NCBI GenBank assembly: GCA_014871385.1
Contig: CM026423.1
Location: 9,594,572 to 9,658,571, forward strand
DNA length: 64,000 bases
Origin: Ceratodon purpureus
Taxonomy: Eukaryota > Streptophyta > Bryopsida > Pseudoditrichales > Ditrichaceae
Direction: 5' to 3'
Numbering within the stretch: the first letter of the stretch is position 1; each line of letters begins with the position of its first letter. The notes beneath the pieces were generated by a model. The model was not told the origin of the DNA, did not search any database, and saw only the letters and a program-made list of their open reading frames with translations. This document shows positions 1-64,000 of the stretch, one piece after another. Position numbers and translations under genes: made by a program.

Positions 1-779
1 AAATAGTAAAACATGCATTACAAAAAACATTTGTGAGCTAAAGAAAAAGTGAACGGTGAGTAGGTACCTTTATAAATTTTTGATTTTTAGGAAAAAATAT
101 TTAAAAAAATTTCAAAAATCTTGAATTTTGACAAATTTCTAAAGAAACAATTAAGAAATTACTAAAAACTTGAAGCTTTTCTTTGTAAGTTTTGAAGGCT
201 GCCCTTGTAAAATTGTAAACTTTTTTACTTAGGTCACTATAGAACTTGATTAGTGATTTGGTAATGAAAATATTTCAATTTTTTTTTTTTTTTAAAGACT
301 AATTTTAGACTGCCCGTTTTGGACTTGAAACCTAAAATTTCTAGATGAAGGTTCTAAAATTGGAATTTGGCTTCAAAATTTTTACTACATAGACCTTATA
401 GTAAAGGGAGATCCAGTAAAAATCTTGAAAAAAAATATAATTTTTTCCCCCCATCCAGGCTGCCCTTAATAGCCAAAATCTATTTTGAGTTTTAAGGATA
501 GTTAGGGGTTAATTTATTCTAATTGAATTTTATTTCATTTTCATAAATATTGAATATTTCAATTTTTCTTTCTTTAATTATTTTTAAATGAATGTTCTAT
601 AATTTATAGTATTTCTTTAATAGTATAAATTATTTGGAAGCAATAACTACTTTATTCACTCAAAATACCTTAATAGTTTTGATGTATTTTTGTTATGTAA
701 ATTATTACACATAATAAAAATTGAGTTCAATGTTTTCTTTGAAAACTCAAAAAAACTTTCCTATTTAAAATCTTTGGTA
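1..779. other. AT-rich intergenic DNA
   Basis: This stretch is dominated by A/T homopolymer runs. It has no ORF with coding character and no recognisable RNA gene. I see nothing in it beyond low-complexity sequence up to the MITE that starts at 780. Confidence 0.7.
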
Positions 780-973
780 CTCCTTCTGTCTCACTAAAAG
801 ACCATTGTTTGCTAATAATATCAGATTTAAGGGCCATTATTTTTTAAATTTAGAAACAAATTGGCCAATTTAGAAACAAGTTGCCAAATTTAGACACAAC
901 TTGGCCAAATTTAGAAACCATTTTGAGATAGATTATTTTACCAAACCAAGGTCTTTTAGTGAGACGAAGGAAG
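780..973. mobile_element. Stowaway-like MITE (Tc1/mariner type)
   Basis: A 194-bp non-coding element. Its left end (CTCCTTCTGTCTCACTAAAA, continuing to GACC) is matched at about 21 of 24 positions by the reverse complement of its right end. It is flanked by TA on both sides (778-779 and 974-975), the target duplication of Stowaway elements. The terminal sequence is close to the CTCCCTCCGTCTCA type seen across plants. The interior holds four imperfect copies of a short A-rich unit (AATTTAGAAACAAGTTG-like) between about 856 and 920. Family assignment rests on termini and TSD only. Confidence 0.85.
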
Positions 974-1708
974 TACAACCTTTCAGATGTTTGCATTAAT
1001 TGTTCCATTCAATGAACACCATGTAATCAATTTTTAGACTAGCTATGTAAAGATAATTTTTTAAATGTAATATATAATTCCTAAAATACGTCCAAAACAC
1101 CAGCATATTAATTGTAAAATAGGGTGTAACAAAGTATCATGTTTATGATGAAGCATAAAACCTAAAACATGTACATCATAATTTATAATTGTAGATCATA
1201 TTACCATCAATTGTGCCCCCTTTCAATGTGGAATAGATTAAAAATAGGTCAGAAGCAATTTCTTTTCAAGGTCGAACAAGCACAAGGCTTTTATTGATGA
1301 AAACAACCTCTAGAGAAAGTAGACTTCCTAAAACCAGACCATCCAACCTCCCAATTTCCACCACAATTGAGAAATATTCATATATCTACACAGATGCAAA
1401 ATTACTGTACATCTGAACGTTGTACAAAACTTTCAATGTGATGAAATTATGACCAGCACATTAAAAGACCAGAGGACAAACTAATGCAGGAATCAGCAAA
1501 CAAGAGACTGCAGCCACATCCAGCTCTTTAAACATAACATCCACCTTTGCCTATTCGGATCAGGAGTCTCTGTAGTTTAACATATAAGGTACCCAAATTA
1601 CCAGGATTTAGCTTGTATAATTTAGTTCTTCAGTACTGCTGGTGTGGATGCCGAAGTATGTGATAGGTTGAGGTCTGCTTGAATAAGAAAAATGTTTGTC
1701 CACTGAAT
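974..1708. other. Spacer and 3' flank of the OTU gene
   Basis: AT-rich sequence to about 1250, then more balanced sequence that is probably the 3' untranslated region of the minus-strand OTU gene ending at 1709. No independent ORF or repeat is supported. Confidence 0.5.
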
Positions 1709-4524
1709 TTAATCCGAGGAAAACCATTTTTTCTTCTTTTTCTTATCCGTGAAATCCGCACTTCCTGAGACAATGTAGAATCAACAGCACTTTATCAGAA
1801 GAGAATTCAGGGGGAGTTTGGACAAGGAAACAAACTAGCATGCAAATCACGTTTAAATGGAAGTTTGAACTGCAGAAAGAGTTTGTACCTTCAAGTGGAA
1901 TAATTGAATTATAGTGGATTTCAGACCAAAAGCTAAGGAAAAGGCCTGCCAAAAAAGTCCACAATCAATCACACAGAAAACTGGAAAGGAAACAGAAGTT
2001 GGCAATTGGTTAGGGAAAAATATTTAGAGCATGGCAGGAGGGCTACACTACAGGTCAGTTTCTAAGGAATAGCACAACCATTGTGACAAGTAACGAACAC
2101 AGAATTAACACAGCCGTTTCAACGAATGATGAGGACGAGATGTTCAAATCAGCAATGTTTACCCCGTTGTGACTTTTGCTGAACAGGTATAATCTCAATA
2201 AAGCAGCTGTCCTTGAAAGAGGTTATTAAGGAAATCTTCATTCCGAACTGCACCCATAGTTCCGAAGAAAGTTTTGAATAAGTGTTTCCAACACATGGAT
2301 GCTCAACTAACATACTTTAGCAGAAAGACGAACAATAAAATTCTTGTAAGCAAAGCTCTCATCCACATGGGCACGAGTTGGATCACGCAAGAAAAAGATG
2401 GGCAGAAGGTGGAGTGGAGCTCATTTACAAAGTCAGCAGCAGCTTGCAATGTGACGTGATCGCCCCACTCGCCATCCCTGCAGTATAGTTTTATTTATTA
2501 GACTCTAGCAAAGTTCCTAAACTGAAAGCCTCAAAAACAATTAAGGTTGACCAGCACAGGGTATACGCTTGCTCTAAAAAACGAGTTCATATCAACATTA
2601 TTCTTCCCAAAGCTGAGAGATTGATAACCTACCTGGCCATGTTCTCCAGGTACTGATTGTAATCCATTGGGACATGGCTTGAGTACGAGTCTGGCGCCTC
2701 TGCAAGCTGAAACAACCATTTCGGAAGAGAATCAAAAGTATGTCCAGGTGAAATGTGCAGAATAATGTAGAGCACCGGGATCACAATACAATCTTCAATT
2801 TTGAGACCTAAACCCTCCATCATTCCCTTCTGCCACGAGGATGTGGATTTGACATCTGCCCTCCACTCATGTGGAAACTTGAGAAGGGAGAAGGTAGAAG
2901 AACATGCTCCAGTTCTCTCTCGTCTGCCTACTTGCTAAACCAGAAAGCCAATTTAAAGTGGATTTTAGGTTCAGAAAAAAAAAGTAAAGAACTTTGAGAA
3001 AGTGCAACCTGAGAAACCACTTGTGCCCTCACGGACATGTGATGATCAGGTGTTCGATACAGCTGATCTGACAACGCTCGAAACTGCCATCCAAACCCCA
3101 AGTCGAACAGACACGTGAATATGAGCACAAGCACCAACTCGTCCAGGAATGGATCTGACATTTAACCCTTGTAGATGAGGTGTACTATAGATGTCCATCA
3201 CATTTTCTTCATTCATGAGGAATATATTTTTGCAACTTCTGCCTATGAAAAATTAAGACAACTGGAGAGCCCAGTACCAATGTGAATCGTATACACAAGG
3301 AGCACGCAATGCTGGAATTTCAAGAAAAGTCGACTTATTAAAAACCGTTGGGAATCCATCAAATAATTAGTTTGGAAAGAGAGGAATACTACCTGACAAT
3401 TTCCATCACCATCCATTTGACGCTCCGCCAATCCATAATAACTTATTCTGAAATATCACACAATTCACTCAAACAGAGGTGGAGCGCTCTCACGCTTTCA
3501 TCTGGTAAAGACGACATCGTCAACCAAGCTCCCGTTACAAAGATCATAAGTCTCAATTAATCCACCAAAAGGTTAGAGGCATGTTATGCTGTAATATCAC
3601 TGTCATTTCATTCTGAACACTTCACTCATAACAATTACCTGTCTGACAAGCGCTCTTTGTCACTCCAAGAGTCTCCTAGGGGGATATCCGAGTTCACACG
3701 TGGCACATGCTGCACAGATGAAGCTCAGAGTAAACATATAAAAAATTCCCCAGCGAAAACTGAAGACTCGATTTGTAAGAAACAGATTTTACATGAACAA
3801 GACATATGAAATGTCCATGTTCAGTACTAAAGCTATAAACTTCTTGCAAACTATCTAATTTCAATGATGTAAAACGAACTCATATTAAATGAAGAATGAT
3901 AGACACTTATCATTTTCTAAAGAAGAACAGGAGAATTGCTTGTGCTTACAGGTATAGAATTCATATGACTCAGTCGTTTTGCCAGCTCATCGCCCATCTG
4001 AGGGTCCTCTTCAGACAGTGCCATTGCAAGTTGAAGATCATGGTCGTCTGCTGCTTCATATTCGGCATGGGGAGAATTGGGACCTGATCCAATCACACCC
4101 CATTCCTGTCCTCCTTCACCTTCCTTATACTCCCCATCGTAAGTCCCCTCCCCTACCACTTCACACCGCCCACCATCCCAGTACTTGGGCTCACTTTCCT
4201 TTTCCACAGAAAATGAGACTGGGTATCTCTCTTGCCTCCACATCACTGCATCTGAATTGTTGAAGTAATCCACATATCCACCAAGCTAGCATATCACCCA
4301 CATAAGAATACGTTAGCACACCTCGAGAATGCTCTAATAGCCATTCCACCTTCCTTCCCTTCCCTTTCTCCTCTTCCTAAAACCCTGATTATCCATCTAA
4401 GCGTCACAACAAATAACACCTTGAGGAGAATATTCTCTCAATGATATGTCAATTGCTAGCAAAGAGAAAGCCACCAGCTTACTTGAATATAATCCATGGA
4501 AGAGCACCTTGGCTGTGCGGCCAT
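1709..4524 (-). CDS. OTU-domain deubiquitinating cysteine protease (plant OTU9/10/12-like)
   Basis: Predicted to cleave ubiquitin from conjugates in the nucleus or cytosol. Ten exons join in frame: 4483-4524, 3950-4285, 3639-3709, 3393-3447, 3009-3083, 2633-2706, 2429-2477, 2163-2247, 1889-1945 and 1709-1764, giving about 299 residues. The OTU domain occupies roughly residues 140-285. DGDGNC carries the catalytic Asp and Cys (Cys near 167), followed by FRALSDQLYRTPDHH. EWGDHVTLQAAAD is the conserved middle motif. SFWSEIHYNS carries the catalytic His near 273. The acidic N-terminus and the SIPHVPRVN segment match plant members of this group as I remember them. The protein ends in a lysine run. 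The start is the first ATG of the exon that splices to the conserved N-terminal exon. All splice sites are GT-AG. Nothing indicates inactivation. Confidence 0.93.
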
Positions 4525-6604
4525 TTCTGGAAACAAAACAATCCATCGTCACAAACCAGACAGTTCTGAAAACCCTAATACTGTAGCATAAAATGAAATT
4601 CTCCTAGATGCAGTAATCACTCAGTTACCCACCTCGTGACTTAAACGCTAGCATACTGACCGCAACTCCGGCCACCACTCCCGTCTGATCTTCAACCAAC
4701 ACAATTCCCTGCAAAAACTTCCCTTACCACTACAAACGAAGCATCCCACTCCAGCAATCAATCCACCCTGTCGATCCAAAACCACACATATCATCACTAC
4801 TCACCCAATTCACAAACCCATGCAACTCACCACCAGCTTACAACCACGTCAAAAACCTACCCCAATCCACACACTTACTCCCTCCCACAGAAGCACAAAT
4901 CTCAAAGCAACTGAGCTCCATCCAAACTACAACCAGTCTCCAAAACACCAACTTTCCTTGCAACTAAAGGTATGTTACCGTGCACAGCAAGGAACAATAA
5001 GAAACTCTGCTTCGGAAAGACCAAAATCAAACTCCTCCCTCACCAGAAAGGGGACCACTAGTGACTCAATCAAGCCTAACTATTCATAAAACAAGGATAA
5101 TGTTCCTCATGATGTTAACTTCAGGTGAGTTGCTGGCTTACTCAAATGATGAGCACCATATGATATGATATGATGTGCAGTTGAAGGAGTGTGCTGCCCA
5201 GATCACCGACACATGGGATTCACAAGAGTGATACCAAAGTTGCAAGCTTGGAGAGTGGAGAGTACTGGAGGGTGTATTATTATGGATTTGAGGCCTGTTC
5301 AAAGTGTAGAGTTGGAGAGACAGGTTGTGTTTGGGTTGTGGATTGTGGAATGGTGTGCCATTGATGACCAGGCATGGCATGGATTCTCTGTGCCAGGGCT
5401 TACAGACAGGTTCAATGGCAGATGTTTTTCTGTTGGGGATGTGCACCCAAAACTAACATTGTCTGTGCTTTTGTGCTTTTGGAAGGTGTTTGGGTCCCTT
5501 TCTGTGAGTTTTAGATAGGTGGTGTTGGTTTTAGGTATAGTGTGAGTTTTGGGGTGGCATCATTTTGTCTACAGGAAGGGGATCTTTGGTTCAGTTTTGA
5601 GGGGCTGGTGTGGATGAAGTGTTTGTGTTCCGGAGCCTTTGTATTGTTGTCCATGTGCCCGGGACTGAGGGCTTCCTTCCATGTGAGGATTGGTTGGGTG
5701 GAAGGCGGTAGAAGACAAGAAATGAGGTCTTGAGAGTCACCGATACTCCATCCATTTTTGTGGAAATGAAAAATTTGCTGCTAAGTGCACTAATAATCCA
5801 TCCATTTCAGTGGAGCTCCCCTCTTCTGCGGACTGAAACCGATCACCCATCTAACATGGAAGCCTGCTCTAAGGGTCTCTTTCCATGTGGAGATTGGTTG
5901 GGTGGAAGGCACTAGAAGATAGGAATTGAGGTCTCAAGAACCACCCATGCTACACCCATGCTACACCTATTTTGGTACAAATGAAATTTATACTTTTGAA
6001 TCTCATTAGTAGCAATCATGTCGCCCTCACTTATTATTTCAAGTATCTAAGCAGATAGGTGAATCAATTGGGTCATGAAAGACCAAAAAAAGTAAGTTTT
6101 TCCACATTCTTTGTGAGTGAAGGGCGACACTTTATAAGTGAGAACAATAGGTTCTCTTGTAGTGTCTTCTTGGTTTTAACCATTTTGGTAAAACTTCCTC
6201 TTTTTAAAGACCAGCCACCCACACCAATCCCCACATAGAAGCATGCCTAAAATGACGAGACTACTGTCTGTTTATAGAAAAAACATTATTATGTACAACA
6301 AACCAAAACATAAATGAAACAAAAGGAGAATGAGGTGATAGATGAATATAATAAGTATATGATGTATTGATTTAATTGCCAAATCATGACTTCAAATTTG
6401 TTGATAAAAAGAATAAATTTTATAAAAATGGTATAGATTTAAAACTCTCTCTATTTTATTGAGCAATTTTGTAATACGTAGTGAATTGGTATTGTAATTT
6501 GTAGTGGTTTGGATTTGTTGGCAAGAATTTTCAAGGCTACAAAGGAAATGTAGAAGTTGAACCAATCAATAAGGCCAATCTACATCTCTAGAGGTAATAC
6601 CAGT

Positions 6605-6609
<5 letters not shown>
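4525..6609. other. Upstream region of the OTU gene, then spacer with a decayed direct repeat
   Basis: The first few hundred bases presumably hold the 5' untranslated region and promoter of the OTU gene; no element can be placed. ORFs on both strands here lack coding character. Two imperfect copies of a roughly 70-bp segment, about 202 bp apart, lie at about 5666-5735 and 5868-5937; both contain GATTGGTTGGGTGGAAGGC. This looks like an old duplication or a transposon relic. Confidence 0.5.

Positions 6610-6678
<69 letters not shown>
6610..6678. repeat. (TA)n microsatellite
   Basis: An uninterrupted run of about 34 TA dinucleotides. Likely length-polymorphic. No associated gene. Confidence 0.97.
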
Positions 6679-6679
<1 letters not shown>

Positions 6680-6989
6680 CAAGACAAAATACAACAATGA
6701 TTCTAATTACCATTTTAAAAAGGCAACACTAATTATCACTACTCTTTTTTATATTTTAATATGCTATGAAAGGTCATATTGATTTGTTAGTAGTTGGTTG
6801 TTTTTAAATTTTTTAAATTCTATATATTTTTTTTTTGTGGTCACACATAACCAATTTATTGATCATTGCAAATAATGGTACAAAGATTATCAATTATGAA
6901 AACTTGTTGTCATAAAGTCATGGTTACCATAGTCTGATTTACAAAACAATAGATACCTTAGGGCAAAATAATATGGTGTAAGCACCTAT

Positions 6990-7370
6990 CCCCAGACCCC
7001 CCCTATAGGCGGACACCCCAGATTCTTGATGCAGTGGAGATTTGATCACCCTATAATTACCTATACCGTAGCTTATTAGCAGCTTTGTCCAAAAATAATT
7101 CTAAAAATAGAAAAGATTAGAAAATTATGAAGTCAGAAAAACAAAATCAGAGTAAATTATTTTTTGAAGTATTTTGTTGGTTCTAAGCCGTTTAAGGTCA
7201 TTTTTACTGATTTTTGGCTAAAAAACGAAAATTGAGAAATTCAGTTTCCAAGAGACAAACATCATTTTTTCAAAATAATTAAATATTCGACAATGCATGA
7301 ACAAAGCTGCTAGTAGGCTACGGTAATGTATCCCATGCGTACATGCAGAAGGGTGTCCGGCTATAGGTCA
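6990..7370. repeat. Imperfect inverted-repeat element, about 380 bp
   Basis: The left part contains CTATAGGCGGACACCCC (7003-7019) and TACCGTAGCTTATTAGCAGC (about 7065-7084, continuing CTTTGT). The right part carries reverse-complement counterparts at about 7302-7333 (GCTGCTAGTAGGCTACGGTA) and 7351-7366 (GGGTGTCCGGCTATAG). The blocks are in mirror order, so the piece can fold into an interrupted hairpin around an AT-rich loop. It codes for nothing visible. A foldback or MITE-like element is the simplest reading; target duplications were not identified. Confidence 0.6.
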
Positions 7371-10300
7371 ACCTATATTGGTCACTTCTAAAATTTGTAG
7401 TTATTATTGTACATGCTTATAAATATCCTAAAAATGAAGAAACTTCGTTTTTTCTTATTGTTAATCACTGAAAAATAGTAAGCCATTCATTCCACCTCTA
7501 CAAGTATAGTGAATTCCTTAAGTGTCCAAAAATAGATGCTGCTACCTTAGAGACATTGGGACGCTTCTTAAGAAAACAAACTGCTACTGAAAATTCAAAG
7601 GTCCCATGAAAATTGCTTATGGAAACCATTGTCTTTACCTACAAGACTATTTAACACAAATTGAGCAAAGTGCCAGAAATGTCCTAGAAATTTCTATACC
7701 TCATAAATTTTCAATCCAAACGGTCCAAGTTCTAATGATCCAAGTAAAGATTGATGTTCATCCTTTAAGTGAAAAAAAAGACAAAGCCTGTAAAAACAAA
7801 TTTTCTAACTTTTATAAATGAAGTAAGAAGTTTTTTAGGACACTGCCTGAAACAGTGATAAAACTTCGTTATTTTGTGGAATGAACATTTTGTACTGAAA
7901 GAAGTTTTTTTTGGGAAACCTTAAAAATGACAACATAAAGTTTTTATAGAAATAATCTAAGAGGTAAGAGATGTATTTAGCATCGCTACTCGAATTGCTT
8001 ACCGAACAGAAAATACCACTTCGAGTACCATAACTATTTTTAAAATGTCCAATTGAAAAAAACAATTAGATTCCCTTAAAATTCTTATTATGGCTTACAT
8101 TCACGAAAGAATTCAGAAATCAAATATCTAAAATTGACATTCCAGGTACTTGCTTAAAATTTTAAAAAGGCAATTCTAGGACAATTGTCCTTTAGGGATT
8201 AGGATGTCATCGATCTAGCCATGAAAAGATCACGATTTGGCAATAGGAGCTGCGCTTGCCATTTTATGGAAATTGGGGTTTGAATATATCACCTTAGGTT
8301 TAGCATCTTTGAGTCTAGTTTGGCAATGAATTGGAGTAACAACAATGCCATTTCTACAACTACAACAATCAAGGTGAGAATTAATTCGTATCATTAGTCA
8401 AACATTAAATAGAAAGACTTGTATACCCTAGCCTTTCTCATCACGACCACCCTAATCTTCTAAATGAAGCCCGTGTAGGAGGTGCTAGCCGTGATCTCCT
8501 GTGCTTGCATCTACTTCTTGATAACTATTGCAAAAACATTTGACTTCATACAATAGGATTCTATTCCTGATCTTTACCATGATGTTGCTCTAGCTGAGTC
8601 TGGGCATAAATGCTTGATTCATTTGGGGGACTTAAATGCGTATCATGTAGCTGGATTTTCACACAATGCAATCCATACGCCTTAGGTAAGGCGGTGGCAT
8701 TGGCACTTTACAATATCAAGCAACGTTAACATTTGAGAAATTTTCAAAGAAGTGTTTGTGTCTTTGTTCCAAATGTCACAAATCTATTGGAGTCCATGTC
8801 TAGCTAAGTGACAGACGCTGTTAATATGAATCCAAAGTTCCCTCCATAATTTATAAAATCCATTAGATAGTGGTGCTTATGATTTCTTCATAAGTCTTAG
8901 GTGGGCGGATGTGGGTGGAGGTAACTATGCGGCTCTAAGCATGCATTGCTGTATTTGAGACCTTGCATTCCTTGCTTACCACAAATTGTGTATCAAAGAC
9001 CATTGCAAATTGGGCTCTTAGCGCCTTCCTTTCTTCATTGAATTGAATCTCTTTTAACCAAAGCGTAAAGGTTGTTCGAGGTTTGTCTCTTCTAGTTTGT
9101 ATGCGTAAATGACTGATTTGTTCAGTAGGCCAATGCATTTTTTAGATCAAATAGTGATAGATTATGGTCCTCTAAATTTCTTATAGAGCTTGTAGTTATC
9201 TCATTACACCCTAGTTAGATTGCGTTCTTGTGTTTAAATCCACAACGGAATTTTGAGAGTGCTACCTGTTCTACATACTAATTCTAAGGATCATGCCTTG
9301 ATGCTTGGAAAAACCACATGGTAGATAACAAAACTTAGTTTACAATTATATGTTTATGTAGTAATATGAATATGACATGAGGGCTGGCAATTGTGTTGAG
9401 GTTTTTAAATATTTGTTTTGTTGAGATTTTTAAGTATTTGTTTTGTTGATCTCGGTGTTTTGAAGATTTTTTTTGAGGTGTTAGTAGAAGCCTTGCCATA
9501 GCATTGAACGGTGATTTGAAGATTTTTTTAAAGCTCAATAGACTAGGTGTTAGTAGAAGCCTTGGCTTGAGCATTGACCGGTCGTTGTTGGATCAACTTT
9601 TCAACTTTAATATTTCAATGTTTTCAATTGGATGTAGGTGTTCGTTGGTTTAATAGAAAAAAAATTTGTCAAAAGTATATTGATAATAATAATGCAATGA
9701 ATTAACATATAGTAAAAGTATGGTGTGATTGTTTAGAAGGTTGACTTTGATATTGAAGTCCGCAATGACAAAATATATCATAGTTAAATCATATGTTGCT
9801 ACAATATTTTTGATTTTCACATGTATATGGTAGTAATCAATTTAGAAGATTAATTATATTATGTAAATATCATCATAAAAGTTCCTCCATTTATCAAATT
9901 GTAGCTCCAAGATTTAGAAGTAGATGCAAGTGACACTAGATTTCCAAATAACTCCATTATGGTGTTGCATCCATAATGCATGTACATGATCATGTTTACA
10001 AGAAAAAGTACACATAGCCAAGGTTTCAAATTTGGACTCATTTCACACTCTCGTAAGTAACGTCTTAACGTCCTTTTGTTTGGCACTGGATGGTCACTTT
10101 GAGCTAATTGACTTGTGGTTCAGTTTGGGAAGGATTTAAAGAGTGAGGTCTAAGGTAGAAGTACCTATATATCTGATAACTTAAGCATTTCAGCATTGAT
10201 GGTTTTCGTTGGCATGTGAAGGTTGTGATCTAAACTCAGCTGAAATAATGTTACAATCACCAGAATTGCAGATTAAGATTACGTCGTCGCCTGGTTTCGT

Positions 10301-10657
10301 CAGGGTGATGCAAGATGCTGCTGCTCCGAATGGGGGATCATATTGGGATCCTTGCTGTGCGGTTTCGTTGCGAAGGGTACTTGGTAATTAAAGGAAGAAT
10401 ATTGAACACTGCAAATCCCAAAATCGTCCAAAAATCCAAATCTTACAACTTCTTTGAGAAACCAGTACATGAATCATTGCTGAAATTCCCCCAAAATGGT
10501 ATCATTTTTGGTTAATGCAGCTCTCATTTGTGTATGGAATTCACACTGTGCTGTGAAACTTACCTGCCGAACCTTCTTGATGCTTGTTAAATTCTTTTCT
10601 TTAGCCTGCTGATCGAGTTTTGTGGTCAAGTTAATTCGGAGTTTACTTGATAACAAA
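7371..10657. other. Gene-poor spacer, probably decayed mobile DNA
   Basis: No ORF longer than about 80 codons has coding character. The 8150-9140 part is less AT-rich and has frame-broken stretches such as a minus-strand ORF at 8935-9138, which could be a degraded retroelement, but no diagnostic motif is present. A short directly repeated segment (gtgttagtagaagccttg) occurs near 9479 and 9548. Confidence 0.45.
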
Positions 10658-10750
10658 CCGTCTCACGTAGTCGACGCACCGAAAACTTCCTTGTCACCTT
10701 CCAAGGAATGGGCAGGAAGTTTTCGGTGTGCGTCGACGACGTGAGGAGGT
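10658..10750. repeat. Hairpin (inverted repeat) with CACGT-GTCGACGCAC arms
   Basis: The left arm at about 10658-10690 and right arm at about 10715-10750 are near-perfect reverse complements. Both contain GTCGACGCAC and CGAAAACTTCC and enclose a 25-base loop. The right-arm sequence recurs at about 11793-11825 next to TTCCTGGTCACC. No ORF crosses it. The origin is probably a foldback or transposon relic. Confidence 0.75.
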
Positions 10751-10840
10751 CGTGACGCGGTCTTTCTCTCAGGCGTGTTACGGTTGGAACTTGAGTTCAT
10801 GGCGGGTGATGGAATTGGAGACTATCCAGGTGTGTGGAGG

Positions 10841-10933
10841 GCACTCCTAGCGGCTGAATACTTCTACATCCTGGCAGGCCAATGCCAAACATCCTGGCCA
10901 TTGGATGTTGAAGTACTCCGCCGCTAGGAGTGC
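10841..10933. repeat. Hairpin (inverted repeat), GCACTCCTAGCGGC arms
   Basis: The arms at 10841-10871 and about 10903-10933 pair over about 30 bases with few mismatches (GCACTCCTAGCGGC against GCCGCTAGGAGTGC at the tips). It lies less than 100 bp from the hairpin at 10658-10750 but has different arm sequence, so it is an independent foldback. Confidence 0.75.
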
Positions 10934-12157
10934 CATCAACACAAAAGGAGTGCGGCAAATTCTTCTGCATCGATTGCAGAGTCGGTGTTGTTTGCCAGGC
11001 CAGTACCTTTCAGGGTGGTGGGGCGCACGCTCAGCACAAAGGGATCCGCATTTGGGTGGTGACCAGGAAGTCATTGAAACCAGGAAGTCGCCACAAACCC
11101 CAACCATTCGGAGCATCCAGTGTACTCGGTGAAGTGCCTACTGGACCATGGCGCAGCCCAACAGCAACAACGACGTGATGATGAGGAGCACAAGCGTATA
11201 CATCGGGAGAGTGCACACTGAGCACAGTGGTTGCTCGGAATGGTTGGGGATTGTAGACGGCGAGATGCGAGATGAAGTGGTTGTAACTGATGACACACCC
11301 TTTTAGGCTTTCCTTACGTTACACGTACAAATGAACATAACAGATCCTAGAAGACACAAGCATAGACACGGTAGATCCTTACAGGATAAAACTTTCACAG
11401 AGCTCTTCTTTCTTCAGAAACTATGGTCTACTAAGTTGAACTTCTTGACTGACAAGAATCTCGATAGCAAACTCACTGCTCCTAACTCAGTACTCTCAGT
11501 TCCTAAGCTTCATACTACAAAAGGCACACGCTAACTACAGCAACAGGGGTATATATATAGTAATCCGGAGTCTTGAGAGATAAACATCTTGAAGAACCAG
11601 GAATCCGAACCATCTGGAACTCGAACCATCTGTGGTGTAACTGATGGACCTGCGGATGTAACAGATGACACACCTTTCGCCTGCTAGCAGATGCCTCATG
11701 ACCTTCCTCCTCCCGTTTGAAGAGCTTGCAACTATTGCGGCCATTCTGCGAGTACATCTGGATCTGGCTAACCAGTGCATCCGGCATGTCAAACCTCCTC
11801 ACGTCGTCGACGCACACAAAGACTTCCTGGTCACCTTCCAAATGCGGATCCAGTGAATTTGCTGGACGTCGTGCGACGATTGTTGCAGCAGTATCCGACT
11901 TCATGGGAATTTGCTAGTTAGTAGGTCGTCATTTATGCGGATATCATTTCAATGAAGTTTTACCTTTGCCTGGGTTGGAGTTTGTACTTGACCTGGTTGA
12001 TGAATGATTGTAGACAAGCTGGAACATGGTTTGTTTGTGGATATGTTCAAGTTATGAGGGACTGGTTGAGAGGATCAGTGACTTTGTTTTTCTACACATG
12101 ATGACAATATCTTCATTGGAGAGGAGACACAGCCTACAGGGAGGACAGTGCCGAAGA
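10934..12157. other. Spacer with scrambled repeat fragments related to the hairpins
   Basis: A motif reading GACTTCCTGGTCACC then CCAAATGCGGATCC occurs on the + strand at about 11819-11851 and inverted at about 11043-11073. The minus-strand reading of the first is DPHLEGDQEVFV. The transposase at 49828-54145 contains DPHLEGEEVCV, so this may be a relic of related element sequence. ORFs here, such as 11515-11904 on the minus strand, are short and not supported as genes. Confidence 0.35.
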
Positions 12158-12329
12158 TTTTGGAATTGTCGGAGGTGAACGACGGCCTGTTAGTTTGTGG
12201 AATATTTTGTTGAGGAATGTTTTGCAGGACGTAATTACCTTCGTAAGTTATTACCTTCATTGTAAAACATTCCACAACAAAATACTCTACAAACTAACAG
12301 GCCGTCGTTCACCTCCGACAATTCCAAAA
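12158..12329. repeat. Long foldback (snap-back) inverted repeat
   Basis: The left arm starts at 12158 (TTTTGGAATTGTCGGAGGTG) and the right arm ends at 12329. About 80 bases of each arm pair with only a few mismatches. The central 10-15 bases form the loop around CTTCGTAAGTTATTACC. A partial third copy of the arm (TCGGAGGTGAATGATTCC and CTGTTAGTTTGTGGA) follows at about 12352-12440. No coding potential. It resembles a recently inserted foldback element; its transcript would be a long hairpin. Confidence 0.85.
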
Positions 12330-12988
12330 TTGACTGTTGGTTACTCCGCTAACAATTGTCGATCGGAGGTGAATGATTCCAAAAGGGCCTGTTAGTTTGT
12401 GGAGTAACAAACAATTGTTAGTTTGTGGAATGTTTTGCAAGGGGACGTTGTTTTGCGCAGGAGTTGTTGAAGATGATTCGGTCCTCGTAAACTGTAGTGC
12501 GGAAGATTTGTGTTACGTTTTGCGAAGCAATTTTTTATTTTGTATATAAATATTCATTGAGTTTGAATCCAGACGTGTATCGATTGTCGATACATGACAC
12601 CTTGAACAATTAGAGTAGGGTTTTAATACAACAAAAAATGATTATCACTCCAACCACGTCACGTGAGGAGAAATCTTTCTGTTGAAACTTTTACAAAACA
12701 TTGAACATTTGAGCTCTCGGCCAACACGAAGCCAAAAGCATAATGTAGAATCATGTATAATACACACAAGGAGCGAGGTCCAACTTTGCTGATGCTAAAT
12801 TCTGCCAATGCTACATTCTGCGTTACAATTGCAACAATCAATGCTCAGCGTGCTCTGCCATAAGGCGTGCTCTGCTCCACAGCGTACTCCACAATATCAG
12901 AGCCTGAGTAACGCGCTCACCCGGCCGCTACACCAGAGGAGAGAGGAATAAAGGATAATCTTTCTGAAGGAAGAGCCTAGTATGGGCC
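12330..12988. other. Spacer and 3' flank of the CASP-like gene
   Basis: It contains the partial third copy of the foldback arm to about 12440 and then unremarkable sequence. The last few hundred bases are probably the 3' untranslated region of the minus-strand gene ending at 12989. Confidence 0.4.
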
Positions 12989-13925
12989 TTAACTGGCCTT
13001 CGCCAGCCTCAGAAGACGAACTGGGTACAGAGCTGCGGACACAGCCAACAAGATGAAGGCAAAGAAGGTCATCGCAACGGACGCCTGGGCCCTCTGGTTA
13101 AACTTATCGTATGAGCTATAGCCGCCGTCCACCAAAAGGGCAGCTGAATCTGCTCCTGCAGCAGCTACAGCTACCAGGGCATACGCCAGAATCTGTACAT
13201 TACATTGTACACAATCATTGATTAATTCAAAAATCCTCGTCACATTTTACTCTAATGCAACATCCTGCCTCATCTTGATCTATCTTCAAAGCTTATTTCT
13301 TAATGAGCACAATTTTTACTTACCGTGTCAAAGAGGAAAGTGAGCATCGCGAAGCCCGTGGTGGCAGAGGAAATGAATGAGCCCTTCGATGACATGTTCA
13401 CAAAGGACTGCACCAGCTGCACTATGGCGTAGAAACAGACGATGCAGTTCAAGGCCAGCACTCCCCTGGAGCACAAAAGTGAATGAAACGCTCTATTAGT
13501 ATTACACAAATATAAGTCCGTCGGAAACAGAAAATGCCGGTAGATTCCAGCGAGTTGGAAACAGGACGGGGAACCCGAACTTACACAAAAGACCTGACGC
13601 TGGAGAATTTGATGGTGCTAGTCGTGTAGTAGCTGTCGTCGTAGTAGTAGCTATAGTAGGAACTGTAGATGGTTTGCTTGTTTGCCGCCATCACACTGAA
13701 CGCAATGAGCGTGAACACGATCTGCAAAACGCGTAGCGACAGAGCAATCACACCAAACGCACTAGAGTCCTTGCTCATACCCACAGGTGACTCGTTGTAC
13801 ATTGCAGGAGGCGTGTCGAACCCCATCGGCGGCGCTTGCTTCGCATAATGCGGCTCCCCTCTCGCCTTCTGAAAATCACGCCCATTGTCGAACGTCTCCG
13901 ATTGCCAAGCTCCACCAGTCGCCAT
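12989..13925 (-). CDS. CASP-like four-transmembrane protein (DUF588/MARVEL-like)
   Basis: A small plasma-membrane protein of the Casparian-strip-membrane-protein-like family, whose members scaffold membrane domains; no specific role is visible here. Three exons (13585-13925, 13324-13465, 12989-13192) join in frame for 228 residues. The N-terminal 55 or so residues are hydrophilic. Four hydrophobic segments follow: SLRVLQIVFTLIAFSVMAAN (near 64-83), GVLALNCIVCFYAIVQLVQS, a segment with FAMLTFLFDTILAYALVAVA, and VAMTFFAFILLAVSAALYPV near the C-terminus. A tyrosine-rich extracellular loop (SSYYSYYYDDSYYT) sits between the first and second. The start is the ATG before ATGGAWQSE. The family call rests on topology, length and the Arg in the first segment. 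Confidence 0.75.
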
Positions 13926-14929
13926 TCCAATCAAACACTCTCCTCACCACAAAACTCCCAGTCAACCACACAAGCCCAGATCACAAGATCACAAGTCCCA
14001 GAACTCCAGTACTCAGAAAACGGAATCTAGAAATTATAACGCAACAAAGATGTGTATGACAGGTAATGTGAAGTAAGCACTAAGAAAGCTAACTTGTCCC
14101 AACTGAGAATCTGATGTTCTATCCAAGTTGACAAAGGAAGTCTAGAAGTGGTAGACTATATACGGATAGCACTATGAGATTCTCTAGCTAGACAATCCGC
14201 GTTCCGCCGTTGTGTTGTTGACCCTGGATACCGGACGGCTGTGAGGTCGGATGGAGGTACTGTCGGAGTTTTGAGGAAGGTACCGGAAGCTGGGCGAGGA
14301 CGTTCCTAGAAGGCTTTAGGAAGAGCGGAGAGGAGGGTGGCGCACTGTTATCCATGACGTCGTCTTGCAAGTCGATGTGCGTTGGCGCGTGGGCATACTA
14401 TTTCAGCAATGAGGCGCTCGTGGTGTATTTTAGGAGTGTCGGCCCGTTCTTTGTGCGATTTACAGGCTTCATGCTATTGCTTTTGGTGCAAGGAGTGGCG
14501 GGGGGTTATTGACTTACAATATTAGGATAGTTGAATCTTTTACCATTTTCGAAGGGGATCTTCAAGTTGGCGCTGGAATTTGCTCTTGAGATCCAGAGCA
14601 TTGATTTGGGAGTACTTTTAATTTACTTCATGTGGACTAAAAATGTGCTATGTTCTAAGTACTACTCGGAAGACCTGGCGAAGCAACCTTGTTATCACTG
14701 GAGACGGGAACTTGCATTTCAATCGTTAATTCAATCAGCTCATTTGGATAAATATTCCTTCGATTAGGATCAGAGGATCCATGTCCTTGGATGCAAAGAT
14801 TTGATATAATTGTTAGTTGCCGCGAGGGTCTAAGAAAAACTGGAAGTTTTAAAAAAATATGAAACCTATCCTACATTGATCAATGTTAATAAGTGTAGAT
14901 TAAAAACTTCCCATTTGCATTTTCAACTC
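13926..14929. other. Spacer between two minus-strand genes
   Basis: It presumably holds the CASP-like promoter and 5' leader. A 55-codon minus-strand ORF at 14188-14355 begins MDNSAPPSSPLFLKPSRN and ends NGGTRIV. It has an ATG and reasonable codon use, but no recognised family and no sign of splicing, so it is not called as a gene. The rest shows nothing. Confidence 0.4.
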
Positions 14930-17900
14930 TCAAATCTTTAACGAAAATCCGTATTGCTTGGAAGTGTGTCCTCTTCGAGACCGTTCTGATCTGTCCGTGC
15001 TTTGATCGAGCGTTAGCATGCTGAAGTAGTCAATTTCCATCGGCGGCATTTTCTGTGGTTTCCGTTTCCAAAACTTGAGAGAGTTGAAAATAGACTGGCT
15101 TGATTTCCTGGAGTGTTTTGCAGCGACTACTGCCAATTCAGGTTTTTTCCCACGCGTGACCGTAATGTCACGTAGATGCGGCCTGACTGAAGCAACCTCC
15201 TCTGTCTGGTGGGATGGTGCCGAGCTCGCATACGTACGCGCCGTGTCGCTAACGGGGAGGAGTTCCTCGGTGGTATCATGCTCCTCGTCTGGAGATGTGG
15301 GATCAAGTACTCCTAGGTTAGGAAAATAGAATAAAGGAGGGTTGTGTAGAGTTAGCTTCTTAAACAGAAACTGTAATTCTAGAACTGATTTTGAGGAAAG
15401 CAGGTCATCAGTACTCGCCTTGAGGAGAAAGAGTGTGGGATACTGATGCAGGCTCCATTCTGAAGCACCGTGTCAAAAATAATTGAAGCTCCAAGCGTGC
15501 AAGCTTTGCATCCCCGACAATGTCTGCCTCCCGCATCTCATGTAAGAGCACCTCCGCAAAGGCTGAAGCACTTTCCTCTGACGTTGCCATATTATGGTCG
15601 GCAATCGAGACAATGTGGTGCACCAAGGTTTGCCAGAACTCTGCAGCCTCGGAGTCCTGCACGCTCCTCAAAGCAGCAGCGCTGACCAGTTTCAAGCAGC
15701 TCTCATCAATCATCTGCAATGTGTTAAATATTCCCAGTGGTTAATCTGGTATGTGAAGAGCAATACCGTGCAATACCCTCCAGAGTGGTAGTATTGACAT
15801 GATCGGCAATACAAACCGTCTGTTGCAGGAACTTGGCGACGAAGTGGTCGTTGATAAAGGAGGTGGGCACTAGTCTTTCTGGTGGATAAGCACGCACAAG
15901 CTCCCGAACAGCGCTGCAGCAAATGGCACGCCGGGGGACGCCTTGCACCCTATTCAAAGTGTCGAACAGCCTCCTCTGGCTCTCCTTGGCAGCAGTGAGG
16001 CTACTAAGGACAAGATCACCACTTTCATCGGAGATGGTGGAGGTGACAGACCCACATGTGGCCGTTTTATCCTCCCACAGAAACATGGTGTTATTTAATG
16101 TTCGTAACGTCGACAATTTCTCCCCTGTAGGCCAGAGCAGGATTTCTATCCTCCTTTCTTGTCTTGAGGCCTGCAAATTGACCGAACTTCCGTCTGCGTT
16201 TTCCTCTGCCTGCTCATGTTCCAAATTTCATTCTTGTAAATCCAGTAAACCTACAAATCGACCAAGCTAGTCTACAAGTAGAAGTGGGTTGCCCAACACA
16301 GTGCTTGACCACAAGATCAACAGTCGAACCTTCAGCGGAGTGTCTTCAGTGACACAAGCTGCATCACATGGCAGGGGCAGCTCCAGCACAGGAGTGATTT
16401 TCGAAATAGGAGGGCTCCTTGGTCTTCGAAGCTCGTGCACAGGGTTTTGAAGGGCCTCTGCAGATCATGTCCAACATTCGCAGACTTCATCTTGTCAGTA
16501 ACTCTGACCATGTGGATCGAAAGATGCCACAGAAAAAGGCCACGTTACAATGGATAGCTCGAGTCTCACCATCCTTGCAAGTGATTTCCATGGAGCCACT
16601 TTCAGGAACACTCTGCATTGTCGCCGCCGGTTCCACAATCTCCAGTATTGATGGCTCAAAGCGCAAGTCATCGGCTATGACAAGTGCACCTTGAACCACC
16701 TCCTCCTCCGGTGGTTTCTTCACGACGTTGTTGTCGTTGTCGACGCCACTTGTTGCATCGACTTCGCTGGTCGACCCGCCGGCCTCCCCACCACAGGAAG
16801 CCCCCTTCGCCCTGCGTTTGATCCGCGAGAGCATCATCCTGGCAGAGTCATTGCTGCTGCCGAAATGATCGTCTGCATCCGTCAATGAGATCAGTCTTGC
16901 ACTGTCGGTCCTTCTGGAGGTGCGTCGGCTGGGATTCTCAAATTGATCGCATTTGGGTTGAGATGGTTTTTGTTGAAGCTGGCTCAAAAGTGGTGACGTC
17001 TCCACTCCTGGCCCTAGTCCCGGGGCCGTCCTAGGCCGTGCCCCTGCAACTGTACCTGACAAGTCCAGTCTCGGTATAAATGGAGGAGGTTTCTTCGCGA
17101 CAGCTTTGGATCCCTTCATGCCGAAGCGTGGGGTAGCGTTTACCGAACCGCAGGGACTGGAAGAGTCTGAAGAGGAGTCACTTTTTGCAGATGAGACTTG
17201 CAATGGCGTCAAGTTGACCGTCCCTGCAACCAATTTCGTGAACTCAGGCGCGGTGGAATTTCAAACTATGTGTGTTGAGCAAGAATTCTATATTCATCAA
17301 CCACATTGTTTAACCTGGAGAAGATGAATCAGGACAGGCAGAGTGATGTTCTGCGTCACAGTCATTCACATCACATATGCTCAAACTCTTGAGAGACTCG
17401 TCAATCACATTGAGCACGTCCTTCGGACTATCTCCTGAATCACTTACAGGATCTGGGTCTGGTACTCCTCTGTTAACATGAGCAGGCAGCTGGGTTTTGA
17501 ACTCTAAGACCTTCAAGTTGAAAAATTTGCCCCACAATAAACCCTAATAAAACCTGAAGCAGAGTCTGCTCAAGAACGTTCATTCTGAAAATGCAACTTA
17601 TACAAAAATATACAGAGGAGATTGGAGTCGAGGCAAATTGTGCAAGAAAGAAGAGGGAGTACAGAAATCCATACCTGCTGAGGGACAACTCGCAATACGG
17701 GGGTGATGAAGCGGTTGTAACAGATACTATTTCTTTAAACTCATAGTCCTACATTATACAGAGATGGACAGCAATTCAGTTTGAGGCATTCTTCGAGATG
17801 CTCACCTTAGACAGCCAACATATCTGCAATGCATACGCCGCGTACATTTCATAGAATTACAGCAGGTATTTTCGATATATTCGATGTATTTCGAGCGCCA

Positions 17901-18726
17901 AGAATCTTCAGAAGCCAATCACAAGATTAAACTTCGCAATCGACAAACCTGGATTAGATTGCATGTTGTATCGATGAATTGCAAAACTTTCCTATAGCGC
18001 TCGTTGGCAACGATGGCGTCCTGGTGTGCTCGCTCCATCTGCTCAATTACCTGCTGATAATCGCTCTCGACTTCCGTTGAACGCTGAGCAATTCTTTCCT
18101 TTCGCAGCTCTTGCTCCCTCTTGAGAAGCGCACGGGATTCTTGTCTGTCACCCCACAGATACATCAACTCCACTAACAATCCATTTCGTGCATCAGGTTT
18201 AATTCAAGCATGCAAAGAACCGCACAACTCTACCACATTCCTCAATGTAAACGAAAGCACCGCTGACCTAATCCTCCACACAGCTCACCACCACAAACAC
18301 TGCAAACTCTTCATTTAGGTTTCCATATCCATTTCAACGATTCAACACAACCTTCACAACTGACCCATTCCTTCGCTCTTCATGAACTTCCAAATCGCGA
18401 GCAGCTCTGACTCTTCCCCGCAAACCTAAACAATCATACCAGAAAAGAAACACTCACATGAGGGCAAGTTTCTTCTCGAACTCAGAATAACCGGCCGCGT
18501 CCAGGATGTCCTGCACCGCGGAACTATCACCGCTGAGAGTCTCCAGCTCTTCCAGCAACTCCTTCAACATAGAGTTCCGACCATTGGCCTGATCGTCCAG
18601 CTTATCCAACAGCTCCTTCAGCTTCAAATTCTCATCTGCTTGATCCTGCATGTGGGCACTGATAACCCCCGAAAATGACTCCTCCCCAACCCCCTCCTCC
18701 TCCGAAAGAACATCACTCGCAGCCAT
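14930..18726 (-). CDS. Unrecognised coiled-coil protein, multi-exon
   Basis: I do not recognise the family. Supported exons are 18726 down to about 18457, 17949-18177, 17675-17748, 17315-17469, 16570-17223, 16330-16457, 15817-16209, 15419-15713 and 14930-15312, roughly 880 residues. From the second exon on, phases agree. The N-terminal 170 residues are charged and heptad-like (ENLKLKELLDKLDD; LLKREQELRKERIAQ), predicting coiled coil. The middle (16570-17223) is Ser/Pro-rich and disordered. The C-terminal part is mostly helical (ELVRAYPPERLVPTSF; SAAALRSVQDSEAAEFWQTL) and ends in a basic tail. The join between the first two exons does not keep frame as I read it, so a small exon near 18366-18426 may be missing. 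The 15419/15312 junction appears to use a GC donor. A meiotic or cytoskeletal factor is possible, but nothing proves it. Confidence 0.65.
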
Positions 18727-20782
18727 TGCCAAACTCACACTCCTTGTTCTGCAATCTCCCAACACCACAACAAAAGATACAATTTACCCACTGCATGCAA
18801 CCACAAACCATCGAAACCATGAAAGAGCAACATGGTTGCTTAACGGTTGGTTTCATCTTCACTCAATTCGGTTGGTTTTACAATTTAACCTCCTGTTGTA
18901 GTTACTAGTCCAAAATTGTTGAATGCTGAACGCAAAAACGCATGGCCCTTCAATCCATTCGTTCATCGCCGGAGCCTAAGTGCAGGGCTGGTAACCTAAA
19001 AAACCAACATTTCCATCCCAGAGAGTCATTTCCACCCATTTGATTTGCACTGATATCAACCCACTTGTAGCAAAGGGCTAAATTTCTGCTTCTGCGCCAT
19101 AACTGCGAAGCTGGGAAGACGCAGAGCCTCACACTGCGAGAATGACACAAGGTGTTGGGATTCGGATTCCAGAGATGACTTAACTTATTCGCCTGGCGAT
19201 GGCGTATGATGTTGATCCACGGCTGACGGACTTATTCTCCGGACCCCACCGGAATCCGGATCACCTCGGCTTACGCTATTGCGTCCTCATTATTCGGATT
19301 CCGGAAAGGTTCTTCACGCCATGTGTTGGGCGGAGGCTTGTCGAGGGAGAATATTCTGCAGATTCTGAGAATTCTTCGTGGTAGTTGATCCACCCAGAAT
19401 TTCAAGCTGCCTGACGGTGATGGAATGGGCAGGCATTTTGGTTTGATAGGGTTGATGAGATTGATTAGCGCAAGTTTTGGTTTGTAGGAGTAATCTCTCG
19501 CTCAGACGAGATTTCCAGGAAGAGTTTTGTGATTGATGAGGGTGAGAGAGAGAGGAAAGGACGACCGAGAAAGGGAGAGTTTGTTGTACGGGGGAGGACT
19601 GGTTACTACGGGAGTCGCCTCCACCTTTCGCAGTCATGATGGGGACCATGACGGGACGGAGTTATTGCAGCTGCGCTGCATCATCACAGCGACTCGTGCT
19701 GCCATGCAGTCACAGTGGGTTTTCTGGACTATTCTCCCACCAGCAGCAGCTTCAGGAGCTGCGAAAGTTGTCGTGGGCAATTGGGCTCCCTGAAGAATCC
19801 ACGGAGATGGCGTTTGAGTAGTCTCCTCGCTGAGGATTATGTGAGTTTCTCCTGTACTGATTGTGGACATCGCGTATGAGTGACGATGGTAGTACGTGAG
19901 TGATTGGTTTGTTGTGTTTTTTGAGTTGTGAGCTTTGAGTGTGGAAAGGATGCGTCCTGTAACGTTCTTGTTCTTTGTTGAGGCAGATATTTGGAAGTGG
20001 ATTTTTTTTTCACGAAGCCCAGTGGCACTTGTGGGTTTAGTTTTCTTTGTTCTGATTTGATCCCATGGTTTGAATGGATCGTCAAGTAGCCTCGTGTCCC
20101 GGAGATGAGCCTGGGCCCAGCTCACATCATGTTTTAGAGGTTAGGTCCTAGTTGGCCTTTTGAGATTAAGACGACTTCGTGTTTAGAGTTTCGAAAGGAG
20201 TTCCGTACTCTGTTTTCAAGATAACGTTCCGTAATGCTTTGTTTCTGTCATGTAATCCAATTTCTGGCAAGAACTTTAAAGTTCTACCGATGCTTCACTA
20301 TTACTCACAGTGGAAGAGTTTGGAGGTTCAAGCGTAGGTTTAGACATGCCGATCGCACTTTCGTATGTCCCTTTTATGGAGTGTTCAAGTTTCTTCAGAG
20401 AAGTGGAGACGATTCTTTACTTCTACTTGCAGGAGAAACGTAAATTTTGACAGTGATATGCAAGAGCTGTTCTGGATATGTGCTCAATCCTTCCCTTGAG
20501 CTCCGCTGATTCCATGGCACCTTCGATCCTTGTCACTGCAGATGGTTTAACGAGGCATAGAGCTCAAAACAAGTCCAGCTATGGCGTACATAGGTTTGTT
20601 GCTTTCAGTCTTACTTTAACTATGTGTGTTCTTTTTGAAGCACATCAATTTTTGTCTTTGCAATTCCTGTACTTTGTTAGATAGTCAAAAGGGAAACTGT
20701 TGTTTTTTTTTTTTTTGCTGTTTTCTGGATTGATCTTGGACAAGGGGGGTTTAGCCTGAGCTTTTTGTTGTCTTGTATAGAA
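18727..20782. other. Divergent intergenic region and probable 5' leader of the ABC transporter
   Basis: The left part is the upstream region of the minus-strand coiled-coil gene. The right part probably contains the spliced 5' untranslated region of the ABC transporter: a T-rich tract at 20701-20717 and an acceptor (TTGTATAG) ending at 20780, two bases before the start codon. Short ATG ORFs (for example 19636-19821 and 20478-20684) could act as upstream ORFs if transcribed. None has an independent coding signal. Confidence 0.45.
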
Positions 20783-23700
20783 ATGATACGCTCTGTGGCA
20801 CTGGAGATGGGTCCTTATATCTTCACAGCTTGGACGACAGCCTGCTCAACGCCGAAGACAGATAATGCATGGGCCTGGATGAAGTATCTCCTCTTCGTTC
20901 CATGCCCTCAGCATGTTCTCATATCGTCTATCCACCTGATCTTTGTGGTGTTCCTGGCCATCTACGGAGTCACCCAGTTGGCCACAGTTCGGCGAGTGAG
21001 GTCTTCAGCTGCGCATCACAATGTATTCAGCAAACTCTCACCGAGTGGTGTCCATACCAGCCCAATCTACTCCGTGCAGGTTGGATGCATCAGGCTGGTG
21101 ATGCTTTTCCAATGGTGTGTAGCTATTTTGCGGGTTGTGTACGCGGCTCGGTACGGCTGGCGTCGTGTCCCTGCCCAAGAGCTTTTATACTCTCTCAGTC
21201 AAGCGCTGGCCTGGTCAGTCTTTGCAGCCATTGTTGGACATCAGAAGAAATTTTATGCATTAGCGAATTCGAAACCCCTGCGAATATGGTGGATCATGAC
21301 CTTCTTCCTCTCACTGATAACACTTTACACCAGCGTTGCTCGTTACATGAGGAACGACCCGTGTGATGTTCATCTCTGGATCGATGGAATTGTCAGCATT
21401 GCTACTTTTCCTGTCGTTGTTTTGCTTGCCCTGGTTGCTCTCGTGGGACGGACTGGCATATCAGTTGATGAAGATAGTGACTTAACCGAGAGCCTATTAG
21501 GCTTGGACGGGGTAGAGGGAGCCATTCCAGAAGATGACGTGGGGGTCACTGATTTTGCTTCTGCATCAATTATTTCGAAAGCGATGTGGCTATGGTTGAA
21601 TCCATTGCTCAAGAGGGGAAAATCTAAGGCTCTTGAGGCTGAAGACATTCCTTTGCTTTCACCTGAAGACCGTTCTGAAGTGTTGTACTCCAGGTTTGTC
21701 GTCAATTTTGAATCTCAATCGGCGCCTGCATCGGTTAGGAGGGCTCTGCTGCACACCTTCTGGCCACAGCTTGTTTTTACTGCCTTTTTGTCAGTATCAA
21801 AGCTTTCTGTGATGTTTGTGGGGCCGATTCTTATCACGCAGTTTGTGAGTTATGTGGATGGGAACGAACTCTTTCCCCATGAAGGTCTGGTTCTCGTTGC
21901 CATTCTTTTCACTGCGAAGACGGTGGAGGTTCTCTCGGCGCATCATTTCAGTTTTTACAGTCATAGACTGGGAATGATGGTTCGATCATCCTTGACCACA
22001 ACCGTTTACAGGAAAGGACTTCGTCTTTCGAGCTTTGCACGGCAAACTCATGGTGCCGGTGAAATTGTAAACTATATGTCAGTGGATGTGCAGCAAATTG
22101 CTGACTTCATGTTACATATTCATAATTTATGGGTTCTGCCTCTCCAGGCCGCGGTGGCTCTTGTTATTCTATACGCGGTTATTGGAATCCCATGTTTTGG
22201 AGGTATATTTGTAATGTTATGTATCCTATTTGTCAGCCTCAATGTAGCCAAGCTTCACCCGGGATACCAGGCCATGATCATGAAATTCAAGGTCAAGCGC
22301 ATGGCTATCACAACTAAAGTGTTCAATAATATCAAATTTATCAAACTGCAGGTGTGTTATCATACTTTGACGGGATAGATTTGATTTTCATGATTACATT
22401 GATATTTGGGTATTCTTTTTGCGCTCGTGAGCAGCTTTGAAGTTCTTGTCCAGCAGCAGATTGGCAGGAAGTTTGCAGCTAGTTTGTTCAGATATGTTCC
22501 TTAAGATGATCCGTACTCACAAAACGCATGTCCTTTTGACAGGCTTGGGAAGATACATTCAAGGAAAAAATCGAAAACATACGGAATTCTGAACGGACCT
22601 GGTTAACGAAATTTATGTATGTCTTAGCGATGAACGTCTTCTTCCTGTGGCTATCACCACTTGCTGTCTCAACTGCCACATTCGCTCTTTGTGTCTTACT
22701 TAATGTGGCCCTCACCCCTGCCAAGGTTTTCACTGCAATTTCGACTTTCCGAATCATGCAAGAGCCACTTCGTCTGTTCCCACAGGCTTTGATGGCATTC
22801 TCGCAAGCCGTAGATTCATTTGACCGACTCGACAAGTACATGTTGAGTGGGGAGCTGGACCCTGACGCTGTTGAAAGACTGCCTTTTGGTGGTGAATATG
22901 TTGTCGAGATTGAGGATGGAAGTTTTAAATGGGACCTTAAAAGCGACAGACCGACTTTGAAGGATGTGAATGTGAAGGTTCCGCATGGAGCGTTTGTTGC
23001 CATCGTTGGAATGGCGGGATCAGGAAAATCTGCATTACTTTCAGCGGTTTTGGGAGAGATCCCAAAACTCTCTGGTTCGGTAGGATACTTTCCGCACTAA
23101 TCTCTGTTCAGGAGTGATATTTTTGTTCATTTGTTGCCAGTCATATCTTCTCTTCATAGGAATTTGTGCATACTGTACACGTTTTGCAACATCCTTTAGT
23201 TGCACTTTGTCACTGATTTTTTGAATAATGTGTACTAAATGACTGAAACACTGTGACTTCCCTTGACAATGGGGCTTTGTTCACAAGCTTGTGCTCAATT
23301 TTGCGTCTGATATTGTTCAGGTGAAAGTCAGAGGGCGTATAGCCTATGTTGGGCAATCAGCTTGGATCCAGAATGCGACTATCAAAGATAATATTTTGTT
23401 TGGAAAAGAAGTTGATGAAGCTAAATACCAGGAGACGATTCGCGTTTGCTCGTTGACACAAGACCTTGCACAAATGACCTCTGGTGACCAAACAGAGATT
23501 GGCGAACGTGGAATAAGCCTCAGTGGAGGTCAAAAGCAAAGAATTCAGCTGGCCCGGGCTGTATACCATGATTCGGATGTCTATATTCTAGACGGTCTCT
23601 TTAGCGCCATTGATGCTCATACTGGCAATGATCTCTTAAAGGTATTTTTTTCAATCTTATGCTGCAATTGAGGAAATCTTGACTCTTTTGAGGCCTCTAA

Positions 23701-26700
23701 AATATACAATGATATGATGTACCACTGAAGTCCTCCGATGATTGCTGGTAGGATGTGAAAGGGTTGCTAATGTAAAATGTTATTTGAGATTTTAACACCA
23801 CATAGAAATTTAGCTTGCTGTGAAAGGGAGTATTCTAACGGACAAGTTTTATAGATGCATCTATTAGGTAACTGTGAATGAACATTTAATTCTTCAATTA
23901 TATCAGCGTTTGTATGAGATAGCTTGTGAGTTCCAAGTTCCAAATCCATCTTGTCTGGGTTGCAGGAATGTATCATGGGTGCCTTAGGTGACAAGACATT
24001 GTTGGTGGTCACTCACCAAGTGGAGTTTTTGCATAGAGCTGACCTTATCCTGGTACGGAAAGACCTTTCTGCTTGAATTATTTGCTATGTTTTTTCTCCA
24101 GTTTGCAATATCACTGACTTGTTCTTGGGGTTAAACTAAAGTCTGTGTTTCTCTTTTCTCAGGTACTGCGAAATGGTGAGATAGTGCAATCTGGAAAGTA
24201 TAATGATTTGTTAAAGGCAGGAACTGACTTTGGAGCTTTAATGGCGGCACACAACGAAGCCTTGGACCTCGTTGAAGTGGAAGGATTAAATGGCTTGCCT
24301 TTTGTTGTAGTGGACTCTTGTACTCCTCTCATTGCCAAGGAACCGTCGCAGGACGCAGAACTGTCGAAGTACCCGTCCAACGTGAAAACTTTGAACAAGA
24401 CTGTCTTGGCTAGCAGGTGAGTCCATACGTCGCTTTGACCGAATGAAGTTTGGATGCGCATGTTATGATATGACCTATTTGTTGAACCATATGTGCTCAC
24501 TACATATGAGGATCATTTTGTCGCAGCTAGTGTTAGGACTGACTTGCATGCACATCGTTTCATTCTGCTTTCACACAATCATTTCGAAACTTCAGCTTAG
24601 TGTCTAGAACTGTTGCTGAAGGCGGTAACTTGTCCCTGGTTATAACCAACTTTGTTCTTTTATCCAGTGTCAGGAGAAGTGGCAAAGTGCTACCTGTGAA
24701 GAGTGATTCCAAGGCAGCATTGAAGAACGGAAAAACTGCTCTTATCGATGATGAGAAGCGGGCAACCGGTCAAGTCAGTCTTGGTGTATACTGGCTTTAT
24801 GCAACGAAAGCTTTTGAAGGGTTCCACGTTCTTGTTCTCCTCATTCTTCAGAGTTGCTGGCAAGGACTACAGATTGCAAGTGATTACTACCTGGCACACT
24901 CAACCGCAGATCCAACCGACTTTCGGCCCGTGCAATTCATAACGAGTTACTCTGAGCTTACGTTTGGCAGTGGGTTCTTTGTTCTTTTAAGGTCACTGCT
25001 TACAGCATTTGCGGGTTTGATGACAGCACAGTCATTCTTTGACTCTTTCCTGAGCTGCTTCGTGCGAGCACCCATGGCCTTCTTCGACACAACACCCTCT
25101 GGAAGAATTCTTACTCGGGTACTGTAATTAGCTCATAAATACTTTTATGGAAAGATGGTGGTATCTTAGGAATTCTGAACTTGCTAATGATGTGGAGATA
25201 TATTGTGTGGTTATGATTTCTATTTACATTCATAGATTTGTAAGTGCTTGTTACTGATGGGTCGGGCTTTGGTGGCAGTTTGCAAGTGATCAATCGAACT
25301 TGGACTTCTTGTTGCCCATATTGATGGGTACTGTGCTTAGCCAGGGCTTCCAAGCCCTTGGTATTCTCGTTGTTATTTGCCAAGTCACATGGCAGATGAT
25401 CTTCCTTATCCTGCCACTTGCTTACGCGTACTTCTTGTTCCAGGTATATGTCCAATTTGGATTAAGTCTTCAGTGCTGTGATGTGTTCCCTCGAGGTTTG
25501 CTCTGGCATGTGAAATTTTAACTGAGATCTTTAAAGCCCTGTCTTAAGGATAATTTGTGTATATGATGAACCACTTCGGTATAGCATTACTCTAATTTAG
25601 CAATGCTTCAGTTTGTTTCCTGTTCCCATATTTTCCGCTCAATATTTGTTAAACATTAGATACATACTCTGAAGCTGGGACCACTTTCTTGGATGCAGCG
25701 CTACTACATTGCTACCTCCCGAGAGTTGACTCGTATGGACGCAATTACAAAGACGCCTGTGATATTACACTTTTCTGAAACCATCTCTGGATTTGTGACA
25801 ATTCGAGCATTTGGTGAGCAACCAAGGTTTGCGACGGTGAACATGGAGAGGGTGAACGCCAATCTCAGAATGGATTTCCATAGCAATGCAGCAAACGAAT
25901 GGCTTGGGTTCCGCCTGGAGATGATTGGGACTGTTATGCTGGCATCGTCGGCCCTGGTCATGGTCACTGTGGCACGGAATATTATTGGCTCAGGTAAGAA
26001 GGTGTTCATTGATGCGCCGTTCGTTGATGTACTCGCCGGCCTACGTTTGGTGTCCATGGTCATGATACACTAATCGGTCATTTCGGAAATCAGTGGGAAT
26101 TGCTAATTCACTAGGATAGCCATCACGGACTATTCTGCACACATGCGTGGTTCTGAATTGGCTTTTCGTCTCGTTTATCAGTTGTTAATGATGCTTTTGT
26201 GATCCTTATACTTTTTGATTTTGTTTTCAGAGCTGGTGGGCTTGTCCCTTTCATATGGGTTAGCACTTAATGGATGCCTTTGCGGGGTAGTCTATTTGGC
26301 CTGTCAACTGGAGAACAAAATGGTGTCGGTGGAGCGCATCAATCAGTACTGTGGAATAACAAGCGAGGCACCCCCAGTTATCGAGAACAGTCGGCCAGCC
26401 GAGAGCTGGCCTACTCATGGCTCCATTCAATTCCAACGCCTTCAGGTCTATAATTCTCATTTTTCAATTTTACGTCATGATATTTCAACAAACCAGCCCC
26501 CTCTCAAGTATATTCTACTGCGTTTTATTTGTTTGAAAATTGGTTTTCTATTCATTGATCCCCTCCTAATGTGTTGAACAGAACTAACTCTGTTCTATTT
26601 GCATGGATGCAGCTTCGATTACGACCCGATACCCCTCTGATGCTCAAGGGTATCTCTCTCAATATCAAAGGTGGTGAGAAAGTGGGAGTGGTTGGTCGAA

Positions 26701-27574
26701 CTAGCAGTGGAAAGAGTACCTTGATCCAGGCTTTGCTCAGGCTGGTGGAGCCTTCAGGTGGACGAATTTTGATTGACAATTTGGACATACAGCTGATAGG
26801 CGTGAAGGATCTGCGCACCAAGTTTGGAGTCATTTCCCATGAGCCAACATTGTTTGAAGGCACTGTCCGTACCAACATAGACCCCCTTCAAGAGCATTCA
26901 GACCGAGAAATTTGGGAAGCCCTCCAGATATGCCAGTTGGCTGGAACGATCAAGGACAAAAACGGCAAGCTCGACTCTTTAGGTGAGACAGACGCATTTG
27001 CTGAACTCTCATTCAGATTTTTATACGGGTTTAACTTATTTAATTTTTGTTGATCACCGTTTGTGGTAAAAGTTTTTAATGAGGGTACTTGATTCTGCTA
27101 GTGGTTGATGTAGGCGAAAACTGGAGTGTGGGTCAAAGACAGCTCTTCTCCATGGGTCGTGCACTGCTGAAGAAGGCCAAAATATTAATTTACGATGAAA
27201 CAACTGCATCCGTGGACACAAGAACTGATGCCATCATTCAGAAAATCATTCGCTCGGAGTTTGCAAAGTCGACTGTCATTAGTATTGCCCACCGCATCCC
27301 CACAGTCATGGATAGTGACAAAGTCTTAGTCCTAGACTCTGGTGAGTTTTCTTCCGGCATTGCCTGTATTTCATAGTCAATTTTCGCATTTTGAAGCAAT
27401 TCTCGATTTCTGTTCGAATTCCAGATCACCCAAATGTATCCTCCTGATTTATCATCTGTCTGTGCAGGGCTTGTAAAAGAGTTTGATGTACCCTCGCGGC
27501 TGTTAGAGCAGCCTGGCTCTCTTTTTGCATCATTGGTTCGAGAGTATTCAGAGCGTTCAGACCCCGATGAGTAG
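20783..27574 (+). CDS. ABCC-type (MRP) ABC transporter, full length
   Basis: An ATP-driven exporter of the multidrug-resistance-associated class, typically vacuolar and moving glutathione or other conjugates; the substrate is unknown here. Twelve exons: 20783-22351, 22543-23079, 23321-23641, 23966-24052, 24163-24416, 24668-25118, 25279-25443, 25699-25993, 26231-26445, 26613-26982, 27114-27341 and 27468-27574. All phases agree, giving 1532 residues, the normal family size. Order: N-terminal TMD0, TMD1, NBD1, TMD2, NBD2. NBD1 has Walker [12 protein letters not shown], signature [14 protein letters not shown] and H-loop [12 protein letters not shown]2 has Walker [12 protein letters not shown], signature [16 protein letters not shown], Walker [13 protein letters not shown] and H-loop SIAHRIPT. 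In NBD1 the Walker B reads [15 protein letters not shown], where plant ABCCs usually have LLDDPFSAVD. The start follows a plausible leader-intron acceptor. Confidence 0.95.
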
Positions 27575-29357
27575 ATTAAAGTGTATTCATGTGACTATGT
27601 ATTTTATTTTTGATTCTTTCTGCATGAAATAATTCCGGCTTGTGCAGTGGGCACTTATATTCAGGCAGACTACGTACTATCAATTTAGTATTTAGGCTCT
27701 GTTTGGCTGGACACATTTAAACAGCGTGTACCAAGTATAGTTCATGCGACAACTCAGCAGTATTCGCTTCTAGAAGTTCTGTTGAAGCTGCTCTTGTTTG
27801 TGAATATTGTAACTTCTGAAACAACCCAAGAGTAGTGAAGGCAGTCTCTGTACACTCTGATCGAGACACTGATTTGGATCAAACACCTCAGCTCTTGGGA
27901 TTTTCTGCTAAAACAAAATTCTTTTTCTACCTGTGGTCAATAATTTTCCAAGATTTCCATACATCCTCGAAGCAAGTTCATCAATTTCTTTAAGCACATA
28001 TTTAAGCATGCTGTTCACTTGCTCGTGAAACCCACATTGACGAGCCTAAGGTGCACGCCGAGAGGACGTATTCCTGATATTGGCTTCCAAGTGGCTTTCC
28101 GAGAACTCTCAGAGATGAGGCCGGGCATGAAACAGAATGTGGCCATTGTCTGACATTTTCAATGCCGATAAGTTGTATCTACTGTACTGCAATAGTAAAA
28201 TGCCTGGGTTACATCTGAAAGAGACCATATAGTAACAGCTTCCGGAATCCAGTGCGGTGACTGGCAACGTGACATGGTCATCTCTGATGACCGCCACTGA
28301 ACTTGCTGACCCAGTCCGGGGGAGGGAGGGTGGGGTGAACAGTGCGGTAGTCGGGGTGAACAGTGTGGAAGTCGGGGTGAATAGTGCGGTAGTCGGGCCT
28401 TTTATAAGTCTGTCTTCGTCACGGCACTGCGCATCTCTTGAGTCTTTACTTCGTTTCATCACCTTCGCATGTTCTGACTTCTCTATTGTGTTGGTTGCGG
28501 GAGATCTCGTCCCAGCAGGGTTCTAGTCACGTAATTATACGATCTTAATTGCGAACTGGGGGATTTGGGTGAACCGGAGTTTCGGATAGAATACTATCTC
28601 TGGGATTTTCGTCGGTAAGAGCTTCTCTTTGAGTTTCCTCTGTTATTTTTTTCCGAGATGGGAATCAGTGTCTCTTGTTTGCTTTTAATTTCCGCTAGAG
28701 TTTAACAAATTGGAGGATGTATTAAGCGATTCCTTCTTAGGTGAATAATGTTTAACTTAGCTATACATTAAGTTGTCGGCAGATCGTATCTGAATGTCGG
28801 TAGATGTGTGGAAACTATCTGTTTTTGCAGAAATATCAGAAACTTTTCTGCGAACTTTTCATGACGAGCACACGCAGATGTAGAAACGCACTATTCAACA
28901 TGGTCTTCTTATAAATTCGAGTAAACTGATGTAATGAAGTTATCATTGATCATATAGAACTTTTGACCTGGATATTTCTCTGCCTGATATGAACTATAAG
29001 AACATTACAATCATGGCTATACATACTTTGGGTGCCATTATCTAATCCCACGAATATGATCAGGTTGTTAGCCTCTCAACGGATTTCTCAACTGTTCAAG
29101 CCAGCACTTACAAAGAAAGAAGCGATTATTATAAGTGCTGACATCCTCTACACGAGTTTATTATTAATTCTCACGTCCATCATGCTCAAAGAAATCACTC
29201 AGCTGATGGGACTCAGAGATTGGAAAAAGTGCCTTGGGGGTTTGAGGAGAGGAATCACAAGTTAATATTTCTTATCATTATCGTCAACATTTTATTTTCA
29301 CGACCTTGGGATCATTATTCATGATTTGAAGGCAGCAGTGGCAGCGAGTCGGAAGCT
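27575..29357. other. Spacer between the ABC transporter and the TNL gene
   Basis: It contains the 3' untranslated region of the ABC transporter, a short tandem repeat at 28331-28398, and probably the promoter and leader of the TNL gene, with a candidate leader-intron acceptor near 29332. ORFs here are short and unconvincing. Confidence 0.5.
28331..28398. repeat. 21-bp tandem repeat, three copies
   Basis: Three near-identical copies of GGGGTGAACAGTGCGGTAGTC; the second differs at a few positions (GTGTGGAAGTC). No gene association beyond lying upstream of the TNL gene. Confidence 0.85.
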
Positions 29358-32300
29358 ATGGAGAGTGATGTTTGGTCTCCTAGGAGATTGCACCTGGGAG
29401 AAGATATGGACAATTCAAATACTGGTGAGCATTTTCTTTATATCCTTTCTTATTTCCCAGTATTCATTACAGTATTCAGGTGTCAAATGTTGGTAGCAAT
29501 CCTGACCCTTTTCATTCCTATTTTGAGCTATTCTAGAGCCTGGTGAGCTAGAAGAAATAGGGAACAGAGAAGAAAAATGTCTGGTTTGGTACCAATGTGT
29601 AGAAACTTTTGAATGTGATAGCAAATGCTACTCGATCTACTAACCAATCTAATCACCCATATATACTTTGCTGTGCAGATAAGTATGCAAAGTATGATGT
29701 TTTTATAAGCCATAGAGGTCCTGATACGAAGACAGGGTTTGTGAGCTTTCTACACAAGGACCTAGTTGCAGCTGGACTGAGGCCATTCTTGGATTGCAAA
29801 TCAATTGATGTTGGTGATGACTGTTGGGAAAATATAGAGCATGCCATCAAGAAGACTCCAATAGCTGTGGTTGTTTTTTCAGAGAGATTTACACAATCTG
29901 AGTGGTGTCTCAGAGAGTTGCATCTGATATTGCACACACCTTCAGTCCAGATGCTACCAGTCTTCTACAACTTGCGACCAAGTGAAGTGAGGTTTCCTGA
30001 AAGTGGCCAATTAAAAGATGGATTTGAAAAGTTGAGTAGCCGATATGAAAAAGATGTGATTGCAGAATGGAGAGCAGATCTTGTACAAGCCTCAAATGTT
30101 ATGGGATGGGAGCATTCACGTGCACATCCGAGGTAGACAAATTTGATCTGACCTAGACCATGTTCTTAAATCTTTTTTGGAAATGATATTGTGCATCATA
30201 GTTGGATTTCAATGTATTTTAACATATTTTATGTCATTTTGTTGTCAGATTGGAAGGGGACATAATAAGGGAGATTGTTGAAAAAGTATTTGAACTGGCC
30301 AACAAGCCACTCCCTTTGGATATAGGTGAACATGCCATTGGCGTGGAGAAAATAGCTCAAGAAATCATTGAGAAACTACACGGTGATGGAAGAATTTTGA
30401 TGTTGGGATTGTGGGGGATGGGCGGAATTGGAAAGTCAACTTTAGCAAGAACGTTGTATAATCGAATGAAGAAGAGCTATGTGGCCAATTGTTATATTGA
30501 AGATGTAACAGAGAAAGTGGCTCAAGGTGGTGTAGTGAAAGTTCAAAATTGTATCTTGAAGGACTTGTGTAAGAATGAGTCAATAGAAATTGAAGATAAA
30601 TCTAAGGGGAAGGTTATTCTAGAAGAACGGCTATGTGAGAAAAAAATCCTATTGGTCTTGGATGATGTTTGTGACAATGATGAGATGTATTACTGGATAT
30701 CCTCCAAGATGCTAAGACGTGGTAGCATGTGCATAGTCACATCTCGTAATCGTCGTATATTTGAGAAGGCATATTCATTTGACATGAATCATGAGGTATA
30801 TATTCACGATGTTCAAGGATTGAGCAGTATCAATTCTCAACGAGTATTTACATCTTATGCATTTGGAGGTGAGAAGAAAATGAAACAAGGATTTGAAAAG
30901 TTGGTGGTAAATGTCAGTGAGGCATGTAGAGGAGTTCCACTAGTACTCAAAGTTTGTGGAGCACTTTTGAAAGATGAAGAAGATGTAGACATCTGGAACG
31001 ATGTTCTCAAGAAGTTAAATTGTGGTACCATAATGGATGAAGATAAGATCTTTAAGTGTCTTCGGATAAGCTATGATATTCTTCAGCAAGATCATCAAGA
31101 GATGTTTTTGGATATAGCTTGTGCTTTACTTGGACAATCCAAAGACTTGGCTATACGACTTTGGAAATCTCATGGGTGGTCTGGTCCTTTAGGTGTTCGA
31201 AGCCTTGTAGAAAAGGCATTAGTGACACTTGACAAGCGTGGTTGTTTCGGTATGCATGACCACTTGAGAGACATGGGACGTGAAATTGTTAAGAAGGAAA
31301 GAATACATAACGGAGTCATAAGACGCTTATGGATGCCTGAGTCCTTGATATTACTAAAGAGAGATAAGGTATGTTCTCCAATCTATAGGCCAGCTTGTCC
31401 TCATATGTTTCTATCTTTAATAGCCTTTATTTTTAGTAATTTTGATAAAGATCTAGCTTTTTTATTTCTTATTTTAGTTTGCCTCATGTCTAACTCATAA
31501 GGAAATGAATGTGCAGCAATTACCTCAATCTCTTGAAACTTTGATCATATACGACAATTATATGTCTTATGGAAATCATAGGTCTCTTCTTGACCTTGAT
31601 GTTTCTTTCATGAGAAACCTGCGCATTTTCAGATGTGGTCATAATATAAATGTGCCTTCGTCATTTCCAGAGAACATGGGCTGGTTTGGTCGATTACCAC
31701 AACACATATCAGATGTAGGAAACTGTACTCTGCCAATAGTACCCCAAAACAACAAGTTGGTAATCATGAACTTGGAAGACTTTTATGCTGAATCCTTGGG
31801 TGAGTCTATCTGCAATGCAACTAACTTAGAAGTGCTGAATCTGAAATGTATTTGGACTCCACTTGCTCTATGGCACCTACCGGATTCGTTTGGAGGTCTC
31901 GAGAATCTACAAGACCTGGATCTCAGTGCCTCAGTTATTCAGATTCTGCCCGAGTCATTTGGAAAACTCAGCAAGTTGAAAGTGTTGAAGTTGCCAATTG
32001 ATCTCATCAGCTTACCACATTCTTTTGGGGGCCTAGTTAATCTAAGGCAATTGAATCTTGCAAATTTTGAGATTCAGAGTTTGCCGGAGTCATTTGGAGA
32101 GCTGAGAAGCCTGGAGGTCTTGAACTTGAGCAACTGTGACAAGCTCATTATGCTACCACAATCATTTGGGCGTCTAAGAAATCTAAGGAACTTAACATTG
32201 AAAGGTTCTTATGGGCTCCAGAGTTTGCCTAATTCCTTTGGAGAGCTGATCAACTTGGAAGTGTTGGATTTACCATGGAATCTTCTTAGCTTACCACAAT

Positions 32301-34703
32301 CTTTCGGTGGCCTCGTTAAACTAAGGCACTTGGATCTTGAAAAATTTTGGATTCAAAGTTTGCCCGAGTCATTTGGAAAGCTGAGTAGCATGGAAGTATT
32401 GAATCTGAGCAACTGTGACAAGCTCGTTATGCTTCCACATTCATTTGGGGGCATGAGAAACCTCAGGGACCTGACACTTAGAGGCACTGGAATTCAGAAT
32501 TTACCTGAGTCCTTTGGAGAGCTGATCAACTTGGAAGTGTTGGATTTGCCGAGGAGTCTCCTTAGCTTACCACATTCTTTCGGTGGCCTCGTTAAACTAA
32601 GGCACTTGGATCTTGAATACTCAGCGATTCAAAGTTTGCCAGAGTCCTTTGGAGAGATGAGCAGCTTGGAAGTACTGATTATGAGCAACTGTAACAAGCT
32701 CACTGTGCTGCCACATTCATTTGGGGGTTTAAGAAATCTAAGGGACTTGACCCTCAGAGGTTCTGGAATTCAAAGTTTGCCCGAGTCATTTGGAGAGCTG
32801 AGCACCTTGGAAGTGTTGAATTTGAGTTACTGTGCCAAACTCATCATACTACCCGATTCATTTGGAGGTCTGAGCAATCTCAGAGATTTGACACTAAAAC
32901 GCTCTCGAATCCAGAGGTTGCCCGAATCATTTGGAGAGTTGAGCAACTTAGAAGTCTTAAATTTGTGTTACTGTGACCACCTTGTGATGCTACCAGCTTC
33001 ACTTTGTAGTCTCACAAATTTATGGCAACTGGAAATTCGTGGTTCTGGAATCCAAATCCTTGGGAGATTTTAGCCGCTTTGGAGCGTTGGATGATTCTGG
33101 GGAAGTCAATATGCTTAAGAGTTTATTTGGGAATCTCGTAATTCAAAAGGTCCTGGATTTATCCTACTCTAGAATCCAAAGTCTGCCCGAGCAGCTACAA
33201 GAGCTGAGCAACCTGGAAATATTAAATTTAAGTTTCTGTGAGGAGCTTGCAATGTTGTCAGATTCATTTGGATGTTTCTGGAATTTGCGAGAGTTGAACC
33301 TGCAACATTCTGCAATCCAAAGTTTGCCAGAGTCGTTTGGAGAACTGAGCAACTTGGAAGTGTTGAACATGAGTTACTGTGACAAGCTATCCATGTTGTC
33401 AGATTCATTTGGAGGTCTGATCAACTTGAAAATGTTGAATTTGAGTTATTGTGAGAAACTCGTTGTGTTGTCGGGCTCATTTGGAGGTTTGAGAAATTTG
33501 CGGGTGTTGAACCTGCAACATTCTGGAATCCAAAGTTTGCCAGAGTCATTTGGAGAGCTAAGCAACTTGGAAATCCTGAACTTGAGAAACTGCGACAAAC
33601 TCTCTGAGTTACTGGATCCATTTGGGAGTCTGACAAATTTGTGGGACTTGACGCTTCAAGGTTCTGGAATTCATAGTTTGCCAGAGTCATTTGGAGAGCT
33701 CAGCAACTTGAAAGTGTTGAACTTGAGTTACTGTGACAAGCTCTCCGAGCTAACGGATTCATTTGGGAGTCTCACAAATTTGTGGGACTTGACGCTTCAA
33801 GGTGCTGGAATCCAGAGGTTGCCTATGTCGTTTGGTGAGCTGAGCAACTTGGAAGTATTGAATTTGAGTTACTGCGACAAACTCTCTGAGTTATCGGATT
33901 CATTTGGGAGTTTGACAAATTTGTGCGACTTAAAGCTTCAATGCTCTGGAATCCAAAAGCTGCCGGAGTCAATCGGAGAGTTGATCAGCTTGGAAGTTTT
34001 GAATCTGCCTGAGAACCTTACTTGGATACCACACTCATTTGGGGATCTGAGAAATCTAAGGAACTTGATACTGAGAGGTACTGGAATCCAGAGTTTGCCT
34101 TCAGAGTCCTTTGAAGAGCCGAGTAATTTGGAAGTATTGGATTTGCCAATTGATCTCATCAGCTTACCACATTCTTTTGGGAGCCTCATTAATCTAAGCC
34201 ACTTGGATCTTGCAAATTTTGGAATTCAAAGTTTGCCCGAGTCATTTGCGAAGCTGAGAAGCCTGGAGGTATTGAATCTGAGCAACTGTGACAAGCTCGT
34301 TATGCTTCCACATTCATTTGGGGGTATGAGAAACCTCAGGGACCTGACACTTAGAGGCACTGGAATTAAGAGTTTGCCCGAGTCCTTTGGAGAGCTGATC
34401 AACTTGGAAGTGTTGGATTTGCCGAGGAGTCTCCTTAGCTTACCACAATCTTTCGGTGGCCTCGTTAAACTAAGGCACTTGAATCTTGCATACTTTAGGA
34501 TTACAAGTCTGCCCGATTCTTTTGGAGAGCTGAGCAACTTACAAGAGTTGGATCTCCATTGGTGCTTGGACCTGAATGCTCTACCTCAGGCCTTTACACA
34601 GCTCAAGAATTTGCGGAAGTTAGATCTGCAGCATTGCCCTGCCATCTCAAGTTTTGAATCATTCCAACACCTCATGCCAGACGATTGTGAGGTCAACCTT
34701 TAG
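29358..34703 (+). CDS. TIR-NB-ARC-LRR immune receptor (TNL), with probable frameshift in the LRR exon
   Basis: An intracellular resistance-protein architecture. Exons: 29358-29424, 29679-30132, 30249-31368, then an LRR exon from 31517 to the stop at 34701. The TIR domain (about residues 23-170) begins YDVFISHRGPDTKTGFVSFL; a Glu in the SEWCLRELHLI segment fits the usual TIR catalytic position. NB-ARC: P-loop GMGGIGKSTLA, kinase-2 KILLVLDDVCD, RNBS-B MCIVTSRN, GLPL-like GVPLVLKVCGALL, MHD as GMHDHLRDMGREIV. The LRR part has about 38 repeats of 22-24 residues of the form LPESFGELSNLEVLNLSYC, often alternating LPESFG and LPHSFG types. At about 33054 one extra base moves the frame: the first part stops at 33073 while the repeats resume in the next frame and run to 34703. 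An intron there fits neither phase nor size. The gene is therefore either inactivated (truncated near residue 1065) or affected by a sequence error. Confidence 0.9.
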
Positions 34704-36992
34704 CCCGACAATGTCTACAGTACACGAAGACAAAGTGGTGCTGCAATGTTCCACAATCAGATGTTCACACACAAGGAGCTTCACTTTGCCTTGGTATACC
34801 CAGGCCACAGTAAGTACTCAACTAATTCGCGGTATTGATGTGAGGCCTGGCAATCTTTTTTCATTTACCCTAGCACTTCAGGTTTATCTGCGAGCTCAAA
34901 ACAAAGGCCTTGTTTGTGGATGATCCTTTATTCCGAAGTTGATGTTAATCAATCACTTCCACTCTGACGTTAGTCAATGACCAGCACTGCAGTATAGTTA
35001 CTCGAATTTATTTTGCTCTCACACGTGCAGTACCACTGAATGTGCATACAGTAGTACACATTGTGCAAAGTTTCCTAAAGCATGAGCTATAAAGAATTCA
35101 CTGATCAAGATGTGAGCCACCGTGGTGATGTATTCATCAATGGCTTCTGGTGGAACCACCCCTCATCACCACAATCAGCATACATGTTTGTACTCTGTCT
35201 GGACTGAGAATCTATATTAATGTCGGAACTGAAGACTAAGGCTTCAGTACGTCAAACACACGATTGTATGCATTTCAGGCTTTTTTCACTTACAACTGAA
35301 GCTTATTGGTTCTTCTTTTGCACGTAAGCAACTTCTCCTGCACTTTGGTGGGGTTCCAGCTGCTCGCTGCCATTTCAGATGCTGTCTGTTTTGAATATAA
35401 ATTCTGTTTTTGTGGCACTGCACACTGTGAGTAGATAAGGAACTTGGGGTGGTCCTGGGATTCGCCAGCAGCTAGAACTGAATTAAATGTTTTCGTCGTA
35501 TGTTGTCCTAATCGATTCATAAGGTTGGATTTAGTATTGCTAGAATACAACTTTTACTGAAATTATAAATGTTGATGTCAATTTTTGACCAAACTGAAGA
35601 TTTTGCATTAATTTTTAGTTTTAAAAAAAAAATGAAAAAAAGAGATCATAGATTGAAGCTACCAAAAGTTCCATAAATGAATTTATACACTTATAAATGA
35701 ATCTGTTTTTTTTTCAAAAAATATTAAAAAAAAATAAAATAAAATAAAATTAAAAAAAAAAAAAAAAACATTGCTGATAGCAATCAGGGGAGAGCACAAT
35801 AAAGTCGACCACAAAGTGCAATATGCTATTACTAAGAAGTGAATATGAAGTGTGCTGTTTTTAAAAGCTCAAAGCTGATTTTAGTGAGCATTTTAGTCAC
35901 TTTCTAGGGTGTCGTAAAGTATCTTACACGCATCTTCATAAAAAGAACGTCCTCAATAGAAACTTATTTTGACCACTAGTTCTAAATCATGAAAATGAAC
36001 TTTTCCGAAGTCTTAATTTCTTCATTTGGTGCCCTCTATTATCTTTAGAGGATTTTTTTTCAATTTAAAAAAAAATGTCCGGTGAAAAAGTACCCCTAAA
36101 AAGTTTCGTGGAAAATTGGGTCTCAAAAACGTCCTTGCGGTACTTCTCGTCCACCCTAACTTTCATTTGAAGTGGTCATTGTCATTTCTACAACCGCAAT
36201 TCACAAACGGAGGGCACCGTGGAATCAAAAGTGATTTCCGACAACATTTGACAAAAGTTCTTATCACTTTTTCAAATGACTGCATTCACTTTGTCGGACT
36301 TTAAGGTTTTCGTGCGGCATTGTAAAAGACGCGAATTCATACCATATTCTCCCACACTTTAGATAATCAAGTCTATTTTTTATACCCAAACTTCTTCCCA
36401 TCATACCAACAACCGAAATGCCACTTTTTTAAATCTTTGCAATAGGGGCTGAAATTGGCAATGAGCTAAACACTTTTGTGGTACACTTTATTGTACTTCT
36501 CCCCAATCATACTAGTTTATTCAATCATACAATGATATAATATGATATTTTCATTCTACAATTTTATTTTAAACATAAAATTATAATATTTCCTTCATCC
36601 TACATATTATTTTAAATGAATTTTTATAATTGTACAAATCATGAAAAGAATAAATTATGAAAAGAATAAGATCCTTTAAATTGGTAGTCCCCCACTTACT
36701 CTCGAGGTTACCTTCCTTTTTCTAACTTCGGAGCCAAAAGATCTTGAACTACTGCTCTGATTCATTGAGAGCTCTGAAAGAGTGAAGAGACCTCACAGGA
36801 TTAGGGATTCCAAACGGTGCAGAGTCTATCCCCGTCTTATATATCCGAACATCCGGTTTAAAGGTGAATTCTATAACCCCTCTCAGCATGTCTCTACTCC
36901 AGACTACGAGTAAAACAGTACCGTATTGACGAGTGTTGCACTGGTATGTGTCATGCACCCATGTCTCCAAAAGGATACATGCACTAGTTTGC
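34704..36992. other. AT-rich spacer downstream of the TNL gene
   Basis: The first few hundred bases may be the 3' untranslated region. A- and T-homopolymer tracts lie at about 35620-35770. I see no gene; ORFs are short and lack family motifs. The 36660-36970 part is less AT-rich and could be part of a solo LTR, but no diagnostic ends were found. Confidence 0.5.
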
Positions 36993-37014
36993 GATACCAG
37001 GTTGACCTGGTATC
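36993..37014. repeat. 22-bp palindrome
   Basis: GATACCAGGT and ACCTGGTATC form 10-base perfect arms around a TG centre. ACTAGT lies shortly outside each arm, so the symmetry extends weakly. No gene context. Confidence 0.8.
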
Positions 37015-39975
37015 ACTAGTAGAAATTGTGTCCGTTGAGAAGTTGCAGTAAATGACATCTTGTCCAGAGTTAGTCCCTAGTGACTCTGAAAATGACTACC
37101 TGTCATTTGCAAGTCACGCTCGTTGGACAGCCAGTGAGGTGTCAGTTTATAATCAGTTCCTGGAATCAACTGGTAAAAGCGACGTTGGATGAGGGGAATA
37201 CGGTTGGTTGAAGTGAATGGGTAATGTTCGCTGTGGCTACAGTCCTGCTGGATGCGTGGTTCGTGTTGGATTTTCGAGGATTTTTTTTTTTCATAGATTT
37301 CCCACTCTGTTCATTTCCTTGGGCCTCGATGTCTTCTGGACGGATGATGCGCAGTATGTACGCTTTGGGAGGAATTTTTTTCTTTTCTCTGTGTAATTCA
37401 TGCATGATCACACGCTGCAAAAGCAATCTTCTGCGGTTCTCAAGAATTCGAGTCATGCCAGAGTTTGGATTTCATAGTTTGCTCACTGCACTTTTAGACA
37501 TAGACCATGATACTTTTAATATATTTTCACCCTGTCACTGTTGTTTTCTTTTATCGTCTGATACTCTTAATGAAGGATATTCCCACTGTTCGTGACAAAA
37601 AAATAATGAACATGAACTCTACAATAACACTACGGAACGGATACTTTGAGAATTTCCACGGATAGAAATGGAATGCGTACTTTACATCAATTGGAATTAC
37701 CAAACACAGAAGACTTATTTATTGTGATTATAAATAAGTTTCACGAACGTTTAACTCCCTGTGCATGAATAATTGTATTTCACTTTACGATGAGTTGTTC
37801 ACATATTAATCATAAGGAAATCATTATACACTTTCATAACACATGTTGAGCAATGTGAATAAAGGGTTTCCCTTCAAATGCAATTAGTTTTAGATTAGAA
37901 CCTTCAAACATGTGCTCCAAAATTTTAATAAATGACTGGTATCCAAAAACAATTTTAACCGAACATTTTTTAAAAAAAATAGAAAATAAATAAAATAAAG
38001 AAAAAAAGAAGGGAAAAAATGTAAACGGGACTATACATATAGATGAAAATAACTATTCAAATGACCGTATGGTTTTCGGAAAAAAAAACCAAAAAAATAA
38101 ATAAATAAATAAATAAATAAAATGAAAAAAAAAAAAAAAAAAAAAAAAAACAGGAAAATGAACAGAGAGGTGTCCAAAACTCTTTTTGTCTACAAATGAA
38201 ATCTGCTTCAAATAGCTATATACGCAATCACATGTAATGAATTACTTTACATGCAGTCCTCATCACTGTTTTTTTTTTAAAAAATAAAAAAATTAAAAAA
38301 ATTAAAAAAATTCAAAATTAAAAAATAAAAATAAAAAAATAACTATACAAATCACAAACTCGTGTAATGTTTGCCAAGTTTTGTTGAATACAAACACTTC
38401 TCTCCTATTCGATTTGTTTCATATACATTCGTTTTATATATACGCAATTGGTGCACAACAATATGAATGTAAAAAATTAAAATTAAAGTTAAAAAAAATT
38501 ATACACATATGTATATATACATATATATATGTATATATATATAGATATATAGATATACACAAATAAAGTAAACATTCTACAATAAGAGAAACTCGTCATA
38601 TGCTGTAGAGCACATACTGAAACCCATATTTGTTAAGGAAAAGGAAGAAAGAGAAGTAGAAGATAAAGCCGAAAATTCAAATAAGCTACCACATTCTAAG
38701 GAAAAAGGGTGAACATATAAATGTAACTAACGAAAAATATAAAACGATTAAATATGCAAAATATGTATATTTTTTTTTCCCAAGATAAAAAAATAAAAGC
38801 CTAGATTTCCGAAAGGCCAAAAACCAGGTATATTATTAATTCTTTAATCAACTCTTTCTTTCAGAAACTGTCTAACCCTCATGTATTAAAAGATGTCACC
38901 AGAAAAGATTAGTTGGAGAACAGAATACCTTTGATAGTTCAAATGGATGATATTTTGAACTGAGTGAATTTCGAAACCTTTATCGAATAACATTGGTGGA
39001 AAAGTATGCCATCAAAAAATTGAAAAAAACAAATACGTATTGTACATACTGATAACGAGACACAAACACAGGGACGCTGAATGATTATAGAGAAAGAGGA
39101 CCCCGTGCGCACAGTCCTCTCATTTCATATTATTCCACTGTGTCTTCTCGGATAGTGAAATATAAACACTAGTAGGTTCTGTTCTCTACTCAGCAGCAAT
39201 ACCTACGAGAAGCTGATTCTCTAGTTCCACACAACAGTTTCAACTATGTAAATTCAGTTTCTTCTCTACATACACACTCAGAGTAAACATAGTACATACA
39301 TTACACACTGTTTTTCCTACTGCTACATACATGTGAACTCTGTTTCCGTTAACAAAATTCACTCCTTTTTTCTCTGAATGTACATTTCGGACATTAAGCA
39401 ATAGCATCGTCTTCTACGAATTTGGCGTTCTGGTTTGTTAGAAGTATAGACTTATTTATATTATATTCTGAAATCCAACGAAGATGAAACAGAAGATGAT
39501 TTAAATGTTCTTAAATTTGAGCAAATTCACACCTTCAAAAGACTTTCTTCATGTTCTGTAATATACTTCAGAGCAAAGTTCTTACGGTCCTCTTTGGAAT
39601 GTGAACGTCTCGTATTCACAAGTACATTGCATCCCAAGATACAAAACGATATGAAGAAACATTGTAAAACACATAACAACAAAGTATTAAAACTCGTCAG
39701 GAAATCAGGTCTACCTGTTTGTAATCCTGGATGGTTCTCCAGTTCTCTGTGCTACTAGCGTGAATACATAGCACATTTTGCTTACCATCGTTAAAAGTCT
39801 GTATTCGAGTTCTCCCAAAAATCAAAATCTCCAAAGTACCGTTCCGGAGAAACGACAGCTACGTTAAGACCTGACCGATAGCAACAGAAAGGACACAATC
39901 CTATTACATACGAGAATCAGATATTTTGTAAGCAATCTTAATTCAAAAAAATTCCACAGTAACTACTTTCGGATC
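37015..39975. other. AT-rich spacer with simple repeats
   Basis: Mostly low-complexity sequence: poly-A near 38086-38151, A/T-rich runs at 38268-38340 and TA/GTATA-rich sequence at 38505-38560. A 96-codon basic minus-strand ORF at 37166-37456 (MTRILENRRRLLLQRVIMHE...) starts with ATG, but no family is recognised and no splice context supports it, so it is left uncalled. Confidence 0.5.
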
Positions 39976-42491
39976 TTATGCGCAATGGCCATAAGCCTTG
40001 TTTACCAATGCGGTCATAATTTCGTCTGAGTCTTCGCTGCATGAAGGATTCGAAGTAGCATCGGAAAGACGGAAATTCGGAGTAGAGTCCTGTGTCTCAT
40101 CGAATTCTGTTGTCTCCGTTCCAGAAGAAAGAACTACGTCATCAAAGAACTCGTTGAAGTCATCATCTATGAAGTCGTTGTACTGGACTCGAACAATAGG
40201 TGGAGTAGGAAATGCAGTCCGCTGTTTCTTCGACTTCCTCTGCTGACTATATGTTGGATCACGCACCTGCCTCTTCCCTGTTCTCTTCAACGTCTGGACT
40301 CGGGGTGTTGGTGTTGGTCGAGGACGTGGCGGTAGAAGACACTTCTGATGCTTCCCTTCAGGTCCAGACCGACGGTTTTTTCCCTGCCCTGCACTTGCCA
40401 CCATTGGAGTATACTTCACTGCTGTTACGTCTTTCGCCTGTGCCCTCAAGTTTTCCAAGACTGTTCGTATTTTCGGAGGGATACGCAGTGCGTTAAACTC
40501 TCTGCATCAAAGAATTACAGATGTTAGTGTTCTATCTATACATGATCGTCGACAGAACAGACAGGGAATTCACGAGCGTATTCACAGATTAATCACCAGA
40601 CTCCACTAAACGAACGACTGAACCATATCTACAATTCTGAAATGTCATTTGTTTTATTTAAATTGAACACGTAAACATCCATTCGTGCTCTGTCTCGATT
40701 CCCATATCCTCCACAAGAGTATGAAACATCATAACGGTATGAATTCGTAGAGTTCAAAGAGATTGGTAATCTTTTGTACACAGCAATTAGTTCAATTACC
40801 ATTCACTTCTACATCATTGACCAACAAATCCATTTCATTTTATTTTTTTTTAATCGTTATAACTTCGTGAAGTAATGCATCACAACGAACAGACACTTCC
40901 ATGTTCACAGACCGAAATTACACACAAGTCAACAGGACTTGGTCCGACACTACACAGTTTTATAACATTAAACCCTAACAGAATTTTAAAAAAAAAAAAC
41001 ATCAAAGGCGCATAAGAGGGTGATACAAAATTGAAACCGAAACATATGTTTAATCATACTCAGACTCTGAATCACACTATGTTGTAGAGCATACGTCAAA
41101 GTATTAAGTGAAAGGGTTACTTACAAAAGTGGAGAACTCGTATTGAAAGAAAATGACTGCTTTCTAGCTTCGGCACATACATTCAGCATAGCAAATGAAA
41201 TTATCAAACGTACACTGTTATGAAAATCAAACTAGAAACCAGTCCGGAAGAACTGTCAAGTAACAAAGAGGGTTGGAATTCCGTACCTTGGGGGGCGTGA
41301 CGATGTCGCTTTCCCGGAAGTACGTCTGTGCGAAATAGATATCGGAGCATGTGGTGCCGATTTAGCCACTGGAGATTCGTACCTTCGGGGGCGTGACGAT
41401 GTGGCATTCCCAGAATTACGCTTCTGGACTGTAGGGTTCGGAGGATCCGCTGGAACCTTACCCACTGATATCTTCAAAGCAGAAAGTGGCACCCCGAGAT
41501 ACTCACTCAGCGAAACATCATTGTCTATTACCTCTCTCCGTGTGACAAGAGGACGCACATCATCTTCAACACATGGAATACCCTTGGCTTTATCGGGACA
41601 CTCTGCGTGGAGAGAACGACGTGGCGAGCGCTCACATACCGTAACTGCCGCGGGCTCTACGCGAGCTGGTCGTGGGGAAGTTCTATCGTCGCGGCTTCCA
41701 GAGGACTCATCGCGGGGATTACGACGACCAATACGAACTCCTTGGTCCAAAGCTTGCGTCTGCTGCACCGACGACTCTGGGACAGGTCGTTGTACTGCCG
41801 CTGGAATTTGAGGATCTGCAGGTTCTCCTACAGGTGGAGCTCGCGCTACGATATCATGCATTGATAGTTCTAGAGCCGGTCCTTGCACTGGCGCAGGAAT
41901 GGGAGGACATGGTTCTGGGACCGGTACTTGCACTGGCGCTGGAATGGGAGGAGCTACGGCTTGTGCTACAGGTTCACCTGGCTCTACACTAAAAGAAGCT
42001 ACAGCTTGCGCGACGACTCGTTTTCCAAGAGAAGACACAGGAGGATCACTGGCGGGAGCATCAGACGCAACAATAGTGGGGGGTGATTTAGGGTTCTCAC
42101 CACAACCTCCTGTGTGATCAACCGCCTGCAGCTTCGGTGGGTGAAAGATAGCGGAGGCGTTTGCTGCAGCTTGGAAGGCGAGTAGAGCCTGAGGAGTCCA
42201 CTTTCCGGCCCAGTTCGCCTTCGACAATCTCGCCACCGAGATGAAGTCAGGGCATTGGAGACCGGTGGACTTCTGAAAATCACGAGCCCTTGTAATCCAC
42301 TTGTTCAAACAACATAGTTTCTTCGGCGCGTCCTTCACATGCTGGTACCGACGTCCTCTTCTCGACGCTGCGTCTCTCCATATCGGCAGATGGCTTTGCT
42401 CATAGTCATCATGTGCAACACAGAAAGGTAAGGGGGGGACAGTAGGCTCTATCGTGGGTTTCTCGTCGCGATCGGTTTCGTCTGCAGCCAT
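39976..42491 (-). CDS. Two-exon orphan protein with proline-rich middle, possibly element-encoded
   Basis: Not recognised. Exons 41287-42491 and 39976-40501 join in frame for 576 residues with a normal GT-AG intron. Residues 1-120 look folded, with aromatic and basic residues (HLPIWRDAASRRGRRYQHV; LSKANWAGKWTPQALLAFQA). The middle is a low-complexity Pro/Val/Ala region with imperfect repeats of IPAPVQ.PVPE. Near 350-400 a duplicated segment reads RNSGNATSSRPRRY then RTSGKATSSRPPR. The C-terminal exon is basic (KRTGKRQVRDPTYSQQRKSK) followed by an acidic tail (DFIDDDFNEFFDDV). This charge pattern suits a nuclear DNA- or RNA-associated protein, but that is inference. It lies in the accessory region among transposon genes and may belong to an element. 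Confidence 0.6.
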
Positions 42492-45400
42492 AGTGGACAA
42501 GAGATAAAAACTGAAGGAGAACGAAAAGGTCGGAGATTACGAAGAGAGAGGTTCGCGAGGAAGCTTCGCAGATAGGATGAGGGAAATTATGGAGTGAGAG
42601 AGATCGATAGTGAACCAGGGTTTTGGGAAGTCTCTGGAAATTGAGCGATCTACTAGTAACATTAAACTGTGATGATTCACTAATTGCGACCACGACAGCT
42701 TACTGTGACATCATTGTAGTACTAACGCTGTCGACCTCTTCATACTCCTTACTCAGTCATGATTTAATCAACTCCTTGTTCAGAACTACAAGATTTATAT
42801 GATCCACCTACTTAAGTCCACAACAACTTAACATGTCGAATTCTCGGAAAAATGTACTCATTGAAGTACGTGCAACACGAAAGCAGCAAGTATTAAAACG
42901 TATGAATTGGGAAAATAATTTATCATTTTTACAAATATTCTCTGAATTCAGATGCGTACGGTGTGGAAAAATTTTAAACCAAAGACATGGAATAATAAGT
43001 AGTACAACAACTTTCTAAAAGAAGACTATGAAATATATTACACATTTCAGAAAAGATAAAATAAAGATTTGATACAGTCAATCTGGGAACGGTAAACATT
43101 AATTTTTAACATTGATTTTCAAAAGAACATTTACTAGAAGTTTGCACTGAATCTAAATAAAATGACTTTGACATGGTATACAACTAACAGAGATGATAGA
43201 AATTCGTCTGAATGAATTAAATTAAAAAAGAAAACATGATTTATTGTTGGTTGCAACAATATGACGTACATTCAGTTCTTTCTGATAAAACTAAACTCAT
43301 TAACTAATGTATGATATACGAAGATTTGTGCTGGATTCTTCGAGGTAATTCATATATCATCAGAAGTATGAAAATCTGCTATTAACTTCAATTGTGGGAC
43401 TCGTTGAAATTTAATTATTTACATAGAGGCAACTATCTAGCGTGTCAAAATACAATTTCAGTAATTTAATTCTGTATCTATTTTTGACAACTTCATTTCT
43501 AAAATATAAAGATAACAGAAACAGTAAAATACCAAATGAAAAAACGTACCAAAAATAGTAAATAAGACATTGGAATTCTAACGGTGAGTAAATTAGATAC
43601 TGAACATAAGTTTCATTTTTTATTTTCTTCAGGTTCTGTTACAAGGAGTCATTGACTGAGTAACTCATAGCATACATGTTTTACAGAGGATAGCATATCG
43701 ATTAAGGAAAAAAAAAATCTTCATTTATCACAGAAAGTCAGTGAATTTTGATTTCCTCGTTAGTGGACTAAAAAACGGTATTTGGATCTGTTGGGATGAA
43801 GTACCTAAAATAAAAAATAATTAAAATTAAAAGTGAAAAAAGGACGATATTATTATTATCACATACGAACCTTGTCTTTCATACAAAAGTTCACATACTT
43901 TAAGCACATTTTGTGCACATAACGTACTAATTATTTATATCCAACGATTGAAACGATTATTCATAGTGAATTTCTGGTTTTAGGGTTTTTGCAAAAATAG
44001 TTTTTACTTTTTGGGGACCTTTGAAAATTAGAACTACGAGAGATTGTTGCATTGGACATCTTCAGTCTTTGCTGCTGTTCATAACTGGCATACGTAATTC
44101 TGTTTGTCTAGTATCATGATAATAAGTTCGGCACTCCTATTTCATATTCAAAAACTGATTAGAAACAAACGCATGAGGTGTACGTACTTTCAATCTTTAT
44201 CTACTATTTGAATTTTTCCATAAATAATGGAAAATTACATTAAAATGGTACACAGATCTAAATGACATGAAGACAATACGAGATGCAAACATGAGCACAT
44301 GAAGAGAAGTAGGTGTCTCCAATAGAAGTTACTCTCCATCTTTGGAATCATTCATTATAAATAAACGAACCAGCAAAAGGAGACTTTGATAAAGAAATCG
44401 AACTTAAAAATGAAATTAAAAGCACGTTCATGCAGTCATTGGGATTAGAACCAATACATGCACTTCTGCTAAAACCCTCAAATCCGTCCTACAAAAACAT
44501 ATTACAATCCCCTCACCCCCTCTCCCTCTCCCCTCCACTAAAAAACCCAATCCAACTATATTTGTATGTGTGTGATTTTTTTTGTTTATTTATTTTTTCT
44601 TTCTTATAATTGTTTTAATTTGTTTATTTTAAATATTATAAATTCAAAATAAATGGAACTTTAACTTTTTTCAATGAAGGTGTTGTTATAGGCAAAAACG
44701 TCAATACCTTGTCCGAGATTATAATTTGGTCTGTCCCTGTAATAACACTCACACTATCATAAAATACTACAAGTCAAAAGGTTGTTATTTCCTTATATTA
44801 CAACGTATAGTTCATAAACAATGTTAATGTAATTAATTTGCGGGGAAAACCTTGGGTATTCTAAGTCAGTGTATGTGGGTTTTTTTTTCCCTCTATAAAT
44901 CATGTCAACTTTTATTTGTATTAAACATGTAGACGTACATGGTATGTTCATGACACCAAACTTTGGTTATTTCGAGGGTTTTATTTCAGAGTTAAACAAT
45001 GATGGGCATTTACAGAATGTAATATATTTATAATTGGATTACAAAATTCTCAATCATAATTATTATAAGATTAACCAAAATTAGTAATTCGCAAAATATT
45101 TTCAAGTGCCCTAATATTTTATTTCACATCCAAACCAACATTTACATTTCCTGTAGAAACAAAGAAGTTCTGGGAAGGACTAGTAAAGCAAACAGTAATT
45201 CAATGAGCATATGAAAACAGTAGTTCTCTTCGTATTTTAAAAAACCATAATGATCATTCTTATTTCCTGATCAAATTTAAAGCCCTCATCTCCAACACTA
45301 CAACATTTAAAAAACCACACTGTTACATCCAATCACGACTCGTATAATGAGATGAAAACAACAACACATTTTATAACTCATATGATATATTCAACATCCA

Positions 45401-45523
45401 TACAACTGCAGTCAATCACTTCTTTCTAACGTATGGAATAAGATCCGGGAATTTGATCTTCTTCCTAGCCTTCACCTCCAAATAACGGTTTGACTTCAGT
45501 CGGTACTCTAACATATTTGTCTT
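42492..45523. other. AT-rich spacer
   Basis: It contains the upstream region of the 576-residue orphan, then about 2.5 kb of very AT-rich DNA with no gene or recognisable element. A C-rich stretch (ccccctctccctctcccctcc) lies near 44515-44536. Confidence 0.5.
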
Positions 45524-47970
45524 CTAATTATTTGGAAGACTCATGCATTCGGCATAAATGCTGTCTAAGTCTTCATCCGGTCCAAACTCTGCTTCGTCCG
45601 TGGGTTTCTGGAGCAAAAATTCATCAAACGACAGTTTTGAATAGGGAATGTCTCTGGCCTCCAATACATTCTTGAGGTGCTTCTCATACTCTATCTGCTT
45701 GTCACGTACATCAAGATCGGTGGAGGTACTGTTTGAACAACCACTATAAGAAACCTGTGTTTTTGGAGATGTTTTCCAAAAACATGGTCGTGTTTTTGTC
45801 ATGTCTTTGTGTCGGTCAATCATGTCTTGAGGATCGTGAGGGCGTTAACGCGTTTTTTGAGATAAACTGGGCTTATTGTGCCCAGACATGGACATGCTAC
45901 CCTAAAAACGCAAAGACGTCTGGAAAAACGTCCGCATCTATGGGGACGTGGCAGAGGACATCCCTTTGAACACAAAATTGCCAGATTGACAACGGCCTCG
46001 TTTTGACGGACGGTAAAATGGGCCCGAACTTACTGGGCTGCGAGGTAACTTCCTGCCCGAAGTGAAAAAAACCAGAAGAAGGGCAGGGTCAGCAAAGGGA
46101 GCAAAAGAGGCCGAGAGGGATTGAAGGACCTTTTTTTATTTTTTCTTTGTAAATGAAATTTACAATATCAAATTTCTTCTCTATTTTTTTTTCAAAGACG
46201 TTCGCATGTCTCGGAAGATGTCGACACAGACATCTGTCGAAACATTGTGACGTTCATTCATCCATTTTTTGTTCATTGGCGGCAACATTCATCCTTAGAT
46301 TAGGGCTTTGAGCCTTGGTAGGGTTAGGGTGAGCCGCCACTTTGGCGGCTTCTAATCTTGTATTTGAGAGCTTTGTTTCAAGCTTTTTGTGTCTCCATGG
46401 AGTCTCTCCCGTTTGTTTCCCTATCAGTCCGTCGTTTCTTGTCCAAGTAAAGTGAAAATTATCTTGATTGTAGATCTCTTGTAGGGCTTTCCAAAGGTAG
46501 TAAGCACGTCCAATTCCGAGTTATAGGGAGTGAGATATGGCCTTCCGAAGTTGGGGTTGTCAAAGGAGTGCGGCTGGAGGAAGGGTGTCGGATTTTTAGC
46601 AATCAGTCCTAGGGTTTTGTTTCTATGCTTCTGAAATTTTTAGGGTAGATGCAAAATTAACTCAGCTTTCCAATAAGCTAAGGCACGCCCCAATCCAAGC
46701 TAGGATGGAGGAATGGCAACCTAAAAACTGAAAGGTACTTCAAACAACTCTGAGGGGGGTGTATTTTCCCAACTTTATTCTTGCTCTCCATCTTCTTCTT
46801 TTCTCCTTTCCTCCCTTGTTCCTTTCTTCATGTGATCTTCTTTCCTTCACTTCATTGTGATCAAATGCCACCTTCATGGCTGTAGAAACACCTCTGTGGT
46901 TGCAAAGACACCTTCATGTCTGCAAAAACACTCGCATGTCTACAAAAAACACCCTCATGTCTGCATAAACACATTCATCTCAGCAAAAACACCCTTCCAC
47001 ACATCCTGTACACGTTGACATGGCCATGTCCGCCATGTTAAAGTTTATAGCATGGAGATGTTCACTCTAACAAATGCCGGACATGGTTCATGTCCGCACA
47101 GACATCGGCGTGGACATCACGTTGTCACCAACAGATGTCTCGAAAACCATGGTGATGTCCCTAGTGACGTCTACAGTAACGCAATTTGAACTCAAAAATC
47201 ACCAAAAACTAAGCTTACGTGGCAAGCCACCCTGGACCTTCGCGGCTGACACGTCAGGATTTTGCGCCGCCACGTCAGAGAATGGCGGGTCCACGTGGTC
47301 CGCCACATCACCATGGCAGCGATGACATCCTCCGCCCATGTGGCACTGCCCGTAAAATTCCTTTGTTGATGTGTCATGACGTGGCGTCCACGTTGCAGAC
47401 TTCACTGCCCCCCAAAATCACCGAGAGACGCGCGTGCTATGGGGATGTCTACATGTTTTTTCAGATGTCCTCATTTGTTTTTGCTGCGTCTTAGATGTTC
47501 TCATGTCTGCACGACATCCTTTCCAACGTCCACTTGTTTTTTTAAACATGATTTGAGATGTCTTAAAAAACATGGGATTCTTATAGTGAACTTGGCACTT
47601 GAGAGTAAATACCACGTGTATCATACAAAGTTAACTGAAGCGCGTCCTCACTGTCTAGGCCCTCACGCTTCCGTTTCAACGAAGTCACAGAGCAAATGTC
47701 CCCCTCTGAGGACAATGTGCCTGTATCAAACCGACGAACAATGCTTTCGCTAAATCCCTCCAGTCTATCACTCGTGTCGGAGGAAATCCCATAGGAGTGA
47801 AGCGATAATTTACCAGGTAACAAACTCCCAGCCAAAAACGTCTGTGGTCCTGAACGAGAACTATCTGAAATACTGAAACCCTCATTGTACTGTAACTCAC
47901 AACTCTCTGACGTCACTTCTTCTGATACAATGTTATCCTCCGTCATTCCTCCTCTGTCCTCCTCAGCCAT
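45524..47970 (-). pseudogene. Acidic 198-codon ORF interrupted by a CACTA element
   Basis: Two minus-strand segments, 47592-47970 and 45524-45741, form one open frame of 199 codons including the stop once the intervening element and one copy of its AAC duplication are disregarded. The upstream part begins MAEEDRGGMTEDNIVSEEVT and is acidic and Ser-rich with a basic patch (SLKRKREG). The downstream part is charged (RDKQIEYEKHLKNVLEARD) and ends CMSLPNN. No family is recognised. As it stands the frame runs into a stop (TATAA in the element terminus) right after the junction, so only a truncated product is expected unless the element is spliced out or excised. The gene may belong to the same accessory set as its neighbours. 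Confidence 0.75.
45742..47588. mobile_element. Non-autonomous CACTA (En/Spm-type) DNA transposon
   Basis: 1847 bp bounded by inverted termini starting CACTATAAGAA. The left end continues ACCTGTGTTTTTGG and the right end, inverted, TCCCATGTTTTTTAAG. A 3-bp direct duplication AAC flanks it (45739-45741 and 47589-47591), as expected for CACTA elements, whose plant termini typically begin CACTACAAGAAA. Subterminal regions are rich in short ATGTC/GACAT motifs, for example several ATGTCTGCA-like copies near 46910-46990, resembling transposase-binding subterminal repeats. No transposase ORF is present, so mobility would need a helper. It lies inside the acidic ORF at 45524-47970. Confidence 0.92.
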
Positions 47971-49827
47971 TGAACGATAATGATTTCCTAATTATTATAT
48001 CAGAGCAGACCGAAAAATGGAACGAGAGGGAAAGGAGCGTGCAGCAGCAAACCTGCTTTCCCTACGAATAAAAACCACACAACGCTTTGGATACAATTGC
48101 TGTCCATTTATTATATGAGTTTCATGCATGGTAAAGAGAAAAGTTATTATTCAAGTGTCACTGTGACTTTCAAGTTTCAGTTTACATTGGTTTATCTATG
48201 TGGCACATGAGATTCAACTCTAGATATCTGAAATTAAAACTAATGTTTTCTCGTGACACTCGTTGTTTGAGTGAAGTAAACACCCGCCTTAAAAGTCACA
48301 TGATGACGCTGAATTTGACAATGTAAACATTTATTTTGTGTCTTTTTCTTTAATAAAAATTTAGTATTTCCTTTCCCTTTCTAACTTGTACATTTACATA
48401 TTCATGATATTTGTATTATTAAAAAATACCATATTCTGTAGTATGAATTTTTTTATTTTTTATACTTGTTCTAAAAAAGTGAACATTTGATTGCGAAATT
48501 ACAAGTTCTTTGGAATGTAATTAATGGACGCAGATGACACATAATCACACAGTACCAACAAACTTTAATAATTAAAAAAAATTAAAAATAAAAAAAATTA
48601 AAAAGAAAAAAAAATTACGATTCAAAAGTAGATCAACCTATGAATAATGAAATCATCCTAAACGTGTTTTGCTGCAACTGATCGTACATCAAATGACATA
48701 TGAAATATTGCTGTTTACTCATATGTATCGTGAGGATTATGTTCTTGTGATTATTGAAATTTGTACCCACAAGTACTTTACTATTTACTTCTTAATATCA
48801 GAAAAATGAATTACTCAGTTCTAAAACTGTATCAGTCCTGTATACAAGACAGATACAATTACATTTACTAAGCAACTATTGATTTCAGGCTTCAATTTAA
48901 CGGTTTTTCTTATTAACATGAAATCGGACGTCACTAAAGTGCGAGCCTTGAGCGGTGAGCGGAGAGCGGTGAGCGGTAACTTTGCGGATATTTTGATGTA
49001 TTTGGGAATTTAGAGCGATATGGTTATGGTATTTTATGGATTAACAATTTTTTGGGTTTTGAAATTTCTAAATTTAGTTCGTAATGGGACCTATTACCGT
49101 GGACAGTCTCAGCAAAATTAATACTTGGCCTGATCTATGGCCGTGGAAATTATTGTATTACGGTTTTCGGGTGCGTTAGTGGCCTCCACTCGTGGATTCC
49201 TGTTATAGAGACTGGTCAGCCGGGTCTTTTTATAAGGACAGGCCGTGAGGTAACACTGTAGCGCTGAATTTCTCTTCAGTGTGTCGTGAGCCACGGAGGT
49301 AGGGGATGAACGTCAGCCAACAGCCACTGCCGATGATTCCAACCCAAGCAAGCGTCGAAAACTGGAGGACAATGAATTCTCACTTTGCGCACGAACAAAA
49401 AGATTAGACCATACATGTGCAACATATCATACAAAAGTATGCACGTTCTGCAAAGTACAACAGAACAAGTGGTAGGTTATCCCATTCATGGACCTATGAC
49501 AAAGGTGGGTCAGTAGTACACCTCCCCTTCAGTAAGAGTTCTCTCGGTTTAGGGAGTCTGGAAAAGGATTGTTCGGGCCTAGGCACACATATGTGACTTC
49601 CTCCCAGACCCTTTTACATGGACCTCTTCAGGAATTACACAGTTCTTTAAATGACTTGCAAAATGGTTCTTAACAGCGCTTAAGAAAAATAAGGGCGTGA
49701 TTCACAAGAATGGGAACAACGGTTTACAGTGCAAGTGCAAATTTGTGGTAGTGGCCCTTTTAGTCTCACTACTTCGTCATCCAGATGAATTCAGGCGATA
49801 CATGTGTGAATAACGAATCAGATATCA
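47971..49827. other. Spacer between the interrupted ORF and the transposase
   Basis: AT-rich to about 48900. A short GAGCGGTGAGCGG-type repeat lies near 48951-48979. The 49250-49650 part is more balanced and would include the 3' flank of the transposase gene. No ORF with coding character and no terminal inverted repeat was identified. Confidence 0.45.
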
Positions 49828-52800
49828 CTACTTCTCCAGGTGCTTCAAAAGGCCACTCTCTAGGACTCGCTTGACTTCGTTGAAGCTAAAACTAGCTGCA
49901 TGAATGAATGTATCCGACTCCGAATCAAGACCGCAAACTACACTGAGAAGGTAGTACAAATGCTTACAATTAGCCCATTGACCCCGCTTCCCAAGTGCCG
50001 TCATTGCCATCTCCTTGAAGTTTGGGCAAGTGCAGGCAGGGTGCTGCGAAATGGTCAGGTAGTATTGTTGTACCTTTGGAGGCTTCCCAGAATCCAATGT
50101 GACAATGCATCCCAGGGCTGGGGCAGGCAGCATGCAAAGCTTGCTGACCTTCGCGTTCAACGATAAGGCAGAGGCACAATTATTGCTATGCTTGGTCGAC
50201 GGGGCCTTCTTGTTCCGTCGGATGAGCTTCCCTGATCGCCGGGTAGGGAACTCATCCGGGTATGCCGGCGTAGGGTAGGCGGAGAGGTCCACTGCCGCGG
50301 CCCGGTCTTGGAAGAGTCTTCTTGGTGACATCTCCTTCAGTTGAGGGAGTCTGAAGCCGGCATTCTCTAGAGAGAGGATCTCTTTCTTCGTCAACTTCGT
50401 CCCAATCTTCACAGGCCACACCTCAGGTACCTTTGGCACCGATAGTACCCACTTCCGCTTGCTACCCTTGACGCACCTGTCAATGTCGTCATTGCAGAAA
50501 AAGAACTGATGAGTCTCTATTCTGTCCTTCTGGTAGTTCTTCATGGGGCCTGTGTATGTCGGCGCAGCCGTGCTCTTCCCGTGCTGCACAATTCGTGCCA
50601 CGCATTTCTTCTTAGTCACAGCGTGTTGGGCGAAGCAAGCCTTAGCGGACGTCTTAGGAAGTCGTGCAATGTGCCACTCGGAAGGGTTGCAGGCGGTCTC
50701 TTCAACTGAAGTGACGTGATGGTACTCGACTGGAGGTGGACAGTGCTCAGGGTGGAGGTCGGCTTCGTCCGCTTCAGTGCTTGTAGGAGAGTCTGCTATT
50801 ACCACCGTCGGAGGGTAGTCGCTCTCCAGACGTGCAGCTCTAGTCTGGACACGAGGTCTTGACACGGTGATCTTGTCTGGCCTATGAGACTCTCGTTCAT
50901 CTCCGAAGGCAACATCAGGTTTTCGTTTTAGTGAGACACAGACCTCCTCCCCTTCGAGATGCGGGTCCCTTGTGCACCAGTCGCCCGCTCCTGGCATGTT
51001 CATAATCGCTTCATGTAGGACCTTCGGGTTCCCTGTCCTCGCTGCAGATCTCTGTGCACGTCGGAGGCTGAGCTCTTCTTTTGACGGACCTTTCCCGGGA
51101 CGCTCCCCCTTCAAGAAGTGGAAGTAGGCAACGCATTGCATGAACGCCCTTACAAAGTCGTCGACAGCTGCAACGTACAAGTCGCTGCCCCGATCTCCAG
51201 ACTGCTGCTTCAACCTGTTGTGAATTGATTCAGCAAGATTGCACGACGGCATTTCCGCCAGCTCTTCCTCAGTGTGATTCTGCGCACATTAGGGGTTAGG
51301 TTAGGGTTTAGGGTCCAATTACTGACTGCGAAGCAAAAAGAGTGCCACCAGCAAGAGTCCTCGTCACCGAGGCCAATTGCCAAGCGCTGCAAGGCTGCTG
51401 CATTGGGCGCTAACTCAAGGCATGGAGCAACATGAAAGACCAGACTGAGTACCCCCAGCAAGAGTCCTCGGCACCGAGGCAAATTGCCAAGGGCTGCAAG
51501 GCTGCTGCATTGGGCGCTTAGTCAAGGCATGGAGCATCATGAAAGACCAGACTCAGTACCCCCAGCAAGAGTCCTCGGCACCGAGGCAAATTGCCAAGGG
51601 CTGCAAGGCTGCTGCATTGGGCGCTTAGTCAAGGCATGGAGCATCATGAAAGACCAGACTCAGTACCCCCAGCAAGAGTCCTCGGCACCGAGGCAAATTG
51701 CCAAGGGCTGCAAGGCTGCTGCATTTGGCGCTTAGTCAAGGCATGGAGCATCATGAAAGACCAGACTCAGTACCCCCAGCAAGAGTCCTCGGCACCGAGG
51801 CCAATAGCCAAGGGCTGCAAGGCTGCTGGATTCGGCGGTAGGTCATGCCTCGGAGGATCAGAAATGAGCAGATTCTGTACTCCCACCTGGAGTACTCGGC
51901 ACCGAGGGCTGAAAGGGTGCTGCACTAGACGCTAGGGCATCGGAAGGAGCATCACGAGAGAGCAGATTCTTTACCTTCACCAAGTTACCTAAGATGCGAT
52001 AGACACCTGAAAGGCCGAGAGATAGCTTACCAGTTCCATGAAGCCTCCCCACTGCCGATAGCGATGGTGCCAGAACGAGAGCCACGTCTCCATGTTGGAG
52101 AGCCCTTTTCCAGTTGCAGCGCCGGATGACATCCACCATGCTCGGATTGCCAAGAATTTTGTTTCAGCTTCGGCCAGTGTCGTCGCATTCTTGTACTGTT
52201 GGCAGAGTTTGATATGTTGTGCTCGGAGGTCCTGCCGAATGTTTGCGTTTGTATGTTGCTCCAAAGACTGCCTCCAATGGAATAGGCATGTCCTCTCCCT
52301 GTCAACCATCCTCTCGGAGGCGTTACCGCTCCCATAGATAATTCGAACTGCGTTCCAATTCGCTTGGGCACCGTCTGCCATGAAGCCCTTAAAGTTAACT
52401 CTCGCGACCCCGTGAGTCTCCATGATGGCATTCAAATTCTTCCACAGCACGGACTGGGCTGCCGTGTCCTCCGACTGCATGTCGCACGCAGCGATTGTCA
52501 TTATCTGACAGTAAGTTGGGTCGTAGACGTGGCAGGCCATCGTTACCCAGTCCCTTACTCGCCTCACGTGGTCAAACATGATCCACGCATCCTCCAAGTC
52601 ACCGCCTGTCTGCATACGCTTAACTAGATCGACTCCAGAACCCGGCCCTACCTCAGACATCTTGAAGACATACACCTTCGCCGCATCATCGCCTTGCCCC
52701 GGGAACATGTTATTCTGGATAAACTTCCAGTTGCTGAACCCCCGCAGCATTCTGATGCCATCCATAGTCCCAAAGCGCCTAACATTCTTGAACGACGTAA

Positions 52801-54145
52801 TGCAATTTCGGATGTTTGGAGAAGAGAGGTGCTTACAGCGGTCGAATATTGGTTCGAGCTCCTCCAATTCAAGAATCTTCTGCGGTTCACCTTCCTTGGC
52901 CAGAAGTAACGGGCCCAGCAGCTCCTTCGCAGTTTCGAGGACGATTGCGGAGGGTGTGGCGGAGGGAGTGCGCTCCACCTGCTCCCTGATCAAATTCTCC
53001 GTGTGTTCGACGAAGTCACGGTGCTCGCCAGACTTCACTGGATGATTGTGAGTTCCGAAGTGAACGCACGCTCTCGTCATGTGAGGTCCTGCAGTGACAT
53101 AGTAAATCTTTGCAGGACAAAGTGCAACGCAGGTAGGCGGCGTACTGCAAGATTTACAGACCACGGTGGAACTCTGCGGCGGCTTCGACCCAACTTCAAA
53201 CAGTTTCTCAGATTTCCCATCCCATTCAGTCTCGTTCACTACCGAAGTCCTATTATCACGTGTAAGATACTCACATTTGACATTGTCACAGCGCAGATGG
53301 CCAAGGCACGACGAAGAACGGAATGTCAGCTTGAGGTCGTTCTGAATATTCGAAGTCGCTGTTCGAGTCCAAGGGTGTCCGTCGTATTTCCTATCCATTC
53401 CCCGTAACTGTTTTGCGCCGGAGTGATGGCCGTGAGCACCTAGGGGTGGGAACTCAAAAATGACATCGCCATTGTACTGAGGAGGAAGGTACTCAACTTC
53501 CTGCATTCTAATTGCATCAAAATTGATGCGAGACAGAACACTCTTTGACCTTTTGCGAGCGCTAAGCTTCATGAGGCACTGGACGACACTGTTTGAAGGG
53601 GAGACTGCCGGGATAGACGGAGGGGAGACTGCAGGGGTACATGGAACGGATGACTTCAGGGAGGTTACTACTATTGCAGGAATCTCAACTGCAGTTGGCA
53701 ATGTCGTGTCCTTCACCTCAGGGAGTACTGTCGTCTCAAGTACGTTTTCACTATCAGAATCACTCAACTCAAAGATGGTTTGAAGTCCTGGCTCGGTCTT
53801 CACTTTCCTCAACGGCGGATCAGAATTGATGCAAACTGTTGTGGACGATCGGGGGGTAAGCAATTCAGTAGAAGCACCTAAGACAGACTCCGTAATTCCG
53901 TAGACTCTGTACTTCCCTGGTTTAAGCAACCAAAACGTCCCAAACTCCTTCTGGGTAGATAACTGACCCACTGCATGCGAGAGTTCGCCACTGATGTCGT
54001 CAAATATCTCCTCCTCTACATGAAGTGATTCCTCTCTGTACTGGAAGCGAAGACTCAGAGTGGTAGAACTGATCATAGCACACCCATCTACACCCAAAGG
54101 AAACGTAATCGGAACAGAATGCGAATCTGCACGAAGGTAAGCCAT
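49828..54145 (-). CDS. Mutator-like (MULE) transposase with GCM/WRKY-type and SWIM zinc motifs
   Basis: Predicted DDE transposase of 1188 residues from two exons, 52031-54145 and 49828-51279 (phase 0; GTAAG donor, GCGCAG acceptor). Residues 1-270 are unassigned and partly Ser/Thr/Pro-rich. A Cys/His cluster near 285-370 (LRCDNVKCEYLTR, then VCKSCSTPPTC, ending HFGTHNHPV) resembles the GCM/WRKY-like zinc-binding region that precedes many MULE cores. The core spans about 510-680: MFDHVRRVRDWV and YDPTYCQ, then GFMADGAQANWNAV (second Asp near 590), then CLFHW, the C..H motif typical of Mutator transposases. Near 1120-1145, CTCPNF...NCKH fits the CxC...CxH SWIM finger. A Ser/Pro-rich insert separates core and SWIM. 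The only intron is filled with a 107-bp tandem repeat. No internal stop or frameshift, so the gene may be active. Confidence 0.88.
51284..51315 (-). repeat. Telomere-like CCCTAAA tract at an intron 3' end
   Basis: Read on the minus strand, the last bases of the transposase intron are CCCTAAACCCTAACCTAACC and CCCTAAT, close to the plant telomere unit. The tract sits just upstream of the GCGCAG acceptor and may also serve as its pyrimidine-rich stretch. Confidence 0.75.
51340..51960 (-). repeat. Intronic 107-bp tandem repeat in the transposase gene
   Basis: Five recognisable units, starting near 51345, 51456, 51563, 51670 and 51777 with 107-bp spacing between the last four, plus a degenerate piece to about 51930. 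Read in the sense of the transposase, each unit contains GCAGCCCTTGGCA, GCCTCGGTGCCGAGGACT and GCTGGGGGTACTGAGTCTGG. The same motif order recurs in the plus-strand arrays at 56770-63060. The whole array lies within intron 51280-52030. Confidence 0.95.
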
Positions 54146-54542
54146 ACTGTGAACACGAAGAGCGAGATGTGAAAAAAGCAAACACGGCGGAGGAGATGAT
54201 CACAGAATATTACGTACCCTCCTCGCTGCGACATTCTTCTAAACTCACACAAGAGTACATGATTCAGGAGACGGTTAACATTAAGACGTATAGTTAGGAT
54301 AATTTCTGGAGCGAATAACCTTATATGAACTAATTAATCATGGATTAGTACAGGTCCAGAGAACATGCCCGCCCTAATATTCATTGTCATATAGGCTGGG
54401 ATATTACAGGCATGAGTGGAAGATGACGGCCACTTTTAGTACTAATAGATTTTTTATTACAATGAAACGATTTCATTACAGCAGAACCATTCCGATCACA
54501 TTCAGGTACACGTACTCCAAGGTCTTTAATCCCACTACTCTG
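54146..54542. other. Transposase upstream region
   Basis: A GTTCACAG acceptor-like sequence lies immediately before the transposase ATG, so an upstream non-coding exon is possible. No other feature is seen. Confidence 0.4.
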
Positions 54543-54998
54543 TTAAACTCGACGAATGTGTTTTCTGGATGGCTCCCTCGCATCGTACTCTTTGATACTG
54601 TCTTCAAGAAGCCCATGAGTGCTAATTGCAGTCCAGCAGCCTCTACTTTGGAGCTTACGTCCTTTCGGACGAGGGGTGCTTCTTAAAAGACATCTGGAGT
54701 AGGTCCCCGGTTTGATGTTTCCAACTTTGGCGTACGCATGGGCTGCACTAATAACGTCGCACACAGCCCGTTCTCCTTCTACCGTGGTTGCTGTGGCCGA
54801 TTGGACACAGCCCTCGGCGTCCACAATCATGACATGAACGGAAGCAACTTGGGTGGGTGGCTCCTTGGAGTCTGGCAAGCTGCAATCTGGAACTGGATCA
54901 AAGGGACCCTGAAAATCGTCTAAGGACACCTCATACTCTCCCACTACCTGTGAATCTAGAAGTATACGAGAAGGGGACATGAGCGGTTCTGCCTCCAT
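54543..54998 (-). CDS. Small ORF of 151 residues, possibly related to the transposase N-terminus
   Basis: An uninterrupted ATG-started frame, with no recognised family. Parts can be laid beside the transposase N-terminal region: VMIVDAEGCVQSATATTV beside PLGVDGCAMISSTTLSL, and NIKPGTYSRC beside LLKPGKYRVYG, in the same order. This suggests a shared domain or a diverged duplicate, but identity is low and judged by eye. It lies between the divergent transposase and DGNHR gene, on the transposase strand. It could be an independent accessory gene or an alternative first exon; no donor in the correct phase for the latter was found. Confidence 0.5.
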   Translation of the reverse strand: MEAEPLMSPSRILLDSQVVGEYEVSLDDFQGPFDPVPDCSLPDSKEPPTQVASVHVMIVDAEGCVQSATATTVEGERAVCDVISAAHAYAKVGNIKPGTYSRCLLRSTPRPKGRKLQSRGCWTAISTHGLLEDSIKEYDAREPSRKHIRRV

Positions 54999-55521
54999 CT
55001 CCAGTGAAGCCTCTACTAAGATTATCTCAGTGTGGAAATGCGTCTGGAAATGGAGGAGCCAGTGACATTTCTTATATAGGAGTACAATGAACGCAGCCTC
55101 GGCTCATGTTAAAACACGTGTCTAGGAGGGCTATATTAATGCAAAGAATGAATCAGGGACGGCGCAGTCTTCGCATGGTTGTTTACATGCAGTTAATACG
55201 TGACAGTATGAAAGGTGAACTAACTTGTGCTGCAGAACAAATGCTACGTCCTGGTGAGTAGATATTGGAATATTATCAGGTAACTAATTTCATGTATTCC
55301 ACGTACAGCCAACGGCGGCTCATTCATTAAGACAACTATTAGCGTCCAAATATCTTATGGAGGGCCCAAATGTCAGTGAGATCTATAAATCGAGGTCTAG
55401 CTCATAATGACACGCTTTAAGACATTTTAAAGAATCAACATATTATGGGGTTCATAGATCCCTCGTCAGCTATTTTTTCAAGCCATTACGTAATGCTTCG
55501 GATGGCCCATTAGAATCAGAG
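54999..55521. promoter_or_regulatory. Probable bidirectional promoter region
   Basis: About 520 bp between the minus-strand 151-residue ORF and the plus-strand DGNHR gene. By position it should hold both promoters. No TATA box or repeat array can be pinned with confidence. Confidence 0.35.
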
Positions 55522-58500
55522 ATGATCACACGGTCTGCTTCGAAGGCGCAGGCAGAGTTATCCAGGTCTGTACAGAAACGGAGGCGTCTTCGGAGGAAGA
55601 GGAGGTTAGCGGCCCCGGAGGTCACTGAATCCCCGTACAATTTGCGTTCAGCGATGGGGAAGAAGGGAGGGAATTCTAGTCAGGCCGTCGGAGGACAAAC
55701 TAGACGGCCTGGCGCTTCGATTGGACGAGACGATGTTTCACCGCGAACTCTGAACTATGTGGAAGAGGACGGAACGCCCATCCAGAATCCTCGCAGTAAG
55801 GTATGCTCTAATTCAATGGGAACCATGCATACGCTTGTCAACTTCGTTCTCTGGTAGACAATAAAAATCACTGTCCTCATGAGTATGGGTTACTTCAGAG
55901 TTGTCAAGTACATAGTCATCGAGTAGGCTGTAGTTTAGGAATTCAGGGTTTAGTGCGGGACGTTTCCTGCGGACGAAAAGGCCTATTACTCATGTGATTA
56001 AAATGGTGATAGATTGAACGATGTTTGAGCCGTATGAATTCATTTTTTCCGTTCTCGTCATATTATTTACGTACTGAGAAATTGCAAAGAGCGAATCATT
56101 AATAATAGTTCGTTGGCGGTAATATCGGGGTCGGCACCGACTGAGGCAAGTTCTCGTTGCAATAGCCTAGGGGGCTGGTTCAGACCGCAGCATATACGAG
56201 GGACGGGTCTAGGTTAAGAGAGAGGGGGCGCATGCAGCCTCGCAACGACATCCTACGTAGTATTCTGCGTTCCTTGTGATTTTGGTGTCCCTGCTGTTGG
56301 TCTTCCATTCCCCTGCACTGCAGACCTCATTGAGCATTTAGTTATTACTACAGCTCCTGGAGCAGATCGAAGTCGAGGACGACATGGAGGAAGAATCAGT
56401 CGACCGGAGTATGCGAGCACCAGTAAAGCTGAAGCCCAGCAACCATATTCAGGTGACGACTTCATATGTTATTATGTTCTGCATTATATACGTCTTCCTT
56501 TAGCTTGTTGATGCCATCTATTTCGAGTACTTGGAGCTTCTGGTTAGTACAGCATTAGGTCTCGCGAGGATACCTAATATCCAGGGTTTTCTGAGAGAAT
56601 ACAAATTTCGATGTCGCAGCCTCAAACCGGTGCGGGAAGCAGTACCAGCGACAGCGGTGGTCCTTTCATCGCGACCAGAGGAGGCAACGTCATGATCGCA
56701 GCACCCTCAAACAATCAGGTATGAGCTAATGCTTGGGCTCCAACTCCGATCAGCTCCTGTCGTAATATCACTCCATTCTACAGCCCTTTCAAGCAGCGTC
56801 GTAGCCCACGGCATAATGCCTCGGTTTAGGGTACACCCGCTGCGGCTCCCAGTCTGGTGGTTTTATGTTGATTTGTAAGTTGTATTGTGTGCCAATCTCG
56901 CATCCCCGCAGCCCTCGGCATACTGCCTCGGTGCCCAGGACTTGTGCCGGAGGCTCCAACTCTAGGCTTCTTCTGTTGATTTGTAAGTTGCATTGTGTGC
57001 CCCTTGAGCAGCCTCGCAGCCCTTGGCATCAAGCCTCCGTGCCGAGGACTTATGCTGGGGGCTCCTGCTCTGGTCTTATTAGGTTGATTTGTAAGTTGCA
57101 TTGTGTGCCCCCCTAGCAGCCTCGCAGCCCTTGGCATGAAGCCTCGGTGCCGAGGACTTATGCTGGGGCTCCAGTTTTGGTCTTGTTATGTTGATTTGTA
57201 AGTTGCATTGTGTGCCCCTTGAGCAGCGTCGCAGCCCTTGGCATCAAGCCTCGGTGCCGAGGACTTATGCTGGGGGCTCCTGCTCTGGTCTTGTAATGTT
57301 GATTTGTAAGTTGCATTGTGTGCCCCTTGAGCAGCCTCGCAGCCCTTGGCATGAAGCCTCGGTGCCGAGGACTTATGCTGGGGGCTCCAATTTTGGTCCT
57401 TTTTTGTTCATTTTAAAGTTGCATTGTGTGCCCCTCTAGCAGCCTCGCAGCCCTTGGCATGAAGCCTCGGTGCCGAGGACTTATGCTGGGGGCTCCTGCT
57501 CTGGTCTTGTTATGTTGATTTGTAAGTTGCATTGAGTGCCCCTCTGGCAGCCTCGCAGCCCTTGGCATAATGCCTCGGTGCCGAGGACTCCCGCTGGGGG
57601 CTCCAATTTTGGTCTTGTTATGTTGATTTGTAAGTTGCATTGTGTGCCCCTTGAGCAGCCTCGCAGCCCTTGGCATCAAGCCTCGGTGCCGAGGACTTAT
57701 GCTGGGGGCTCCAATTTTGGTCTTGTTATGTTGATTTGTAAGTTGCATTGTGTGCCCCTTGAGCAGCCTCGCAGCCCTTGGCATCAAGCCTCGGTGCCGA
57801 GGACATATACTGGGGGCTTCAATTTTGGTCCATTTATGATGTATTCTAAGTTGCATTGTGTGCCCCCCTAGCAGCCTCGCAGCCCTTCGCTTCATGCCTC
57901 GGTGCCGAGGACTAACGCTGGGGGCTCCAATTTTGGTCTTTTTCTGTAAATTTTTAAGTTGCATTCTGTGCCCCTCTAGCAGCCTCGCAGCCCTTGGCAT
58001 CAAGCCTCGGTGCCGAGGACTTATGCTGGGGGCTCCAGCTCTGGTCCTTTTATGATGTATTCTGAGTTGCATTGTGTGCCCATTGAGCAGCCTCGCAGCC
58101 CTTGGCATGAAGCCTCGGTGCCGAGGACTTATGCTGGGGGCTCCAGCTCTGGTCCTTTTATGATGTATTCTGAGTTGCATTGTGTGCCCCTTGAGCAGCC
58201 TCGCAGCCCTTGGCTTCATGCCTCGGTGCCGAGGACTTATGCTGGGGGCTCCTGCTCTGGTCTTGTTATGTTGATTTGTAAGTTGCATTGAGTGCCCCTC
58301 TGGCAGCCTCGCAGCCCTTGGCATAATGCCTCGGTGCCGAGGACTCCCGCTGGGGGCTCCAATTTTGGTCTTGTTATGTTGATTTGTAAGTTGCATTGTG
58401 TGCCCCTTGAGCAGCCTCGCAGCCCTTGGCATCAAGCCTCGGTGCCGAGGACTTATGCTGGGGGCTCCAATTTTGGTCTTGTTATGTTGATTTGTAAGTT

Positions 58501-61500
58501 GCATTGTGTGCCCCTTGAGCAGCCTCGCAGCCCTTGGCATCAAGCCTCGGTGCCGAGGACATATACTGGGGGCTTCAATTTTGGTCCATTTATGATGTAT
58601 TCTAAGTTGCATTGTGTGCCCCCCTAGCAGCCTCGCAGCCCTTCGCTTCATGCCTCGGTGCCGAGGACTAACGCTGGGGGCTCCAATTTTGGTCCTTTTT
58701 TGTTCATTTTAAAGTTGCATACTGTGCCCCTCTAGCAGCCTCGCAGCCCTTGGCATCAAGCCTCGGTGCCGAGGACTTATGCTGGGGGCTCCAGCTCTGG
58801 TCCTTTTATGATGTATTCTGAGTTGCATTGTGTGCCCCCCTAGCAGCCTCGCAGCCCTTGGCATGAAGCCTCGGTGCCGAGGACTTATGCTGGGGGCTCC
58901 AGCTCTGGTCCTTTTTTGTTCATTTTAAAGTTGCATACTGTGCCCCTCTAGCAGCCTCGCAGACCTTGGCATCAAGCCTCGGTGCCGAGGACTTATGTTG
59001 GGGGCTCCAGCTCTGGTCCTTTTATGATGCATTATGAGTTGCATTGTGTGCCCCTCGAGCAGCCTCGCAGCCCTTGGCTTCATGCCTCGGTGCCGAGGAC
59101 TTATGCTGGGGGCTCCAATTTTGGTCCTCTTTTGTTCATTTTGAAGTTGCATTGTGTGCCCCTTCAGCAGCCTCGCAGCCCTTGGCTTCATGCCTCGGTG
59201 CCGAGGACTTATGCTGGGGGCTCCAATTCTGGACCATTTATGATGTATTCTGAGTTGCATTGTGTGCCCTCCAAGCAGCCTCGCAGCCCTTGGCTTCATG
59301 CCTCGGTGCCGAGGACTTATGCTGGGGGCTCCAATTTTGGTCCTTTTATGGTTATTTTAAAGTTGCAATGTGTGCCCCTCGAGCAGCCTCGCAGCCCTTG
59401 GCTTCATGCCTCGGTGCCGAGGACTTATGCTGGGGGCTCCAATTTTGGTCCTTTTATGATGTATTCTGAGTTGCATTGTGTGCCCCTTAAGCAGCCTCGC
59501 AGCCCTTGGCGTAATGCCTCGGTGCCGAGGACTCCCGCTGGGGCCTCCAGTTTTGGTCCTCTTATGTTCGTTTTAAAGTTGCATTGTGTCGATGGTCTCG
59601 ATCGTTTTAAAGTTGCATTGTGTACATGGTCTCCATTTTCCAGGCTGATGGCGGGATGGATGCTCCCCTGTTTGAAGAGGACACGCCAGGAAACACCGAA
59701 AAGGACGAGGACTCGGTTGATGATGACGACGCTTTCACTGGAGATCTAGACGAGATTCGATCTCGCCAGAAGCTTAACTCTGTCACTACTATTTCGAGTC
59801 TGAGAGTGAAGCCTTTTGCTTATTCACGTATAGACATTCCTCTGTGCAGAATGCAGCCAATGCCTATTGTGCGCCCGATGATGCAGTGCGACCTGTCGAA
59901 ACTGGAAGAGGAGTTCTCGCACGGGTACCGGGAGGGGGCATCTGTGTTTTACGTGTCAATTACAGATGAAGGAGGTAGGACTAGGGAAGTTTCGGCTGCT
60001 GATAAGGCCAGATGGGGCCCTATCTGGAACAAGAAGAACGATCAGTTTAATGATTTCTTGCTATCGATCCCGGAGCTTGCAGGATATGCAGATCTAATGT
60101 TCTTTGTTTGTGACGGTAATCATCGTTGTCAAGCATGGTTAAACCATATTCAGCGCCTACACAAGGGCGATGAATCGTGGCATTACCTTGTGGACTCTAT
60201 CCTTCTGGACACAAAGGGTAGAATCGGGTTAGTCATGCAGGTCATGCACAACATCAACAAGTAAGTTTCCTAAAGTCTCAATCGTGGTTATCTTTCCATT
60301 ATTACGATTCCTTCTGTATTTCATGTTAGTACATTAAATCTGGTTCTGTTGTACCTGTGCCAGGCATACCGAGGACAGTCATGTGAAGACGAACGATGTT
60401 CACACCCTTTTCAGAGTTCAAAAGTACGGCCTCATGCCCTTCGAGCAATTTAAGGAGCTGTTGTCCCCCTCGGATGTAAAGAGATGCAGGAAAACTAAGC
60501 ACGGAACGTGGTACACATTACCTGTGAATGTATTCACTAGTTTCATTTACCAGGTACACCATGAGATTCAACATCTCTAATTGTTTTATAAATTTCCCTC
60601 CGTATGTGCTCTTTGATGCAACCTCGGAGCCCTTGGTTTAATGCCTCGGTGCCGACGAGCAATGCTGGGGGCTCCAACTCTGGTCACTGCATGTCGTTAT
60701 TACTCTCAGTGTTAGAGCCCTGTGAAGCAGCCTCGCAGCCCTTGGTTTAATGCCTCGGTGCCGACGAGCAATGCTGGGGGCTCCAACTGTGGTCACTGCA
60801 TGTCGTTATTACTCTCAGTGTTAGAGCCCTGTGAAGCAGCCTCGCAGCCCTTGGCTTAATGCCTCGGTGCCGACGAGCAATGCTGGGGGCTCCAACTGTG
60901 GTCACAGCATGTCGTTTTTACTCTCAGTGTTAGAGCCCTGTGAAGCAGCCTCGCATCCCATGGCCTAATGCCTCGGTGCGGAGGACGTATGCTGGGGGCA
61001 TCAACTCTGCTCAGTGCATGTCTTCTGTCTTCTCAGTACTCGAGCCCTTTGAAGCAACCTCGCAGCCCTTGGCTTAATGCCTCGGTGCCGAGGTCAAATG
61101 CTCGGGGCTCCAATGCTGGTCACTGCATGTATGTCGTTTCCTCAGTTCTAGAGCCCTTGGCTTCATGCCTGGCAGCACTTGCCATAATGCGTTGTTGCCG
61201 AGGACTAATGCTTGGGGCACCACCTCTGATTACTGCATTCCGTTTTTTTGGTGAGTATTGTCGAATCCCCACTTCTCGCTATGATTCGTTCTATCATAAT
61301 TTGACAAGTTTCTCGCTTGGTGCAGCATGAGATCAGCAGAGCAGCAGACGAGGGGCTACGTGCTTACCTCGAGAATGCCGAGGGTGACGTCGCCGAGAAA
61401 GATAAAGCAGCTGCAATGAAGTTGGCGGCTGCAAAGAAGACCGAGAACTTGATAAAGAAAATGAACAAGTTAACAGCGGTCGCTAACCCGGACCTAACAC

Positions 61501-64000
61501 CCGGTTTCTTGAAAGAGGTATTGTTTCCATTTCTCCGGAGTACCATACATTATGCTCCACCGATCTATCGAATAAGAACACCACTGATTATGCCATACTG
61601 ATCTTGGTTCGGGGTCTGCCAATTCAGATTGAGCGGCACTACTCGTTGAACGGCTCCACGGGCGCCGAGTTGAATCTTGAAAAGCTGCAATCGATAGCAA
61701 CGGCGAAGGCTTCTTCAACCGCCAAGATCAGATGGCTCGAGTTACTCAACTCCTCTATAGCCACAAGAGAGGCCCGGTGCCTACCACCTAAACCATGCAA
61801 CGAGCAGAGGCTCACCCATTGGCTGGGAAGGGCATGCTTCTGGGCAGCAGTGAGTCATATCTCTCCACTACACTGTAATGCTATGCTGTATTTCTGTTTC
61901 GATCCTATTGTTAACTTCTGCGTACTTAATTAAATTACGTATGCCTGGTCGATCTTTCAGTTGAGTGAGGAAGCATCCACTTCTCTGGACGACATTCTCC
62001 GCTCGGACCGACCTCCAATCAACATGAACGTCTCAACAGAGCCCATGGGTTTGGAGACCTACGTAGAGGATTGCAGAATGAAGCTATTTGACCATGCCTT
62101 CTTCTCGTACTTCAAAGGTACTGACGCCTTCACCAAGTCAACCGACTTCAAGGATTTCAAGGGGTCCGACTTAGTGGTTCGAAGAGTCCTTTACAGGTAA
62201 TTCTCTTATCTTCACTTAGTTTACTATGAGCATCCTCTTGAAGCAACCTCGCAGCCCTTGGCATAATGCCTCGGTGCCGAGGACAGTTGCTGAGGGCTCC
62301 AGCTCTGGTCAGTGCATGTAGTTCTTCATGTTTATTCTAGAGCCCTGTGAAGCAACCTCGCAGCCCCTGGCATAATGCCTCGGTGCCGAGGGCTCCTGCT
62401 GAGGGCTCCAACTGTGATGAGTGCATCATGTTCTTCTTGCTGCTCTGGGGCCCACTGAAGCAACCTCGCAGCCCTTGGCATAATGCCTCGGTGCCGAGGA
62501 CAGTTGCTGAGGGCTCCAGCTCTGGTCAGTGCATGTAGTTCTTCATGTTTATTCTAGAGCCCTGTGAAGCAACCTCGCAGCCCCTGGCATAATGCCTCGG
62601 TGCCGAGGGCTTCTGCTGAGGGCTCCAACTGTGATGAGTGCATCATGTTCGTCTTGCTGCTCTGGAGCCCATTGAAGCAACCTCGCAGCCCTTGGCATAA
62701 TGCCTCGGTGCCGAGGACCGTTGCTGAGGGCTCCAGCTCTGGTCAGTGCATGCAGTTCTTCATGTTTGTTCTAGAGCCCTGTGAAGCAACCTCGCAGCCC
62801 CTGGCAAAATGCCTCGGTGCCGAGGGCTCCTGCTGAGGGCTCCAACCGTGATGACTGCATAATGTTTTTCTTGCTGCTCTGGGGCCCATTGAAGCAACCT
62901 CGCAGCCCTTGGCATAATGCCTCGGTGCCGAGGACCCATGCTCAGGGCACCAGCTCAGTGCATGTAGTTCTTCTTGTTTGTTCTAGAGCGCTTTCTAGCT
63001 ACCTCGCTGCCCTAGGTACAATGCCTCGGTGCCAATGACTACTGCTGGTTCAGGCTGTAACTTACTGGTCGTACGTAATGCAGGTACTTCAAGTACGAGC
63101 TACTGGCGAAAGGGGCAATCTTAAAGGATGATCTTCCGATATTTCTTCAGGCTTGGGTTGATCGCTCCAGTCCCAGTTGCATGTTTTCTGCTGCTCAGCA
63201 ACGAACCTGGACCACATCGCATCTTAGCGGCGGTGCGTGGTACCTAGATTGCCTATCCAGCTTCACCCCATCGTTTGAAGTTGAGCTCAGGAAGTCGAGA
63301 GACTCCGTAGGTGAATCTGGGGCTGAGATGCAAGATCTTCTCGGGATCGAAGACGAGGCAGAGAGAGCAAAGGCCTTGAAGCGCCGCGTTGAGGAGGATC
63401 GCAGGAAGGCACAGAAGATCAAGGAGGCCGAGGAGAAGGCGCTTCAGAGGGAGGAGGAGAAGCAGCAGAAGGCCGCGGAGAAGAGTTCGAAGAAAGGCAA
63501 GAGGAAAGTGAAGTCCCCCGGCGGGGATGTTGTGAAAAGTCCTATAAGCAATTCGGGATCACAGGCACCTCCGAACTCAAGGGGCACAAAGCGCAATGTG
63601 GACTCTACGTACGAGGAAGCTCTCACTCAGGTCCCTAACATTAATGTAGGTGACGAGGAGGGGAGCAACAACCGCGAGCTCATCATCAATTCCTCACTGA
63701 AGGATGTCCTGGCGGGGTCCTCTAATAACTTCACCCAAGCCTACCTCGACATCAAGAGCTTCCTGCTCAAGGTACTTTCTAATGTGCAATCGATTTCATC
63801 CAGGATACTGTAACCGTGCGCATGAAAATGTGGCCACGGGGTGCTATTTCGTTGTAGTCGTAAGTTAGAGTGATTTTGGCTTTGACTCCTTATTGAGGAG
63901 TACTTTGCTTGATATTGTGCAGCAGTCGGAAGGGAGATCCCTGCGCTTCAGGGGCGAGCCGAGGGTGCATCCGTTTGTTGACCTCATCATTGCGGACATT
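55522..64000 (+). CDS. Multi-exon protein with ParB/sulfiredoxin-like DGNHR motif (3' end beyond window)
   Basis: Exons: 55522-55800, 56354-56452, 56620-56718, 59644-60260, 60364-60553, 61326-61517, 61628-61849, 61961-62196, 63084-63771 and 63923 onward. All phases agree, giving 900 residues in the window. The N-terminus is basic (KRRRLRRKRRLAAPE), a likely nuclear signal. Residues 200-330 read as a ParB N-terminal-like domain: a PLCRMQPMPIVRPM strand, a helix with LSKLEEEFSHGYREGASVF, then FFVCDGNHRCQAWLNH (DGNHR at 316-320), matching the DGxHR nucleotide-binding motif of ParB/Srx folds. The C-terminal part near 770-830 is a long charged helix (EEDRRKAQKIKEAEEKALQR). Biochemical role unknown; nucleotide or DNA binding is inference. 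Three introns hold the 107-109-bp repeat arrays. It is divergent from the MULE transposase. Confidence 0.8.
56770..59600 (+). repeat. Intronic 108-bp tandem repeat array, about 26 units
   Basis: It fills most of intron 56719-59643 of the DGNHR gene. Units start near 57033, 57141, 57248, 57356 and 57464 (spacing 107-108). Each contains GCAGCCTCGCAGCCCTTGGC, GCCTCGGTGCCGAGGACTTA, TGCTGGGGGCTCC, a variable GGTC-T-rich part and TTGCATTGTGTGCCCC. A block at about 57490-57920 recurs almost exactly 756 bp later, indicating duplication of seven units. Long ORFs on both strands arise only because 108 is a multiple of three. Confidence 0.97.
60620..61240 (+). repeat. Intronic 109-bp tandem repeat array, about six units
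   Basis: It lies in intron 60554-61325 of the DGNHR gene. Units are spaced 109 bp (core starts near 60643, 60752, 60861, 60970 and 61079). The core is GCCTCGGTGCCGACGAGCAA, with the second palindrome arm altered, then TGCTGGGGGCTCCAACT and GGTCACTGCATGTCG. The last units are degenerate. Same motif order as the larger array but a distinct subtype. Confidence 0.95.
62236..63060 (+). repeat. Intronic 108-109-bp tandem repeat array, about eight units
   Basis: It lies in intron 62197-63083 of the DGNHR gene. Units alternate between two forms, one with GCCGAGGACAGTTGCTGAGG and one with GCCGAGGGCTCCTGCTGAGG, so the effective period is a 217-bp dimer. Core starts are near 62268, 62377 and 62485. Same GCAGCCC..GGCATAATGCCTCGG layout and sense orientation as the other arrays. 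Confidence 0.95.

Follow-up and report, generated by a model that had tools for sequence, protein, structure and literature searches.

Sense-oriented tandem arrays in the introns of a large DNA transposon family of the moss Ceratodon purpureus, with a possible likeness to VANDAL/VANC target arrays

Introner elements are intronic sequences of a mobile type that lie in a uniform orientation to the host gene, and subterminal repeats that bind the transposase occur in CACTA/En-Spm and other plant transposons. Closest to the case described here are the VANDAL transposons of Arabidopsis, in which the targets of VANC consist of a short motif that is repeated in tandem in the introns of VANB and VANC and upstream of VANA, with families differing in both motif types and repeat units (PMC5735166). 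No title in the open-licence literature that we searched named such arrays in a moss element.

The locus analyzed here lies in a window of 64,000 nucleotides of the C. purpureus genome (contig CM026423.1); the numbering is that of the window and is continued past its end where needed. It resembles the VANDAL system (PMC5735166, PMC10398659) in being a DNA transposon that encodes further genes along with a transposase, in having a repeat number that differs between copies, and in having related families with motif variants and different units. Here too, motif and unit change between families and copy number changes between copies. The differences concern the host, the motif (CCGAG(C/G)A or CCGATCA here, against YAGTATTAY or AGTTGTCC in VANDALs), and the units, which here are 107 to 171 bp long, partly palindromic, and in sense orientation in their tandem arrays. 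Furthermore, one gene of the element, gene D, has a DNA methylase match and no VANC-type domain, as neither gene D nor a third ORF matched DUF1985 or DUF287 (Pfam, E ≤ 1). We do not claim that the element is a VANDAL, because no VANC domain was found in it and its transposase matches no MULE profile. With CACTA/En-Spm elements it shares a short motif repeated in noncoding DNA of the element, partly by the 3' end of the transposase, but in the families compared most copies are in mid-element introns, away from the left end.

The region that drew attention forms the leftmost 15 kb of a large DNA transposon. The left end of the element lies at 48926..48939 (GGACGTCACTAAAG, no strand assigned) and is followed by TGAGCGG repeats. 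In a comparison of five near-identical copies, among them that of the window, and of a 90% relative, the flanks outside 48926 differ. The gene order is a minus-strand transposase, a divergent plus-strand DGNHR gene (gene D), and the third ORF on the minus strand. All introns were predicted from the sequence by a splice-site model, which gave the transposase two minus-strand exons, exon 1 at 52031..54145 and exon 2 at 49828..51279, the latter with a CxC...CxH zinc finger noted by eye, which we take to be SWIM-like. We searched the 362-Mb assembly (151 contigs, one of 110.5 Mb) and scored 61 genome copies of exon 1 among 2,759 first-look candidates; 27 of the 61 are full length at 97 to 100% identity, and 25 of these 27 are free of stops. 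Neither exon matched a Pfam family at E ≤ 10, MULE superfamily profiles included, exon 2 matched no NCBIfam family at E ≤ 1, and no useful PDB sequence match was obtained for the transposase. The name transposase is a putative one, given for the copy number and for the SWIM-like finger seen by eye.

No right end was found in the copies compared, and the window copy is disrupted on its right side. Two inverted, TGAGCGG-rich repeats at 48940-49011 and 68566-68639 are 95% identical and lie 19.6 kb apart. They were rejected as terminal repeats, since other copies continue past 67471, and, judging from those copies, the repeat at 68566-68639 is not the element's own end. The third ORF has no Pfam match at E ≤ 1. 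The window copy has it only up to 67471, where it is cut short, and one other copy has it without interruption; in the copy on C4 (16467-17147 of the oriented locus) it has 226 codons on the minus strand. Among the neighbors recognized by eye were minus-strand ORFs resembling a CACTA-type transposon, adjoining the element at locus L011 (757-5829), and, at 20681-34703 of the window, an ABC-transporter gene and a TIR/NBS/LRR-type resistance gene with 141-bp leucine-rich repeats.

Gene D (55522..66657, plus strand, contained in the window up to 64000) is predicted to have 13 exons with consensus splice sites and a stop-free frame that is intact across all of them, coding for 1,261 amino acids. 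Its sole Pfam match at E ≤ 1 is to PF01555 (N6_N4 DNA methylase; E = 8.4e-7, above the curated cut-off), and this covers only 56 residues (1053-1108) at the end of the profile. The DGNHR exon matched no NCBIfam family at E ≤ 1, and the DGNHR part is presumably akin to ParB/DGQHR proteins. To our knowledge, an N6_N4-type DNA methylase match is an unusual cargo for a plant DNA transposon.

A previous sequence-only reading of this DNA had noted four intronic arrays of a 107- to 109-bp unit, each reading with its host transcript. Tandem Repeats Finder and the splice-site model confirmed all four, and a profile of the unit, from which strands and unit matches were taken, placed them, together with a fifth array, on the strand of the host gene. 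The transposase intron T (51280..52030, minus strand) holds an array at 51341-51907 (107 bp, 5.3 times) with 7 sense unit matches, about 5 of them full units. In gene D, all on the plus strand and in sense orientation, intron D1 (56719..59643) has 27 unit matches in an array at 56861-59589 (108 bp, 25.3 times) that fills nearly the whole span between the splice sites, intron D2 (60554..61325) has 6 in an array at 60614-61238 (109 bp, 5.7 times), and intron D3 (62197..63083) has 8 of 109 bp in an array at 62239-63047 (109/217 bp). The fifth array, with 12 unit matches, is in intron D4 (64271-65664, plus strand), past the window end. The units of D3 and D4 both alternate between the same two subtypes, so these arrays look copied between introns of one gene.

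Outside the five introns, the profile found only degenerate units in 48901-67480 (E < 0.2). They lie past the DGNHR stop on its 3' side, at 66779-67142, and read antisense to DGNHR; an overlapping plus-strand match there (E = 0.024) is the palindrome read on the opposite strand. There was no match at E ≤ 0.01 in 1-48000 or in 68701-78000. The absence of arrays from spacers, as first proposed, thus holds within the window but not for the whole element. In the C4 copy, right-end units flank the third ORF on both sides, on its own strand. Right-end units are also adjoined by a sequence, GGTTCGAATCC, which by eye resembles a tRNA B box. The idea that the orientation results from a left/right symmetry of the element is weakened by the right-end units, since in the right half these lie on the minus strand.

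Introns of the sister family with 87% transposase identity are at the same positions and do not contain the window unit. Its transposase intron is about 100 bp long (by subtraction) and has no units, and those at the positions of D2 to D4 are about 300 to 430 bp long and also without the window unit, while its intron between exons 6 and 7 has about 1,360 bp compared to 110 in the window copy. In the 90% relative, arrays are already present in T and D1; the 20 kb compared contain no exon after a partial exon 4. Since the 87% sister has the same introns without the unit, we infer that the introns are older than the arrays, which grew inside them. An element-specific process of intron birth and growth had been suggested, of which the growth is retained and the birth is rejected. 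Relatives lacking the intron and splice sites supplied by the element, as expected of Introner elements, were not found, the sister having introns at the same positions; the repeats here differ from Introners in that they sit as tandem arrays inside older introns, and no intron gain was seen.

We compared 12 copies of the element, namely, the window's, ten near-identical ones, and the 90% relative. Searched with the unit profile, and after removal of every weak opposite-strand match overlapped by a better one (the echo of a palindrome), these copies gave 834 unit matches, of which 757 are on the strand of gene D (69 of them from a copy without placeable exons, with 2,674 N) and 61 are sense in the transposase intron. 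The other 16, at the right end, read antisense to gene D but share the strand of the third ORF. Both transposase-intron and DGNHR arrays are present in 8 of the ten other near-identical copies; one has no transposase-intron match, its left part being missing, and one has no placeable exons. The D1 array has 27 to 59 units across the ten placed copies. These copies are descendants of one element, and independent events are few.

An exact pattern of the unit core has 1,738 matches in the whole genome, its reversed control has 0, and the 100 matches listed are all on contig C1, in three clusters. Among the 40 best places of the right-end unit, 31 have a D1 array or a listed transposase no more than 45 kb away and 9 do not, one of these 9 (C1, 22.49 Mb) falling in an exact-core cluster. 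A dispersed host repeat is not supported, given that the listed core matches are clustered (100/100) and that 31/40 of the best right-end unit places are linked to the element. At C5:3818938-3827188, five copies of the right-end unit follow each other at an exact spacing of 2,026 bp, which looks like a higher-order tandem repetition of one part of the element.

Comparison of the families (a single copy of the 90% family [F90], a single copy of the 87% family, and 2.5 kb from a third family, in about 0.3 Mb of genome sequence) showed different units with a related short motif. Window units of 107 to 109 bp contain CCGAGGA, while the sisters contain CCGAGCA or CCGATCA, in units of 65/129 bp in the 87% sister, whose D1 region holds this different array, and of 171 bp in the third family. 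With the 129-bp array deliberately left out, CCGAGCA/TGCTCGG is the top 7-mer in 7,545 bp of noncoding DNA of the 87% sister, occurring 22 times compared to 0.61 expected and to a maximum of 12 for any 7-mer in 200 order-2 Markov resamples, although some of the 22 copies lie inside a segment of about 550 bp that is present twice (by eye), so they are not all independent. It occurs twice in 7,260 bp of coding DNA, and in the intron outside its array there are 2 sense and 7 antisense copies of the 7-base motif. In the window copy, CCGAG(C/G)A on either strand was found 41 times in the 6,729 bp of array introns, 5 times in 7,353 bp of coding DNA, and once, compared to 0.66 expected and thus without enrichment, in 4,463 bp of other noncoding DNA. 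The motif is concentrated in noncoding DNA in both families with placeable exons.

The third family, also at 87% transposase identity, has an array of 171 bp repeated 12.9 times, with CCGATCA present 24 times in 2.5 kb (both strands together), other 7-mers of this array being nearly as frequent (18), and no CCGAG in these 2.5 kb. We call CCGATCA a variant of the CCGAG motif because the GACTTG context is shared. The array is probably intronic, judging from its distance to the transposase, with no exon inside its 2.5 kb. CCGATCA alone is found at 12:12 on the two strands, and its 13-mer at 10:0.

Orientation was also tallied for two extended motifs of 13 bases. CCGAGCASACTTG occurs 494 times genome-wide (5 for reversed controls), and of 100 places listed, 58 are beside a listed transposase, with 52 on the strand of gene D and 6 against it, 5 of the 6 being at palindromic dyads, GCTCGGNNCCGAGC; the other 42 have no listed transposase, 61 copies being scored per search. 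CCGATCAGACTTG occurs 157 times (4 for reversed controls), and of 100 places listed, 71 could be placed beside a listed transposase, all in sense (71:0) and in six elements, with 29 unplaced. Thus, among placed sites, the sense bias of the extended motif reaches two sister groups with different units. The dyad GCTCGGNNCCGAGC has 155 sites (30 for the control). Of 50 listed, 30 fall between −12 and +4 kb relative to a listed transposase (0.27 expected) and belong to 11 elements; 18 of these 30 are downstream of exon 1 of the transposase, and for the remaining 20 of the 50 no element is listed. The 87% sister (L034, 1593-1773) carries a 53-bp tandem array at its transposase 3' end, and at C3:22889921-22890464, downstream of another transposase copy, dyads GCTCGGTCCCGAGC follow at a spacing of 53 or 106 bp. 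In alignments between units of different families, the score of the F90 T unit with the 87% unit was reached by 3 of 500 shuffles, and those of other pairs were reached by 10 to 60 of 500. The arrays of different families may therefore have a remote common ancestor on the same strand, and as they are weakly alignable, the shared motif could be a remnant of this common ancestry.

The explanation that we tentatively prefer, with a confidence just short of even, is that the arrays belong to this large DNA transposon family and work like VANDAL/VANC target arrays, as candidate binding sites. Tandem repeats filled pre-existing introns, with units that differ between sisters and arrays that carry CCGAG(C/G)A or CCGATCA. 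This motif would be the putative binding site of a sequence-specific factor, for which the element itself is the most likely source, the candidate reader being the DGNHR/DNA-methylase protein of gene D. Occupation of the sites along the introns would hold the chromatin of the element open or regulate its genes. Tandem duplication would be the route by which the sites multiply, with introns used as a noncoding space inside the element that tolerates growth, and the sense bias would come from inheritance plus copying from intron to intron in one direction, or from an added function in the nascent RNA. Support comes from the noncoding concentration of the motif in the window copy and the 87% sister, the CCGATCA array of the third family, the excess of the 13-mers and of the dyad over their controls, the dyads placed near listed transposases, the lower variation of the arms within the units, and the close similarity of the VANC precedent. 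Against this explanation, a double-stranded site should be indifferent to the strand, but the extended motif has its tandem arrays in sense; a CCGAG-type site does not require the conserved outer arms of the window unit (AGCCCTTGGCA...TGCTGGGGGCT); and the motif of the window family is confined to arrays, in which tandem copies are not independent. A more specific form, in which a VANDAL-like self-recognition evolved independently, an element-encoded ParB-like/DNA-methylase protein reads the motif arrays in the introns of the element's genes, its own gene included, and marks or protects the element, and protein and arrays diverge together between families by tandem duplication, is in our view rather unlikely.

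A serious rival, even if we consider it unlikely, is that the unit acts in the pre-mRNA, where a hairpin would aid the splicing of long introns, mask cryptic sites, or bind a splicing regulator. The sense orientation of the tandem arrays in the window family and the 90% relative, and that of the extended motif beside the listed sister transposases, with five of its six antisense exceptions at dyads, are both in its favor, and so is the structure of the unit. The five unit types have a core in common and differ in the remainder; in the example at 57231..57278 (plus strand), the conserved 48 nt are GCAGCCCTTGGC-N5-GCCTCGGTGCCGAGG-N5-TGCTGGGGGCT, with CTCGGNNCCGAG in the middle. This core can fold into an outer stem, AGCCCUUGGCA/UGCUGGGGGCU, with three G.U pairs that are possible on the sense strand only, and an inner stem, CCUCG/CGAGG. 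In the arrays of five classes, variation is about 3 to 13 times lower in the paired arms than in the unpaired joints (pi of arms/joints, 0.021/0.092, 0.042/0.169, 0.111/0.311, 0.016/0.098, and 0.007/0.088; permutation P from 0.04 to 0.00015 by class and 1e-5 jointly), using the 734 of 834 units with at least 95 nt, without the F90 and right-end classes; as the arms were defined from the same units, this variation describes the fold rather than proves it. A 58-nt core folds better than shuffles (z of −2.9 and −2.0), and of 123 distinct cores, 98 gave the better fold on the sense strand, gapped cores being excluded and no right-end core remaining.

The folding is less convincing for whole units, only one of which reached a z of −3.65, three of four having a z between −0.7 and −1.3, and the antisense strand folds better in 2 of 7 unit classes (sense better in only 5/17 and 1/3). 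The 129-bp unit of the 87% sister has no significant fold, which weakens the RNA hairpin as the sole conserved feature, and the 7-base motif is present on both strands in the sister intron and in the third-family array. Avoidance of cryptic splice sites is contradicted by D1, which has 11 GTAAGT donors in sense and none in antisense, the opposite of what avoidance of mis-splicing would produce. We also rejected a known structured RNA or a tRNA-derived repeat, as no Rfam match was obtained in 48900-64000 at E ≤ 1 and no tRNA was detected by a scan of four loci.

A further rival, which we judge to be about as improbable, is a neutral minisatellite that originated once in an intron, was spread from intron to intron by recombination or by gap repair following transposition, and expanded freely owing to the tolerance of introns and transposons, its bias being due to descent and chance. 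It would fit the variable unit number of D1 between copies with nearly identical transposase exons and the alternating subtypes shared by D3 and D4, and the weak, same-strand alignment of the arrays of different families means that one ancient origin could explain the orientation of D1. However, the arms and the motif are more constant than the remainder of the units, both within and between arrays, and the sister motif is also over-represented outside the tandem array, in several noncoding places and not in coding DNA. Moreover, the transposase intron is on the other strand, and plain copying within one gene does not place its array. Last, a hairpin or dyad that drives its own amplification by stalling replication or repair, so that palindromic units are duplicated preferentially, its conservation reflecting selection at the level of the unit without benefit to the element, would agree with the palindromic core, the conserved arms and variable joints, and the array length differing between copies, but is very improbable, as the main motif of the sister units is a half-site without palindrome and the 100 listed exact core matches are in three clusters and not dispersed.

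The strand bias is the least explained part. It had been put forward from the sequence as a sign of a function in the transcript, and while the bias itself is real, the weight that it can carry for such a function is limited, because the copies descend from one element and the arrays look copied between introns, with 7-mers on both strands. A binding site at the DNA level seems at least as likely as an RNA function, because the families share a short motif and not an RNA fold.

If the arrays are indeed target arrays of this kind, self-recognition by motif arrays would not be peculiar to the VANDALs of Arabidopsis and would be a recurrent answer of transposons to host silencing. It would also explain the very long introns of the transposon genes, and the candidate protein, with its DNA-methylase match, would be a new kind of player. 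As several families with different units and motif variants are present in a single genome, the co-evolution of protein and target would be directly testable in this moss.
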